DNA from: an uncultured Ruminococcus sp.
GTDB taxonomy: Bacteria > Bacillota > Clostridia > Oscillospirales > Acutalibacteraceae
NCBI GenBank assembly: GCA_902768825.1
Contig: CACXMR010000036.1
Location: forward strand, 1-51,893
Direction: 5' to 3'
DNA: 51,893 nt
Shown here: in pieces, positions 1 through 51,893 of the stretch
Layout of the letters: each line of letters begins with the position of its first letter
How positions within the stretch are numbered: the first letter of the stretch is position 1
Made by a program: the position numbers and the translations under genes
Notes under the pieces: model-generated
What the model saw: only the letters and a program-made list of their open reading frames with translations
What the model was told of the DNA's origin: nothing
The model's database searches: none

Positions 1-32
1 CCTTCTTCGCTGATTTCGTATTTCTTTGCCAT
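1..32 (-). CDS. Start of a gene running off the left edge (first 10 codons)
   Basis: Only the first ten residues, beginning MAKKYEISEE, lie in the window. The ATG at 32 is preceded by AAGGGTG six bases upstream and by a good promoter at 50-78, so this is the true start of a minus-strand gene. Too little is visible to assign a family or function. Confidence 0.6.
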   Translation of the reverse strand, partial: MAKKYEISEE

Positions 33-49
33 AATTATCACCCTTGACT

Positions 50-78
50 ATTATAGCACATTTTCACTCTTTTGTCAG
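50..78 (-). promoter_or_regulatory. Promoter of the left-edge gene
   Basis: On the minus strand CTGACA (73-78) and TATAAT (50-55) are separated by 17 bases, with the ATG at 32. This is a sigma-A-type promoter giving a short leader of about 15 bases. Confidence 0.65.
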
Positions 79-163
79 CCTTTTATTGAGGATTAGTATC
101 ATCCAGAAAAAAACCTGACCTGCATCTATTCAGAGCGCACACGCCACATCCGTTTCTTCAAAA

Positions 164-195
164 AACGGCCTGATTCCTCTCGGAATCAGGCCGTT
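164..195. terminator. Bidirectional terminator-like hairpin
   Basis: AACGGCCTGATTCC pairs with GGAATCAGGCCGTT around a 4-base loop. It is followed by T-rich sequence on the plus strand and by six T on the minus strand. It would end transcripts of the operon at 432-6487. Related GCCTGATTCC hairpins occur at 7628 and 22830. Confidence 0.6.
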
Positions 196-428
196 GTCTT
201 TATTTATTGGTGAGCTTCGCTCCCCAAACCCCTTAGCAGGGACTCCGTCTCTGCACCCTGCAAGCTTTTGAAAAAGCTTGAGCAAAACTTGCGGCAAGCT
301 GCCGCTCCCGACTTCGCAATGTAAGATACTCTGACAATATGCTTCTGCGTCCGCGGGATGATAATAAACTATGAACTGCGAGCCAACAGATGAGAGCGGG
401 GGAACTTTTTCGCAAAAGTCCCACTGAC
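165..428. repeat. Intergenic repeat cluster R1
   Basis: The stretch holds no credible gene. It contains modules found in the other clusters of this window. The block at 195-290 (TTATTTATTGGTGAGC onward) recurs nearly unchanged at 7660-7755. GCGGCAAGCTGCCGC lies near 290, a segment about 300-380 is shared with R4 and R8, and an ACTTTTTCGCAAAAGT hairpin at about 407-422 lies beside the stop codon at 432. The cluster is at the 3' end of the minus-strand gene to its right. Confidence 0.75.
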
Positions 429-431
429 CGG

Positions 432-2678
432 CTACTGGTCGTTCTGCGGGTACTGTGGATACTGGGGGTACTGCTGTGCCGGTTGCTGGTCGTTCTGTGG
501 GTATTGAGGATACTGGGGGTACTGCTGCACCGGCTGCTGGTCGTTCTGTGGGTACTGAGGATACTGGGGGTACTGCTGCACCGGCTGCTGATCGTTCTGC
601 GGGTACTGAGGATACTGGGGGTACTGCTGCACCGGCTGCTGGTCGTTCTGCGGGTACTGGGGATACTGGGGGTACTGCATAGACGGATCAGGCATAAACA
701 TTGACTGACGGGGCGCCTTGGGCGCCTTGGGAGCCTTGGGAGGCTTAGGCGGTTTGGGTGCCTTTTCCTTCTTCGGTCTCTGGCTGAGCTTAACAAGCTG
801 CTTATTGAACACAAGGGACAGCACAAAGAGCACCACGCTGATGCCCCCCAGCACAAAGAACAGGGTCATTCTTTCAAGCCATGTATTCCTGATCCTCAGG
901 ACTGTATCGAGCCCGTCATAGTCGCCTGCTTCAAGCCTGTCGATAAGGCCTCCTCCGGAAATGCTGCCCGATACCACGATGCTTTCGATGAGGCAATACA
1001 CGCCTGCACCGATAAAGAGCACCATGCACAGCACAAGGAAGGTCTTGGCTATGATAATGAGCTTGCCAAAGGAGTTGGGCTTTTTCTTGCGGATAAGCAT
1101 GATCGCCACAAGTATTGCCGCAAAGCAGAGCACTGCAACCAACACGCCAAAAACGATCTGCAGCCAGACAGGAATATCACTGTTGTTGACTGCTGCGGCT
1201 GCCGTGCTGCCCTCGGAGGTGCGGATCACCTTAATCGTCCTTGTAGCGTGGATGCCGTAGGAATTTTCAAGATCAAAGGAAACATCGTTTTCGCCCTTTT
1301 GCAGTGACGCCTCAGCGGAGAACTCGCCCTGAGCGTCTACAGGCACATCAACATCACCCATTTTGAGCTTTACGCCGGGCTGGGTCTTGCCGATAATGAC
1401 TATCTTATCCGCTGAAGTAACAAGTCTGTCGGATAAGCCGTAAAACTCAACGGTTGCCGGCTCACTCTGGACGCTGATGGTCTTTGAGATCGTATACTGT
1501 TCGTTGTCGTTGATGTAATAGGTCACAGATACCTGATTACTGCTCATTGGTTCAAGGGGCAGTGACATGGTTCCTGTGCCGCTGAAATTATAGCTGCCCT
1601 TCTTGCCGTTGATGGTAACATCCGCAGGAACGGTAGTATTCTCAGCACTATAGGATATCTGCACCATAAGGTCTCCTGTTATCTCAGGCGTATCGATAGA
1701 AACGCTGACACTGGGAGAATAGCTGAGAGTGAACGAATAAACCGAATCATAGGCATCGTTACTGACAGTCAGGATGTTGACGTTTACATCTGAGTTTGCG
1801 ATAAAATCAAGGCTTGTGCTGTCATAGCGTCCAACGTTGTCATAAACCAGAAGCTTGCCGTCCTTGTCGGTCACCGAAACAATCACTGAGTCATACCTGT
1901 CCTCGATCTTGCTCCAGTCCAGTGTCATCAGGTGATTGGCAAGGTCAGCCGAGGTCTTGATAACAGAAGGATCTCCCGCCTTTGTGCGGCCTGTGACCTT
2001 TACGGTCTTGTCTGTCTGTGCTTCGGCAGTGATAACATCGCCGTCGCCAAAATCAGCCTCTGCCTTCATTTTGAAGCTCCACTCACCGTCGGGGAGCTTG
2101 CTGATGTTTGCCTCAGCTTCAGCCGGATTCTTTGTGCTGCAGTTCCTGTCGAAGAGGTCAATGCTCATTTCAGTGCCCGTGATTCCCTTGGCCGTATAGG
2201 CACTGACAGTCCACTTGTAGCTTGTCTCCGTCTTGCACTTTACATCCGCCTTGAGCTTTACCCTGTCGTCCTTTGGCTCTTCAAAGGTAAAGGAGGCTAC
2301 CGTGAGAGGATCGTGCTGAGGCTTTGACGGCTCTGCAACCGAGGACTCAGTCTTGGAGGTTTCAGTCTTTGAAGTCTCAGTCTTGGAGGTTTCAGTCTTG
2401 GAGGTTTCAGTCTTGGAGGTCTCGGTTTTTGAGGTCAATGCTTCGGGAGAAACCACCCACTCTGCGGTCCTGACCTTGACAGTGGAATCTGACACTACAC
2501 GCCAGGTTCCTTTTTCGGCGTTTGCGATAAAGAGGTGAAGCTCCTTATCCTTTCTTTCCACCTTGTCATAGTCTGAGTCCACCCTGACCGATGTGGAAAT
2601 GACAGTGAGCATTATCATCAGCAGAACGCTCAACGCACAGGTAATACCCGTTTTTATGTTGCTTTTGATAGCCTTCAT
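432..2678 (-). CDS. Repeat-rich multi-TM membrane protein with beta-rich extracellular region
   Basis: 748 aa; no family recognised. An N-terminal hydrophobic segment (about 11-30) is a signal anchor. A Ser/Thr/Lys linker of five-residue KTETS repeats lies at 83-113. Residues 120-490 look like several beta-sandwich (Ig-like) modules, for example around 404-485. Three TM segments lie at about 503-528, 541-563 and 603-624. The cytoplasmic tail is Pro/Lys-rich (635-657) and ends in four and a half copies of a 17-residue repeat rich in QYPQ (668-748), encoded by 51-bp DNA repeats at 435-680. The start ATG overlaps the stop of the upstream VWA gene by four bases (ATGA), so the two are translationally coupled and probably form one surface complex. 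Function unknown. Confidence 0.8.
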   Translation of the reverse strand: MKAIKSNIKTGITCALSVLLMIMLTVISTSVRVDSDYDKVERKDKELHLFIANAEKGTWRVVSDSTVKVRTAEWVVSPEALTSKTETSKTETSKTETSKTETSKTETSKTESSVAEPSKPQHDPLTVASFTFEEPKDDRVKLKADVKCKTETSYKWTVSAYTAKGITGTEMSIDLFDRNCSTKNPAEAEANISKLPDGEWSFKMKAEADFGDGDVITAEAQTDKTVKVTGRTKAGDPSVIKTSADLANHLMTLDWSKIEDRYDSVIVSVTDKDGKLLVYDNVGRYDSTSLDFIANSDVNVNILTVSNDAYDSVYSFTLSYSPSVSVSIDTPEITGDLMVQISYSAENTTVPADVTINGKKGSYNFSGTGTMSLPLEPMSSNQVSVTYYINDNEQYTISKTISVQSEPATVEFYGLSDRLVTSADKIVIIGKTQPGVKLKMGDVDVPVDAQGEFSAEASLQKGENDVSFDLENSYGIHATRTIKVIRTSEGSTAAAAVNNSDIPVWLQIVFGVLVAVLCFAAILVAIMLIRKKKPNSFGKLIIIAKTFLVLCMVLFIGAGVYCLIESIVVSGSISGGGLIDRLEAGDYDGLDTVLRIRNTWLERMTLFFVLGGISVVLFVLSLVFNKQLVKLSQRPKKEKAPKPPKPPKAPKAPKAPRQSMFMPDPSMQYPQYPQYPQNDQQPVQQYPQYPQYPQNDQQPVQQYPQYPQYPQNDQQPVQQYPQYPQYPQNDQQPAQQYPQYPQYPQNDQ
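435..680 (-). repeat. 51-bp tandem repeats inside a coding region
   Basis: About 4.5 copies of a 51-bp unit encode the 17-residue QYPQ/NDQQP repeats at the C-terminus of the 748-aa protein. The phrase GGTCGTTCTG on the plus strand recurs every 51 bp (437, 488, 539, 641, with one changed base at 590). Copy-number change would keep the reading frame. Confidence 0.85.
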
Positions 2679-5600
2679 CCTGCCATCACCGCCTTAAAGT
2701 CAAGATTTGCAAGGATAACCGATGCCACGGCACTGCCTGATAACAGCGGATCCACAAAGAACGCTCCGGGGCCGAGAACAACGGTCTGGTCTTTGCCTGA
2801 AGCCTTGTCCTTATACTGCATTGTGATGGATCTGTCGATCAGGGCGAAGCTGAGCTTAGCATCGTTCTGCGCCGTGGGAGCCGATTTTGCAGCCACCTTG
2901 CAGGTGCCCTCAAACGCAAGCTGTGAAAGGCTCTTGCCGGAAGCATCGTCTATCTTCATAACAAAATCTGAGCAGATAGCGCCCTGATTCATGGCAACCG
3001 GCTCAAAGGGCTGTGAAGCGCTCATTATAGCTGACTTAAAGCCGCCGTTTTCCCAATTAAGCTCCAGTGAAAGGTTATCGGCAACCAGGGGAATACAGAT
3101 GTAATTTTTGATCCTGTAAACGCTGTTTTCGGTGTCTATTGTGATGTCATAGTGTCCGTTGTAAAGAGAAATGCCCATATTTCCGAGCTTAGCACGGAAG
3201 CGGCTGCCTTCATCTGTTTCCATTGCGGCAATGCTGCAGTCAACAGTCTTTTCGCTGATGGTCACCGGCTTGCCTGTGCTGTTGCGATAGAACATGGAAG
3301 ATCTGTCGCTGACCCTGACAAGCTGTGAATACATGGGAAGCAGGGGCATAAACTCATCAAACTCTGCCTTCAATCTGTCCGGATAGATAGCGGCAGTGAC
3401 ATCACGGAGCCTTGCAAGGTCGGGGATATCCAGTTCTGACAGATAGGTACTTTCTGTATAGAATTCGGATGAATTGGGTGAGATGCCGGTATTCCTGTAA
3501 AGTGTAAGGTCCTTTATCTCAGGGATGCGGATGAAGGCTCCCTTATCCGCAAGGAGCTTTGCATAGGGACTAAGCTCCGGGTCGGTCTTGTCAAAGGTGA
3601 TATATGCGTTTTTGGCGTTGATCCTGATGCTGTCGCCATAGAAGAAATCTCCGCTTATCTTCACGCCGCCGCCAAAGCCAAGCCAGCCGTTCATAGTGAC
3701 TACACCTGAGAGAACAATATCGTTGCCTATGCGTGAAATATTGCTTGCCTCAAAGACGTATTCGCCAAAACGCATCTGGGATGACCTCTTTGTGGAAACG
3801 ATCAGGCCATTCTTGAATATACATCTTTTACCGTTGACCTTTACGATGACGTCATATTCACCGCTGGATGTATTGGCAGGGATAGTGACCTTCCAGCTTG
3901 TATCGCTTTCATACTCGGTCTTGAGGTCTATGGAAAGTCCTGACTTGATGGACACGGATATCTTTGTATCCTTTGTCAGACCCTCGCCGATCAGGTGTAC
4001 TATCTGGTCAGAGGATGACCTGTAGATAAGCCTGGTGTCAAGACCGCTGATCTTTACGTTCTGGAGAGGAATGTCGGTGTTTTCGGTGGTCTCGCCGGGA
4101 TCATCCTCCGGGTCGGGGTCATCAGGAGACTTAGCCTTTATAGAATAGGGCTGAGTGTCGCTGATCTTGGAGTCTGACCTGTAGACAGCCATTGCAGTCC
4201 TGTTAACAAGAAGATTATCTGCCGCATTATAGGTAACACGATACCTGTTTCTGCTGATGCCGTAGAGGTATTCATAGAAGGAGAGCAGGGCGTTTGCGTC
4301 AGAAACATAGGTATAGCTTCCGCCGCCTGCCGTGGAATAGGTGCTCAGCACGTCTGAATCAACGTCATAGCCAAGTCCCATTGAGTAGATAACAACGTCC
4401 TTGAGGGAGCAGTTGTTCTTGATCTGGTTAATGGTGCGGTCACTGGGTCTGCTGTCCTGACCGTCAGACATTACGATCATAACGTTGATTCCGTCGCCGG
4501 GCTGTGCCTGATTCATAGCTTCAGAAACACCATCATAGATGTCCGTGCCGCCGTAAGCGCCCATCTGGTTAATGGCGTTCCTCAGAGCGGACATTTCAGA
4601 ACCCAGGGGTGCGCTGGCTCTGCTGATGACACTGCTGTCAAAAGCAACGATTCCTACCTTTACATCCTCGGTAAGGCTGTTGAGGAAAAGGCTCAGTGCG
4701 CTTTTCAGGTTGCCGATCTTGTCTGACGAGCTCATACTGCCGGAGTTATCGCAGACAAGAATGATATTAAACTTTTCGTCCTCGATCTTTTCAACGGTAT
4801 AGTCTGTAATCTCGATGCCGCAGTCATAGATCTCGATGTTTTTCTTGAACTTCTCGGCATCGTTTGCAATGCTTTCATCCACAGCCACCACCAGTGACAC
4901 CTGGCTGAACTTGGACGCGTCCACCGATGCGATATTGATAGATGCGGTGATCTGGTTCACCTGAGAGGTGAGATAGCTGCTGAAGGCCTTTTTGTCGGCC
5001 TCGGTCTCATCGGAATCATAGTCGCTGTCAAACTCATAGTCAACCAGCCCGATCTCCGGAGCGTTGCCGGCGCTCATGACTGCAAAGCCGCTGCCGGAGG
5101 AAAGGGAGCTTTCCTCAAGGACGGAGGCGCCGTAGATCCTGTTGGTCAGTTCTCTTGCAAAACGCCTGTCATCCTCGCTCAGATCGGTCCCGAAATCAGA
5201 GCGCAGCTCAGGGGGTGTCATATACTCCACCATCTGATCCACATAACCGTCGATGTTTTTGAGGTTTTCGGTATTGTTCTTGTCCTCAAGGATGCTGTTG
5301 ACTGCCGCAGCGGCATTTGCATAGTTTTCGTCCTCGCTGTTTGCCGCAGTGATAAGAGCCTGCTGGATATACTCATTGTTGGCGTTCAGCTTTTCATCGC
5401 TGAAGTTCATCCTTGCAAGCTCAAGGTAAAGCTTGGAAGCTTCCTTTTCTTCGGGGCTGCGGGCAAGGGCAAGGAGCTGCAGCTTGAGCCAGTTGTTAAA
5501 GAGCTTTGGCGAGCTGATATCAGTCTGTTCCAGCATAGCCTTTGCACTGTCAATAAGCTCCTGATCCTCTGTAAAATCGTTTTTATTCTCCTGGTCCTCT

Positions 5601-6487
5601 ATCCATTTAAGGATGCGATAGTTCTTGTCCCTGACACGGGCGTTCACATCGCTGTCACGGAGAATGCTGTTGGTGATCTTGCCGGTCCTTGAAAGCTCAG
5701 CAAGAATCAGCAGTGAGTGAGCATCCGTAAATCCGAGAGAACGGTCAACGATAGTCGCATAATCCTTGGCAATCGTAAGAGCCTTGAGATAGCTCAGCTC
5801 CATTGTGGATGAAGCAAAGAGCTGGGGATACTGCTCCAGATAGGACTTGTATTTTTCTACCGCCTTTTCTGCCTGAGAGGCATAGGAAGCCCCTGCGTCC
5901 ATAGCGTCTATCTCAGAATAGAGCTTTGCAGCCTTTATCGCCTCCGGGGGGATCGAAAGTCCATTGATCTCTGTGATGATAAGCTCCGCAAGCTTCTCAT
6001 AGGTTCCGCCGCCGTTCATCAGCAGTGTCACCTCGTTATGCTCAGGAGTATAACGCTCCTTATCAATGTCCGAGGTTTTTTCAAGGTATTTGTAGATACC
6101 GTCGGCTGCCACATAATCCCTTCTGATAGCCTCCATTCTTGCCCGTGCAAGAAGGTACTTGTCGGAAACAGGATATTCCGCAGCATACTCGTCCAGCACC
6201 TTCTCGGCTCCCGTGGTCTCTCCCTGAGATATCAGGGCAAAAGCCATGTCGAGATAACCTTTGTCCGGATCGACATCATCCATTGATACCTGAGAGTCAT
6301 TTGCCGATGCTGTCGGAAGCTCTGAAAACGTGGTGTTTACCACAAGCACAGCCACAAGAGCAATCGGAACAAGAGCTATTGCCGCAGCGATGAAGGTCTT
6401 CCTGCTGTCCTTGCGGAATATGGCAAGCAGGATCGCCGCAATCAGCGCTGCCGAAAACAGGATCAGCACGACTGTCAATGCGTTCAT
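2675..6487 (-). CDS. Large VWA-domain membrane protein with TPR-like N-terminal region
   Basis: 1270 aa from the ATG at 6487, chosen because AGGAAG lies just upstream. An in-frame start at 6550 lies in the 5' UTR and has no good ribosome site. Two TM helices (about 3-24 and 31-50) anchor it. A helical, TPR-like region follows (about 75-420). A von Willebrand A domain runs from about 573 to 760, with the MIDAS motif DNSGS at 580-584 and further motif segments (GGTD and MSDGQD). The rest (about 780-1270) is beta-rich and may form IPT/Ig-like modules. VWA domains with a MIDAS bind ligand through a metal ion. With the coupled 748-aa protein this suggests a surface adhesion or assembly complex; that role is inferred. 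Confidence 0.85.
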   Translation of the reverse strand: MNALTVVLILFSAALIAAILLAIFRKDSRKTFIAAAIALVPIALVAVLVVNTTFSELPTASANDSQVSMDDVDPDKGYLDMAFALISQGETTGAEKVLDEYAAEYPVSDKYLLARARMEAIRRDYVAADGIYKYLEKTSDIDKERYTPEHNEVTLLMNGGGTYEKLAELIITEINGLSIPPEAIKAAKLYSEIDAMDAGASYASQAEKAVEKYKSYLEQYPQLFASSTMELSYLKALTIAKDYATIVDRSLGFTDAHSLLILAELSRTGKITNSILRDSDVNARVRDKNYRILKWIEDQENKNDFTEDQELIDSAKAMLEQTDISSPKLFNNWLKLQLLALARSPEEKEASKLYLELARMNFSDEKLNANNEYIQQALITAANSEDENYANAAAAVNSILEDKNNTENLKNIDGYVDQMVEYMTPPELRSDFGTDLSEDDRRFARELTNRIYGASVLEESSLSSGSGFAVMSAGNAPEIGLVDYEFDSDYDSDETEADKKAFSSYLTSQVNQITASINIASVDASKFSQVSLVVAVDESIANDAEKFKKNIEIYDCGIEITDYTVEKIEDEKFNIILVCDNSGSMSSSDKIGNLKSALSLFLNSLTEDVKVGIVAFDSSVISRASAPLGSEMSALRNAINQMGAYGGTDIYDGVSEAMNQAQPGDGINVMIVMSDGQDSRPSDRTINQIKNNCSLKDVVIYSMGLGYDVDSDVLSTYSTAGGGSYTYVSDANALLSFYEYLYGISRNRYRVTYNAADNLLVNRTAMAVYRSDSKISDTQPYSIKAKSPDDPDPEDDPGETTENTDIPLQNVKISGLDTRLIYRSSSDQIVHLIGEGLTKDTKISVSIKSGLSIDLKTEYESDTSWKVTIPANTSSGEYDVIVKVNGKRCIFKNGLIVSTKRSSQMRFGEYVFEASNISRIGNDIVLSGVVTMNGWLGFGGGVKISGDFFYGDSIRINAKNAYITFDKTDPELSPYAKLLADKGAFIRIPEIKDLTLYRNTGISPNSSEFYTESTYLSELDIPDLARLRDVTAAIYPDRLKAEFDEFMPLLPMYSQLVRVSDRSSMFYRNSTGKPVTISEKTVDCSIAAMETDEGSRFRAKLGNMGISLYNGHYDITIDTENSVYRIKNYICIPLVADNLSLELNWENGGFKSAIMSASQPFEPVAMNQGAICSDFVMKIDDASGKSLSQLAFEGTCKVAAKSAPTAQNDAKLSFALIDRSITMQYKDKASGKDQTVVLGPGAFFVDPLLSGSAVASVILANLDFKAVMAG

Positions 6488-6578
6488 ATTATTCTTCCTT
6501 TCTGATTTGGAATAGAAGAATCGCCTTGGTTTGAAATTTTTACACTTCAAAACAGCATAATATAATTCTTCATGTTAC

Positions 6579-6607
6579 ATTATACCAAAAGCGGGGTAAT
6601 TTTTCAA
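6579..6607 (-). promoter_or_regulatory. Promoter of the VWA operon
   Basis: Minus-strand TTGAAA (6602-6607) and TATAAT (6579-6584) are separated by 17 bases. The leader to the ATG at 6487 is about 85 bases. Confidence 0.75.
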
Positions 6608-6625
6608 TACAATTTCTTGCTATAC

Positions 6626-6661
6626 TAAATAAAAAGCTGCCCCGATATTATACGGGACAGC
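6626..6661 (-). terminator. Intrinsic terminator of proC
   Basis: The minus-strand hairpin GCTGTCCCG / CGGGGCAGC (6636-6661, one G-U pair) is followed by TTTTTATTT. It lies 40 bases after the proC stop codon. Confidence 0.85.
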
Positions 6662-6701
6662 CATAGTTTTTACTTTGAGAATGAGACAAAAATCTGGTCA
6701 A

Positions 6702-7508
6702 TCAGCTTCCAAGCTCCTCGGCACGTTTTGTGCAGGCAGCCATTGCGTCGATGATAGCCTCCGGCACATTGCGCTCCCTGAGTACCTTCAGGGCTTCGAT
6801 GGTGGTGCCGCCCTTTGATGATACCTTATCGATAAGCACGTCAGGAGAATCTCCGCTGGAACGGAGCATTTCTGCACTGCCTTCAAAGGTCTTGCAGATA
6901 AGGCTCAGAGCCGCCTCTCTGTCTATACCGACGGAAACGGCATAATCCAGCATTGCCTTTGCAAAAAGATAAACATAAGCCGGGCTGCTGCCGTTGACAG
7001 CGATTACTGCGTTCATCTTGCTCTCGGGAAGTATAGCGACATCGCCGGAAAGGGAGAACATCCTGCTTACCTCCTCAAGCTCCTCCTCTGAGATATTTTC
7101 AGACGGACAGACAGCGCTGGCGCCCTTGCCCAGAAGAAGCGGAGTGTTAGGCATTACTCTGACGGCAGGAACGTTTCTTCCCAGTCTCTTGCGGATATAT
7201 TCAATGGAAATACCCGCCGCAATGGTAACGATCACCTTATCGTCAGTAACACTGTCCTTAATGTCGTTGAGGACTTCGTCATAGTTCTGAGGCTTGACTG
7301 CAAGTAGGATAATATCGCTTTTTTCAGCCAGCTCACTGCATGAGGAAGCAGCTTCCACGCCCTTCTGTGCCATCAGCTCAAGCTTTGCCTTGTCAACGTC
7401 AAAGACATTAAGTTCTGAGGGAAGCTTTGCATTATTGCCAAGTATTCCGTTGATTATAGCAGTCGCCATATTACCTGCTCCGATAAAGCCTATTCTTTTA
7501 TTTTTCAT
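6702..7508 (-). CDS. proC: Pyrroline-5-carboxylate reductase
   Basis: 268 aa, normal length for ProC. It reduces 1-pyrroline-5-carboxylate to L-proline with NAD(P)H in the cytoplasm. Residues 5-12 (IGFIGAGN) form the Rossmann dinucleotide loop. AVKPQNYDEVL, RVMPNTP and the C-terminal SSKGGTTIEAL segment are family signatures. The start is the ATG at 7508 with GAGGTG six bases upstream; an upstream GTG at 7517 is part of that ribosome site. The gene has its own promoter (7541-7569) and terminator (6626-6661), so it is monocistronic. Confidence 0.97.
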   Translation of the reverse strand: MKNKRIGFIGAGNMATAIINGILGNNAKLPSELNVFDVDKAKLELMAQKGVEAASSCSELAEKSDIILLAVKPQNYDEVLNDIKDSVTDDKVIVTIAAGISIEYIRKRLGRNVPAVRVMPNTPLLLGKGASAVCPSENISEEELEEVSRMFSLSGDVAILPESKMNAVIAVNGSSPAYVYLFAKAMLDYAVSVGIDREAALSLICKTFEGSAEMLRSSGDSPDVLIDKVSSKGGTTIEALKVLRERNVPEAIIDAMAACTKRAEELGS

Positions 7509-7540
7509 ATAAGACACCTCTTGATGGATTTTTCCAACAG

Positions 7541-7569
7541 ATTATATCACATCCGCACAGGGATATCAA
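7541..7569 (-). promoter_or_regulatory. Promoter of proC
   Basis: Minus-strand TTGATA (7564-7569), a 17-base spacer and TATAAT (7541-7546) lie just upstream of the proC ribosome site. Confidence 0.75.
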
Positions 7570-7627
7570 GATGGAGAGTAGATTTTTAGCTTACAGATTA
7601 AATAATCAGACAGATTGAAGATAATTA

Positions 7628-7667
7628 GCCTGATTCCTCACGGAATCAGGCTTTTATCTTATTTATT
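7628..7667 (+). terminator. Terminator-like hairpin at the edge of repeat cluster R2
   Basis: GCCTGATTCC pairs with GGAATCAGGC and is followed on the plus strand by TTTTATCTTATTTATT. No plus-strand gene precedes it, so it may belong to the repeat module itself. The same arrangement occurs at 164-210. Confidence 0.5.
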
Positions 7668-7950
7668 GGTGAGCTTCGCTCCCCAAACCCCTTAGCAGGG
7701 ACGCCGTCCCTGCACCCTGCAAGCCTTTGAAAAGGCTTGAGCGAAACTTTTCTGTTGTCGTTCTTGGTTAGACTATCAGCCGCGAACAGCCAACTAACAA
7801 ATCATTTTCTCTGCCCCCGCGAATATGGGAGCGCAGGCTCTGCGCCGTTTTCGGGGGGTGCGGGTGTCCGGTGGACACCTCTGCAGAAGGCAGAAGCACC
7901 GACCGAGCCGACAGGCGAGACCGGGGGGACTTTTTCGTAAAAGTACACAT
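7628..7950. repeat. Intergenic repeat cluster R2
   Basis: No credible gene is present. The block 7655-7760 is a direct repeat of 190-290, with paired base changes inside its hairpins. Further right are GGGAGCGCAGGCTCTGCGCC (about 7829-7848), a GGTGTCCGGTGGACACC dyad shared in part with R5, and an ACTTTTTCGTAAAAGT hairpin (about 7930-7945). The cluster lies 3' of the lysozyme-like gene. Confidence 0.7.
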
Positions 7951-7999
7951 ATTGGCATTTTTGGGTGCATGCCATAAATAGCAGGTATTTCCAGATAAA

Positions 8000-8042
8000 A
8001 AGGAAAAAAAGAAAAAACGGATACACAAATGTATATCCGTTT
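8000..8042 (-). terminator. Intrinsic terminator of the lysozyme-like gene
   Basis: On the minus strand AAACGGATA pairs with TATCCGTTT, and the hairpin (8015-8042) is followed by a long T-rich run to about 8000. It starts 26 bases after the stop codon at 8068. Confidence 0.9.
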
Positions 8043-8067
8043 AAATCGCATTAAAGTTTTCTCTCGA

Positions 8068-10644
8068 TCAGGGGAAGCTGATGCAGGAGGGATCAGGGAA
8101 GTTATACTTATTATTTCTGCCGTCAACCTTGTAATCTCCGTACAGGAACATCTCCAGCTCGTCCGCTCTGCGGTAGAGAAGCCCATAATAGCAGACGCCG
8201 CCTGCATGGTGATAGGAAAGCAATTCATTGATAAGTGCATTCCTGTTTACATTATTCAGATCCCTTGAATAACCGCCGCCGGTAGTTGAATAAACATTAA
8301 GATAAGTACCGCTGCAATAGCCGGTCTTGCCGCTTTGTGTCTTGACCTTATACCACACACTGTTATACTTTGTGGTGCTGACGAGTGTGACTGTTTCGTT
8401 ATAGTCAAGGGTCTCCAGCACAGTGGAATTTGCAGTCGCCTCGCTCCTCAGATAAAGGCCGCTGGTGGCAGTGACTGTGCCCTTCATCGTAGCTCCGGTG
8501 GTGCGTCCGTAGGAATTAAGCAGGATATTTTTAATATCAGAGGAATAAGTCCAGCCAGTGCCGCAGTTGTAAGAGAAGGAAACCAGTGCGTCAAACTGCT
8601 GCTGGTTATAGCGGACACCGTTAGCTATGAGCATTTCGTTGACCCTCTTGGTAAAGACTCCGTCGTTAACGGTCTTGATGAGCCATGCGAAAGCCTCTCC
8701 CCTTGTAAGGTTGTTATAAAACTTTTCGCCCTCCCAGACCACTACGCCGTGGCCCAGTGTGGGGATGTTGCCTGCAAGAGTATCATAGGTGATGCTTGAC
8801 ACAAAGCCCTCCATGTCACCGATGTTCTTAATGACCTGGTCGCTTGCACGAAGCTTTTCGAGAGCCGTTGTGGTGGAGCTTGTCTTGTCGCTTATGTAAA
8901 CGTCAAACTTTCCGTCATCGCAGGTGCCGTAGACACCATTATATTTTGAATAAGCCCTGACAACAAACTGTCCTGCCTTGGTCGGGGTGTAGGTGCCCTT
9001 CCATACATAGGTGCTGCCCTCTGCCGTCTTGCTCGTCGCCTGAACGGTGGTGGGGTTTTGTCCGTCGCTCACGGTAAAGTAGACGCCTGAATGCTTTTTG
9101 TCGGTAATGGCTACAAGAGTGATCTTGGAGCTGAGAGTCGCTGAGTTTGGAGATGAATAGCCAAACCTCACCGGTGCCGGGTCGGTAACGGTAACGACAC
9201 AAACAGCCTTATTGCCATATCTGTCCACATAGGAGATAGCCGCATGACCAACGGACTTGGCTGTGATAAAGCCGTCCCAGACAGTAGCGATATTAGAATC
9301 GCTTGTCGTCCACTTGCTGCCGTTATATCCCTTTATATACAGGGTCTTGCCGGCTTCGATGGTTGCCTTTGAACGTGAAAGGCTCACATAACCCTTGTCA
9401 ACAGATTTTACGGTCACCGAACACTTATCCTTTACAGTGCCCGTCTCATCGGATACGGTAATGACAGCCGTACCTGCACGAAGTCCGCTGATAAGACCTC
9501 CACGCACGTCCGCAACATTGGTATTGCTGCTTGACCACTTGAGTGTAAGATCAGAGGGTGTCTTTGAAACACCCACAGACACCGATGAACCAACGTCCAC
9601 AGTGACAGATGACTTCATAAAGCTGATGGAGCTTGCAGGCTTTACGGTGACAACACATTCAGCCTTTATCACGCCCGAAGAATCTGTGGCAGTGATAGTC
9701 GCCTTGCCCGAACCTACCGACTTGACCTCTCCTGTCTTGGAAACGGTTGCGACAGAGTTATCAGAGGATGTATATTCAAAGGATCCTCCCTCAGGGATCG
9801 TTCTGCCTGAAAGCTGCAGGCTCTCGCCCGGCTCAAGCTTTGCTGAAGTTTCGTTGAGGACTATGTAACGATACTCGGTCCTGATGACGTCAACGGTGCA
9901 GGTGACCTTCTTCTTTGTCTTGGAATCCGTCGCTGTGATGACCACCTTGCCCGAAAGCTTGCCCTTTACATATCCGTCATCGGAAACCTCGGCTATCTTA
10001 GCATCAGAGCTTGACCAGGTTATTTTACCGCTGCCGCCCTTTACGGTAAGCTTGAACTTTCTGCCCTTTGCAAGGGTGTGGGTCGTCTCAGAAATGGTAA
10101 GCCCCTGGTTCTGGGTGTCCTTGGCCTTTGTGACGGATGAATCGGTAAAATATGAGACATAATCCGTGCATACATAGCCCTCTGTGCCGGATGAATCACG
10201 GACCTTTGCCCAGCTGTTGTTGCTGAAGCTGAGGATGTCAAGCTCTTCATTCAGATCAAGGGTGTAATGTATGGAATAATCAGTGCAGGGCCCTGTGCGG
10301 AAATTCACACAGTCAGTCGTTTTGCAGTCAGTGAGAATATCAAGGGATGAAGCCGGATAATAGCCTGTTGTTCCGTCACCCAGTGAGACCTTATACCAAT
10401 CCGAACGGGATTTATCCTCAATAGTAACATATGTCTCGCTTTCCATAACCCTCAGACCGGTATAATACTGACCTGCGCCGGTGCGAAGGTATCCCTTTTC
10501 CAGAGTCTGTGCTATGATTGTAGTTTTGGCGGACGCAGGCAGGGACGTGAGCGTTACTGCCCCAACCAATAACGCAACCGCAGAGATGACAGAAACTGCT
10601 TTCCTGAGTCCGGGTCTTGTAGTAGATTGCTTTGTTGTTTCCAT
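8068..10644 (-). CDS. Secreted multidomain GH24 (phage-type) lysozyme with SH3 and BIG2 domains
   Basis: 858 aa from the ATG at 10644. The apparent upstream start at 10773 is the promoter -35 box, so it is rejected. The weak point is the ribosome site: AAAGG is about 16 bases away. A signal peptide ends near LPASA (residues 33-37). Then come two SH3b modules, four BIG2 (bacterial Ig-like) modules and one more beta module. The GH24 muramidase domain starts at about 606, with likely catalytic residues Glu612 (MEGF), Asp621 (YDT) and Thr629 (PTLGHG), and closes with YRRADELEMFL near 824-834. A third SH3b (about 720-785) sits inside the GH24 fold, before that closing segment. Predicted to cleave peptidoglycan outside the cell, in wall remodelling or against competitors. 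Confidence 0.88.
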   Translation of the reverse strand: METTKQSTTRPGLRKAVSVISAVALLVGAVTLTSLPASAKTTIIAQTLEKGYLRTGAGQYYTGLRVMESETYVTIEDKSRSDWYKVSLGDGTTGYYPASSLDILTDCKTTDCVNFRTGPCTDYSIHYTLDLNEELDILSFSNNSWAKVRDSSGTEGYVCTDYVSYFTDSSVTKAKDTQNQGLTISETTHTLAKGRKFKLTVKGGSGKITWSSSDAKIAEVSDDGYVKGKLSGKVVITATDSKTKKKVTCTVDVIRTEYRYIVLNETSAKLEPGESLQLSGRTIPEGGSFEYTSSDNSVATVSKTGEVKSVGSGKATITATDSSGVIKAECVVTVKPASSISFMKSSVTVDVGSSVSVGVSKTPSDLTLKWSSSNTNVADVRGGLISGLRAGTAVITVSDETGTVKDKCSVTVKSVDKGYVSLSRSKATIEAGKTLYIKGYNGSKWTTSDSNIATVWDGFITAKSVGHAAISYVDRYGNKAVCVVTVTDPAPVRFGYSSPNSATLSSKITLVAITDKKHSGVYFTVSDGQNPTTVQATSKTAEGSTYVWKGTYTPTKAGQFVVRAYSKYNGVYGTCDDGKFDVYISDKTSSTTTALEKLRASDQVIKNIGDMEGFVSSITYDTLAGNIPTLGHGVVVWEGEKFYNNLTRGEAFAWLIKTVNDGVFTKRVNEMLIANGVRYNQQQFDALVSFSYNCGTGWTYSSDIKNILLNSYGRTTGATMKGTVTATSGLYLRSEATANSTVLETLDYNETVTLVSTTKYNSVWYKVKTQSGKTGYCSGTYLNVYSTTGGGYSRDLNNVNRNALINELLSYHHAGGVCYYGLLYRRADELEMFLYGDYKVDGRNNKYNFPDPSCISFP

Positions 10645-10670
10645 GACCGAAGCTGCACAACCTTTCGTAA

Positions 10671-10738
10671 TAATAAAATCAAAAATCGGGCAATTATTTA
10701 CAACATCGTAACCGTCCATGCCCAATAAAAAATCGATC
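10671..10738 (-). promoter_or_regulatory. Leader of the lysozyme-like gene with terminator-like hairpin
   Basis: The roughly 95-base leader contains ATTGGGCA paired to TGCCCGAT (10685-10726, eight pairs), followed by TTTTTGATTTTATTATT. It resembles an attenuator. I could not match it to a known riboswitch class. Confidence 0.35.
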
Positions 10739-10744
10739 GTTACA

Positions 10745-10773
10745 ATTATAACTGATTTTTTAACCCTGTTCAA
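10745..10773 (-). promoter_or_regulatory. Promoter of the lysozyme-like gene
   Basis: Minus-strand TTGAAC (10768-10773), a 17-base spacer and TATAAT (10745-10750). Its -35 box coincides with the spurious TTG start of the longer ORF. Confidence 0.8.
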
Positions 10774-10921
10774 CTGGCATTATATATAAAACGACCTAAA
10801 CATTTATGACATATCAGCAATTATTATATTTTTGCAGCATTATTTTTTAATTTATTTGTTCAGTATTATGGCAATTCTTGACAATGTGAATAATTCTATC
10901 AAAGAATTTATGCAGTATCAA

Positions 10922-11461
10922 CTAAAATCTTCTCAGGAGTTTTGTTACAAGATTGTAAATCTTTTCCTCATACTTTCTAAAGAAAAGGGTCAGGCAAAGA
11001 TCATACAAAAGGAAGACAAGATTAAGCCCGATAATGAGGGGAACAACCATCCACGCTGCACTGAGCCATTTTGTAAACACCTGCACCGAAAAAACAAAGG
11101 TCAGCAGTGCATAAGAACAGGCAGCGGCAGCATTAAAGGCAAGCAGCTTTATCAGATATGTCAATACTTTTGAGCGGAGCTTTTCTACAGTCTTTTTAAG
11201 AAGCGGATAATAACCAAGGAAAAGTATGAAGCATACGGCAACGGTTTTGTCTGTGCATAGAAAAAGAGATAATAATGCCACCGCTGCAAAGGATATCCAC
11301 CCATAGCCGTGCCCTGACACGAATGAGAGGGTGTAGATCACTATCCCCGCAGCGGCGGGAAACGCAAAAAGCAGAGACGGTATGAAATTTGACGCCAGCA
11401 TGATAAGCAAAGAAAAAGCCGTCATCATGCCGCCGTATGCAATTTTGTGAGATTGCTTCAT
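10922..11461 (-). CDS. Small integral membrane protein, possibly ECF-transporter S-component-like
   Basis: 179 aa with about five or six hydrophobic helices and a Lys/Arg-rich C-terminus. The N-terminal MKQSHKIAYGGMMTAFSLLI resembles the opening of ECF S components and related small membrane proteins, but no substrate signature is visible and the assignment is tentative. The ATG at 11461 has GGGAGG six bases upstream. That ribosome site directly abuts repeat cluster R3 (GCCGGCGGGAGG), so any promoter must lie within the repeats. No energy-coupling ATPase gene is nearby. Confidence 0.65.
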   Translation of the reverse strand: MKQSHKIAYGGMMTAFSLLIMLASNFIPSLLFAFPAAAGIVIYTLSFVSGHGYGWISFAAVALLSLFLCTDKTVAVCFILFLGYYPLLKKTVEKLRSKVLTYLIKLLAFNAAAACSYALLTFVFSVQVFTKWLSAAWMVVPLIIGLNLVFLLYDLCLTLFFRKYEEKIYNLVTKLLRRF

Positions 11462-11486
11462 AATTATCCTCCCGCCGGCGAGCCGC

Positions 11487-11810
11487 CGGTGCCGATTTTG
11501 CGATGAAAGTTAGTCGGGCGATACACTTTTGTTTCCGCAAGACGATAGTGTTATCCGCAAGCGGTCAACTAAGAAATCAGGCGTTCTGCCAACGCGAACA
11601 GGGGAGCGCAGGCTCTGCGCCGCACCCGGCGGGCCGCCGGTGCCGATTTCGCGATGAAAGTTAGTCGGGCGATACACTTTTGTTTCCGCGAGACGATAGT
11701 GTTATCCGCGAGCGGTCAACTAAGAAATCAGGCGTTCTGCCAACGCGAACAGGGGAGCGCAGGCTCTGCGCCGCGCCCGGCGAGCCGCCGGTGCCGATTT
11801 TGCGATGTAA
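11487..11810. repeat. Tandem 151-bp repeat
   Basis: Units at 11487-11637 and 11638-11788 differ at only a few positions, and a truncated third unit runs to about 11810. Each contains GGGAGCGCAGGCTCTGCGCC and a GCCGCCGG-rich edge. The small ORFs read through them are not genes. Confidence 0.85.
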
Positions 11811-11886
11811 GATAAAAAGACTTGTTACTGCTCTGGTCGCGGATGTAGTTTTAAACTTGAACACGGGTGAGACAGCTTGCCGCTGC

Positions 11887-12031
11887 GTGCTTCCTTACGT
11901 CAGCAGAAAAATTGGTTCAGGGGCGTTACAAGGGGACGCCCTCTTTCCCAGGGCGTCCCCTCTTCAAAAACAGTCCACCGGACTGTTTTTAAATTCACCC
12001 CTTGCGGAGGGATTCTCACGCTAAAGTGTTT
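11887..12031. repeat. 145-bp structured element, copy A
   Basis: Colinear with 32462-32606 without gaps and with about four mismatches by eye. It contains two strong dyads, GGGGACGCCCT / AGGGCGTCCCC and AAAAACAGTCC / GGACTGTTTTT. There is no coding potential or transposase. Confidence 0.85.
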
Positions 12032-12196
12032 TCGCTCTCTGCGGAGAGCGACCAAAGGCTCTGCCTTTGGAAACCGCAAGCTTTTGAAAAAGCTTGAGCA
12101 AAACTTTTGTGTTGTCGCCTTTCGAAACAACTACAAGCCGCGAGCGGCCAACTTTGAGCCCGTTTTTCTGCCCCCGCGAACGGCGTTTTCGGGGTT

Positions 12197-12230
12197 GCTA
12201 GGGGGACTTTTTCGCAAAAGTCCCCCTAGC
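12197..12230. terminator. Perfect hairpin at the 3' end of the J-domain gene
   Basis: CTAGGGGGACTTTT pairs with AAAAGTCCCCCTAG around a four-base loop. The stop codon at 12226-12228 is inside the stem. No classical T run follows on the minus strand, so it may protect the 3' end or end transcription by stem strength. Shorter relatives lie at about 407, 7930, 17240 and 32620. Confidence 0.5.
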
Positions 12231-12870
12231 CGCAGGAGCGGCAGAGACAGTCTGAGCACATCAGACAAGCACAAATGTCGCAGCAGTCGCAGGCTGCCTG
12301 ACTCGCTGCTCCGGAAGCATTGAATCCGCTGCCGGAGCCTGTAGACCTCTGCTGCTGTATCCTGCTGAACATCGACTTGTACTCAACGTTTGACGGGTCC
12401 ATCCTGCAGGCAGTCTGGAAATAATTATAGGCGTCCTCAAGAAAACCCTTGCGGTAATATACAACTCCCATCAGATAATACCACTCCGCATTCCTGCTGT
12501 CTGAGGGTATGCCCGAAAGTGCATTTTCCGCCTGGCCAAAGTTTCCTTCGTTAATCATTCGCCTGATCTGCTGATAAACAGAATCCGAACCGTATGTGTT
12601 TGCATAAGACGAGGCTCCTGCATCGCTATAGCCTGAACTTCCATAGCCTGAGCCGGATGTCGAACTGCCGCTGACACCGTTCTTCCTGTCATTGAGGATT
12701 TTTTCGTAGGCCTCGTTGACCTCCTTCATCTTCTCCGATGCAAGCTCGGCAAGAGGACTGTCCGCATATTTGTCCGGATGATATTTTTTTGCCAGTTCTC
12801 TGTAAGCCTTCTTTACTTCAGCATCCGAAGCAGATGGGGAAATTCCGAGCACCTTATAGGGATCGTTCAT
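12226..12870 (-). CDS. J-domain protein with cysteine-rich C-terminal tail
   Basis: 214 aa. An N-terminal DnaJ domain (about 3-62) carries HPD at 31-33, the motif that stimulates the Hsp70 ATPase. A Gly/Ser/Tyr-rich linker follows, then a helical TPR-like segment (about 105-170). The last 20 or so residues hold nine Cys (for example CDCCDIC), which could bind zinc or another metal. The classical DnaJ zinc repeats and C-terminal domain are absent, so this is a specialised co-chaperone, not DnaJ itself. It follows the DUF5685 gene by 24 bases, a pairing I associate with other Clostridia. The ATG at 12870 has AAAGGA upstream. Confidence 0.88.
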
Positions 12871-12894
12871 TTTGTTTCAGTCCTTTCGTGGCTG

Positions 12895-13809
12895 TCATGA
12901 GCGCTTCTCTCCCTTTGAGAGATAATTATAATGGTCCTTTTCTTTTTTACTGCATTTTTTCTTGTTATTCTTGCTAAAAAGACAATGCTTCTGTTGAAAT
13001 GATAACCCATAGTACATTACGTTGTCAAGTATTTCTTTATAAGAATCAAGCTCCAGCAGATCATAGGCAAGCACAAGCTGTGATACCGTCATATTGAGCA
13101 CACTGTTGCAATATTCCATGGCTGAGAACAGATCGCCCTCAAAGTATTTCCGGAAAGGGTTGAAATTATTGTGCTTGATATCCTTTTCAAGATCGTCCGC
13201 TGCGTCCATCAGGTAGATCCAGCGCCCCAGGAAATATCCGAAACGGGAAAGCACCATCCTCTGCCCCTCGTCCTCCGATAGTGAAATGCAGAGCTTTGAC
13301 AGAAGAGTTGCCGTAGGATCCGATGAAGCATCTATTCCGCTGTGGTCATTCTCCGCCTGCTGCTGACTTGCGATCATATCACTGACGGCGGCTGCTATGT
13401 CGGGATAGGCTTTTTCCGCCCTTTTGTAGCTGCCTTTCACAAAAAGCCTGCCTGCCCTTGCCGCTGTTCTCTTAAAAAATCCGCTGTCGCTGATGGTGTC
13501 CTGGAGCTTGTAATAGGTCATTATCACCGAAACCGCCCCGGCAAAACGGAAGCCCTCGCCCTCACTGCTGCAAAACCTGCATTTTTTCATGGGATTGAAC
13601 ACGCACCTGCCGTCCCTGACATGAGAGCACTCACTCCTGAGGGACACCGCAAACATTGCAAGGAGAGTGCAGTCGTAGCTCAGGGTCAGCCTTGTCAGCA
13701 AGCCGTAATCCTTGCCCATGCTTTTGCACAAACCGCAATAAACACTCCTGTAGAGCTCAAATTCCCTTACCCTCAGCTCTGAGCTTTCCGGTCTGAGGTA
13801 TCCGAACAC
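12895..13809 (-). CDS. DUF5685 family protein
   Basis: 304 aa. The N-terminal MFGYLRPE and the YCGLCKSMGKDYG segment are characteristic of DUF5685. Cys pairs at CGLC (about 30-33) and near 70-84 (ending MKKCRFC) suggest metal binding. The remainder is largely helical, reminiscent of helical isoprenoid-type folds, but no function is established to my knowledge. The start is GTG at 13809, supported by AAAGGAGAG seven to eight bases upstream. It lies 22 bases after uvrA and 24 before the J-domain gene, so all three are probably cotranscribed. A shared job with the J-domain protein (metal handling or protein quality control) is only inferred. Confidence 0.8.
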   Translation of the reverse strand: MFGYLRPESSELRVREFELYRSVYCGLCKSMGKDYGLLTRLTLSYDCTLLAMFAVSLRSECSHVRDGRCVFNPMKKCRFCSSEGEGFRFAGAVSVIMTYYKLQDTISDSGFFKRTAARAGRLFVKGSYKRAEKAYPDIAAAVSDMIASQQQAENDHSGIDASSDPTATLLSKLCISLSEDEGQRMVLSRFGYFLGRWIYLMDAADDLEKDIKHNNFNPFRKYFEGDLFSAMEYCNSVLNMTVSQLVLAYDLLELDSYKEILDNVMYYGLSFQQKHCLFSKNNKKKCSKKEKDHYNYLSKGEKRS

Positions 13810-13831
13810 GCCGCCACTCTCCTTTCTGTGA

Positions 13832-16651
13832 TCACAGCATTCTTTTTAGGTAATGCCCGGTGTATGAAGCCTCGCAGGCAGCGATCTCCTCAGGAGTGCC
13901 TGTGGCAATGACCGTTCCGCCGCCGTCGCCCCCTTCGGGACCTAAATCAATGATGTGATCCGCCGTTTTTATCAGATCAAGATTATGCTCGATGACCACC
14001 ACGGTGTTGCCGTTGTCAGCAAACTTCTGCAGCACCTCTATGAGCCTGTGCACATCCGCAATGTGCAGACCGGTGGTGGGTTCGTCAAGTATGTAGATGG
14101 TTTTGCCCGTAGACCTCTTGGAAAGCTCAGCAGCAAGCTTTATCCTCTGAGCCTCTCCTCCGGACAGGGTAGTGGATGGCTGACCGATCTTGATATAGCC
14201 GAGCCCCACATCATAGAGTGTGCGCAGCTTGTTATATATCCTCGGATGATTGGCAAAGAAGCTGCAGCCCTCTTCTACCGTCATCTCCAGCACGTCATAG
14301 ATGGATTTGCCCTTATACTTTACCTCAAGAGTCTCCCTGTTGTAGCGCTTTCCGGAGCAGACCTCGCAGGGAACGTATACATCCGGAAGAAAATGCATCT
14401 CGATCTTGATGATTCCGTCGCCCTGACAGGCTTCGCACCGCCCGCCCTTGACATTGAAGGAAAAACGTCCTGAGCCGAAGCCGTGGATCTTTGCCTCGTT
14501 GGTCTGAGCAAAAAGCTCTCTTATATCGGTAAACACTCCCGTATAGGTGGCAGGATTTGATCTTGGAGTCCTGCCTATGGGGGACTGGTTGATGTCTATT
14601 ACCTTGTCAAGAAACTCAACACCGGTTATTTTTTTGCACCTGACCGGCAGAGGTCTTGCCCCGTTGAGATCGGAGGAAAGCTGCTTGAACAAAATCTCAT
14701 TGACAAGGGAGGATTTGCCCGAACCCGACACGCCTGTAACGCAGATAAACTTCCCCAAAGGGAACTCAACGTCAATGTTTTTCAGGTTATTCTGATATGC
14801 GCCGAATACTTTAAGGCAATGCCCGTTTCCCTCACGCCTCTTTTTCGGCACAGGAATAAACAGGTCTCTGCTCAGATAACGCCCTGTGATAGAGTTGTCG
14901 CAGGCCATGATTTCATCAATAGTTCCGGCAGCGACTAACTTTCCGCCGTGTATGCCCGCTCCGGGACCGATATCAATAATATGGTCCGCAGCCCTCATGG
15001 TATCCTCATCGTGCTCAACCACTATCACCGTGTTGCCAAGGTCACGGAGATTTTTGAGGGTAGCTATGAGCTTGTCGTTGTCACGCTGGTGAAGCCCGAT
15101 GCTGGGTTCGTCAAGGATATAGAGCACTCCCGAAAGCGCCGAGCCTATCTGAGTGGCAAGCCTGATGCGCTGACTTTCGCCGCCGGAAAGGGTGCCCGCA
15201 GAGCGTGACAGAGTAAGATATGACAGTCCCACGCTGTTGAGGAAGCTCAGTCGGCTGTCAACCTCTTTTGTGATGGCGCCGGCGATCAGTTTTTCTCTGT
15301 CGCTGAGGCGTGAATGGCGTGTAAAATCAAGGGCCTGCTCAACTGACATATCACAAAATTCACTGATGTTCATGCCCCCCACGGTAACAGCCAGACTCTC
15401 AGGAGAAAGTCTCCTGCCGTTGCAGGCATCGCAGGGCACTGCGGACATATAGCTCTCGATCTCGGACTTTATCCATGAGCTCTGGGTCTCACGGAAGCGC
15501 CGCTCAAGATTGTTTATTATTCCCTCAAACTCGGTCTGATAGGTGCCGGAGCCGTATTCGTTCTTTCGGTGGATAGTTATCTTTTCACCCTTGGTGCCGT
15601 AGAGGATGATGTCCACGGCCTCCTCCGGCAGGTCCTTGACCGGCGTGTCAAGGGAGAACCTGTATTGCTTTGCCAGCGCCTCAAGGTACATCGAAGCTAT
15701 GGTGCTGCCCTCCATTGCCCAGCCGCTGCCCTTGACGGCTCCCTGACGGATGGACTTAGTGGCGTCGGGTATGATGCGGTTGACGTCGATCTTCAGAAAC
15801 ACCCCGAGACCTGTACACTTTTTGCAGGCACCGTAGGGGTTGTTAAAGGAAAACATTCTCGGGCTAAGCTCGTCAATGCTCACTCCATGCTCCGGGCAGG
15901 CGTAATTCTGAGAGAAAAGTATGTCCTCTCCCCCGCTGACTGCGGCTATGACCAGACCGCCCGACAGCTTTGAGGCTACCTCAACGGAATCCGCCAGCCT
16001 TGACCGGATATCACTGCGGATAACAAGCCTGTCCACCACCACGTCCACGTTGTGCTTTTTGTTCTTTTCCGGCTTGATAGGCTCTGACAGGTCATAGATT
16101 ATGCCGTCAACCCTCACCCGCACAAATCCGCTCTTTGCCGCAGACTCAAACTCCTTTTGGTGCTCTCCCTTTTTGGAACGCACTACCGGAGACAAAATCT
16201 GTATCTTTGTGCCCTCTTCAAGCTCCAGAATGCTGTCAACTATCTGGTCCACCGTCTGCTGTTTTATCTCTCTGCCGCAGACAGGACAATGCGGTATGCC
16301 TATCCTTGCATACATCAGTCGGAGATAGTCGTAAATTTCCGTCACTGTGCCCACTGTTGACCGGGGATTCTTGGAGGTGGTTTTCTGATCTATTGAGATT
16401 GCCGGCGACAGACCGTCAATGCTGTCCACATCCGGCTTGTCCATCTGACCAAGGAACATCCTTGCATAGGAGGACAGGGACTCAACATATCTCCTCTGCC
16501 CTTCAGCATAGAGAGTGTCAAAGGCAAGGGAGGATTTTCCGGAGCCTGACAGACCGGTGATAACCACCAGCTCGTCCCTTGGTATTTCTACGTCGATATT
16601 TTTGAGATTATGCTCTCTTGCACCTTTTACGATTATTTTCTTGAATGCCAT
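13832..16651 (-). CDS. uvrA: Excinuclease ABC subunit A
   Basis: 939 aa, typical UvrA length. It is the damage-sensing ATPase of nucleotide excision repair, which loads UvrB. The first Walker A ([10 protein letters not shown]) lies near residue 31 and the second ([10 protein letters not shown]) near 640. Both ABC signatures (LSGGESQRI and LSGGEAQRI), the zinc cysteines (CPVCG and CEACQGDG segments) and Walker B ([20 protein letters not shown]) are intact. The start is the ATG at 16651 with AAGGTG six bases upstream; the GTG at 16660 is part of that site. The leader begins inside repeat cluster R4: a GCGGCAGCTTGCCGC palindrome lies just before the ribosome site. LexA-type operators are not evident. 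Confidence 0.98.
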
Positions 16652-16669
16652 ATTTTTCACCTTATCACA

Positions 16670-17285
16670 TTAGCGGCAAGCTGCCGCACCCGAATTCACG
16701 TTGAGAGTCATTCTGACAAAATACTTCAGTGTCCGCGTGTAGATAGTAACAACTGCGAGGGTGCATTTTCGGCTTGAACACAGAGCGCAACGGAGTGAAG
16801 CGCACCCCGCGCCCGGCGAGCCGCCGGTCCCGAATTCGCTTTGATAGTCACTCTGACAATATACTTCAGTGTCCGCGGGAAGAAAGTTACATCCGCGAGG
16901 GTACAATATTAGTTCGTTCACAAAGCGTAACGAAGTGAAGCGAACCCCGCGAATTGGGAGCGCAGGCTCTGCGCCCGCGCCCGGCGAGCCGCCGGTGCCA
17001 ATTTCGCGTTGAGAGTCATCGTGGGATTATAATTCTGTTTCCGCGAGAAGAAAGTTACATCCGCGAGGGTACAATATTAGTTCGTACACAAAGCGGAACG
17101 CAGTGCAGCGAACCCCGCGAATTGGGAGCGCAGGCTCTGCGCCCGCGCCCGGCGAGCCGCCGGTGCCAATTTCGCGATAGAAGTCTATCTGAAGATACAC
17201 TTTTGTTTCCGCGAGACGATAGTGTTATCTGCGAGGGAGAGACCGGGGGAAACTTTTTCGCAAAAGTCTCCCCGACCGGAAACAG
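16670..17285. repeat. Intergenic repeat cluster R4
   Basis: About 615 bases without a gene between ftsH and uvrA. Roughly three related units of about 168 bp occur: two at 16956-17290 are nearly identical over most of their length, and a diverged one lies at 16690-16955. Shared parts are GGGAGCGCAGGCTCTGCGCC, a GAGCCGCCGGTGCC edge and phrases such as GAACGCAGTGCAGCGAACCC. An ACTTTTTCGCAAAAGT hairpin lies at about 17247. The left end abuts the uvrA ribosome site. Confidence 0.8.
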
Positions 17286-17287
17286 AT

Positions 17288-17311
17288 AAGGAGTGCGCTG
17301 AGGCACTCCTT
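17288..17311 (-). terminator. Hairpin after ftsH
   Basis: AAGGAGTGC pairs with GCACTCCTT around six bases, eight bases after the ftsH stop. The T run is weak (TTATCTGTTT on the minus strand), so it is a moderate terminator. Confidence 0.6.
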
Positions 17312-17318
17312 GGGTTTG

Positions 17319-19259
17319 TTATTCTTCGGAAGGTTCTTCCGTCTTGGTCTCGGACACCGTCTCTGCTTCATCCGCATCATCATCGGCATCGTCAACATCT
17401 ACCGGGATCTCCTTGCCCTCCATGGCATATCCAAACTGCTCGCCGGACATCTTCTCATGCTCAAACAGGAACTTTGCGATAGTGTGGAGCTGATCAATAT
17501 GCTCACGAAGAATCTTTTCTGTCTTTTCATAGCCGTCAGTGATATATTCCTTCACTTCCGCATCTATCAGAGCGGCGGTCTTTTCGGAGTAGGTCTTGTT
17601 ATGTCCGAATTCCTTGCCAAGGAAAACCTCTCCGTCAGATGAACCGTATGTGATAGGTCCAAGCTTTTCGCTCATGCCGTACTTGGTTATCATAGAGAAC
17701 ACAAGATTGGTCGCTCTCTCGATATCGTTTGAGGCTCCTGTGGAAATATCGTCAAGGATAATAGCCTCGGCAACACGTCCGCCAAGGAGAACCACTATCT
17801 CCTCAAGCATTTCCTTGCGTGAACGATAGGACTTATCCTCTGAGGGGAGTGACATTGTAAAGCCGCCTGCCATACCTCTGGGAATAATGGAAATCTGATG
17901 AACAGGGTCCTGAGTGGGGCAATAGTAGGTAGCCACCGCATGACCCGCTTCGTGATAGGCTGTGAGCTTCTTTTCCTTGTCGGACATGACTCTTGATTTT
18001 TTCTCGGTGCCAACAACAACCTTGATGGTGGCTTCCTCGACTTCCTTCATGGTGATGGCCTTCTGGTTCTTTCTTGCCGCTAAGAGTGCCGCCTCATTAA
18101 GAAGGTTCTCAAGGTCTGCGCCGGTAAAGCCGGCTGTGGACTTGGCTATCGTCCTGAGCTCAACGTCAGGAGCAAGGGGCTTGCCCTTAGCATGAACCTT
18201 GAGGATCTCCTCACGGCCCTTGATATCCGGTCTGCCCACGATGACCTGCCTGTCAAAACGTCCGGGACGCATAAGGGCCGGGTCAAGGATGTCGGGACGG
18301 TTGGTTGCGGCTATCATAATAACGCCTTCGTTAGCTCCAAAGCCGTCCATCTCAACAAGGAGCTGGTTAAGAGTCTGCTCACGCTCATCGTGTCCGCCGC
18401 CAAGGCCTGCGCCTCTCTGACGGCCCACTGCGTCGATCTCGTCAATGAAAATGATACAAGGAGAGTTTTTCTTTGCCTGGTCAAAAAGGTCTCTTACTCT
18501 TGAAGCGCCGACGCCCACGAACATCTCAACGAAGTCCGAGCCGGAGATCGAGAAGAAGGGCACTCCGGCCTCTCCTGCCACGGCTCTGGCGAGCAGCGTC
18601 TTACCTGTTCCGGGAGGGCCTACGAGAAGAACGCCCTTGGGTATCCTTGCGCCCAGCTCGTTATATTTCTTGGGATCCTTCAGAAACTCAACGATCTCCC
18701 TTAGCTCTTCCTTTTCCTCATCGGCACCCGCAACGTCAGCAAAGGTGGTCTTTCTCTTCTCATCGGTCATGTTCTTGATCTTAGCCTTGCCGAAGCCCAT
18801 CTGCTTGCCGGCATCACCAAGACCGCCCGACAGCCTGCGCATAAAGAATATCCACACACCTGCAAGAAGCGCTATCAGCACAAGGTTCGGCAGGAAGTTG
18901 AGCCACCAGGAATTATCCGTAGCCTGCTTCCAGTCATACTTCATAGGAGCATCGGGGTGATCCGTGTTATACTTTTCCACATAATCATCGATGGACTCCA
19001 GGAATATGCCGATACTTGCCACATAGGTCTTGATCTCGGTCTTATTCCTGTAGGGGGTGTTAAGCTTCATGGTCAGCTCGCCGTTGCCGAAATCCAGCTT
19101 ATACTCCGTGACCTGCTGATTCTTGAACATATAGATGATATCAGAGGTGGGATACTCCTCCTTGGGCTGCATCGTAAATATCAGGGATATTATGATTATC
19201 AGCACTATGGGAATACCGAGATAGATCAGAAGGTTTCTAATGGTTTTCTTGTTTTCCAA
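17319..19259 (-). CDS. ftsH: ATP-dependent zinc metalloprotease FtsH
   Basis: 646 aa, usual length. This membrane-anchored AAA+ protease degrades unstable membrane and soluble proteins. TM helices lie at about 9-29 and 121-140, flanking an extracytoplasmic domain. The AAA module shows Walker A GPPGTGKT (214-221), Walker [10 protein letters not shown] and the second region of homology with RPGRFDRQ. The protease site HEAGH (436-440) binds zinc. The tail is acidic and low in complexity ([11 protein letters not shown]). The start codon appears to be TTG at 19259, with AAAGGAG upstream. It follows hpt by about 40 bases and is the last gene of the block beginning with dnaB. Confidence 0.98.
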
Positions 19260-19298
19260 ACAGTTGTCACTCCTTTATTTATTTGCATTGACCTTTTG

Positions 19299-19841
19299 TC
19301 AGGAATAAATCTCAGACTTGAGGACGCCCACATAAGGAAGGTTTCTGTAGCGCTCACTATAATCCAGGCCGTAGCCCACAATGAAGAGATCCTCTATGAC
19401 CTTTCCGGTATAGTCGGCAGTGACAGGCTTTTTCCTCCTGCCGGGCTTATCAAAGAGGGTGCAGATCTTGACGGAAGACGCTCCCTTTGACAGCAAATGC
19501 TCCTTTACAAAGGAAAGGGTATTGCCCGTATCAAGAATATCCTCAACAACGAGAACATCTCTCTCCTTAACATTGCAGGTAACATCCTTGACTATCTTGA
19601 CATTGCCTGAGGATACAGAGCCGCTGTGATAGCTGGATGCCTGAAGAAAATCAAGCTGGCAGCCGTCCACGGTGATCTTTCTGAGCAGATCAGCAAGGAA
19701 GATGACACTTCCCTTGAGAATACCGACAATTACAAGCTCCTTGCCCTCATAGTCGGCATTTATCCTTGCAGCTATGTCTGATACGGTCTTGTTCAGTTCT
19801 TCCTCGTTCATCAGTTCCTCAAAAACGTCATTGTGCAGCAT
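19299..19841 (-). CDS. hpt: Hypoxanthine phosphoribosyltransferase
   Basis: 180 aa, normal length. It makes IMP and GMP from hypoxanthine or guanine and PRPP (purine salvage). The PRPP-binding motif VLVVEDILDTGNT and the upstream LKGSVIFLADL loop are intact. The ATG at 19841 has AAAGGA nine bases upstream. The gene sits between tilS and ftsH, the standard firmicute arrangement. Confidence 0.97.
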   Translation of the reverse strand: MLHNDVFEELMNEEELNKTVSDIAARINADYEGKELVIVGILKGSVIFLADLLRKITVDGCQLDFLQASSYHSGSVSSGNVKIVKDVTCNVKERDVLVVEDILDTGNTLSFVKEHLLSKGASSVKICTLFDKPGRRKKPVTADYTGKVIEDLFIVGYGLDYSERYRNLPYVGVLKSEIYS

Positions 19842-19884
19842 ATTACAACATCCTTTCCTGTTTAAAATTCTTTATGAGATTTTA

Positions 19885-21246
19885 TCATCCGTCTGTTTTT
19901 CGTTCCTCATCCGCTTTGATAAGGAGCACTCTGCCTGTGCCGTCATTTATCATGCAATGTGACGACGGCCCCACCCCGCTTATCCACAGGACTCTGTTCC
20001 CGTCTGCAAGCAGCAAGACCGATTGCCGTTCCTCCTTCGGGAGCTTCATCTCGGTAAACAGCTTCCTTACATGCTTGGTAATATTCCTATAGGGTATGGC
20101 GAAGGTATCGCCGCTCTGTCTCGAACGAAAAACACTTGTCAATGGTATTGTATCATAATCAAGGGCAAGTGAAAACAGTTTTTTTTCGATTTTTTTTATA
20201 TTTTCATATTCTCCCCTGCTGATGACAGATATATCATACCTTTTCCCGCAAAAGCACAAGGGAGATTCTGACCCGAAAGCAATAACCTCGCCGGTATCTG
20301 CATCATCCTGCTGTGTTATGCGGAAGATTCCCTGAGTGCCCACGGCGAATAAACCGTTCCTGAGCTCTGCCGCACCACCATTATACACAATTTTTCGCAT
20401 AAGTTCAATATGCTTTGCCTCGGGAATCAGTGCATATTTTGTACACAGCTTTCTTACAGCAGAGGAAAACACTGCCGCCGGAAGCTCTGACAGACACTTC
20501 ATGCTATAGCCGCCCCTTACGGCCGCATTGCCAAGAGCAGCTTCTGCCTGGGCATCTATACAGCTGCGGGCATCTCTGAGTCGCTCCGACATCCCGCAGA
20601 CGGCAGATTCAAAAGAAGGGTTTATCTCTCTGAGCGTGGGCATGACGTCAAGACGGAGCTTGTTGCGGGTGTATTCTCGCCCAAGGTTTGAGCTGTCGGT
20701 GACATAATCTATGCCGTTCTTCCGGCAATAGGACTCGGTTTCCTCTCTTGTGCAGCCTATGAGGGGCCTTATGATATTATCTCTCACCGGCGGTATGCCG
20801 CAAAGACCTGAGAGACCGCTGCCTCTCACCAGATTAAACAGCACCGTTTCAGCGTTGTCGGATGCGGTGTGGGCGGTTGCGATCTTTGCTCCAAGCGGCT
20901 CTGCCTTCTCTGCAAAAAACTCATATCTTATCTCCCGTCCGCACTGCTCGGTGCCGATCTTGCGCTTTTTTGCCTCGGCACCTACGTCCTTCTTCAGGAC
21001 AAACAGCTCCACGTCAAGTCTTTTGCACAGCTCCCGTGAAAATTCCTCGTCACGGTCGGCTTCTTCACCTCTGAGCTGGTGGTTGATGTGGCAGGCATAG
21101 ACCTCAAAGCCCATGCTCTCTCTGAGTGAGCACAAAAGCCACAGCAGCGCACAGGAATCCGCTCCACCGGAAAGGCCCACTATCACCTTGTCGCCCTCAT
21201 GGAGCATATCATATTTTAATATAGTGTTATAAGCTTTTTTATCCAT
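19885..21246 (-). CDS. tilS: tRNA(Ile)-lysidine synthetase
   Basis: 453 aa. It converts the wobble cytidine of the AUA-reading tRNA-Ile to lysidine using ATP and lysine. The PP-loop SGGADS lies at about 25-30 near the N-terminus, and a C-terminal TilS domain follows (about 375-440), which includes RSRQSGDTF. The first eight bases overlap the 3' end of dnaB, and its ribosome site AGGA is very close to the ATG, so it likely depends on translational coupling with dnaB. Confidence 0.95.
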   Translation of the reverse strand: MDKKAYNTILKYDMLHEGDKVIVGLSGGADSCALLWLLCSLRESMGFEVYACHINHQLRGEEADRDEEFSRELCKRLDVELFVLKKDVGAEAKKRKIGTEQCGREIRYEFFAEKAEPLGAKIATAHTASDNAETVLFNLVRGSGLSGLCGIPPVRDNIIRPLIGCTREETESYCRKNGIDYVTDSSNLGREYTRNKLRLDVMPTLREINPSFESAVCGMSERLRDARSCIDAQAEAALGNAAVRGGYSMKCLSELPAAVFSSAVRKLCTKYALIPEAKHIELMRKIVYNGGAAELRNGLFAVGTQGIFRITQQDDADTGEVIAFGSESPLCFCGKRYDISVISRGEYENIKKIEKKLFSLALDYDTIPLTSVFRSRQSGDTFAIPYRNITKHVRKLFTEMKLPKEERQSVLLLADGNRVLWISGVGPSSHCMINDGTGRVLLIKADEERKTDG

Positions 21247-22603
21247 TTTCCTGTGTGACGGCGGTAAAACGCATAAACTCGCCCTGCCAGTGAAGGGGTA
21301 CGGAACGGGTTTCGCCGTGTCTGTTTTTGGCGACTATACATTCACCGCTGTTTTTGTCGGCATCCTCGTCTCCGCCCTCGGTGTTTTTGTAATAATCCTC
21401 ACGGTAGAGGAAAAGCACTATATCCGCATCCTGCTCGATGGAACCCGAATCTCTCAGGTCGGAGAGCTGGGGCTTGTGCTCGGATCTCTGCTCGCTGGCA
21501 CGGGAGAGCTGGGAAAGAGTGATTACCGGGACATTGAACTCCTTTGCAAGTATTTTGAGGTTTCGTGTTATCTCTGAAATTTCCTGCACTCGGTTGTCGA
21601 TCCTTCTTGAAGCCGACATCAGCTGCAGATAATCTATGATAAGCAGGTCAACGCCCTTGAGTCGCCTGAGCTTTGCCTTTATTTCGGGCACGTTGATGCC
21701 CGGAGTGTCGTCAAGGTACATATCCGTCTTGGACAGCACGTCTCCAGCCTCGATCAGTCTGATCCATTCCTCACTGCTGAGCTTGCCGGTTCTGAGGGTT
21801 GTTCCAGAAATGAGAGCTTCCATGGAGAGCAGTCGTGACGCAAGCTGTTCCTTGGTCATTTCGAGGGAGAAGAACGCCACCTTACGCTTGCATTTAAGTG
21901 CAACGTGCTTTGCGATATTCAGGGCAAAGCTGGTTTTTCCCATGCCGGGGCGGGCCGCAAGCAAAATCAGGTCAGAGCGGTTGAGGCCGGTGATGACATT
22001 ATCCAGCAGTCCGATGCCCGTGGGTATGCCCTTGTAGAGGTCGCTGTCATCAGAGTTAAGGAGATCCAGCCTGTCAAAGGTCTCAAGGATCACATCGCTG
22101 ATAGGCTCAAGGCCGCTCTTGCTTTTATTGTCACGGATGTCAAAGATCCTTTGCTCTGCCGAGTCGATGACCTTGGAAACCTCATCGCCGGAAGCGGAAG
22201 CGTCCTCGATGATCTCCCTTGATGAAACGATAAGGCTCCTGAGGAGATACTTGTCCCTGACGATGAGAGCATAATCCCTGACCCTGGAGATAGAGGGGCA
22301 AAACTCAGCCAGATTCATAAGGTAGGTCTTTATGTCCCCGTCAGAGGTATCCCGCTTTCCACTGATACTGTTGAGCACTGTGACGATATCCACAGGCTTG
22401 CTCAGAGTGAAAAGCTCTATCATGGTATTGTATATTTCTTTGTGTGTTGAAAGATAAAAATAGCTGCCTGAGGGGATAATCTCCATAGCGGTGGCGAGAG
22501 CCTCTGATTCCATCAGTATTGCACCGAGCACTGCCTGCTCCGCCTCAGAATTGTAGGGAAGATTAAGCCCGTCAGTCATATTGCTGACTTCTAATGTATC
22601 CAT
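21239..22603 (-). CDS. dnaB: Replicative DNA helicase
   Basis: 454 aa. This is the hexameric helicase of the replication fork. The N-terminal DnaB domain (about 15-120) is followed by the RecA-like domain with Walker A ARPGMGKTSFA and Walker B LLIIDYLQLM, and C-terminal signatures such as LSQLSRASEQR. The start is the ATG at 22603 with GGGTG five bases upstream; the in-frame TTG at 22621 lies in a repeat palindrome (GCGGCAGCTTGCCGC). In most Firmicutes dnaB directly follows rplI; here cluster R5 (about 250 bases) separates them. Confidence 0.96.
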   Translation of the reverse strand: MDTLEVSNMTDGLNLPYNSEAEQAVLGAILMESEALATAMEIIPSGSYFYLSTHKEIYNTMIELFTLSKPVDIVTVLNSISGKRDTSDGDIKTYLMNLAEFCPSISRVRDYALIVRDKYLLRSLIVSSREIIEDASASGDEVSKVIDSAEQRIFDIRDNKSKSGLEPISDVILETFDRLDLLNSDDSDLYKGIPTGIGLLDNVITGLNRSDLILLAARPGMGKTSFALNIAKHVALKCKRKVAFFSLEMTKEQLASRLLSMEALISGTTLRTGKLSSEEWIRLIEAGDVLSKTDMYLDDTPGINVPEIKAKLRRLKGVDLLIIDYLQLMSASRRIDNRVQEISEITRNLKILAKEFNVPVITLSQLSRASEQRSEHKPQLSDLRDSGSIEQDADIVLFLYREDYYKNTEGGDEDADKNSGECIVAKNRHGETRSVPLHWQGEFMRFTAVTQENG

Positions 22604-22609
22604 TTTATC

Positions 22610-22860
22610 ACCCAGCGGCAAGCTGCCGCACCTCTATTTGCGTTGGTAGTCTATCCAAACCGACAACAGAAAAGTTTCGCCAGCCTTTTCAAAGACTGCG
22701 GTTTCCAAAGGGCGCTGGGTCCGGTGGACCCCTCTGCGAAGCAGAAGCGCCGACCGAGCCAACAGGCAAGACTCAGCGCCTTTGGTCAGGGGTTCGGAGA
22801 CTGAAAGTCCCTGACATCCCAATGCTAAAGCCTGATTCCTTTCGGAATCAGGCAAAAACA
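22610..22860. repeat. Intergenic repeat cluster R5
   Basis: It splits the normally continuous rplI-dnaB pair. It contains GCGGCAAGCTGCCGC (22615-22629) against the dnaB ribosome site, the module CCGACAACAGAAAAG in inverted orientation compared with R2, a GGTCCGGTGGACC dyad (near 22717) and a GCCTGATTCC hairpin at 22830-22853. No gene is visible. Confidence 0.7.
22824..22853 (-). terminator. Hairpin downstream of rplI
   Basis: GCCTGATTCC pairs with GGAATCAGGC; the minus-strand tail TTTAGC is short. It probably only partly terminates, otherwise dnaB would need its own promoter in R5. Confidence 0.5.
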
Positions 22861-22890
22861 CCCTAACTAACAAACGGTAATGTTATTGGG

Positions 22891-23340
22891 TCAAGCCTGC
22901 TCCTTGACCATGATCTTGATGTGTGCGGATATGCCCGTATAAAGCTTGATCTCGCAGCCGTAGGTGCCAAAAGCCTTGATGTCGCTCTCAAGCACTACCT
23001 TGCGCTTGTCCACCGTGATGTTATACTTCTGGGCGACGGCGGCGGCAACCTCTTTGTTGGTCACAGAACCGAAAAGCTTGCCTCCCTGGCCTGCCTTGGC
23101 TGTCATTTCCAGCACCTGTCCCTCAAGCTTTTCGGCGTTTGCCTTGGCCTCGGCAGTAGCAACCTCTATCTTATATTGCTTCGCCTGCTCGGCGTTCTTC
23201 AGCTCGTTGAGAGCCTGTGCGTCGGCTTCCTTGGCTAACTTCCTGGGAAGAAGAAAGTTTCTTGCATAGCCGTCTGACACGTTTGCAAATTCTCCCTTCT
23301 TGCCTGTACCCTTTACATCCTGTAAAAGAATGACCTTCAT
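22891..23340 (-). CDS. rplI: 50S ribosomal protein L9
   Basis: 149 aa, standard length. The N-terminal [17 protein letters not shown] and the [10 protein letters not shown] segment are L9 hallmarks. A long connecting helix (about 40-75) and a C-terminal RNA-binding domain follow. It binds 23S rRNA domain V near the L1 stalk. An AGAGGA ribosome site is present. It follows gdpP by 54 bases. Confidence 0.98.
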
Positions 23341-23394
23341 TTCTTTTTCCTCTTTTCTATTATTATTTTTTGGTAATGCTGCTTTGCGGACGCC

Positions 23395-25365
23395 TTAACT
23401 TGCAGCGTCCTCCTTATTCACGTCAAGCTCACTGATTATCGACACAAGCTTTTCCCTTGCCTCGTCAATGCTGGTGTTTTCAAGCTGGCAGGCGGCCATG
23501 GTCTGATGTCCGCCTCCGCCAAGCTGCTCCATGATGACCTGAACATTCAGATCTCCCAGTGAGCGGGCGGAAATATTGACAGTCTTGCCTGTCTTATACA
23601 TAACAAAGGATGCCTTGACGTTTTCAATGCCCAGCAGCTCGTCCGCCGCCTGGGCAGAGGCAATCCTTATGTCCTGGATGTCCTCCTCGGCGCTTGCTAT
23701 AGCACAATAGTTGAAAATCTCAGCCTCGCTGACAAGCTTGTATTTCACCTTGTAGGTATCTATGGAATTTGAAAACAGCCGCTTGACCTCAACGGTATCG
23801 GCTCCGTTGCTCTTGAGATAAGCCGCCGCCTCGAAGGTGCGCACTCCGGTCCTGAGGACGAAGTTTTTTGTGTCCAGCATGATGCCGGAAAGCAAAGCTT
23901 CACTCTCAAGCCTGCTCAGAGAATCATGTCCTAAATACTGCACAAGCTCCGCTGTCATTTCGGACGCAGAGGATGCATAGGGTTCATGGTAAAACACAAG
24001 GGCATTATCTATGTGATTGACCATCATACGGTGATGATCTATGACAACCACCCTGTTGCAGCGCTCATAGACCGCCTTTGATTCAAGGAAGTTAGGCGAA
24101 TGGGTGTCCACTATGATGAGCAGTGAATGCTCGTCAAGCAGGGCAAGAGCCTCGTCCTCAGTCTTGAAAATGCTCTCAAAGCCTGCCTTTTCAAAGCTTG
24201 AAACCAGGGACTTTGCGAGAGTCTGCTGCCTGTTGAGTAAGATGTAGGCATTTTTGTGCAAGCCCTTGACCACGGCGCTCCACATTCCTATGCAGGCGCC
24301 CACCGAGTCCAGGTCCGAAAACCTGTGCCCCATTACAATCACGTTGCTGCTGTTGTTGATATGGTTGGTCAGAGATGCCGCTATGACCCTTGTGCGCACC
24401 TTTTCACGCTTTTCGATGCCCTTTGACACTCCTCCAAAAAACTTGTAGGAATCCGCCTTTTTGATGGCAGCCTGGTCGCCGCCCCTGCCGAGAGCCATGT
24501 CAAGAGCCTGTCTTGCCCACAGTTCGTTTTCCTTAAAGCTCTTGCCTCCACGGCCTATGCCGATGGAGATAGTAGCACTGAGTCTGTCGTTGATCTTTAT
24601 GGTGCGGATATCGTCAAGGATCCTGAACTTGCCGTCTATGAATCTCGTGATGTCACGTTCCTCCATGACGACCACATATCTTCCGCCGCCGATCTTCTTA
24701 TAAAAGCCCCTGGTGGTGCCTACCCACTTTACTATCTCCTGCTCAACCGCCAGAGTGACCTTGATCGCCTCGCTGTTGTCCGTCTCTCTTTCCAGCTCGT
24801 CCTTGTTGTCAAAGGCAACTATGGCAACCACGGGTCTTGACTGGAGATATTCGTCCGAATTGGTCTTGTAGGTATTGTCATCAATGAAATACACTATAGA
24901 ACCATACTCGTGCCTGACAGCAAAAACGATGTACCACTTGTCGTTATATCTGGTATCGGCGCCATTGCTGGCAAATATTGCATCCGTGTTTTCGTCAGAC
25001 AGATATTTGTCTATGCTGTCCCCCAGAGGGTCCTCATTGTTGCAGACATTTTCTTTAAACAGGGCATTTGCAGCCATGATCTCGTTTTCTCTGCTGATAA
25101 TGACCACAGGGATCATTATGTCATCGATTGTCCTTGACTCGTCCCTGAAAAGTCTCTTGGCAGCGCCGGTCAGCACCATGGAAATGAGATTTTTCAGATT
25201 GATAATGCTGACGATCACCAGGACAGTAGCAGTTATGGCAAGGACAAGCTCCACAAGAAAGCTTGTCAGGCTATACTTTATGGAAATAAAAGCCATAACA
25301 AACATCACAAGGGCGAAAAGCAGAAACAGAGGTGTTATAATATATTTATTTTCTTTTTTTCTCAC
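23395..25365 (-). CDS. gdpP: Cyclic-di-AMP phosphodiesterase GdpP (YybT)
   Basis: 656 aa, the normal GdpP size. Two N-terminal TM helices (about 10-28 and 37-57), a PAS-like domain (about 80-165), a degenerate GGDEF domain (about 175-305) and the DHH-DHHA1 phosphodiesterase (about 340-645) occur in order. DHH motif residues include His347, Asp351 and Asp353 (HRFSDLDS); VIDHHRM and the C-terminal GGGGHQ are intact, so catalysis should work. It hydrolyses c-di-AMP, controlling potassium and osmotic and cell-wall physiology. The start is probably GTG at 25365 with a weak GGTGG site. It lies 60 bases after the RNase J gene. Confidence 0.95.
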   Translation of the reverse strand: MRKKENKYIITPLFLLFALVMFVMAFISIKYSLTSFLVELVLAITATVLVIVSIINLKNLISMVLTGAAKRLFRDESRTIDDIMIPVVIISRENEIMAANALFKENVCNNEDPLGDSIDKYLSDENTDAIFASNGADTRYNDKWYIVFAVRHEYGSIVYFIDDNTYKTNSDEYLQSRPVVAIVAFDNKDELERETDNSEAIKVTLAVEQEIVKWVGTTRGFYKKIGGGRYVVVMEERDITRFIDGKFRILDDIRTIKINDRLSATISIGIGRGGKSFKENELWARQALDMALGRGGDQAAIKKADSYKFFGGVSKGIEKREKVRTRVIAASLTNHINNSSNVIVMGHRFSDLDSVGACIGMWSAVVKGLHKNAYILLNRQQTLAKSLVSSFEKAGFESIFKTEDEALALLDEHSLLIIVDTHSPNFLESKAVYERCNRVVVIDHHRMMVNHIDNALVFYHEPYASSASEMTAELVQYLGHDSLSRLESEALLSGIMLDTKNFVLRTGVRTFEAAAYLKSNGADTVEVKRLFSNSIDTYKVKYKLVSEAEIFNYCAIASAEEDIQDIRIASAQAADELLGIENVKASFVMYKTGKTVNISARSLGDLNVQVIMEQLGGGGHQTMAACQLENTSIDEAREKLVSIISELDVNKEDAAS

Positions 25366-25425
25366 GCTGATTCACCACCGAAAGCAATGATCTACCGCCG
25401 TATAGCAATAAGGCAAGCCCTGCCG

Positions 25426-27444
25426 TCACACCTCCATGATTATCGGAAGTATCATCGGGCTTCTTCTTGTCTTGTCATAAAGCAGCTTTGAAAGCTCATC
25501 CTTGACCGTATTCTTGATTACTCCCCACTCATGCACTCCGTGTGAAGAACAGTCCTCCAGAGTTTCCATCACTACCCGTCTTGCCCCCTCCATGAGAGGC
25601 TCGCTTTCCCTCACATAGACAAAGCCCCGGGAAACTATATCCGGACCGGCAATAACATGACCGTCCTCGCTGTCGAGAGTCACGACTACCACGATCAGAC
25701 CGTCCTCGCCAAGATGCTTTCGGTCACGCAGCACGATGCTGCCCACATCTCCGACTCCCAGTCCGTCCACCAGCACCTTGCCCGCCGGTATGCTGGGAAG
25801 CTGCTTCATATATTCCTTATTTATCTCCACTACATTGCCGATGTCTCCGATGAAGATATTGGAGCGATTCATGCCCATTTCCACGGCAAGCTGGGCGTGT
25901 TTGATGAGGTGCTTCTGCTCTCCGTGCACAGGGATGAAGAACTTGGGCTTTGTCAGGCCGTGAATGATCTTCAGTTCCTCCTGGCAGGCGTGGCCCGAAA
26001 CATGGACCTCATACATTGATTCATAAATAACCTTGCACCCATGCTTCATCAGCTCGTTAACCACTGAGTTGACAGCCTTTTCATTGCCGGGAATAGGGTT
26101 AGCCGAAATAATAATATAATCATCAGGGCCCACCTCCACCTTGCGGTGGTCGGAATAAGCCATCCTGGAAAGCGCCGACATGGTTTCACCCTGACTGCCA
26201 GTAGTGATCAGCACGATCTCATCCTTTGAGTATCTGCCAAGCAGGTCGATATCTATTATCAGCCCCTCAGGAACACTGATATAGCCAAGCTCTGAAGCAA
26301 TAGCCATGTTGTTTATCATGCTCCTGCCGGAGAAAGCCACCTTCCTGCCATACTTCTGGGCGCAGTCAAGTATCTGCTGGATCCTGCCCAAGTTGGACGC
26401 AAAGGTAGCGATGATGATTCTGCTGTTTTCGGCCTCCTTAAAGAGGAGATCAAAGGTGTGAGCGACCTTTTGCTCGGTCATGGTATAACCGGGACGCTCC
26501 ACGTTGGTAGATTCTGCCATAAGCGCAAGGACACCGCTCTTGCCAAGCTCTGCAAAACGGGCAAGATCTATCATCCCGCCGGTGGTGGGGGTGCAGTCGA
26601 TCTTGAAGTCGCCAGTGTGCACCACGGTGCCTGCAGGAGTGTGTATCGCTATCGCCACTGAATCCGGTATGGAATGGTTGACATGAATGAATTCTATGGA
26701 CATACAGCCAAGCTTGATCCTCTGTCCGGGAAGGACAGTGTTGAGCTTAGCCTTGCCGGTGAGTCCGTGCTCCTTGAGCTTGCTCTCCACAAGACCCAGG
26801 GTCAGGGGCGTGCCAAAAACCGGCAGATTTACCTTCTTGAGAAGGTATGGCAGGGAGCCTATGTGATCCTCATGTCCGTGAGTGAGCACTACTCCCTTTA
26901 TCTTATCCTTATTTCTCTCTACATAGGTAAAATCCGGGATAACCAGGTCAACTCCCAGCATATCTCCGTCCGGGAATGCCATTCCGCAGTCGAGGAGAAA
27001 CATATCTCCGTCACATTCAAAAAGTGTGATGTTCTTTCCGATCTCATTGAGTCCGCCAAGGAATGTGACCTTCACGGAGTGCTCGGACGCATTGTTATAG
27101 CGCCGCTTGGGATTATATTCGTTCTGCCTTGTATATCCGTTCCTTGTGTTTCTTTCAGGACGCATCTCCTGTGTGATTTTTTTCTGGAGCTGTTTGCGCG
27201 GCAAAGCGATCAGCTCACTACTCCCAAGAGCCTGATCCGTTGGCTTGAAATGCGCATCTGCCGGCTTGAAATTCGTGTCCGCCGGCTTAAAATGCGGCTC
27301 TGCGGGCTGATATCTCTTCCCCGAGTTATGCCCCGGCGTCACCTTCTTGTGCCATGCCCTGCTGTTTTCCGAAAACTTTGAGCCTGAGACACCCTTATTT
27401 CTCGGATTTTTGGGAGCACCTTTTCTGTTAAATTCTGATAGCAC
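25426..27444 (-). CDS. rnj: Ribonuclease J with repeat-bearing N-terminal extension
   Basis: 672 aa from a GTG at 27444, chosen because GGAGG lies ten bases upstream; the upstream ATG at 27477 has no ribosome site. About 115 residues of basic extension precede the catalytic core and include an eight-residue FKPAD-type repeat (about 40-70). The metallo-beta-lactamase / beta-CASP core carries HGHEDHIG, followed by MAESTNVERPG and the C-terminal domain. RNase J combines 5'-3' exonuclease and endonuclease activity in mRNA decay and rRNA maturation. The extension is longer than in B. subtilis RNase J1 and may be disordered RNA- or protein-binding sequence. Confidence 0.94.
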   Translation of the reverse strand: MLSEFNRKGAPKNPRNKGVSGSKFSENSRAWHKKVTPGHNSGKRYQPAEPHFKPADTNFKPADAHFKPTDQALGSSELIALPRKQLQKKITQEMRPERNTRNGYTRQNEYNPKRRYNNASEHSVKVTFLGGLNEIGKNITLFECDGDMFLLDCGMAFPDGDMLGVDLVIPDFTYVERNKDKIKGVVLTHGHEDHIGSLPYLLKKVNLPVFGTPLTLGLVESKLKEHGLTGKAKLNTVLPGQRIKLGCMSIEFIHVNHSIPDSVAIAIHTPAGTVVHTGDFKIDCTPTTGGMIDLARFAELGKSGVLALMAESTNVERPGYTMTEQKVAHTFDLLFKEAENSRIIIATFASNLGRIQQILDCAQKYGRKVAFSGRSMINNMAIASELGYISVPEGLIIDIDLLGRYSKDEIVLITTGSQGETMSALSRMAYSDHRKVEVGPDDYIIISANPIPGNEKAVNSVVNELMKHGCKVIYESMYEVHVSGHACQEELKIIHGLTKPKFFIPVHGEQKHLIKHAQLAVEMGMNRSNIFIGDIGNVVEINKEYMKQLPSIPAGKVLVDGLGVGDVGSIVLRDRKHLGEDGLIVVVVTLDSEDGHVIAGPDIVSRGFVYVRESEPLMEGARRVVMETLEDCSSHGVHEWGVIKNTVKDELSKLLYDKTRRSPMILPIIMEV

Positions 27445-27516
27445 TACGATTATACCTCCAATTTCGTAATATTTCATAAATTATGATCATAAAGTTGATA
27501 TCTTATTACATTTCCG

Positions 27517-27545
27517 ATAATATAATAAGCTTTTTCCGAACACAA
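27517..27545 (-). promoter_or_regulatory. Possible promoter of the rnj-gdpP-rplI block
   Basis: Minus-strand TTGTGT (27540-27545), a 17-base spacer and TATTAT (27517-27522). It is weaker than the other promoters here. Confidence 0.4.
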
Positions 27546-27620
27546 CTATATAGTTTATTTTACTCCCTTCTGAGCTTTATGTCAACACATTCTTTTCCGG
27601 GGGCGATGGCACAGGGAGAC

Positions 27621-27648
27621 TTGATTTATGCCTGGGAAAGTGTATAAT
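27621..27648 (+). promoter_or_regulatory. Promoter of the plus-strand pair
   Basis: TTGATT (27621-27626), a 16-base spacer and TATAAT (27643-27648) lie upstream of the flavoprotein gene. The region 27480-27640 also holds the divergent rnj promoter and nothing else that I can identify. Confidence 0.65.
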
Positions 27649-27679
27649 TGTATTATCATTGATAAAATGGAGGAATAGT

Positions 27680-28156
27680 ATGTTCAGGGACGTTGCGAGA
27701 ATAAAGCAAAAGCTGTCACAGGAAAGCTGCATCGAGCTGCTGAGAAGCGAAAAGCGAGGTGTCCTGTCTTTGTGCGGTGATGACGGCTATCCCTACGGGC
27801 TGCCCATTAACCACTATTACTGCCAGGAGGACGGCTGCTTATATTTCCACAGTGGCAAAACCGGCCACAAGATTGACGCTCTCAAAAGCTGTGACAAGGC
27901 TTCCTTCTGCGTTTATGACAGCGGAAGCAAAATGGATGACGATTGGGCGCTGAGCTTCAGGAGCGTGATTGTTTTTGGGAGGATCGAGATTGTCGATGAC
28001 CATGAAAAAGCTCTGACCATGTGTGACAGGCTCAGCAGGAAATTCACAGACGATGACGATTATATTGAAAACGAGATTAAGAGCTTTGGCGGGGGCGTGT
28101 TGGTTTTTGCGCTGAGGCCTGAGCACATTACAGGCAAAACTGTAAAGGAATCCTGA
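27680..28156 (+). CDS. Pyridoxamine 5'-phosphate oxidase-fold (NimA-like) flavoprotein
   Basis: 158 aa from the ATG at 27680, which has GGAGG six bases upstream. The fold is that of small FMN-binding split-barrel proteins: GVLSLCGDDGYPYGLPINHYY and YFHSGKTGHKIDAL match the NimA/PNPOx family. Members reduce nitro compounds or bind flavin or F420-like cofactors; the substrate cannot be told from sequence. It probably forms an operon with rnhA, 24 bases downstream. Confidence 0.85.
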   Translation: MFRDVARIKQKLSQESCIELLRSEKRGVLSLCGDDGYPYGLPINHYYCQEDGCLYFHSGKTGHKIDALKSCDKASFCVYDSGSKMDDDWALSFRSVIVFGRIEIVDDHEKALTMCDRLSRKFTDDDDYIENEIKSFGGGVLVFALRPEHITGKTVKES

Positions 28157-28180
28157 TGTGGTGCGGAAAGGAATGGGATT

Positions 28181-28624
28181 ATGAAGGTAATAGAAATGTT
28201 TACGGACGGGGCATGCAGCGGCAATCCGGGGCCGGGCGGCTGGGGAACGATTTTGCGCTATAACGGCCATGAAAAGGAGCTTTGCGGCGGCGAAGCAATG
28301 ACCACCAACAACCGAATGGAAATGATAGCGGTGATTGAGGGACTGAAAGCTCTGAAAGAGCCTTGTGAGGTACATCTGACCAGCGACTCGCAATATGTGT
28401 GCAATGCGATAACAAAGGGTTGGGCAAGGAGCTGGAAGAAGAACAATTGGATAAAGAGTGACAAGACGAAGGCGAAGAATCCTGAGTTGTGGGAGGAGCT
28501 GCTAACGCTGCTGGATAGGCATAAGGTAGTGATCAACTGGGTAAGGGGGCACAACGGGCACCCGGAGAACGAGCGGTGTGATCGGTTAGCGGTGGCGGAG
28601 GCGAAAAAACATTCATCAATGTAA
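28181..28624 (+). CDS. rnhA: Ribonuclease HI
   Basis: 147 aa. It cleaves the RNA strand of RNA-DNA hybrids (R-loops, Okazaki primers). The catalytic carboxylates are visible: Asp in FTDGACSGNPG, Glu in NNRMEM, Asp in TSDSQYV and Asp in ERCDRLA; VRGHNGHPENE matches the His loop. AAGGA lies eight bases before the ATG at 28181. Confidence 0.96.
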   Translation: MKVIEMFTDGACSGNPGPGGWGTILRYNGHEKELCGGEAMTTNNRMEMIAVIEGLKALKEPCEVHLTSDSQYVCNAITKGWARSWKKNNWIKSDKTKAKNPELWEELLTLLDRHKVVINWVRGHNGHPENERCDRLAVAEAKKHSSM

Positions 28625-28918
28625 TTCTTCCGAAAGACGACAACACAAAAGTTTCGGCGGCCTTCTTCGCATTGAGAGTCATTATGGTGCTACACTTTTG
28701 TTTCCGCGGGAAGATAGTAACAATCGCGAGGGTGCAGTTTGAGTCCGTACACAGAGCGTAACGGAGTGCAGCGAACCCCGCAAATTGGGAGCGCAGGCTC
28801 TGCGCCCGCGAGGGTGCAGTTTTGGTTCGTACACAGAGCGGAACGCAGTGCAGCGCACCCCGCGAACACGGGAGCGCAGGCTCTGCGCCGCGAAACTTTT
28901 AATTTGTCGATCTTGGGA
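28625..28918. repeat. Intergenic repeat cluster R6
   Basis: It lies between the convergent rnhA and EamA genes. Two copies of GGGAGCGCAGGCTCTGCGCC occur (28787 and 28871), with phrases like GTACACAGAGCGGAACGCAG shared with R4. The first bases hold CGACAACACAAAAGTTTCG, related to the edge of R2 and R5. No terminator with a clear T run is visible for either gene. Confidence 0.7.
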
Positions 28919-28921
28919 AGA

Positions 28922-29803
28922 TTATTTGCGGCGAAACGGCCCTTTCTTATTATTATACATAAACGTCAAAACCGCCATCGAACAGATCACCACATACCCG
29001 ATCACACTGTAGATGTCCGGCACCTCTCCTAAAAATATAAACCCTAACGTCGTCGCAAATATTATCTGTGAATAATCATATACCGATATCTCCCTCGCCG
29101 GTGCGTTGGAGTATGCCGCAGTAATGCTGAACTGCCCTCCCGTCGCCGCAAGACCCGCTCCTAACAGCATCAGCAGCTGCCACCATTCCATCGGGTGGAA
29201 GTCAAACACCAGGAACGGCAGCATTGAAATACATGAAAATGCAGAGAAAAAGAATACTATTAGTGAACCATTTTCTCCCCTTTGCCCTAATATCCGCACC
29301 ATGGTGTAGGCAAAGCCCGCACTCAAGCCCCCAAGCAATCCTATCGCCGAGGGCAGCAGCTCTACATTCTGAAAGGTTGGCTTGATTATAAAAAGTGTGC
29401 CTACAAACGCCATGAACACCGCAAATCCCTGCACAAAGGTCAGGCTTTCCTTGAGTATGATAATGGAAAAGATTATCACAAAAAACGGCGACATCTTGTT
29501 CAGCATGGAAGCATCCGACAGCGGAATGTTGCCAAGTGCATAAAAATTGCAGACTATGCCTATGGTCCCCACCGCAGAACGGAGAAGGAGAAATTTGAGA
29601 TTTCCCTTCTTCCAGCGGAAGCCCGTGCGGTTCTTCAGAATTATTATCAGTGCAAAGAATACTGCCACGAGATTGCGGAAAAAGCTCTTCTGAAAGGCAG
29701 GAATGTCCCCCGACATCCTCACTAAAAGATTCATGACAGCAAAACAGAATGCCGAAAGAATCATTAACACAATAGCTTTATATTTCAGCTTGATCCTCGA
29801 CAT
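28922..29803 (-). CDS. EamA-family (DMT) transporter
   Basis: 293 aa with about ten TM helices in two EamA repeats (FFRNLVAVFFALII in the first, around the PAREISVYDYSQIIFAT segment in the second). Drug/metabolite transporters export or import small metabolites; the substrate is unknown. The start is the ATG at 29803 with GGAAGTG upstream; the TTG at 29818 is too close to that site. It follows the DHHW gene by 18 bases, so it is probably the last gene of the acyl-transfer operon. Confidence 0.88.
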   Translation of the reverse strand: MSRIKLKYKAIVLMILSAFCFAVMNLLVRMSGDIPAFQKSFFRNLVAVFFALIIILKNRTGFRWKKGNLKFLLLRSAVGTIGIVCNFYALGNIPLSDASMLNKMSPFFVIIFSIIILKESLTFVQGFAVFMAFVGTLFIIKPTFQNVELLPSAIGLLGGLSAGFAYTMVRILGQRGENGSLIVFFFSAFSCISMLPFLVFDFHPMEWWQLLMLLGAGLAATGGQFSITAAYSNAPAREISVYDYSQIIFATTLGFIFLGEVPDIYSVIGYVVICSMAVLTFMYNNKKGPFRRK

Positions 29804-29821
29804 TCTGTTCACTTCCAATTA

Positions 29822-30961
29822 TCAGAATAAGTATGAAAGGTTAGTATCCTCGGCAAGGTTGCCCAGAGAATAGAGCACCAATATCCCATCGGCGTTTTCG
29901 CTCTCTGCAAGTGCGGAAATCTCTTTTTTGTAGTAGCGCAGGTCTACCATGATTACCTCACTATAGTTTTGTGACAGGAAGGGCACCAGCGCATGGGCAT
30001 AGGAGTCTTTGATGACCACCAGCTTGCCTCCCTTTGCATTGCTGTTTTTGATCCTGACAAGGCTATGGTTGCCGTCAAGATAGACGGGGTATTTGTCATC
30101 GTTCCGGAGCTGCTCACGGAAGAAGTAGCTATCCCCTGTTTTTTTGTCGCTGCCATCGGATATCTCCACGGTCACGGAGCCTGCGGGCTGGCTTGCATTG
30201 CTCCACAGCTCGATGTCGTCCGGCGGGATGAACCAAAGTGCGCTCTTTGAATAGGATGTGCCGTAAAAACCGGAAACTGTTTCCTTTGTGAAGCTTTCCT
30301 CCGGCACAGGCGCATAGCCCATTGTTTTGCCAAGCTCACTGTAGCACTGATAGGCTCCTGCGGCTGTCCAGTGGTGGTCGGTTTTGTAATAAAGCTGTGT
30401 GGACCCGGACTTTTCTTCAAAGAGCTTTACTGAGTCAACATATCTCACCTTGTCTCCGAGAGCCTTTGCAAAGCCGTCAATAAGCTCGCCGTCACAATAT
30501 TCCTCATGCACTAAGGGCAGCTTGTCGGAATAGATATAACCCGATGAGGGAAGCACAGTCATATAGACAGGAATATCTATATCCTCGGCAAACTCCTTGA
30601 TATAACCGGCGTTTTTGGCAAGATTTTCCCCACCCTGAGCGGGCTTGGGGAAAAGACAGTTGTCAGAGCCGAGATAGATGCCCTTTGAGCCGTTCCTGCC
30701 GGAAGCAAGGTCGTAGCAGGCGTTGAGTCCGACAAAGAAGTTCCTGCCCGGCATATGGTCTGAGAGATAGGTGTCCAGCTCCTTCTGGAAATTGCCGTTA
30801 AACAGCGTTTCAAAGGTAAGCTCAGGGAAATCCTCAAGGACACGTTTTTCCTGGGGAGAGTAATGCTCCTTGGGAAGAGCTATCCAGAGAACCATAAAAC
30901 AGGCTATAAAGCCGCAGAAGATAAATGTCGGCAAATAATCAAAGAATTTTTTAAGCTTCAT
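29822..30961 (-). CDS. DHHW-family (AlgX/DltD-like) extracytoplasmic protein
   Basis: 379 aa. An N-terminal TM anchor (about 10-30) exports the domain. The characteristic KTDHHWTAAGAY lies near the middle (about 193-204), and a C-terminal VVIKDSYAHALVP segment looks like an SGNH-type Ser block (KDSYA). Members work with MBOAT acyltransferases to place acetyl groups on cell-surface polymers. The start is the ATG at 30961 with GGAGG five bases upstream. It begins 14 bases after the MBOAT stop, strongly implying a shared pathway. Confidence 0.9.
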   Translation of the reverse strand: MKLKKFFDYLPTFIFCGFIACFMVLWIALPKEHYSPQEKRVLEDFPELTFETLFNGNFQKELDTYLSDHMPGRNFFVGLNACYDLASGRNGSKGIYLGSDNCLFPKPAQGGENLAKNAGYIKEFAEDIDIPVYMTVLPSSGYIYSDKLPLVHEEYCDGELIDGFAKALGDKVRYVDSVKLFEEKSGSTQLYYKTDHHWTAAGAYQCYSELGKTMGYAPVPEESFTKETVSGFYGTSYSKSALWFIPPDDIELWSNASQPAGSVTVEISDGSDKKTGDSYFFREQLRNDDKYPVYLDGNHSLVRIKNSNAKGGKLVVIKDSYAHALVPFLSQNYSEVIMVDLRYYKKEISALAESENADGILVLYSLGNLAEDTNLSYLF

Positions 30962-30975
30962 ATTTACCTCCATTA

Positions 30976-32373
30976 TCAGAATTTAAAGTAAAGGAACGGA
31001 TTGTATGCACTGCTGGCAAGGGCTGAAACGCACAGAAGCAGCGCCGAGACACAGCCCACGTTGTCGATGACGCACAGCAGGGGCTTTGACTTTATCTTGT
31101 GATAGATAAACGTAAATAGCGGGGTTGAAACAATCGCCGCAGCGATGAGCAGCGGAATGTAGGATATGACGGTGGGCACGATGGTGCCGCTCATCATAAA
31201 GCCGTTGCTGCCAAACATCCTGCCGAGGAACTCTGCCATCTCCCCCATGTCTTCAAAGTAAAACAGCACCCAACCCAGCACTATCAGGAGCAGTGAGTAG
31301 ATGTGACCCACAAAGGCAGGGGCTTTTTTGAGGAGCTTTAGCAGGAAGCTCTTTTCGATGATAAGGATTATGCCAAAATAAACGCCCCAGAGGATGAAGT
31401 TCCAGCTGGCGCCGTGCCATAGACCTGTCAGGAACCACACAACGCTCATGTTGATGATCTGTCTGCCGAGGCCTTTGCGGTTGCCGCCGAGAGGGATATA
31501 GACATACTCACGGAACCAGGTGCCGAGAGAAATATGCCATCTCCGCCAGAACTCTGTTATGCTCTTTGAGATGTAGGGATAGTCGAAGTTCTTCATAAAC
31601 TCAAAGCCAAACATCTTTCCAAGGCCGATGGCCATATCTGAATAGCCGCTGAAATCAAAGTAGATCTGGAATGTATAGGCGATTATGCCTACCCAAGCCC
31701 CCACTGCCCCCGCTGACTCGCCGCTTCGTCTGACGCTGTCCCACAGGACGCCCATCTGATTGGCAAGCAGCACCTTTTTTGACAGTCCCACGAGGAATAT
31801 CTTGACGCCATCGGTAAACTGGGCAAGGCTTTCCCTGCGGTTGACAAGCTGTTCGGCAACATCGGCATAGCGCACGATGGGGCCTGCAATGAGCTGAGGG
31901 AACAGGGAAACGTAGGTGCCGAAAGCGATGATATTCTTTTGCACCTTGACGGTATTCCTGTAGACGTCGATAGTATAGGACATGGTCTGGAAGGTATAGA
32001 AAGAAATACCGATTGGCAGTGACACCTTAAGTATCGGGATATTAAGGAAGGGCATGACAAAATTGAGGGTTTCACCGATAAAGCCCACATATTTAAAGAA
32101 GCCCAGGAGACCGAGGTTAAGGACGATAGAGATTACGAAAATAGTTCTGGCGAGGGCTTTTTTATCACGGTTAATGCCGATAAGGATAGCCGAGAAGTAG
32201 TTGATGAGGATTGACACCAGCATGAGGAGGACGAGCATAGGCTCACCCCAGGAATAGAAAACCAGGTCAACGATAAGAAGGGTCAGGTTCCTGAAGCGTC
32301 TGGGTGTGATGTAATAGAGAGCGAGGACGACGGGCAGGAACATGAACAAAAAAATGAAGCTTGAAAAGACCAA
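30976..32373 (-). CDS. MBOAT-family membrane O-acyltransferase (AlgI/DltB-like)
   Basis: 465 aa with about 11-12 TM helices. The conserved FLTGLWHGASWNFILWG holds the family's catalytic His; ISFYTFQTMSYTID and FRRWHISLGTWFREYVY-type segments are also family signatures. It moves acyl (probably acetyl) groups across the membrane for transfer to an extracellular acceptor. The start is taken as TTG at 32373 (MVFSSFIFLFMFLP, a typical MBOAT opening) with GGGGGTG five bases upstream; the longer ORF to 32418 runs into repeat sequence. Confidence 0.93.
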   Translation of the reverse strand: MVFSSFIFLFMFLPVVLALYYITPRRFRNLTLLIVDLVFYSWGEPMLVLLMLVSILINYFSAILIGINRDKKALARTIFVISIVLNLGLLGFFKYVGFIGETLNFVMPFLNIPILKVSLPIGISFYTFQTMSYTIDVYRNTVKVQKNIIAFGTYVSLFPQLIAGPIVRYADVAEQLVNRRESLAQFTDGVKIFLVGLSKKVLLANQMGVLWDSVRRSGESAGAVGAWVGIIAYTFQIYFDFSGYSDMAIGLGKMFGFEFMKNFDYPYISKSITEFWRRWHISLGTWFREYVYIPLGGNRKGLGRQIINMSVVWFLTGLWHGASWNFILWGVYFGIILIIEKSFLLKLLKKAPAFVGHIYSLLLIVLGWVLFYFEDMGEMAEFLGRMFGSNGFMMSGTIVPTVISYIPLLIAAAIVSTPLFTFIYHKIKSKPLLCVIDNVGCVSALLLCVSALASSAYNPFLYFKF

Positions 32374-32399
32374 GCAGACACCCCCGAAAACGCCGATCT

Positions 32400-32668
32400 C
32401 GGCGCAAAGTTGTAACAAAAATCGACAAATTAAAAGTTTTGCTCAAGCGGCAAGCTGCCGTGTGCTTCCTTACGTCAGCAGGAAGATTGGTTCAGGGACG
32501 TTACAAAGGGACGCCCTCTTTCCCAGGGCGTCCCCTCTTCAAAAACAGTCCACCGGACTGTTTTTAAATTCACCCCTTGCGGAGGGATTCTCACGCTAAA
32601 GTGTTTCGAGTCAGTGGGACTTTTGCGAAAAAGTCCCCCCGACACCCCCGAAAACGTTGTTGTCGCTT
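32400..32668. repeat. Intergenic repeat cluster R7
   Basis: It lies between the DUF4358 and MBOAT genes. It contains the second 145-bp element (32462-32606), GCGGCAAGCTGCCG at 32444-32460, a short CGACAAATTAAAAGTTTTG edge and an ACTTTTGCGAAAAAGT hairpin at about 32618-32636. It may carry or block the MBOAT promoter. Confidence 0.75.
32462..32606. repeat. 145-bp structured element, copy B
   Basis: Same orientation as copy A at 11887-12031, no gaps and about four mismatches, all in the first 50 bases. Both dyads are unchanged. Confidence 0.85.
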
Positions 32669-32679
32669 TTGGTAGTTGA

Positions 32680-33243
32680 TTACTTAATATATTCGCCGAA
32701 AATTGCCTTGATCTGGTCAGCACTGCCTGAAATTACCAGCGATACATAATTACCATTGACATCAACCGTCGCTTTCTCGATGATCGCCGCTTGCTCAGGT
32801 GTGTAACTCTTTATTACATTATATACGGATTCCCAGTTGTTCTGGAGCGCCTGACGGATTGGCTCTACATCATCAGCTGTCTTTGCCTTGATATAGATCA
32901 GCTGGTCCTGAGTTACGCCGTCAATGCAGTAAAGCCCTGCAAATTCCTCCATCTGGCTCTCCTCCAGACCAAAGGTGCGCTTTACCTTCTTTGCTGTGTA
33001 ATCATTCGTCTCCGCCGGGAATGTGACCTCGGCCTTTACCTTTTCAAGTGCCTCAGAAAGTGTACCCGCTGTTTTGGATTCCTGTGAGGACTGGTCTGAT
33101 GCTACTGACTGTGTTGATTCCTGTGATGCAGTGGACGCCGCTGAGGAATTGCCGCTGTCGTTTCCGCCGCCGCAGGCGCAGAGTGTCAGGCAAAGTGCCG
33201 CTGATGCCGAAGCCACAAGGATTGATTTGATAATGCTTTTCAT
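32680..33243 (-). CDS. DUF4358 lipoprotein
   Basis: 187 aa. The lipobox LTLCACGG (Cys about 24) follows a Lys-containing signal peptide. A Ser/Gln-rich linker (about 28-55) leads to a DUF4358 domain (about 62-187), with FPAETNDYTAKKVKRTFGL-like and NGNYVSLVIS segments typical of the family. The function is unknown; in Clostridia such genes often accompany MBOAT/DHHW loci, from memory. The start is the ATG at 33243 with AGGAAG upstream; the longer ORF to 33291 lacks a ribosome site. It follows the SGNH lipoprotein gene by about 70 bases. Confidence 0.82.
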   Translation of the reverse strand: MKSIIKSILVASASAALCLTLCACGGGNDSGNSSAASTASQESTQSVASDQSSQESKTAGTLSEALEKVKAEVTFPAETNDYTAKKVKRTFGLEESQMEEFAGLYCIDGVTQDQLIYIKAKTADDVEPIRQALQNNWESVYNVIKSYTPEQAAIIEKATVDVNGNYVSLVISGSADQIKAIFGEYIK

Positions 33244-33313
33244 TTGGATTACTTCCTTTCTTTTTCCTTTAAATCTCTGTTGAATGCTCATTTTTTATGT
33301 AAAAGTGCCCTGC

Positions 33314-34423
33314 TCAGGCAACATGGTTTTTGAGATAATCGACCCACACTGCACAGCCTGTGTCGGAAAAATGCAGACCCATAGCCGTGGGATCTCCGCA
33401 ATAGTCGTATACAAGATTGCCGTAGCCGTCATCCATGGCCGAAGCAACGTCAAGATAGACATAGCCCCTCTCCTGACAGATCGGCTGTATCCTTCGGTTA
33501 AACTCGGCAATAGTGGTGTTGTTGAGATCGCTGAGCTGCATATTCTCAAGCATAGGCGTCACCGACTGGACATAGATCACAGCGTTAGGGCATTTCTGGG
33601 CAATGCGGTCCGTGATGACCTTCATGCCCTCGACAGCTCCGTCTACTCCATAAAGTCCTATATCGTTCATGCCCAGCATAATGAATATCTTAGCGGGATT
33701 GATCACCGCCGCACCCTCGTCAACCGTATACTTCTGGCCGTTATAGACCGGGTGAACATTGTCCTCACGGTAAAGGTCCCACTGGGCATTGTTATATCCG
33801 AGACTGCCGGCACAAAGGAACTCAGCATTGCCAAGTGAACCATAATCCGCATAGTATGACAGCTTCAGTGTTACGCTGTCGCCTATAAACAATGCGTCGT
33901 CAAACCAGCTTGCATCCACCGTAGTCCCTGTGGGGGTTACTGACGGGCGTGACTGAGACTCGCTGCTGCTCTCGTCTTCCGACGGGTCAGGGTCAATGCT
34001 TTCCTGAGGCTCTCCCTCTGAGGATTCTTCCACGCTTTCCTCTGACCTTTCCTCTGAGCTCTCCTCTGAACTTTCTTCTGAGCTTTCCTGTGTACTTTCC
34101 TCAGAGCTTTCCTCAGAGCTTTCCTGCGAACTCTCCTCAGAGCTTTCCTCTGAACTCTCCTTTGAACTCTCCTTTGAGCTTTCCTGTGAGCTTTCCTGTG
34201 AGCTTTCCTGTGAGCTTTCCTTTTCAGATACAGCCGAGGAAGCCTTGGTTTTGTCAGAGCTTTCCTTCACCGGCAGCACCGAGCTGTCCTTTGAGGTCTC
34301 AGTGCTCTCCGAAACCGTTGATGACTGAGTGCTCTCCTCTTTTTTGGTATCATTATTCTTCCCACAGGCACACAGAGACAACGCTAACGCCGCCGTGAAC
34401 ATCAATGTGATAAGTTTTTTCAT
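33314..34423 (-). CDS. SGNH-hydrolase lipoprotein with long Ser/Glu repeat linker
   Basis: 369 aa. The lipobox is LSLCACGK (Cys about 20). Residues about 30-155 form a low-complexity ESSEES / ESSQES linker encoded by 15-bp DNA repeats, suited to spanning the cell wall. The SGNH domain (about 170-365) has block I IGDSVTLKL, a GSLGYNNAQ block II and block III GMNDIGLYG. Block V reads MGLHFS, so the usual Asp of DxxH is absent. Predicted to remove or transfer O-acyl groups on surface polymers. The ATG at 34423 has GAGGGA seven bases upstream; the gene begins 11 bases after its paralogue. Confidence 0.88.
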   Translation of the reverse strand: MKKLITLMFTAALALSLCACGKNNDTKKEESTQSSTVSESTETSKDSSVLPVKESSDKTKASSAVSEKESSQESSQESSQESSKESSKESSEESSEESSQESSEESSEESTQESSEESSEESSEERSEESVEESSEGEPQESIDPDPSEDESSSESQSRPSVTPTGTTVDASWFDDALFIGDSVTLKLSYYADYGSLGNAEFLCAGSLGYNNAQWDLYREDNVHPVYNGQKYTVDEGAAVINPAKIFIMLGMNDIGLYGVDGAVEGMKVITDRIAQKCPNAVIYVQSVTPMLENMQLSDLNNTTIAEFNRRIQPICQERGYVYLDVASAMDDGYGNLVYDYCGDPTAMGLHFSDTGCAVWVDYLKNHVA

Positions 34424-34434
34424 GCCGCTATCCC

Positions 34435-35280
34435 TCACTGTACGTTAGCCTTGAGATAATCTGCCCAGACCTTGCAGCCTTCGTTTGTGAAGTGCAGTCC
34501 CATGCCGTTGGGGTTATCATCTGTGGGCGGGTCGCCGCAATACTCAGGGATAAGGTCGCCGTTTTCGTCCGCAACCGCTGAATAGACATCAAGATATTTG
34601 TAGCCTCTCTCGGCGCATACTTCCTTGAGCTTCTCGTCAAAAGCCCTGATATTCACGTTATTCAGGTCGCCAAGGTCGCTGTTGCTGACCATAGGAGTGA
34701 CCGACTCAATATAGATCACCGCATCGGGGCATTTCTCCGCAAGCTTTGAGGTAGTTTCCTTCATTGCGTCCACAGTGCCGTCAATGCCATACAGACCGAT
34801 ATCGTTCATGCCCATCATCACGAATATCTTTTTGGGCTTTATCAGCTCCACACCGTCAAAAATGGTATATTTCACTCCGTTATACACCGGGTGCACATTG
34901 TCCTCGTGGTCAATATCCCACAGGCAGTTGTTATATCCAAGGCTGCCGCCGCACAGGAAGGTCGTTTCTCCCAGGTCGCCGCCTTCGGCATAGTATGAGA
35001 GCTTGAGTGTAACGCTGTCACCGATAAACACCGCATCATCAAACCAGCTTGCATCCACGGGTGTGCCCGCAGGCTTTGACTCGGCAGAGCTTTCCGCCGG
35101 AGTCTCGGAGCTTTGTTCAACTGAGCTTTCCGGCTCAGACTTATCCTCCACTGAGGATGACGGTGCCGCAGACGAAGCAGGAGTCTCAGACACCTTACTG
35201 TCATTTGATTTAGACGAACAACCTCCGACAAATACAGCGGCAAGAACAACCGCTGACAGAAGCAGGGCTTTATATTTCAT
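34435..35280 (-). CDS. SGNH-hydrolase lipoprotein (paralogue)
   Basis: 281 aa. The lipobox is FVGGCSSK (Cys about 18), followed by a shorter Ser/Pro/Glu linker (to about 78). The catalytic domain is clearly paralogous to its neighbour: block I IGDSVTLKL, GSLGYNNCL, GMNDIGLYGIDG and block V MGLHFTN, again without the block V Asp. An insertion (PPTDDNPNG) precedes block V. The ATG at 35280 has GGAGG seven bases upstream. It is the first gene of the acyl-transfer locus; I could not place a convincing promoter at 35281-35361. Confidence 0.88.
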   Translation of the reverse strand: MKYKALLLSAVVLAAVFVGGCSSKSNDSKVSETPASSAAPSSSVEDKSEPESSVEQSSETPAESSAESKPAGTPVDASWFDDAVFIGDSVTLKLSYYAEGGDLGETTFLCGGSLGYNNCLWDIDHEDNVHPVYNGVKYTIFDGVELIKPKKIFVMMGMNDIGLYGIDGTVDAMKETTSKLAEKCPDAVIYIESVTPMVSNSDLGDLNNVNIRAFDEKLKEVCAERGYKYLDVYSAVADENGDLIPEYCGDPPTDDNPNGMGLHFTNEGCKVWADYLKANVQ

Positions 35281-35361
35281 CACAATACCTCCGTTTTTAT
35301 TTTCTCTGAAACCGTAACATCTAAGCAACAGCCTTCGACGTTATCAGACACAACATATATT

Positions 35362-35670
35362 TTACAGCCTTACAAGCCCGTTGTCAACATGCCAAGTGGA
35401 TTTTTCCGGCGTCACGCTGGCGGTTCTGGTCAGAAACAGCATCAGCTCGTTTTCGTTTATCCTATAGATAAGAAGCCATTCAGGTCTGATATGACATTCC
35501 CTGAAACCGGAATAATTACCCGTAAGCGCATGGTCTTTGAAGCGTTCTTCAAGCTGTACGGAATCTGCAAGCTTGCTGACAACATAATCGAGCAGATTTA
35601 TGTCATATCCTCGTCTTGAAAGCAATTTCAGATCCTTTTTAAACTGATTTGAAAGAACAATGTCAAGCAT
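35362..35670 (-). CDS. YafQ-family toxin, C-terminus atypical
   Basis: 102 aa. It resembles YafQ/RelE-type ribosome-dependent mRNA interferases: FKDHALTGNYSGFRECHI and WLLIYRI are family signatures. The catalytic His of DH and of CHI are present, but the usual Asp after HI-P is Glu (HIRPEW). The end reads RTASVTPEKS where relatives have RTGSHxxLF, so the last catalytic His and Phe are missing. It may be inactive or frameshifted. Its first eight bases overlap the antitoxin, and GAGGTG seven bases upstream supports the ATG at 35670. Confidence 0.85.
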   Translation of the reverse strand: MLDIVLSNQFKKDLKLLSRRGYDINLLDYVVSKLADSVQLEERFKDHALTGNYSGFRECHIRPEWLLIYRINENELMLFLTRTASVTPEKSTWHVDNGLVRL

Positions 35671-35944
35671 CGGTTATCACCTCTTCAAGAGCGTCACTGA
35701 AGGATGAATACCTCTTATACTTTTCAGGATGGGAAATCATATCACTATATTCGTTCTTTGCAGACAGCGTCACAGAATTAGGCACCTCTGTAGTCAGCTC
35801 AAAAGGTATCCTCTGTTCTCTCACAACAGTTTTTGCAAAAATGTTGAAGGCGGCACTCACCGACAAGCCGATTTCCTGACAAAACTTATCAAAGGCAACC
35901 TTCGTAGCCTCATCAATCCTTATATTAACATTTGTCATTCCCAT
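35663..35944 (-). CDS. RelB/DinJ-family antitoxin
   Basis: 93 aa. The N-terminal MTNVNIRIDEATKVAFDKFC is the ribbon-helix-helix DNA-binding segment of RelB/DinJ. The C-terminal part should wrap the toxin. The ATG at 35944 has GTAGGT upstream. It has its own strong promoter (35974-36002), whose spacer carries a tandem repeat that may be its operator. Confidence 0.9.
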   Translation of the reverse strand: MGMTNVNIRIDEATKVAFDKFCQEIGLSVSAAFNIFAKTVVREQRIPFELTTEVPNSVTLSAKNEYSDMISHPEKYKRYSSFSDALEEVITDA

Positions 35945-35973
35945 AATGATACCTACTTTTCTATTCTAAGACT

Positions 35974-36002
35974 ATTGTACGCTATCGTCTATCGTTCGTC
36001 AA
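35974..36002 (-). promoter_or_regulatory. Toxin-antitoxin promoter with candidate operator
   Basis: Minus-strand TTGACG (35997-36002), a 17-base spacer and TACAAT (35974-35979). CTATCGT is repeated in tandem at 35982-35988 and 35989-35995 (plus strand), between the two boxes, which suits autorepression by the ribbon-helix-helix antitoxin. Confidence 0.7.
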
Positions 36003-36029
36003 TAATATAATATCAATATGATATACAAG

Positions 36030-37055
36030 TCATAGAATTATCATAGCATCTCCAAAACTGAAGAACCTGTATTTTTCTCTGACGGCAGTATTATAAGCGT
36101 TCATGATGTTGTCAAAGCCCGCAAAGGCGGATACCAGCATAATCAAAGTGCTTTCCGGAAGATGAAAGTTAGTTATCAGTCCGTCGATGACCTCAAAATT
36201 GAAGCCCGGATAAATGAATATGTCAGTCCAGCCCTCGCTTGCCCGGATGCAGCCCTCTTTTTTGGCAACGGTTTCGAGAGTGCGGCAGCTTGTGGTGCCG
36301 ACGGAGATCACCCGGCCGCCGTTTTGCTTTGTCTCATTGATCAGGCGGGCAGTCTCCTCGCTCATCTCGTAGTGCTCTGAGTGCATTTTATGCTTTGTCA
36401 CGTCCTCCACCTTAACAGGCCGGAAGGTGCCAAGACCAACGTGAAGGGTCACAAAACCGATCTTCACGCCCTTTGCCTGTGCTTTGGCAAGAAGCTCCTT
36501 TGTAAAGTGCAGTCCGGCAGTAGGCGCAGCAGCAGAACCTCTTTCACGGCTGTAGACGGTCTGGTAACGCTCCTGATCCTCAAGCTTTTCGTGAATGTAT
36601 GGCGGCAGGGGCATCTGACCAAGCTGATCAAGCGCCGCATAAAAGCTGCCCTCGCAGGCAAAATCCACGATCCTGTTGCCGTCCTCGGTCACGTCGGCAA
36701 CGGTGCAGGTCATCACTCCGCCGCCAAAAACAAATTCAGTGCCGGGCTTTGCCTTACGACCGGGCTTTGTGAGAGTTTCCCAGCGATTGCCGCCTAAATT
36801 TTTCAGCAGCAGGAACTCTACCCTTGCTCCGGAATCCTTCTTCTCTCCGAAGATCCTTGCCGGCAGCACCCTCGAATCATTCAGTATCAGGCAGTCGCCC
36901 TCCCTGAGGTGATCGAGAATATCATAAAAATGCTCGTGGGAAAGCTCCCCTGTTTTTCTGTCCATGACTAAAAGCCGTGAGCTGTCACGGGGTTCAGCGG
37001 GGGTCTGGGCGATGAGCTCCTCAGGAAGGTCATAGTAAAAATCACTTGTTTTCAT
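36030..37055 (-). CDS. queA: tRNA preQ1(34) S-adenosylmethionine ribosyltransferase-isomerase
   Basis: 341 aa, full length. It transfers and isomerises the ribosyl group of SAM onto preQ1 in tRNA to give epoxyqueuosine. The N-terminal [39 protein letters not shown] and [17 protein letters not shown] are family signatures. AAAGG lies ten bases before the ATG at 37055. It has its own promoter; no other queuosine genes are in view. Confidence 0.97.
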
Positions 37056-37091
37056 AGGAAACTATCCTTTCTCAATTTCATAACAATAACC

Positions 37092-37119
37092 ATTATACAC
37101 AAACCTGCGCAAATTGCAA
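37092..37119 (-). promoter_or_regulatory. Promoter of queA
   Basis: Minus-strand TTGCAA (37114-37119), a 16-base spacer and TATAAT (37092-37097). Confidence 0.7.
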
Positions 37120-37162
37120 GACGGCTATCACAGCCAGAGCCACATTCCATGCATAGCCTTGT

Positions 37163-38026
37163 TCATAAGTAATCATCCCACTCAGGACCCAGCATTCCGG
37201 TGTCCTCATATTCACGCAGGTCGTAGGCAGGCTTGACAGAACGCTCCTTCCGGTACTTTCCCATCTGGTCATCCTCACAAAGCCACATATCCACATAGGC
37301 CTTTGCGGCCTTGACACAGCCCTGCTTGTGGGGATTGGCTGTCAGGTAGCTCCTCAGCTTGTCAAGAGACTTATCCACGTCCATCTCAGGGTATGTGTGT
37401 GTAAATTCATCGTAATCCTCCCGGGGAAGAACGTAGGTGCCGTTTTTGCAGGGAATTGAAAAGGCGCTCATACACACTTTACTTTCCTTTACTTTACTTT
37501 CCTTTACTTTACTTTCCTTTACTTTACTTTGTGGGATAACTTCTGCATTTACTTTAGTTTCTGTTACAAAAACCCCCGTTTCTGCAGCAGAAACTGACTC
37601 GGAGTGTGCACTTTTTAAAGCCGCTTGAGATTCTTCTTCCTCAAGCAGCCAATATTTTGATTTATCGACCTTGTTCCTAACAGTCACTTCGGAGTAGCGT
37701 CGCTGAATTCCAACAGAGGTTATAACAGATTGCTGCAGGAGGGCATGATCTATCAGTCCTATATCCGCACAATACTGAATAACTTGTAACACAAGGCTTT
37801 TGTCTTTTATCCACCTGTTCCCGATAATCCGGATGATCTGAGATACCAGTTTATCTATAGGAACCTCCAGATAATAACCGTTTTTGTAAACCTGACAAAG
37901 AATGATGTCGTAAATGCAAATGCCAAAGGGGCCGTACTCGTTCAGCAGGTCCATTATCTTATAGTCATCCCAGAAGTCCACATCCTTCGGAAAGTAGTCA
38001 AGTCCAATTTTTCTCGGACGTCCCAT
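37163..38026 (-). CDS. DUF4373 (Lin1244/Lin1753-like) domain protein
   Basis: 287 aa. The N-terminal MGRPRKIGLDYFPKDVDFW and the FGICIYDIILCQVY segment (to about 130) match DUF4373, found at the N-terminus of phage and plasmid replication-type proteins. The middle holds three and a half copies of KVKES (15-bp DNA repeats, 37468-37530). The C-terminal YDEFTHTYPEMDVDKSLDKL looks helical and DnaD-like. No other phage gene is close, so it is either a remnant or a domesticated replication-linked protein. The ATG at 38026 has GGAGG five bases upstream, directly beside a GCGGTAGCTTGCCGC-like repeat palindrome. Confidence 0.8.
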   Translation of the reverse strand: MGRPRKIGLDYFPKDVDFWDDYKIMDLLNEYGPFGICIYDIILCQVYKNGYYLEVPIDKLVSQIIRIIGNRWIKDKSLVLQVIQYCADIGLIDHALLQQSVITSVGIQRRYSEVTVRNKVDKSKYWLLEEEESQAALKSAHSESVSAAETGVFVTETKVNAEVIPQSKVKESKVKESKVKESKVCMSAFSIPCKNGTYVLPREDYDEFTHTYPEMDVDKSLDKLRSYLTANPHKQGCVKAAKAYVDMWLCEDDQMGKYRKERSVKPAYDLREYEDTGMLGPEWDDYL

Positions 38027-38044
38027 AATTACCTCCTGCGGCAA

Positions 38045-38263
38045 GCTACCGACTTCTGTTATTAAAAAGTACTTTTCAACCTACAGGTAAAAGCAGGGTT
38101 TTTTTGACCTCTAAAGGTCAACTTTTTGGAAAAAAATTTTTTGCTCTTCCTTCAGCTCAGGTCTTTTGGGTAAAAAAACGGTCAGACTCGTCAAGCATTT
38201 TCAGATAATTCTCATCGTGCATATCGGTGTCATTCAGTAATGCTTCTCACAATAATATTCATA
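38045..38263. other. Gap between rsgA and the DUF4373 gene
   Basis: No convincing gene. A 21-codon minus-strand reading frame (about 38157-38222, starting MHDENYLKML) looks protein-like but lacks a ribosome site. A dyad TTGACC / GGTCAA (38104-38121) is flanked by T runs on the plus strand, and an AAAAGTACTTTT palindrome lies near 38070. Confidence 0.4.
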
Positions 38264-39301
38264 TCAATACACCTCTTTCTTCTTTTTTCTCTCGTTGATG
38301 GTGACAGTCTTGAAAAACTGTTCCTTTTGTCTGCGGTATTCGGCTGAGTCGCCGCTGTATTTTGCTTCGGCTTTTATTTTTTTGTAGCTCTCAAAGCGTT
38401 TTTCTTCCAGCTCACCCTTTTGGATGGCTTCACGCACAGCACAGCCGGGTTCGTTCTGGTGCCTGCAGTCACGGAATTTACAGCACTGCGCCAGGGCTTC
38501 AATATCCGAAAAGGCTCCGCTTAGTCCCTCGATGACGTCCCACATCCCCAGCTCACGCATTCCGGGAGTGTCGATGATCATTACCCCGTTTTGGAGCATG
38601 ACAAGCTGACGGTGAGTTGTGGTGTGTCTGCCTTTGCTGTCGTCCTCACGGATGCCGCCCTCGTCCATGATCCTTTCCCCAGCAAGGGCGTTGACAAGGC
38701 TTGATTTGCCCACACCCGACGAACCCAGAAAAACCAGGGTCTTGCCCTTTTGGAGATAGGGCGACAGCTCATTCATTCCGTAGCCGGTCTTGGCGCTGAC
38801 AATGCAGAGCCTTACACCCTCTGCGGCACTGCTTGCTTCGATTATATAGGGCAGATAATCCTCAGTCAGGTCAGCCTTTGTGAGCAGGATCACAGGCTCA
38901 GCCTTTGACTGGCGGGCGGCGGTGAGATATCGCTCCAGCCGCTTGGGGTTGAAGTCGTGGTTCATGGACTGCATGATGAACACATAGTCAAAGTTTGCCG
39001 CAACAGCCTGCTCACCCCTGCCCTTGTCGGGGTCACGGCGTGAAAAGTAGCTTTTGCGGCGCAGGGTCTTGAAGATCCGGCTGTCACCGTCAGGGTTGTA
39101 TTCTATGAGCACAAAGTCCCCCACAGTGGGAAAGCTCTCTCCCTCGTGGTAATATTCCCTGCCCTTGAGCACTGCATAGCCTTCGCCATAGTCCGACACT
39201 ATTCCGAAGCGTCCCTTGTGAACGGCAGTGATACGTGCAGGAGTTCCGCTGATATTTTCACTTTCGTTAGTTAATTCAAATCCGTAATCTTTGATATTCA
39301 A
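38264..39301 (-). CDS. rsgA: Ribosome small-subunit-dependent GTPase RsgA
   Basis: 345 aa, starting at TTG 39301 with GGAGG eight bases upstream; the longer ORF to 39388 would start inside terminator T2. An N-terminal OB domain, a circularly permuted GTPase (LLTKADL before GSSGVGKSSL before DTPGMRELG) and a zinc motif (CKFRDCRHQNEPGC) are intact. RsgA releases late 30S assembly factors and binds the decoding site. In most Firmicutes it follows prpC-prkC; here it stands alone behind a long leader with an upstream ORF and two terminators, which suggests an accessory or stress-regulated copy. Confidence 0.94.
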   Translation of the reverse strand: MNIKDYGFELTNESENISGTPARITAVHKGRFGIVSDYGEGYAVLKGREYYHEGESFPTVGDFVLIEYNPDGDSRIFKTLRRKSYFSRRDPDKGRGEQAVAANFDYVFIMQSMNHDFNPKRLERYLTAARQSKAEPVILLTKADLTEDYLPYIIEASSAAEGVRLCIVSAKTGYGMNELSPYLQKGKTLVFLGSSGVGKSSLVNALAGERIMDEGGIREDDSKGRHTTTHRQLVMLQNGVMIIDTPGMRELGMWDVIEGLSGAFSDIEALAQCCKFRDCRHQNEPGCAVREAIQKGELEEKRFESYKKIKAEAKYSGDSAEYRRQKEQFFKTVTINERKKKKEVY

Positions 39302-39366
39302 TGCTTGTTCCTCCGATTTCAGTTTATTGTCTGTAAAACGCTTTCCCCTGCTAACTGAAATTGGGC

Positions 39367-39409
39367 GCAAAAATGCCGCAGAAAGCAACCCTCATGGGAT
39401 CTCTGCGGC
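39367..39409 (-). terminator. Leader terminator T2
   Basis: Minus-strand GCCGCAGA pairs with TCTGCGGC (39375-39409), followed by ATTTTTGC. It lies between T1 and rsgA. Confidence 0.7.
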
Positions 39410-39420
39410 TGAAAGGCATA

Positions 39421-39449
39421 TAAAAAGCACACCCCTTTATGAGTGTGCT
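39421..39449 (-). terminator. Leader terminator T1
   Basis: Minus-strand AGCACAC pairs with GTGTGCT (39426-39449), followed by TTTTTATATG. It lies about 95 bases after the upstream ORF stop. Confidence 0.8.
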
Positions 39450-39543
39450 GAATAATCAGTCATTGATCACGAAAGGTTCCTCAAAACGGCACGACAACAG
39501 AAGGGACCCTGTCCCCTGATCTGAAAACCATGCCAATATTCAG

Positions 39544-39573
39544 TTAGCAGACAAATACCTCTTTAACAATCAT
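39544..39573 (-). CDS. Nine-codon leader peptide upstream of rsgA
   Basis: The frame reads MIVKEVFVC and stops at TAA. AAAGGAG lies seven bases before the ATG, a better ribosome site than that of rsgA itself. The peptide is too short for a protein function; its position before two terminators, with its stop codon inside the long-range pairing arm, fits a ribosome-stalling sensor. Confidence 0.65.
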   Translation of the reverse strand: MIVKEVFVC

Positions 39574-39627
39574 ATTCGTGCTCCTTTCTCGTTTGCCGAT
39601 AAGCTTAGCAGGCAAACCTTCAGGCTG

Positions 39628-39656
39628 AGTATATCATCATATTATTCTTTTGTCAA
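39628..39656 (-). promoter_or_regulatory. Strong promoter of the rsgA leader
   Basis: Minus-strand TTGACA (39651-39656), a 17-base spacer and TATACT (39628-39633), one base from consensus. Confidence 0.85.
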
Positions 39657-39715
39657 TAGATTTATTCACTCCGGGTCTGAGGGGCAGAGCCTCTGCGGTC
39701 AGACGGGGTTTTGGG

Positions 39716-39748
39716 CAAAAAAACAGAGGAAGAATAATCCTTCCTCTG
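39716..39748 (-). terminator. Terminator of the NRPS operon
   Basis: Minus-strand CAGAGGAAGGA pairs with TCTTCCTCTG (39724-39748) and is followed by seven T. It lies 28 bases after the STAS stop. Confidence 0.9.
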
Positions 39749-39776
39749 GTGTGAAGCTCATTACTTTCAGCCGTTA

Positions 39777-40073
39777 TTACTGGATTTTGAGATACTCTGA
39801 GAAGCCTGTGATCTTAAATATCTCCATGACCATATGGTTGACATTGGTGATAACAAGACCTCCCTTGTCCTCCATCAGGTCGTTGGCGTTGAGGATCGCC
39901 CTGAGAGCGGCAGAGCTGACATATTCTACCCCTGCCATGTCAAGGATCAGGGTGTCGCTGTCCTTTCCGATCTCGTTGATCTTCTCTTCAAACTCCGTCA
40001 CCGTAGCATGGTCGATCTTTCCCTCCGGCGCTATTACCGGTGAGCCTTCTTTTTCATAAACCTTGATTTTCAT
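39777..40073 (-). CDS. STAS-domain anti-sigma-factor antagonist-like protein
   Basis: 98 aa, a single STAS domain of SpoIIAA/RsbV size. LILDMAGVEYVSSAALRAI contains the conserved serine (about Ser54) that RsbW-like kinases phosphorylate and SpoIIE-like phosphatases dephosphorylate. AAAGGAG lies eight bases before the ATG. It is the last gene of the NRPS operon, 16 bases after the CapA gene, and is the predicted shared substrate of the two HATPase domains and the phosphatase upstream. No sigma factor gene is visible. Confidence 0.93.
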   Translation of the reverse strand: MKIKVYEKEGSPVIAPEGKIDHATVTEFEEKINEIGKDSDTLILDMAGVEYVSSAALRAILNANDLMEDKGGLVITNVNHMVMEIFKITGFSEYLKIQ

Positions 40074-40089
40074 TATACTATCTCCTTTA

Positions 40090-41259
40090 TTATTTTTCTT
40101 TGAGCAGGTCGCTGATAATTGTTTTGCCTATCTCATTAAATTCTTCGTTTCGCAAGAAAGTCAGAATAGCTCTGAGATAAGGCTTTGGATAAAGGGACAC
40201 AAGATAGTCCTTCAGCTCTGAAGGGGACAGCTCACTGCGCTTTTTGGCAAGCTCCGGGTCTGTGCCCCTTAACGTCAGGAGAAACTGGGTAAGCCAATTC
40301 TGACAGTCCTTGCTGAAGTACTGTTCAAACTCCTCCTTTGCCCTGCTGTCGCCGCTGAGCAGTGCGTCGTGGACTCTGCTTCGGGCATAATACTCCGTCA
40401 GATCCTGGTTTTCATCATATACACAGCCCTTTTCGGTGCGGATTATCCGATGGGGCTTTGCCGTGAAGCCATTGTCCGTCAGGTCAAGCTCAAGCACAAG
40501 GCCTTCAGCAAGAAGCGGCGTGACGTCACTGCGGAAATGAAAGCAGAAATTGCCCTGACCGTAAAGCAGATAGGCACCCTTGTATCGTTCCTCCTCGCCG
40601 ATGGCATGGGTGTGCTGGGAGATCACTACATCGGCGCCGCTGTCAGCCATGCGGTGAAAGCGCTTTCGCATAACTTCGCTGTTGTAGTGGGTGCCCTCGA
40701 TGCCGCCGTGATAAAACACGATAAGAAAATCACAGCTTGCTTTCAGCTCTTTCAGTTCGCCGCAGACACGGTACTCATCATAAAGATTTACACCTGGATG
40801 ATTTTCGAGGGGGGCATTGTCAAAGCGCTCGGTCACGTTGTAGAGAACGATCCGCCTGTCCCCGTCAGTATAGCTGACATGGGTTTTGACAGAGGAAGCG
40901 TCGTCTCCCCAGCCAAAATAGATTATGCCGTTCTGGTCAAGGGTCCTGCAGGTATCAATGTATCCCTGTCTGCCGTTATCCATGGAATGGGTGTTGCCAA
41001 GGGTAGCATAGTTAATGCCAAGCTCCTTTATCGCCTTTATGGTGGAAACAGGCGCCTTGATCACAGGTCCGGTTTTTTCTATGGGAGAATCGCCGTCAGT
41101 AAAACAGCCCTCAAAGTTGCAGATCCGAAGGTCTGCCGATGAGAACAGTTCGCATAGCCTGTCGCCAAAGAGCGCCGATGGGTCTCCGGCGGAAAACAGC
41201 TCATAATTGCAGGGCATGGGCATCAGGTCTCCCGCAATTATTATTTTGGTGTTTTTCAT
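40090..41259 (-). CDS. CapA-family (PgsA-type) metallophosphatase-fold protein
   Basis: 389 aa. The N-terminal KIIIAGDLMPMPCNYELF, FEGCFTDGD, ATLGNTHSMD, VFYHGGIE and VISQHTHAI segments match the CapA fold of poly-gamma-glutamate synthesis proteins. Here there is no obvious signal peptide or TM anchor, unlike classical CapA, so it may act in the cytoplasm. An alpha-helical C-terminus (about 295-389) is extra. Its place between the phosphatase (5 bases away) and STAS (16 bases) genes suggests a role in product tailoring, hydrolysis or immunity; that is inference. Confidence 0.85.
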   Translation of the reverse strand: MKNTKIIIAGDLMPMPCNYELFSAGDPSALFGDRLCELFSSADLRICNFEGCFTDGDSPIEKTGPVIKAPVSTIKAIKELGINYATLGNTHSMDNGRQGYIDTCRTLDQNGIIYFGWGDDASSVKTHVSYTDGDRRIVLYNVTERFDNAPLENHPGVNLYDEYRVCGELKELKASCDFLIVFYHGGIEGTHYNSEVMRKRFHRMADSGADVVISQHTHAIGEEERYKGAYLLYGQGNFCFHFRSDVTPLLAEGLVLELDLTDNGFTAKPHRIIRTEKGCVYDENQDLTEYYARSRVHDALLSGDSRAKEEFEQYFSKDCQNWLTQFLLTLRGTDPELAKKRSELSPSELKDYLVSLYPKPYLRAILTFLRNEEFNEIGKTIISDLLKEK

Positions 41260-41264
41260 TCTCG

Positions 41265-43061
41265 TCAGAACTCCTTTTCGATAGTCAGCATATTCTGACC
41301 GTCACAATATTTGTAGCTCACATCAGTCATCAGCTTTTTGACGATGAAAATGCCAAGGCCTCCCGGTTTTCTTTCGCTGAGGGGGGCGGAAACGTCAGGC
41401 ACCTTTGCGTTGAGAGGGTTAAAGGGCCTTCCTCCGTCCTTAAAGACTATGGTGATCCGTCTGTCACGGTGACGGGTCATTATCTCTACCTGTCCGCCGT
41501 CAGTATAAGCATAGGACTCGATGTTTGCCAGAATCTCAGAGGATGCAACGGATATCTGTCCGATCACCTGGTCGCCGCACCCCGCTGTACGGCAGTGCTC
41601 TTCTATATACTTTATCACATCATAAAAGGTCTCTTTATTCAGGGAGAATATCCGGCTCTCCATGGGCACCTCGTCAAGATAATCCCTGAAGGTCAGGGCA
41701 AGCATTGTTTCGTCATCAAAACGCTCCCTGCCCTGCTCAAAGCCTTCGATCTCGTTCCTTATCGTCCGGATGGTGCCTGCACTGTCGGCGTCTCCCCCGG
41801 TGCTGAGGATGCGAAGCAGTCTTTCGTCACCAAACATTTCCCCCTCAGGCGAGCGGGACTCTGTCACTCCGTCGGTGTAGAGCAGTATCCTGTCACCGGG
41901 CATAAGCCTGAGATGCTGTTCGGTATACTTTACAAGCCGCTTTCTGCCAAGCACAAAGCAGGGATTTGATACAACAAACTCAGGCTCCCTGCCCTTGCGA
42001 AGCAACACGGGATAGTTATGGCCGGCGTTGGAATAGGACAGATGACCGTTGGAGAGATCAACTATTCCCATCCAGCAGGTAACAAAAAACTTCTGAGGGT
42101 TTGACCTGAAAAGATATCGCCCTGTGTGTTCAAAGACCTTGTCGGCAGTCATGCCGGACTGGGCATAGACCTTGATAAGCGTCTTGGTCAGGGTCATAAA
42201 CATGGCGGCGGCGGTTCCGTGACCTGACACATCGCCGATGACGATCGCCAGATGGGTTTCGTCCGTCATAAAAAAGTCGTAAAAGTCGCCCCCTACCTCT
42301 GAAGCCGGAGTCATGTCCGCATAAACCGAAAAGCTCTCGTTGTCGGGAAAGTCGTTGTCCAGCATTCCATTCTGGATCTTTTTTGCAAGGTCAAGCTCCG
42401 TATCGATAGAGGTCTTTTTGTGGATGATCTCCGCCTGCTTGCTGTAGAACAGTCTTCCGTTGATGGACATATAGATGACCACACAAAGCACTATCCCCAG
42501 CACAAACATCGGGGCTATCCTGGTTTTCCAGAAGGACGGGGAGCAGAGAAGGGAAAAATCAAAGGCCTTTGAGATGAGCATGGGCACGTCGGATATCTGA
42601 AGCTGTGACAGCTCCTGCTTGGTAAATTCGGTGGTGTTGAGCATGACAATCTGCTCCAGCACAAAGGACACTGCCGAGGTGATAAGCGTATATCTGGGGT
42701 TATAGAAAAACACACTGAAAAACGGCGGCACGATGAACATAATAAGCAGTGCGTCTCGCTGGGTCACACTGACGATGCACACCGACAGCACGATTACCGC
42801 AAAGTTGATATATTTGGTGGAAGGGTGGTATTTTTTGCGGGTAGCCAGGTTGTAGATTATTACCGCTGTAAACATCAGGATCGGCAGTCCCAGGAATACC
42901 CAGACCAACTGCCTGTAATAATTCAGCACGGCGTGTATCACCAGGGCGGCGTCAAGAAAGATAAATGCCAGCACGGATATGAAATTCATGCGCTGTTCGT
43001 TTTTTTGGAGCATGGCAACGGTGTAGGAGCTTAACTCATTTTTGGGTGGTTGTTTTTTCAT
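41265..43061 (-). CDS. Membrane SpoIIE/RsbU-type PP2C phosphatase fused to an RsbW-like HATPase domain
   Basis: 598 aa from the ATG at 43061 (a GTG at 43067 is also possible). Six or seven TM helices occupy about 25-205. The PP2C domain (about 215-440) carries EVGGDFYD, GDVSGHGTAAAMFM, SNAGHNYPV and YTDGVTES, the metal-binding acidic residues of SpoIIE and RsbU. The C-terminal HATPase domain (about 465-598) has an N box SSEILANIESYA, KDGGRPFNP and GGLGIFIVKKL. One chain thus combines a phosphatase for STAS proteins and a potential kinase for them, under a membrane sensor. It lies 10 bases after the MATE gene. Confidence 0.93.
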   Translation of the reverse strand: MKKQPPKNELSSYTVAMLQKNEQRMNFISVLAFIFLDAALVIHAVLNYYRQLVWVFLGLPILMFTAVIIYNLATRKKYHPSTKYINFAVIVLSVCIVSVTQRDALLIMFIVPPFFSVFFYNPRYTLITSAVSFVLEQIVMLNTTEFTKQELSQLQISDVPMLISKAFDFSLLCSPSFWKTRIAPMFVLGIVLCVVIYMSINGRLFYSKQAEIIHKKTSIDTELDLAKKIQNGMLDNDFPDNESFSVYADMTPASEVGGDFYDFFMTDETHLAIVIGDVSGHGTAAAMFMTLTKTLIKVYAQSGMTADKVFEHTGRYLFRSNPQKFFVTCWMGIVDLSNGHLSYSNAGHNYPVLLRKGREPEFVVSNPCFVLGRKRLVKYTEQHLRLMPGDRILLYTDGVTESRSPEGEMFGDERLLRILSTGGDADSAGTIRTIRNEIEGFEQGRERFDDETMLALTFRDYLDEVPMESRIFSLNKETFYDVIKYIEEHCRTAGCGDQVIGQISVASSEILANIESYAYTDGGQVEIMTRHRDRRITIVFKDGGRPFNPLNAKVPDVSAPLSERKPGGLGIFIVKKLMTDVSYKYCDGQNMLTIEKEF

Positions 43062-43077
43062 GCACACATCGCCCCTG

Positions 43078-44811
43078 TCAGTAAGATATTGTTACGTTAG
43101 TCACGTTAAAGCCCAGCACACGGTTATAGCTGACTGAAGAGCTGAGCTTGCGCACAAGCTGAAGCCCTGTGATCCGTTTGCCGCTGGTATCAATGTAGTC
43201 TGTAGGGTCAAACTCGGTGCCGTTGTCACGCAGGCGGATATTCACCTTGTCGTCAAAAATGCGCACACAAACGTCAACTGTTTTATTGGAAGATGATCGT
43301 GCATAGGTGGCGATGTTGTGGCACAATTCTTCTACCGCCACGCCAACCGCATTGACTGTATTTTCCGGCAGGGAATTTTCTTTGCAAAACGTCATCGCCT
43401 CTTCGGATGCCCTGATCGCCTGTGACACCTCATTGTCTACCGTAAAGTCATAGGCAATGCCGTCCTGCTCTTCGATGCCCAGGATATTCTTCTTTTTGCA
43501 GACCTTCTTGCTGATAAACATTGCCGCAACGGTGATGGCCACTGTGAGCGCCTTTGACACGGGAAAGGATATCCACAGCCAATAGATATCATACTGAGCG
43601 AACCAATACATCAGGGGCACTATGGTGAGGACGCCGTCCAGCATAACGAGAAGATTTGCAAGCCCTCTCTGTTTGGTGGCCTGAAAGAATGAACGCATGA
43701 CATAGATCACGCCAAGGATGGGGATGTTGATGGAGAAAATGCGGAAGGTTGCGGCAAAGACATCGGTTACTGCCGGGTCGGTCAATCCATACATTGAGGC
43801 AAGCTGTGTCGGCATGATCTCGGAAATAAGAAAGACAATTACCGACAGTCCTACGGTGACTATCATGCCGTAGCGCAGGGTGAGCTTTTGTCCGTTGGTG
43901 TCCTTTTCGCCGTAGAGTGCACCCAGAATCGGCAGAAGCGTCATTGAGGCGCCCTCTACAAATATGAAGGCAAGGCTGTTGAGGGAGAAGGAAACCGATG
44001 CGATCTTTCCGCCCATGACACCTGTAGAGGAAAGGATGATGGCATTGGTAAAAAACAGTCTTAAAAAGTTGCACACATAAATCAGCGCTGAGGGCAGACC
44101 CACATTAAAGATCTTGCCGATCTCTTTAAGCCGACCCCATGCCGCCTTTGTAAAGTGGACGGTTCTCTTTTTGGATCTGAAATAGATGATGGTCATTGCC
44201 GTGCCCACGACATAGCCCGTCACGGTAGCCCAGCCTGCTCCTGCCACGCCCCAGCCGAACACTCCCATATACAGTCCGTCACACAGGAGATTGACGACAT
44301 TTGACACTATCGGCAGGGCTGTCGCCAGCTTTCTCATTCCGTCTGTGCGGGCATATGCCGCTGTCTGGTTGACTGCCGCTACCAGGGGCGTCAATATCCA
44401 CAGGGGCAGGAGATAGTCTATGACAAGGCCCACAAGCTCGGTTTTGCCCTGAGCGAGAAGGTCTGCAGTAGGGCTTATGACCATAAGCCCTATTATCGAG
44501 ATCAGTACCGTTGACAGGATTCCCGACCAGAAGGACAGGGTAAAGGCTACATCTGCCCCCTGCTTGTCACGCTTGCTTTTTTTGATGATGGACAGGGTAT
44601 TGCCGCCAAAGGTAAACATGGCAATGGGAATACTGCGGAGAAAGATAATGCAGGTGGTCAGGTTGATGGCATAAAGCTCAACAGTGCCGAGGAGCTGTCC
44701 TACCATTATTCCGTCAAGTATGCCCGAAAGGTAGGTGGATGCCGTCATCGCCAGAGTCGCCACCAGGAGACTGCGGTATTTTTCATTAAGAAGATTGCCT
44801 CTTCGTTTCAT
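43078..44811 (-). CDS. MATE efflux transporter fused to an RsbW-like HATPase domain
   Basis: 577 aa. The first about 445 residues are a complete 12-TM MATE transporter (SGILDGIMVGQLLG, two MatE repeats). The last about 125 residues form a GHKL ATPase domain with the N box VEELCHNIATYA, a DNGTEFDP box and GLQLVRKL, as in RsbW/SpoIIAB. MATE proteins are normally about 450 aa without this tail. The fusion puts a predicted STAS kinase or STAS-binding domain on the exporter. The ATG at 44811 has AAGGGGG eight bases upstream; the gene begins 20 bases after the NRPS. Confidence 0.93.
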   Translation of the reverse strand: MKRRGNLLNEKYRSLLVATLAMTASTYLSGILDGIMVGQLLGTVELYAINLTTCIIFLRSIPIAMFTFGGNTLSIIKKSKRDKQGADVAFTLSFWSGILSTVLISIIGLMVISPTADLLAQGKTELVGLVIDYLLPLWILTPLVAAVNQTAAYARTDGMRKLATALPIVSNVVNLLCDGLYMGVFGWGVAGAGWATVTGYVVGTAMTIIYFRSKKRTVHFTKAAWGRLKEIGKIFNVGLPSALIYVCNFLRLFFTNAIILSSTGVMGGKIASVSFSLNSLAFIFVEGASMTLLPILGALYGEKDTNGQKLTLRYGMIVTVGLSVIVFLISEIMPTQLASMYGLTDPAVTDVFAATFRIFSINIPILGVIYVMRSFFQATKQRGLANLLVMLDGVLTIVPLMYWFAQYDIYWLWISFPVSKALTVAITVAAMFISKKVCKKKNILGIEEQDGIAYDFTVDNEVSQAIRASEEAMTFCKENSLPENTVNAVGVAVEELCHNIATYARSSSNKTVDVCVRIFDDKVNIRLRDNGTEFDPTDYIDTSGKRITGLQLVRKLSSSVSYNRVLGFNVTNVTISY

Positions 44812-44831
44812 ACGTCAGGACCCCCTTATTT

Positions 44832-47800
44832 TTATCTCTTGAGGTTGTCCTTGCGGAAGAACCGGAAGCCACGCAGTACATTGATAAAGTCGTCCACATA
44901 TTTTTCATTGCTTGCGTTCCAGAAGAAGCCCATGCGGGCAAGTATCTGTGTGGTGTAGTGGGCGCTGAAGGGCAGAGCAACGATTTTTTTGCCGTGGGAA
45001 GTGTTCATGTAGGCTGTCATGCTGGAGAGAATCGCCGCTTTTTCGGGGTCCTTCTGGGCTTCGTGAAGGGCGGAAGCAAACTCCTCATATTCCACAAACT
45101 CTACCTTGCTGACGTTTTTGTCCATCTGACGGATGATATCTCCCAGGGGCAGGGTGTGGTTGTTGACAGCATTGAACACACAGCACTCCCTGGGGGTCCT
45201 GGCAAGCTTCAGGAAGGCTTCGCAGGAACGGTCTATCGGCCCCATGCAGACCTGGTTTTCTATCATGTTATAGGGGAAGCATCCCAGCAGGCTGTAGGAA
45301 CGCAGACGCCCCATAAAGTTATTGGTGAGGAAGTTTATCTGGAATTCGCCGTCTGACTCTCGTGCGGCAAGGGTGCCCACACGGATGACCTTTGCGTCAA
45401 GCCCCTCGGCGGCGGCTTCAAGCACCATGCGCTCGCCCATAAGCTTTGAGGATGTATACTTGTTGTCAAGGGTCTGTCCAAAGTAGAGTGACTGCTCGTC
45501 AAGCTCCCGGCGGCTGAGCTTTGAGACATCATCGGTGGTGCCCGATACGGAAACCGTGGAGAAGTGTATGAGCCTTGCATTGAGCTTCTGACAAAGCTTT
45601 ATGCAGTTGACAGCGCCGCCCACGTTGATATCCTCGATGTCGGTGCCGTTGGAGAAATGCTTTACGTTTGCCGCACAGTTGAAGACCGTATTTATGGGCA
45701 GGCTTTCAAAGGGCTCAAAGTATTTATAGTCGGTGACGTCTCCGTTAAGCACCTCTACACGGGTCCTGAACTCTTCCTCAAGGTCGGAGCCAAAGTAGTA
45801 AAACAGCATATTCTCAAGGCGTTCGGCGGCAGAGTCATACCTTCCCTTACGCACCATGCAGTATGCCCTGCCCTCTTCACGCCGCAGGAATTCCGCAAGC
45901 AGGTGGGCACCCATATAGCCTGTGGCACCGGTGATGAGCACGTTTCCAAGCTCTCTTTTCTCACCGCTCAGGAAGGCCGCTACGTTGTTCTTTGCAAGCA
46001 GGGCGTCTATCTTGGAATAATCGTAGCCCTCAAAGTCAAACAGCTTGTTTGTATCGTTGACCTCGCCGTCCTTAAACAGCTCTGCAAGGGCTCTCGGTGT
46101 GGTATATTTGAACACATCGCCGTAGGTGATCTGGAAGCCGTGTTCGGAAGCATCCAGCACTACCGAAGTAACTATCAGCGACGTGCCGCCGATCTCAAAG
46201 AAATCATCTGTCGCACCCACACGGTCAAGCTTCAGCACCTTTTTGAAGGACTCGCAGAAGAATTCCTCAGTCTTGTTCGCCGGGGCAACATATTCTCCCA
46301 GGCTCACCGGAACAGGCTCGGGAAGCATCTTGGTGTCGGTCTTGCCGTTGGCCGTGATGGGCATTTCGTTCATCTGGAGATAGGCTGTGGGGATCATATA
46401 GTGAGTAAGGTGCTTTTTAAGCTCTTCTCTGAGCGCATTGATGTCTATTTCTTCATCAGCGGTGAAGTATGCGCAGAGATTTTCCTGACCGCTGAGCTTG
46501 CGGATGATCACGGCGACCTTCTTGATGTGGGGCTGCTGTGCGATAAGGCCCTCGATCTCGCCCAGCTCTATGCGCAGACCTCTGAGCTTAACCTGACTGT
46601 CAAGTCTGCCCAGAATGTGTACGTTGCCGTCCTTGTCCCACTTTGCATAGTCGCCGGAGCGGTACATACGCTGACCGGCAAATTCCACAAACGCCTGAGC
46701 GGTCTTTTCGGGCAGGTTGCGATAGCCCTTTGCTACACCCACGCCGCCGATATACAGCTCGCCCACAACGCCGTAGGGCGATACGTCGCCGAATTTGTCA
46801 ACAATGACCTCGCTGTAGTTGAGCAATGGTCTGCCCACCGTAACCTGTGAAGCGTTTGTCAGGTCGGCGGCATTGCAGGAAACGGTTATTTCCGTGGGAC
46901 CGTAGGTGTTAACGATCCTTATCTCCTTTGAACATTCCTTGATGGTGTCACGCAGGGACATGGGATAGCCCTCACCGCCGGACATGACAAGACGGCACTT
47001 TGAGAGAGCGTCCTTGAAGGGAGCATATTCCAGATACTGCTGGAGTCTTGAGGGTGTGGCGTTTATGCAGTCAACACTATACTTTTCCATCAGCTCCGCA
47101 AGGGCACGGGGATCGTTCATCTCGTCCTCGCCTGCAAAAACAAGGGTCTTGCCGTTGCAGAATGCCGCCGTGTGCTCCTTGAAGGACATATCAAAGGAAA
47201 CAGTCGTCACGGAAAGATAGGTATTTACATTATTTTTGAGATAATAGATGTGTGAGTTTGCCGGATGGGGCGTGAGATAGTTGCAGATGCCCTTGTGACG
47301 GAGCATGACTCCCTTGGGCTTTCCGGTGGAGCCTGAGGTGTAGATCATATAGCTAAGCTCACGGTCGCTCATCTCCACATCCGGGTTATCGGTATTGTCG
47401 CCTGTGGTGATCTCTTCCACGTTGATAGCCTTGTCGGCAGGATAATCCCCAAGCTTGTCGGCGGTTGTGATGATGAAGGATGCTTCGGAGTCGGTAATGA
47501 TATGGTTTATCCTGTCTGCGGGATACTGCGGATCGCAGGGAATGAACGCCGCTCCCGCTTTGTTCACGCCGAACAGGCAGGCAAAGAAACAGCTTTCTCT
47601 CGGCAGGAGCAGGGCAACGCTGTCGCCGGTTTTGATGCCCCTGGCGATAAGGTTGTGGGCAACGATATTGGCCTTTTGGTTAAGCTCAGTGTATGTAAGG
47701 ACAGCGTCCTTAGCGATAAGGGCGGTCTTGTCGGGATTATCGGAAACGCTCTTTTCAAACAGCCTGTGGAGAAGGGTTATGGGAATGTCTTCCCTGGCTT

Positions 47801-50762
47801 CTACGGCGAATTTATCAAGCTCTGCCTTCTGATTTGCCGGCAGGGCGAGGGCGTCTCTTACCGTTCTGGCATTGCCGAGAAGGTCGATAGCAGACCTCAT
47901 CTGATCGACAAAGTAATTAACCAATACATCCTCAAACAGCTCCGAGGAATACTGCACCATAAAGTGGAGACCCTTTGCGCCCTTGCGGATGACTATGCCG
48001 ATGTCACGGCTCATCTTCTGGAGGGGTGAATACATCTCGACGCTCAGGCCGTCTTTGCTGTAGGCGGGCGGGTTCCACATGAAGTTTACACTCACGTCAA
48101 ACATGGGGTTGCGGGACTCATCACGCCGCTTGACAAACTCGGCAACAACGTCCTCAAAGGGCAGATATGCACCGTAGGTCACACTGCGCACGGCTTCGCT
48201 GACGCTCTGCAGGTAATCCTGAATTTCTGCGCTTCTCTTGGGGCGCACACGGACGGGAGCGGTATTGACGAACATTCCGATGACGTTATCGGCACCGTTG
48301 GGGCGCATATTGGTGGGTATGCCCAGCACTACATCTTCCGATGAGGTGTATTTGCCCAGGGTCATGGACACCGCCGAGAAGATCAGCTCAAACTCTGTCA
48401 CGCTGTATTTGCGGGCGGTGTTGTCAATGGCTTTCAGCTTTTCGTTGTCTATGTCAAAATCTATTTCACGGTCGGACAGGGGGTGCACTCTCGGACGCTT
48501 GCCCTTGGTGGGCATTTCGTTGACAGGCACACCGTCAGCAAATATCTCTCTGTAATACTTTAGCCCGCTGTCATATTTTGCTTCGAGGCTGTCGTCATAA
48601 AGGTCAGAAAGGTCTATCTCGGAAGCGGTGACCTCTTTGCCGTTCAGGCCGTCAATGAGCTCGCTGACAAAGGTTTTGGCAGAGCCGCCGTCAAAAGCGA
48701 TGTGGTGTATGGCAAGATGGAGTATTATACTGCCGTCTGCAACGGAATAAAGCGTGGGTCTTACGGGTATTCCGGTATTAAGGTCAAAGGGCTCGGCATA
48801 GCTGTCAATGATGCTTATGACCTCTTCACGGGATGCGGCAGTCTTCTCAACGATCTCCGGCAGGTCATCCGAAAGTATGCGTACGGGCAAGCCGTTTTGC
48901 TCGCCATAGTATGATGTAAAGGCTTCGTGAGCCTTGAACACGGCATTCAGGGCGTTCTTTACCGCTTCGATATCAGAGCCTTTGATGATTGCGGCAATGT
49001 TCAGGTTATAGACCACTGACTTTTCGTTCAGCTTCTGTTCAAGATACATTCCACGCTCTGAGGGCGTGAGGGGATATATCCTTGCTTTCTTTTCCTTTTT
49101 GACAAGGCTCTTTGCCGATGCCTTCTGAATGAGCAGGCGCTCGATCATCCGGGGAGTTTTGCCTGCAAAGATGTCGGCGGTGGATATCTTGTATATTCCG
49201 CACTTTGCGGCAGTCATGGCGCACTTGATGGAGTCGCCGCCAAGAGCAAAGAAATCATCGTCTATGCCCACGTTCTCAACGCCGAGCACTTCCTCAAAGG
49301 CAGTGCAAAGCACTCTTTGCATATCCGTTTCGGGGGCGATATAATCGGTCTTGAAATTGCCTGCTTCGGGAGCTATGAGAGCGTTTCTGTCAAGCTTGCC
49401 GTTTGCGTTGACGGGGAGCTTGTCCAGACGTACAAAGAAGGCGGGTATCATATAGGGCGGAAGCTTTTTGGATATGGCGCTTTTAAGGTCATCGGCATTG
49501 ATAGGTGCGTTTTCCACATAATACGCCACAAGATAGACCTGACCGTATTGGTTTTTGAAGTCCTTGATGGCGGCGTCATGGATGCCCTCGGTGTTTTTGA
49601 TGATCGCCTCGATCTCTCCCGGCTCAACACGCTGACCGTTGATCTTCACCATCCAGTCCTTGCGGTTGAGATAGATTATATTGCCGTCCTCTGCCATTTT
49701 CACTATATCTCCGGTCCTCAGGAGCTTTTTGTAGCCGTCTGTTTCTGCAAAGGGGTTGTCAACAAATGTCTTTGCGCTCTGCTCCGGAAGATTGAGGTAG
49801 CAGTCGGCGAATATTCCCGCAAGGCAAAGCTCTCCCTCGTCGGCTTCGTTGCCGTTTTCGTCAAGGATATGGGTGCGGATATCACCGATGGGCTTTCCTA
49901 TAGGGGTGTTGTCATATTTCTTATCGACCCGGAACATCATTACGGCGCCGGCGGATTCCGTCTGACCATAGCTGACGATGATCTCAAAATCATCGCTGTA
50001 GGTGTTGCTGACCCTCTCGCTTCCCGTATAAACCACCTTGAGGGAATCCCCCTTGGGCTTGAACACCTTCAGCATTTTGGGGCTGATAAAGGTACGGTTG
50101 ATCTTGTTTTCATAGATATAGTCCGCCAGGAGCACAGGGTCACGCATTGCCTGATATGGCATGAGGTAAGCCGTAAGGCATGAACAAAGGGGAGCGAATA
50201 CACCCTGCACCGAAGCAACAAAGGTAAAGGGCGCACCAAGGGCGGCACGGAAGCCACGGGGGGGCTTTGCATAATCAGAATATCTTGCTATAGAATCCTC
50301 AATGCCGCCATGGGTGTGCAGAACACCCTTCGGCTTTCCTGTGGAGCCTGAGGTATAGATGAGCAGAGAGGGATCCTCAGGAAGAGAAGCGACCGTTTCG
50401 TATAAGGGATCTTCCCTGTCGATATCACGCAGGAATTTTTCGTTGATGACGGCCTTTGCGTCACAGTCATTCCGGATAAATTCAAGACGCTCCGGCGGGT
50501 ATGCGGGAGACAGGGGTGCGAATGCGGCGCCCACCTTCCAGACAGCATACATGGATGCTATATACTCCTTGTTTCGGGGAAGCTCGATAGTCACAAAGTC
50601 TCCCCGTGAAACACCCTGCTTTTTGAGCCTTGCCGCCACCCTTGCGGCATAGAGGTCAAACTCACCATAGGTGAAGCTGTTGTTTTCTCCCTGATCCACG
50701 ATCACCACATGATCCGGACAGTCAGCAACATTTTGTTGTATTCGCTCGATGATACTGCTCAT
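44832..50762 (-). CDS. Nonribosomal peptide synthetase, A-T-C-A-T-R
   Basis: 1976 aa. A1 about 1-460 (IYTSGSTGKPKG at 135-146), T1 about 475-545 (LGGDSIK, Ser511), C about 560-985 (HHIAFDG at 686-692), A2 about 995-1480 (IYTSGSTGKPKG at 1140-1151), T2 about 1490-1565 (GGTSL, Ser1528) and a terminal thioester reductase from about 1605 (LITGATGYMGAHLL; YTSSK further on). The reductase should release an aldehyde. A1 has Val182 (FVASV) where amino-acid A domains have Asp235, so it may activate an acid without an alpha-amino group. A2 keeps that Asp (FDMSFKE, Asp1191), with Lys1195 at the position of GrsA 239. No phosphopantetheinyl transferase gene is in the window. The ATG at 50762 has AAAGGAG just upstream. 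Confidence 0.96.
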   Translation of the reverse strand: MSSIIERIQQNVADCPDHVVIVDQGENNSFTYGEFDLYAARVAARLKKQGVSRGDFVTIELPRNKEYIASMYAVWKVGAAFAPLSPAYPPERLEFIRNDCDAKAVINEKFLRDIDREDPLYETVASLPEDPSLLIYTSGSTGKPKGVLHTHGGIEDSIARYSDYAKPPRGFRAALGAPFTFVASVQGVFAPLCSCLTAYLMPYQAMRDPVLLADYIYENKINRTFISPKMLKVFKPKGDSLKVVYTGSERVSNTYSDDFEIIVSYGQTESAGAVMMFRVDKKYDNTPIGKPIGDIRTHILDENGNEADEGELCLAGIFADCYLNLPEQSAKTFVDNPFAETDGYKKLLRTGDIVKMAEDGNIIYLNRKDWMVKINGQRVEPGEIEAIIKNTEGIHDAAIKDFKNQYGQVYLVAYYVENAPINADDLKSAISKKLPPYMIPAFFVRLDKLPVNANGKLDRNALIAPEAGNFKTDYIAPETDMQRVLCTAFEEVLGVENVGIDDDFFALGGDSIKCAMTAAKCGIYKISTADIFAGKTPRMIERLLIQKASAKSLVKKEKKARIYPLTPSERGMYLEQKLNEKSVVYNLNIAAIIKGSDIEAVKNALNAVFKAHEAFTSYYGEQNGLPVRILSDDLPEIVEKTAASREEVISIIDSYAEPFDLNTGIPVRPTLYSVADGSIILHLAIHHIAFDGGSAKTFVSELIDGLNGKEVTASEIDLSDLYDDSLEAKYDSGLKYYREIFADGVPVNEMPTKGKRPRVHPLSDREIDFDIDNEKLKAIDNTARKYSVTEFELIFSAVSMTLGKYTSSEDVVLGIPTNMRPNGADNVIGMFVNTAPVRVRPKRSAEIQDYLQSVSEAVRSVTYGAYLPFEDVVAEFVKRRDESRNPMFDVSVNFMWNPPAYSKDGLSVEMYSPLQKMSRDIGIVIRKGAKGLHFMVQYSSELFEDVLVNYFVDQMRSAIDLLGNARTVRDALALPANQKAELDKFAVEAREDIPITLLHRLFEKSVSDNPDKTALIAKDAVLTYTELNQKANIVAHNLIARGIKTGDSVALLLPRESCFFACLFGVNKAGAAFIPCDPQYPADRINHIITDSEASFIITTADKLGDYPADKAINVEEITTGDNTDNPDVEMSDRELSYMIYTSGSTGKPKGVMLRHKGICNYLTPHPANSHIYYLKNNVNTYLSVTTVSFDMSFKEHTAAFCNGKTLVFAGEDEMNDPRALAELMEKYSVDCINATPSRLQQYLEYAPFKDALSKCRLVMSGGEGYPMSLRDTIKECSKEIRIVNTYGPTEITVSCNAADLTNASQVTVGRPLLNYSEVIVDKFGDVSPYGVVGELYIGGVGVAKGYRNLPEKTAQAFVEFAGQRMYRSGDYAKWDKDGNVHILGRLDSQVKLRGLRIELGEIEGLIAQQPHIKKVAVIIRKLSGQENLCAYFTADEEIDINALREELKKHLTHYMIPTAYLQMNEMPITANGKTDTKMLPEPVPVSLGEYVAPANKTEEFFCESFKKVLKLDRVGATDDFFEIGGTSLIVTSVVLDASEHGFQITYGDVFKYTTPRALAELFKDGEVNDTNKLFDFEGYDYSKIDALLAKNNVAAFLSGEKRELGNVLITGATGYMGAHLLAEFLRREEGRAYCMVRKGRYDSAAERLENMLFYYFGSDLEEEFRTRVEVLNGDVTDYKYFEPFESLPINTVFNCAANVKHFSNGTDIEDINVGGAVNCIKLCQKLNARLIHFSTVSVSGTTDDVSKLSRRELDEQSLYFGQTLDNKYTSSKLMGERMVLEAAAEGLDAKVIRVGTLAARESDGEFQINFLTNNFMGRLRSYSLLGCFPYNMIENQVCMGPIDRSCEAFLKLARTPRECCVFNAVNNHTLPLGDIIRQMDKNVSKVEFVEYEEFASALHEAQKDPEKAAILSSMTAYMNTSHGKKIVALPFSAHYTTQILARMGFFWNASNEKYVDDFINVLRGFRFFRKDNLKR

Positions 50763-50824
50763 ATTGACACTCCTTTGTCTGTCATTTTTCTCAAAAATTC
50801 ACCAAAAACGAAAACATTTATAAA

Positions 50825-50853
50825 ATTATATCATAAAACTCTTTTTTTTTCAA
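50825..50853 (-). promoter_or_regulatory. Promoter of the NRPS operon
   Basis: Minus-strand TTGAAA (50848-50853), an A-rich 17-base spacer and TATAAT (50825-50830), about 60 bases before the NRPS start. It reads as a vegetative sigma-A promoter. Confidence 0.8.
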
Positions 50854-50868
50854 CATTTTATTCAATCA

Positions 50869-51618
50869 TCAGGCCGGACACAGGGTTGCACCAAAAAGCG
50901 GCAGTGCAAACAGCGAGCAGATCAGGGGTACGCCAAAAAACAGTGTTATTACTCTTTTGTGGCTTTTGCTTATCCTGGAATGTCTCAGTCCTGTCAGTAT
51001 GGCCACTGCTGCCACAAGGGCATAAGCAAATGTTACTACACATCCGACCTCATAATTTGAGATTCCCTCTTCGCTGACAGAAAAGCTGAACGGAAAGAAA
51101 AGATTGACAAAGCATACAATAGTCAAAGGAACTATCAGTATCTGCAGGAGCATTATGAGCCGCTTAGGCAGAAAGAAGTCCAGATCCGCAACGACTCTGA
51201 CATAACGCCAGAAGCTATACATCAGCAGCGGGATGAAAATAAAAATCCCGATATTGACAATAATAATCATTGCCCGCAGCTTAGGAAGCCCCTGCATTAT
51301 TCCGGAACATTCATCCAAAAACAAAAGCACTCCGTTTGCAAAGATTATAGTCGCAAACAAAAAGGTCATATCCCCGTTGCTGTCCCGTCCTGTGAGACAG
51401 CCCTTAAACATTGCAACGCATATGCCCATCCCGATAACGTCAACCCCCACATACATCGCCCATTTGCCGGGCAGCGTATCCATGGGTCTGAGCATCGACA
51501 GGACTAAGCTCAGCAGGCACATTACTATCGTCATATAATAAAGCACCGGGAGATACCATTTTAAGTTTCTTATCCTGTCAAATGATTTATTCTGGTCAAT
51601 AGAAAGTGTTCCTTTCAC
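50869..51618 (-). CDS. Multi-TM protein resembling a sensor domain without output
   Basis: 249 aa with about seven TM helices and short loops; no family recognised. The arrangement resembles 7-TM input domains of kinases or GGDEF proteins, yet the chain stops at FGATLCPA right after the last helix, with no output domain. It may be a truncated receptor or a stand-alone membrane partner of the NRPS operon, whose promoter begins only about 20 bases downstream. The start is GTG at 51618, supported by AGGAG. I see no clear remnant of an output domain in the 100 bases that follow. Confidence 0.75.
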   Translation of the reverse strand: MKGTLSIDQNKSFDRIRNLKWYLPVLYYMTIVMCLLSLVLSMLRPMDTLPGKWAMYVGVDVIGMGICVAMFKGCLTGRDSNGDMTFLFATIIFANGVLLFLDECSGIMQGLPKLRAMIIIVNIGIFIFIPLLMYSFWRYVRVVADLDFFLPKRLIMLLQILIVPLTIVCFVNLFFPFSFSVSEEGISNYEVGCVVTFAYALVAAVAILTGLRHSRISKSHKRVITLFFGVPLICSLFALPLFGATLCPA

Positions 51619-51699
51619 TGATAAATCACTCCTGTCTCAGTTTTTTGAGGCTGTCGGGACATTGTTTTTACTCTCCACATGAAATAGTTTTATTCTTTG

Positions 51700-51893
51700 A
51701 TTATCACCCGATGGGTGCGTTTGCGCCGCCGGCGTGACGCTGGACCCCTGTTCGCGGCGCAGAGCCTGCGCTCCCAATTCGCGGGGTTCGCTTCACTGCG
51801 TTCCGCTCTGTGTTCAAGCCGAAAATGCACCCTCGCGATTCATAGTTTATTATCAACACGCGGACACTGAATTATATGCTCAGAGCAACTTTC
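51700..51893. repeat. Intergenic repeat cluster R8 (inverted, runs off the right edge)
   Basis: In reverse complement it carries the same modules as R4 and R1: GGGAGCGCAGGCTCTGCGCC, a GAACGCAGTGAAGCGAACCC phrase and a segment related to 310-380. All the other clusters carry GGGAGCGCAGG on the plus strand where present. No gene is visible at 51640-51893. Confidence 0.75.

Follow-up and report, generated by a model that had tools for sequence, protein, structure and literature searches.

The window analysed in this study is a stretch of 51,893 nucleotides from an uncultured Ruminococcus sp. (contig CACXMR010000036.1). Five consecutive genes on its minus strand encode an A-T-C-A-T-R non-ribosomal peptide synthetase (NRPS), a MATE transporter with a C-terminal HATPase domain (MATE-HATPase), a SpoIIE-type phosphatase with a HATPase domain of its own, a CapA-like protein and a STAS protein (Table 1). 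In this order, they are separated by 20, 10, 5 and 16 bases. Coordinates and Pfam matches agree with the initial annotation, which had described five minus-strand genes with gaps of 5-20 bases under the same labels, and the tight spacing on one strand fits an operon. The single promoter and single terminator that it named are reasonable, but both are consensus matches only, and many similar sites arise by chance: the region holds 23 promoter-like and 20 terminator-like sites, against 13.2 and 12.5 in shuffled sequences. By eye, a comparable promoter-like element was seen 5' of the NRPS start in three relatives (L031, L074 and L082), the only ones whose NRPS start was picked up by the start pattern. 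As had also been claimed, none of the five genes matches a sigma factor in Pfam.

Table 1. Features of the five-gene locus, with positions counted from the first nucleotide of the window.
Feature	Positions	Strand	Size	Basis	Proposed role
Promoter-like element, TTGAAA-17-TATAAT with TG 5' of the -10	50825..50853	-		consensus match 11/12	
NRPS, A-T-C-A-T-R	44832..50762	-	1976 aa	Pfam AMP-binding (2 stretches), Condensation, PP-binding (2), NAD_binding_4	
MATE transporter with C-terminal RsbW/SpoIIAB-type HATPase lacking the G2 box	43078..44811	-	577 aa	Pfam MatE, HATPase_c_2	gated exporter
Membrane SpoIIE/RsbU-type PP2C phosphatase with HATPase (N, G1 and G2 boxes)	41265..43067	-	600 aa	Pfam SpoIIE, HATPase_c_2	kinase
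CapA-like protein	40090..41259	-	389 aa	Pfam PGA_cap	perhaps tailoring
STAS protein, anti-sigma factor antagonist type	39777..40073	-	98 aa	Pfam STAS; candidate phospho-acceptor Ser in YVSSAAL	messenger
Intrinsic-terminator-like hairpin, 11-bp stem and T-run	39724..39748	-		consensus match	

The best NCBIfam match of the window's NRPS is AusA, but its score of 1043 bits falls below the cut-off of 2500 bits for the AusA equivalog NF047350. In an alignment confined to this one position, Asp235 of GrsA, the residue that binds the amino group of the substrate, is replaced by Val in the first adenylation domain. The same Val was found in all 23 aligned ORFs (the window and three duplicate contigs included), which suggests a starter without an alpha-amino group, and the terminal reductase suggests that the product may be released as an aldehyde. 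AusA and the ruminopeptin enzymes have the A-T-C-A-T-R layout with a terminal reductase, and a 2017 paper in Cell is said to deal with gut NRPS aldehydes. Apart from the layout, the ruminopeptin-type likeness noted by the initial annotation is weak in view of the AusA score and the Val at the Asp235 position. At E <= 1e-100, the NRPS search hit 37 of the 149 genomes covered, a number that includes the genome of the window.

Conservation of the gene neighbourhood

A contig scan with the MATE-HATPase alignment returned 166 relatives, of which 80 were kept. Going by the titles of their records, MATE-HATPase genes occur in Ruminococcus, Lachnospiraceae, Treponema, Chitinispirillales, Synergistaceae, Riflebacteria and three methanogen genera (three orders in the NCBI taxonomy), and in gene maps of the fetched loci they are found beside reductase-ended NRPS genes of varying size. 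Across all fetched loci, NRPS domains lie within 9 kb of 90 of the 104 distinct MATE-HATPase genes, with no call resting on an adenylation hit alone; this share is inflated because the set was found mostly by similarity to NRPS-linked queries. At the 59 loci that extend 5 kb or more to either side, NRPS domains are present at 52, and a STAS, PP2C or other HATPase gene at 45; the other 14 have no switch gene within 9 kb. The window's genome yielded four MATE-HATPase genes, all adjoining NRPS genes.

Comparison with plain MATE genes rules out that switch parts occur near MATE-HATPase genes by chance. Any switch part is found within 1.5 kb at 55 of 87 fused genes, versus 2 of 53 plain-MATE loci. 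At the same distance, PP2C genes were counted at 37 fused and no plain loci, STAS at 33 and 1, HATPase at 30 and 2, and NRPS at 71 and 1, respectively. The two plain exceptions are an archaeal NRPS cluster (L241/L263) and a locus resembling a spoIIA operon (L189). Within 6 kb, most switch genes lie on the same strand as the MATE-HATPase gene (STAS, 52/57; PP2C, 45/52; HATPase, 41/45). The neighbourhood is thus conserved in other genomes, a point on which the initial annotation had staked its proposal.

A sample of 299 genomes of the phylum, with at most four candidates scored per genome by a profile built from NRPS-linked proteins, gives a less biased NRPS count than the set found with NRPS-linked queries. 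Among the matches listed, from which weaker fusions may be missing, a fused MATE-HATPase occurs in the window's genome and in six others, the latter with seven loci. A PP2C/SpoIIE gene lies within 6 kb at 7/7 of these loci and an NRPS at 1/7 (L209), again among the matches listed, and the stretch of one of them (L213) starts 0.3 kb upstream of the MATE-HATPase gene. Other enzymes also stand beside fused genes: a GH3-type amide synthetase and an ATP-grasp protein (both in L213), a GNAT protein (L212), and GH3-type synthetases at three loci that have an NRPS too (L120, L134 and L144). Thirteen plain-MATE loci analysed alongside have no PP2C gene; one of them (L223) has HATPase and STAS genes resembling a spoIIA operon. 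These counts indicate that the exporter and the phosphatase are the constant part of the module, and that the NRPS is its commonest, but not its sole, enzyme.

A natural exchange of exporters was found within the window's NRPS family, defined by a reductase domain at least 65% identical. Twelve distinct loci of the family carry a MATE-HATPase and extend 5 kb or more downstream of it. STAS is present at 12/12 of them, as is a complete HATPase, with PP2C at 11/12 and CapA at 10/12. Duplicate contigs were merged by hand for this count (L071 with L042, L072 with L031, L073 with L032 and L076 with L053), which leaves out L033, a contig ending in the MATE gene, and L078, which has 3.8 kb downstream and carries MATE-HATPase, HATPase and STAS. 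Four loci of the family (L034, L036, L037 and L038) have ABC transporter genes in place of the MATE-HATPase, as assigned by Pfam on L036 and by homologues 88-94% identical in the other three; L035, L041, L045, L055 and L069, which end before any exporter, were left out of this group. No STAS or kinase gene directly adjoins the NRPS at these four loci within limited stretches (downstream extent 1.8 kb in L038 and 2.7 kb in L036), and CapA is present at 4/4. L037 does have PP2C, HATPase and STAS genes at a distance of 2.6-9 kb, where they surround DHHW and MBOAT genes; in L038, a histidine-kinase-type ATPase fragment is present. Thus, CapA tracks the NRPS family and the switch tracks the MATE-HATPase. 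The initial annotation had placed the CapA-like gene in the operon; the gene does belong to the set, but its presence at the ABC loci ties it to the NRPS family. The CapA-like protein scores 41.6 bits against the MslH-type epimerase model NF038314, for which the cut-off is 700 bits.

The HATPases and the other parts of the switch

The two HATPases of the locus had been treated as equivalent switch ATPases. This view suits the SpoIIE-linked domain, which has complete kinase motifs, but not the MATE-linked domain, which lacks the G2 box. When the distinct HATPase domains were aligned, every stand-alone (27/27) and every SpoIIE-linked copy (27/27) showed the G2 GxG, as against 1/103 MATE-linked ones; an alignment-free pattern gave 25/27, 24/27 and 4/103, respectively. 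The window's MATE-linked domain has ITGLQL at this position. The ATP lid is also shortened, with a median of 16 residues from G1 to G2, compared with 23 in stand-alone and 22 in SpoIIE-linked domains. The MATE-linked domain therefore falls outside the definition of a canonical anti-sigma kinase, namely a G2 GxG and a full ATP lid. Its retained residues are the N-box Glu (101/103) and, at lower frequency, the G1 Asp (91/103) and N-box Asn (76/103), so nucleotide binding or kinase activity may persist. Five HATPase ORFs of at least 200 aa without MATE or PP2C were excluded from the motif count, for which HATPase hits had to exceed 80 columns and STAS or PP2C hits 60. The sets take in copies located away from any MATE-HATPase, among them those of the spoIIA-like operon in the window's genome.

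Separate AlphaFold2 models of the whole MATE-HATPase (pLDDT 88.6) and of the MATE-linked domain (89.4) are both confident, the lid region being weakest. For the front part, solved MATE transporters are the closest structures (6fhz, E 2.6e-14), in line with the Pfam MatE match. The nearest solved folds of the MATE-linked domain are SpoIIAB, UsfX and RsbW (1th8_A, E 1.3e-8; RsbW 6m37, E 3.1e-8), several of them complexes with a STAS antagonist, and a profile search with this domain also found RsbW (E 1e-6). We take the domain to have kept the fold that binds STAS while probably losing full kinase activity. With its G2 box lost, the MATE-linked HATPase appears to read STAS and not to phosphorylate it.

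A tree built with a quick method unites the MATE parts of 58 fused proteins in a single group (SH-aLRT 84), separate from 64 plain rows. The plain row nearest to this group (support 94) is L241, a long branch representing the same gene as in L263. L209, L214, L173, L212 and L241 all have long branches, and the tree's placement of them and its deep order are unsure. Outside the MATE proteins, our own profile finds the same HATPase type behind ABC ATPases at two loci (L098 and L142; 62-70 bits), where Pfam flags no HATPase in the tail at E 0.001. These amino-acid-type ATPases adjoin SBP_bac_3 genes and so belong to importer-type systems.

The other parts of the switch have intact catalytic residues. 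The N-box is complete in 26/27 SpoIIE-linked and 27/27 stand-alone HATPases, and the G1 box is kept in 27/27 and 26/27, respectively. The fetched loci contain 70 distinct STAS domains, in which the phospho-site is Ser in 67, Thr in 1 and Asp in 2. The metal-binding Asp residues of PP2C are kept in 53-55 of 55 domains at each of five positions. The window's phosphatase has five predicted membrane segments and no sensor domain recognised by Pfam or membrane-segment prediction; in some relatives, the phosphatase has sensor domains of the Cache and HAMP types (L208 and L212) or HAMP alone (L104, L110 and L263). In L209, a protein of 530 aa fuses a STAS domain (residues 8-101) to a Condensation domain (114-515).

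The output of the switch

We propose that the output of this switch is the transporter and not a sigma factor, and put the probability of this reading at roughly 60%. The state of the STAS protein would be set by the kinase and the phosphatase, and the degenerate HATPase on the MATE protein would read this state and gate export. The proposal builds on the gene set, its conservation, the intact catalytic residues of kinase, phosphatase and STAS, the loss of the G2 box and the predicted fold; from these we infer the signal, the phosphotransfer, the STAS-MATE binding, the direction of gating and the product. The gene set would make a short, reductively released (aldehyde-type) peptide and export it switchably. 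The complete HATPase on the SpoIIE protein, encoded by a stand-alone gene in some relatives, would phosphorylate STAS on Ser, and the SpoIIE/PP2C domain would remove the phosphate in response to a signal reaching the N-terminal membrane part of this protein. In its dephosphorylated form, STAS would then bind the degenerate HATPase at the C-terminus of the MATE protein and alter the activity of the pump. The module is a conserved variant of partner switching, most likely with a transporter as its output.

The initial annotation had left the switch to act on either the exporter or synthesis. Several lines of evidence support the exporter: the fused HATPase, the exporter swap, MATE-HATPase with phosphatase in the absence of an NRPS, and archaeal copies in genomes without sigma-70. 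Counting against it are the retained N-box Glu, the STAS-Condensation fusion, the 14/59 loci without a switch gene, the switch genes of L037, the unfused MATE of L263, the SigBFG-family factors of the window's genome and the missing MATE genes at Methanomicrobiales switches. In a switch aimed at synthesis, STAS would bind the NRPS or one of its partner enzymes, with the exporter serving just as a membrane anchor. The fusion in L209 does point to the synthetase as partner, NRPS domains accompany most MATE-HATPase genes in the (biased) full set, and archaeal L263 combines NRPS and switch with an unfused MATE. However, 6/7 fused loci of the phylum sample have a PP2C gene and no NRPS in the stretch seen, among the matches listed; the four ABC loci of the NRPS family have no switch directly adjoining the NRPS; and the HATPase is fused to transporters, whether MATE or, by our own profile, ABC ATPase. 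Control of synthesis thus seems improbable, keeping some weight because of L209 and L263.

It is equally doubtful that the MATE-linked HATPase is a working STAS kinase which reports on transport while STAS acts on another target. The conserved N-box and G1 residues would suit such a role, and some loci have no other HATPase nearby, but the G2 GxG is missing in 102/103 domains with a shortened lid, and each of the 12 MATE-HATPase loci of the NRPS family has a complete HATPase available.

The archaeal copies bear on both the target and a sigma-factor route. Two archaeal genomes that carry the module (G445 and G446) have no match to sigma-70 region 2, also when searched a second time; three bacteria included in the first search gave 9-12 matches apiece. 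In a third (G506), of the Methanimicrococcus order, there is a single sigma-70 fragment, broken by a stop, within a frame of 78 aa; its cluster (L241/L263) comprises NRPS, unfused MATE, PPTase, STAS and PP2C-HATPase genes. L263 adjoins EF-1A and EF-2 type genes, which we read as a sign of archaeal origin, and for this locus contamination was set aside on that basis. Contamination is possible for the archaeal copies on L095 (13.8 kb), L100 (6.2 kb) and L110 (13.2 kb), short contigs from uncultured or single-cell assemblies. Full-length MATE-HATPase was found in 1/199 Methanomicrobiales genomes and in 1/99 genomes of the order of G446, both among the matches listed, and HATPase_c_2 matches occur in 35/41 Methanomicrobiales genomes. 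At 20 Methanomicrobiales loci in stretches of 11-17 kb, HATPase was found at 18, STAS at 18, PP2C at 16 and MATE at none, and a general MATE link of the partner switches in this order was therefore rejected. A search of 30 such loci within 1.5 kb also gave no MATE, a distance too short to be fair, since it misses the MATE-HATPase lying 2.7 kb away in G445 (L289). Most partner switches there must accordingly have another output, and a transporter target can cover only some archaeal modules.

An ordinary circuit, in which the target of STAS and kinase is a sigma factor from another part of the genome (e.g. SigF) and the fusion is incidental, is the least probable alternative: the window's genome does carry SigBFG-family factors, one over the cut-off and one adjoining a HATPase gene in a spoIIA-like operon, and the route is possible in the bacterium, but it is not possible in archaeal carriers without sigma-70, the five genes themselves encode no such factor, and the fusion occurs in several bacterial phyla and, going by record titles, three archaeal orders.

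More broadly, we tentatively suggest a widespread, cross-domain class of STAS-gated transporters, in which a degenerate RsbW-type domain sits on MATE pumps (at two loci, on an amino-acid-type ABC ATPase) together with biosynthesis by NRPS, GH3 or ATP-grasp enzymes. In gut and rumen microbes, some archaea included, the switch probably controls a pump rather than the reading of genes, and the likely cargo of this pump is a small peptide produced by way of the adjacent gene. A partner switch would then control the export of a natural product at the post-translational level in rumen and gut communities. The MATE-HATPase also serves as a genome signature leading to reductase-ended NRPS clusters. 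In its available passages, Anderson 2009 (PMC2686161) leaves the target of archaeal anti-sigma proteins open. If our reading is true, STAS-gated transporters would be the first concrete target for at least some sigma-less archaeal "anti-sigma" systems; a transporter with a STAS-reader-like HATPase would fill this place for the archaeal copies found here, not for most Methanomicrobiales modules.

Comparison with known systems

Among the CC-licensed PMC papers listed by full-text searches, a scope that excludes subscription papers, no title or abstract opening described a MATE-HATPase fusion, and no CC-licensed PMC paper was found for HATPase_c_2 together with "MatE" and "efflux". One precedent is Methanobrevibacter ruminantium, for which the available parts of Leahy 2010 (PMC2812497) describe an NRPS beside serine phosphatases, an anti-sigma factor antagonist and a MatE protein, and suggest sensing, regulation of NRPS expression and export. 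The neighbours are of the same kinds as those found here. Those parts of the paper do not mention a HATPase fused to MatE or a wider distribution, and they propose regulation of expression, whereas we propose regulation of the pump.

In its components, the module resembles SpoIIAA/SpoIIAB/SpoIIE and RsbV/RsbW/RsbU, with a STAS protein carrying a Ser site, an RsbW-type kinase and a SpoIIE-type phosphatase; the predicted fold of the MATE-linked domain is also like SpoIIAB and RsbW. Unlike SpoIIA/Rsb modules, it lacks a sigma factor gene, has a second, G2-less HATPase on an exporter, and occurs also in archaeal genomes without sigma-70. The proposed exporter switch further resembles SiaABCD of Pseudomonas aeruginosa, in which, according to the available parts of the reports (PMC7647112, PMC8457831), a PP2C phosphatase, a kinase and a STAS-like protein act on a non-sigma effector, the diguanylate cyclase SiaD. 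There, SiaC is phosphorylated on Thr, binds the stalk of SiaD and, when unphosphorylated, promotes the enzyme. Unlike in SiaABCD, the proposed effector here is a transporter with a degenerate HATPase of its own.

First adenylation domain of the NRPS

In the first A domain of the window NRPS, the position equivalent to Asp235 of GrsA, located by way of an alignment with LgrA and the A4 motif, is occupied by Val. The same residue was found in all 23 ORFs whose first A domain is at least 60% identical to that of the window, a count that takes in the window itself and three duplicate contigs. The starter unit of this NRPS may lack an alpha-amino group.

Features of the window and of related loci

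The features are located in the table. Hairpins follow the MIVKEVFVC frame; together with this frame and the promoter-like site, they possibly form a leader or attenuator upstream of rsgA. PP2C, HATPase and STAS genes are interspersed with MBOAT or DHHW genes in loci L037 and L211.

Coordinates of features in the window and in related loci (L-numbers)
Feature	Location	Remark
NRPS	window 44832-50762	
Promoter-like site	window 39656-39628	upstream of rsgA
Nine-codon ATG frame, MIVKEVFVC	within window 39544-39656	upstream of rsgA
Hairpins	window 39544-39656 region	
rsgA	window 38264-39388	
EamA, DHHW/AlgX-like, MBOAT, DUF4358, GDSL, queuosine-synthesis, Lin1244-type genes	window 28922-38044	
Importer-type ABC ATPase, C-terminal degenerate HATPase-like tail	L098:1776-2876	own profile only
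Importer-type ABC ATPase, C-terminal degenerate HATPase-like tail	L142:16430-17581	own profile only
STAS-condensation protein	L209:3855-5447	530 aa
STAS-APH protein	L094:7965-9164	

Both tailed ABC ATPases have solute-binding-protein and STAS genes nearby. In L209, a single protein joins a STAS domain directly to a condensation domain of NRPS type, and its gene has PP2C and MATE-HATPase genes and another STAS gene as neighbours; in L094, an APH-family phosphotransferase carries a fused STAS domain, and its gene lies next to Tyr-phosphatase-family, ATP-grasp and MATE-HATPase genes.

Modules in Methanomicrobiales and GH3 loci

PP2C-HATPase-STAS modules are present in Methanomicrobiales (L266-L293 and L296-L315), and the STAS protein in them is often about 395-449 aa long. 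No MATE gene was found near them, either within 1.5 kb in 30 loci or in 20 stretches of 11-17 kb; the additional region of that STAS protein may act as their output. Elsewhere, GH3-family acyl-amide synthetases adjoin MATE-HATPase with PP2C close by (L120, L134, L144 and L213), and these loci may hold the proposed export switch in a non-NRPS form.
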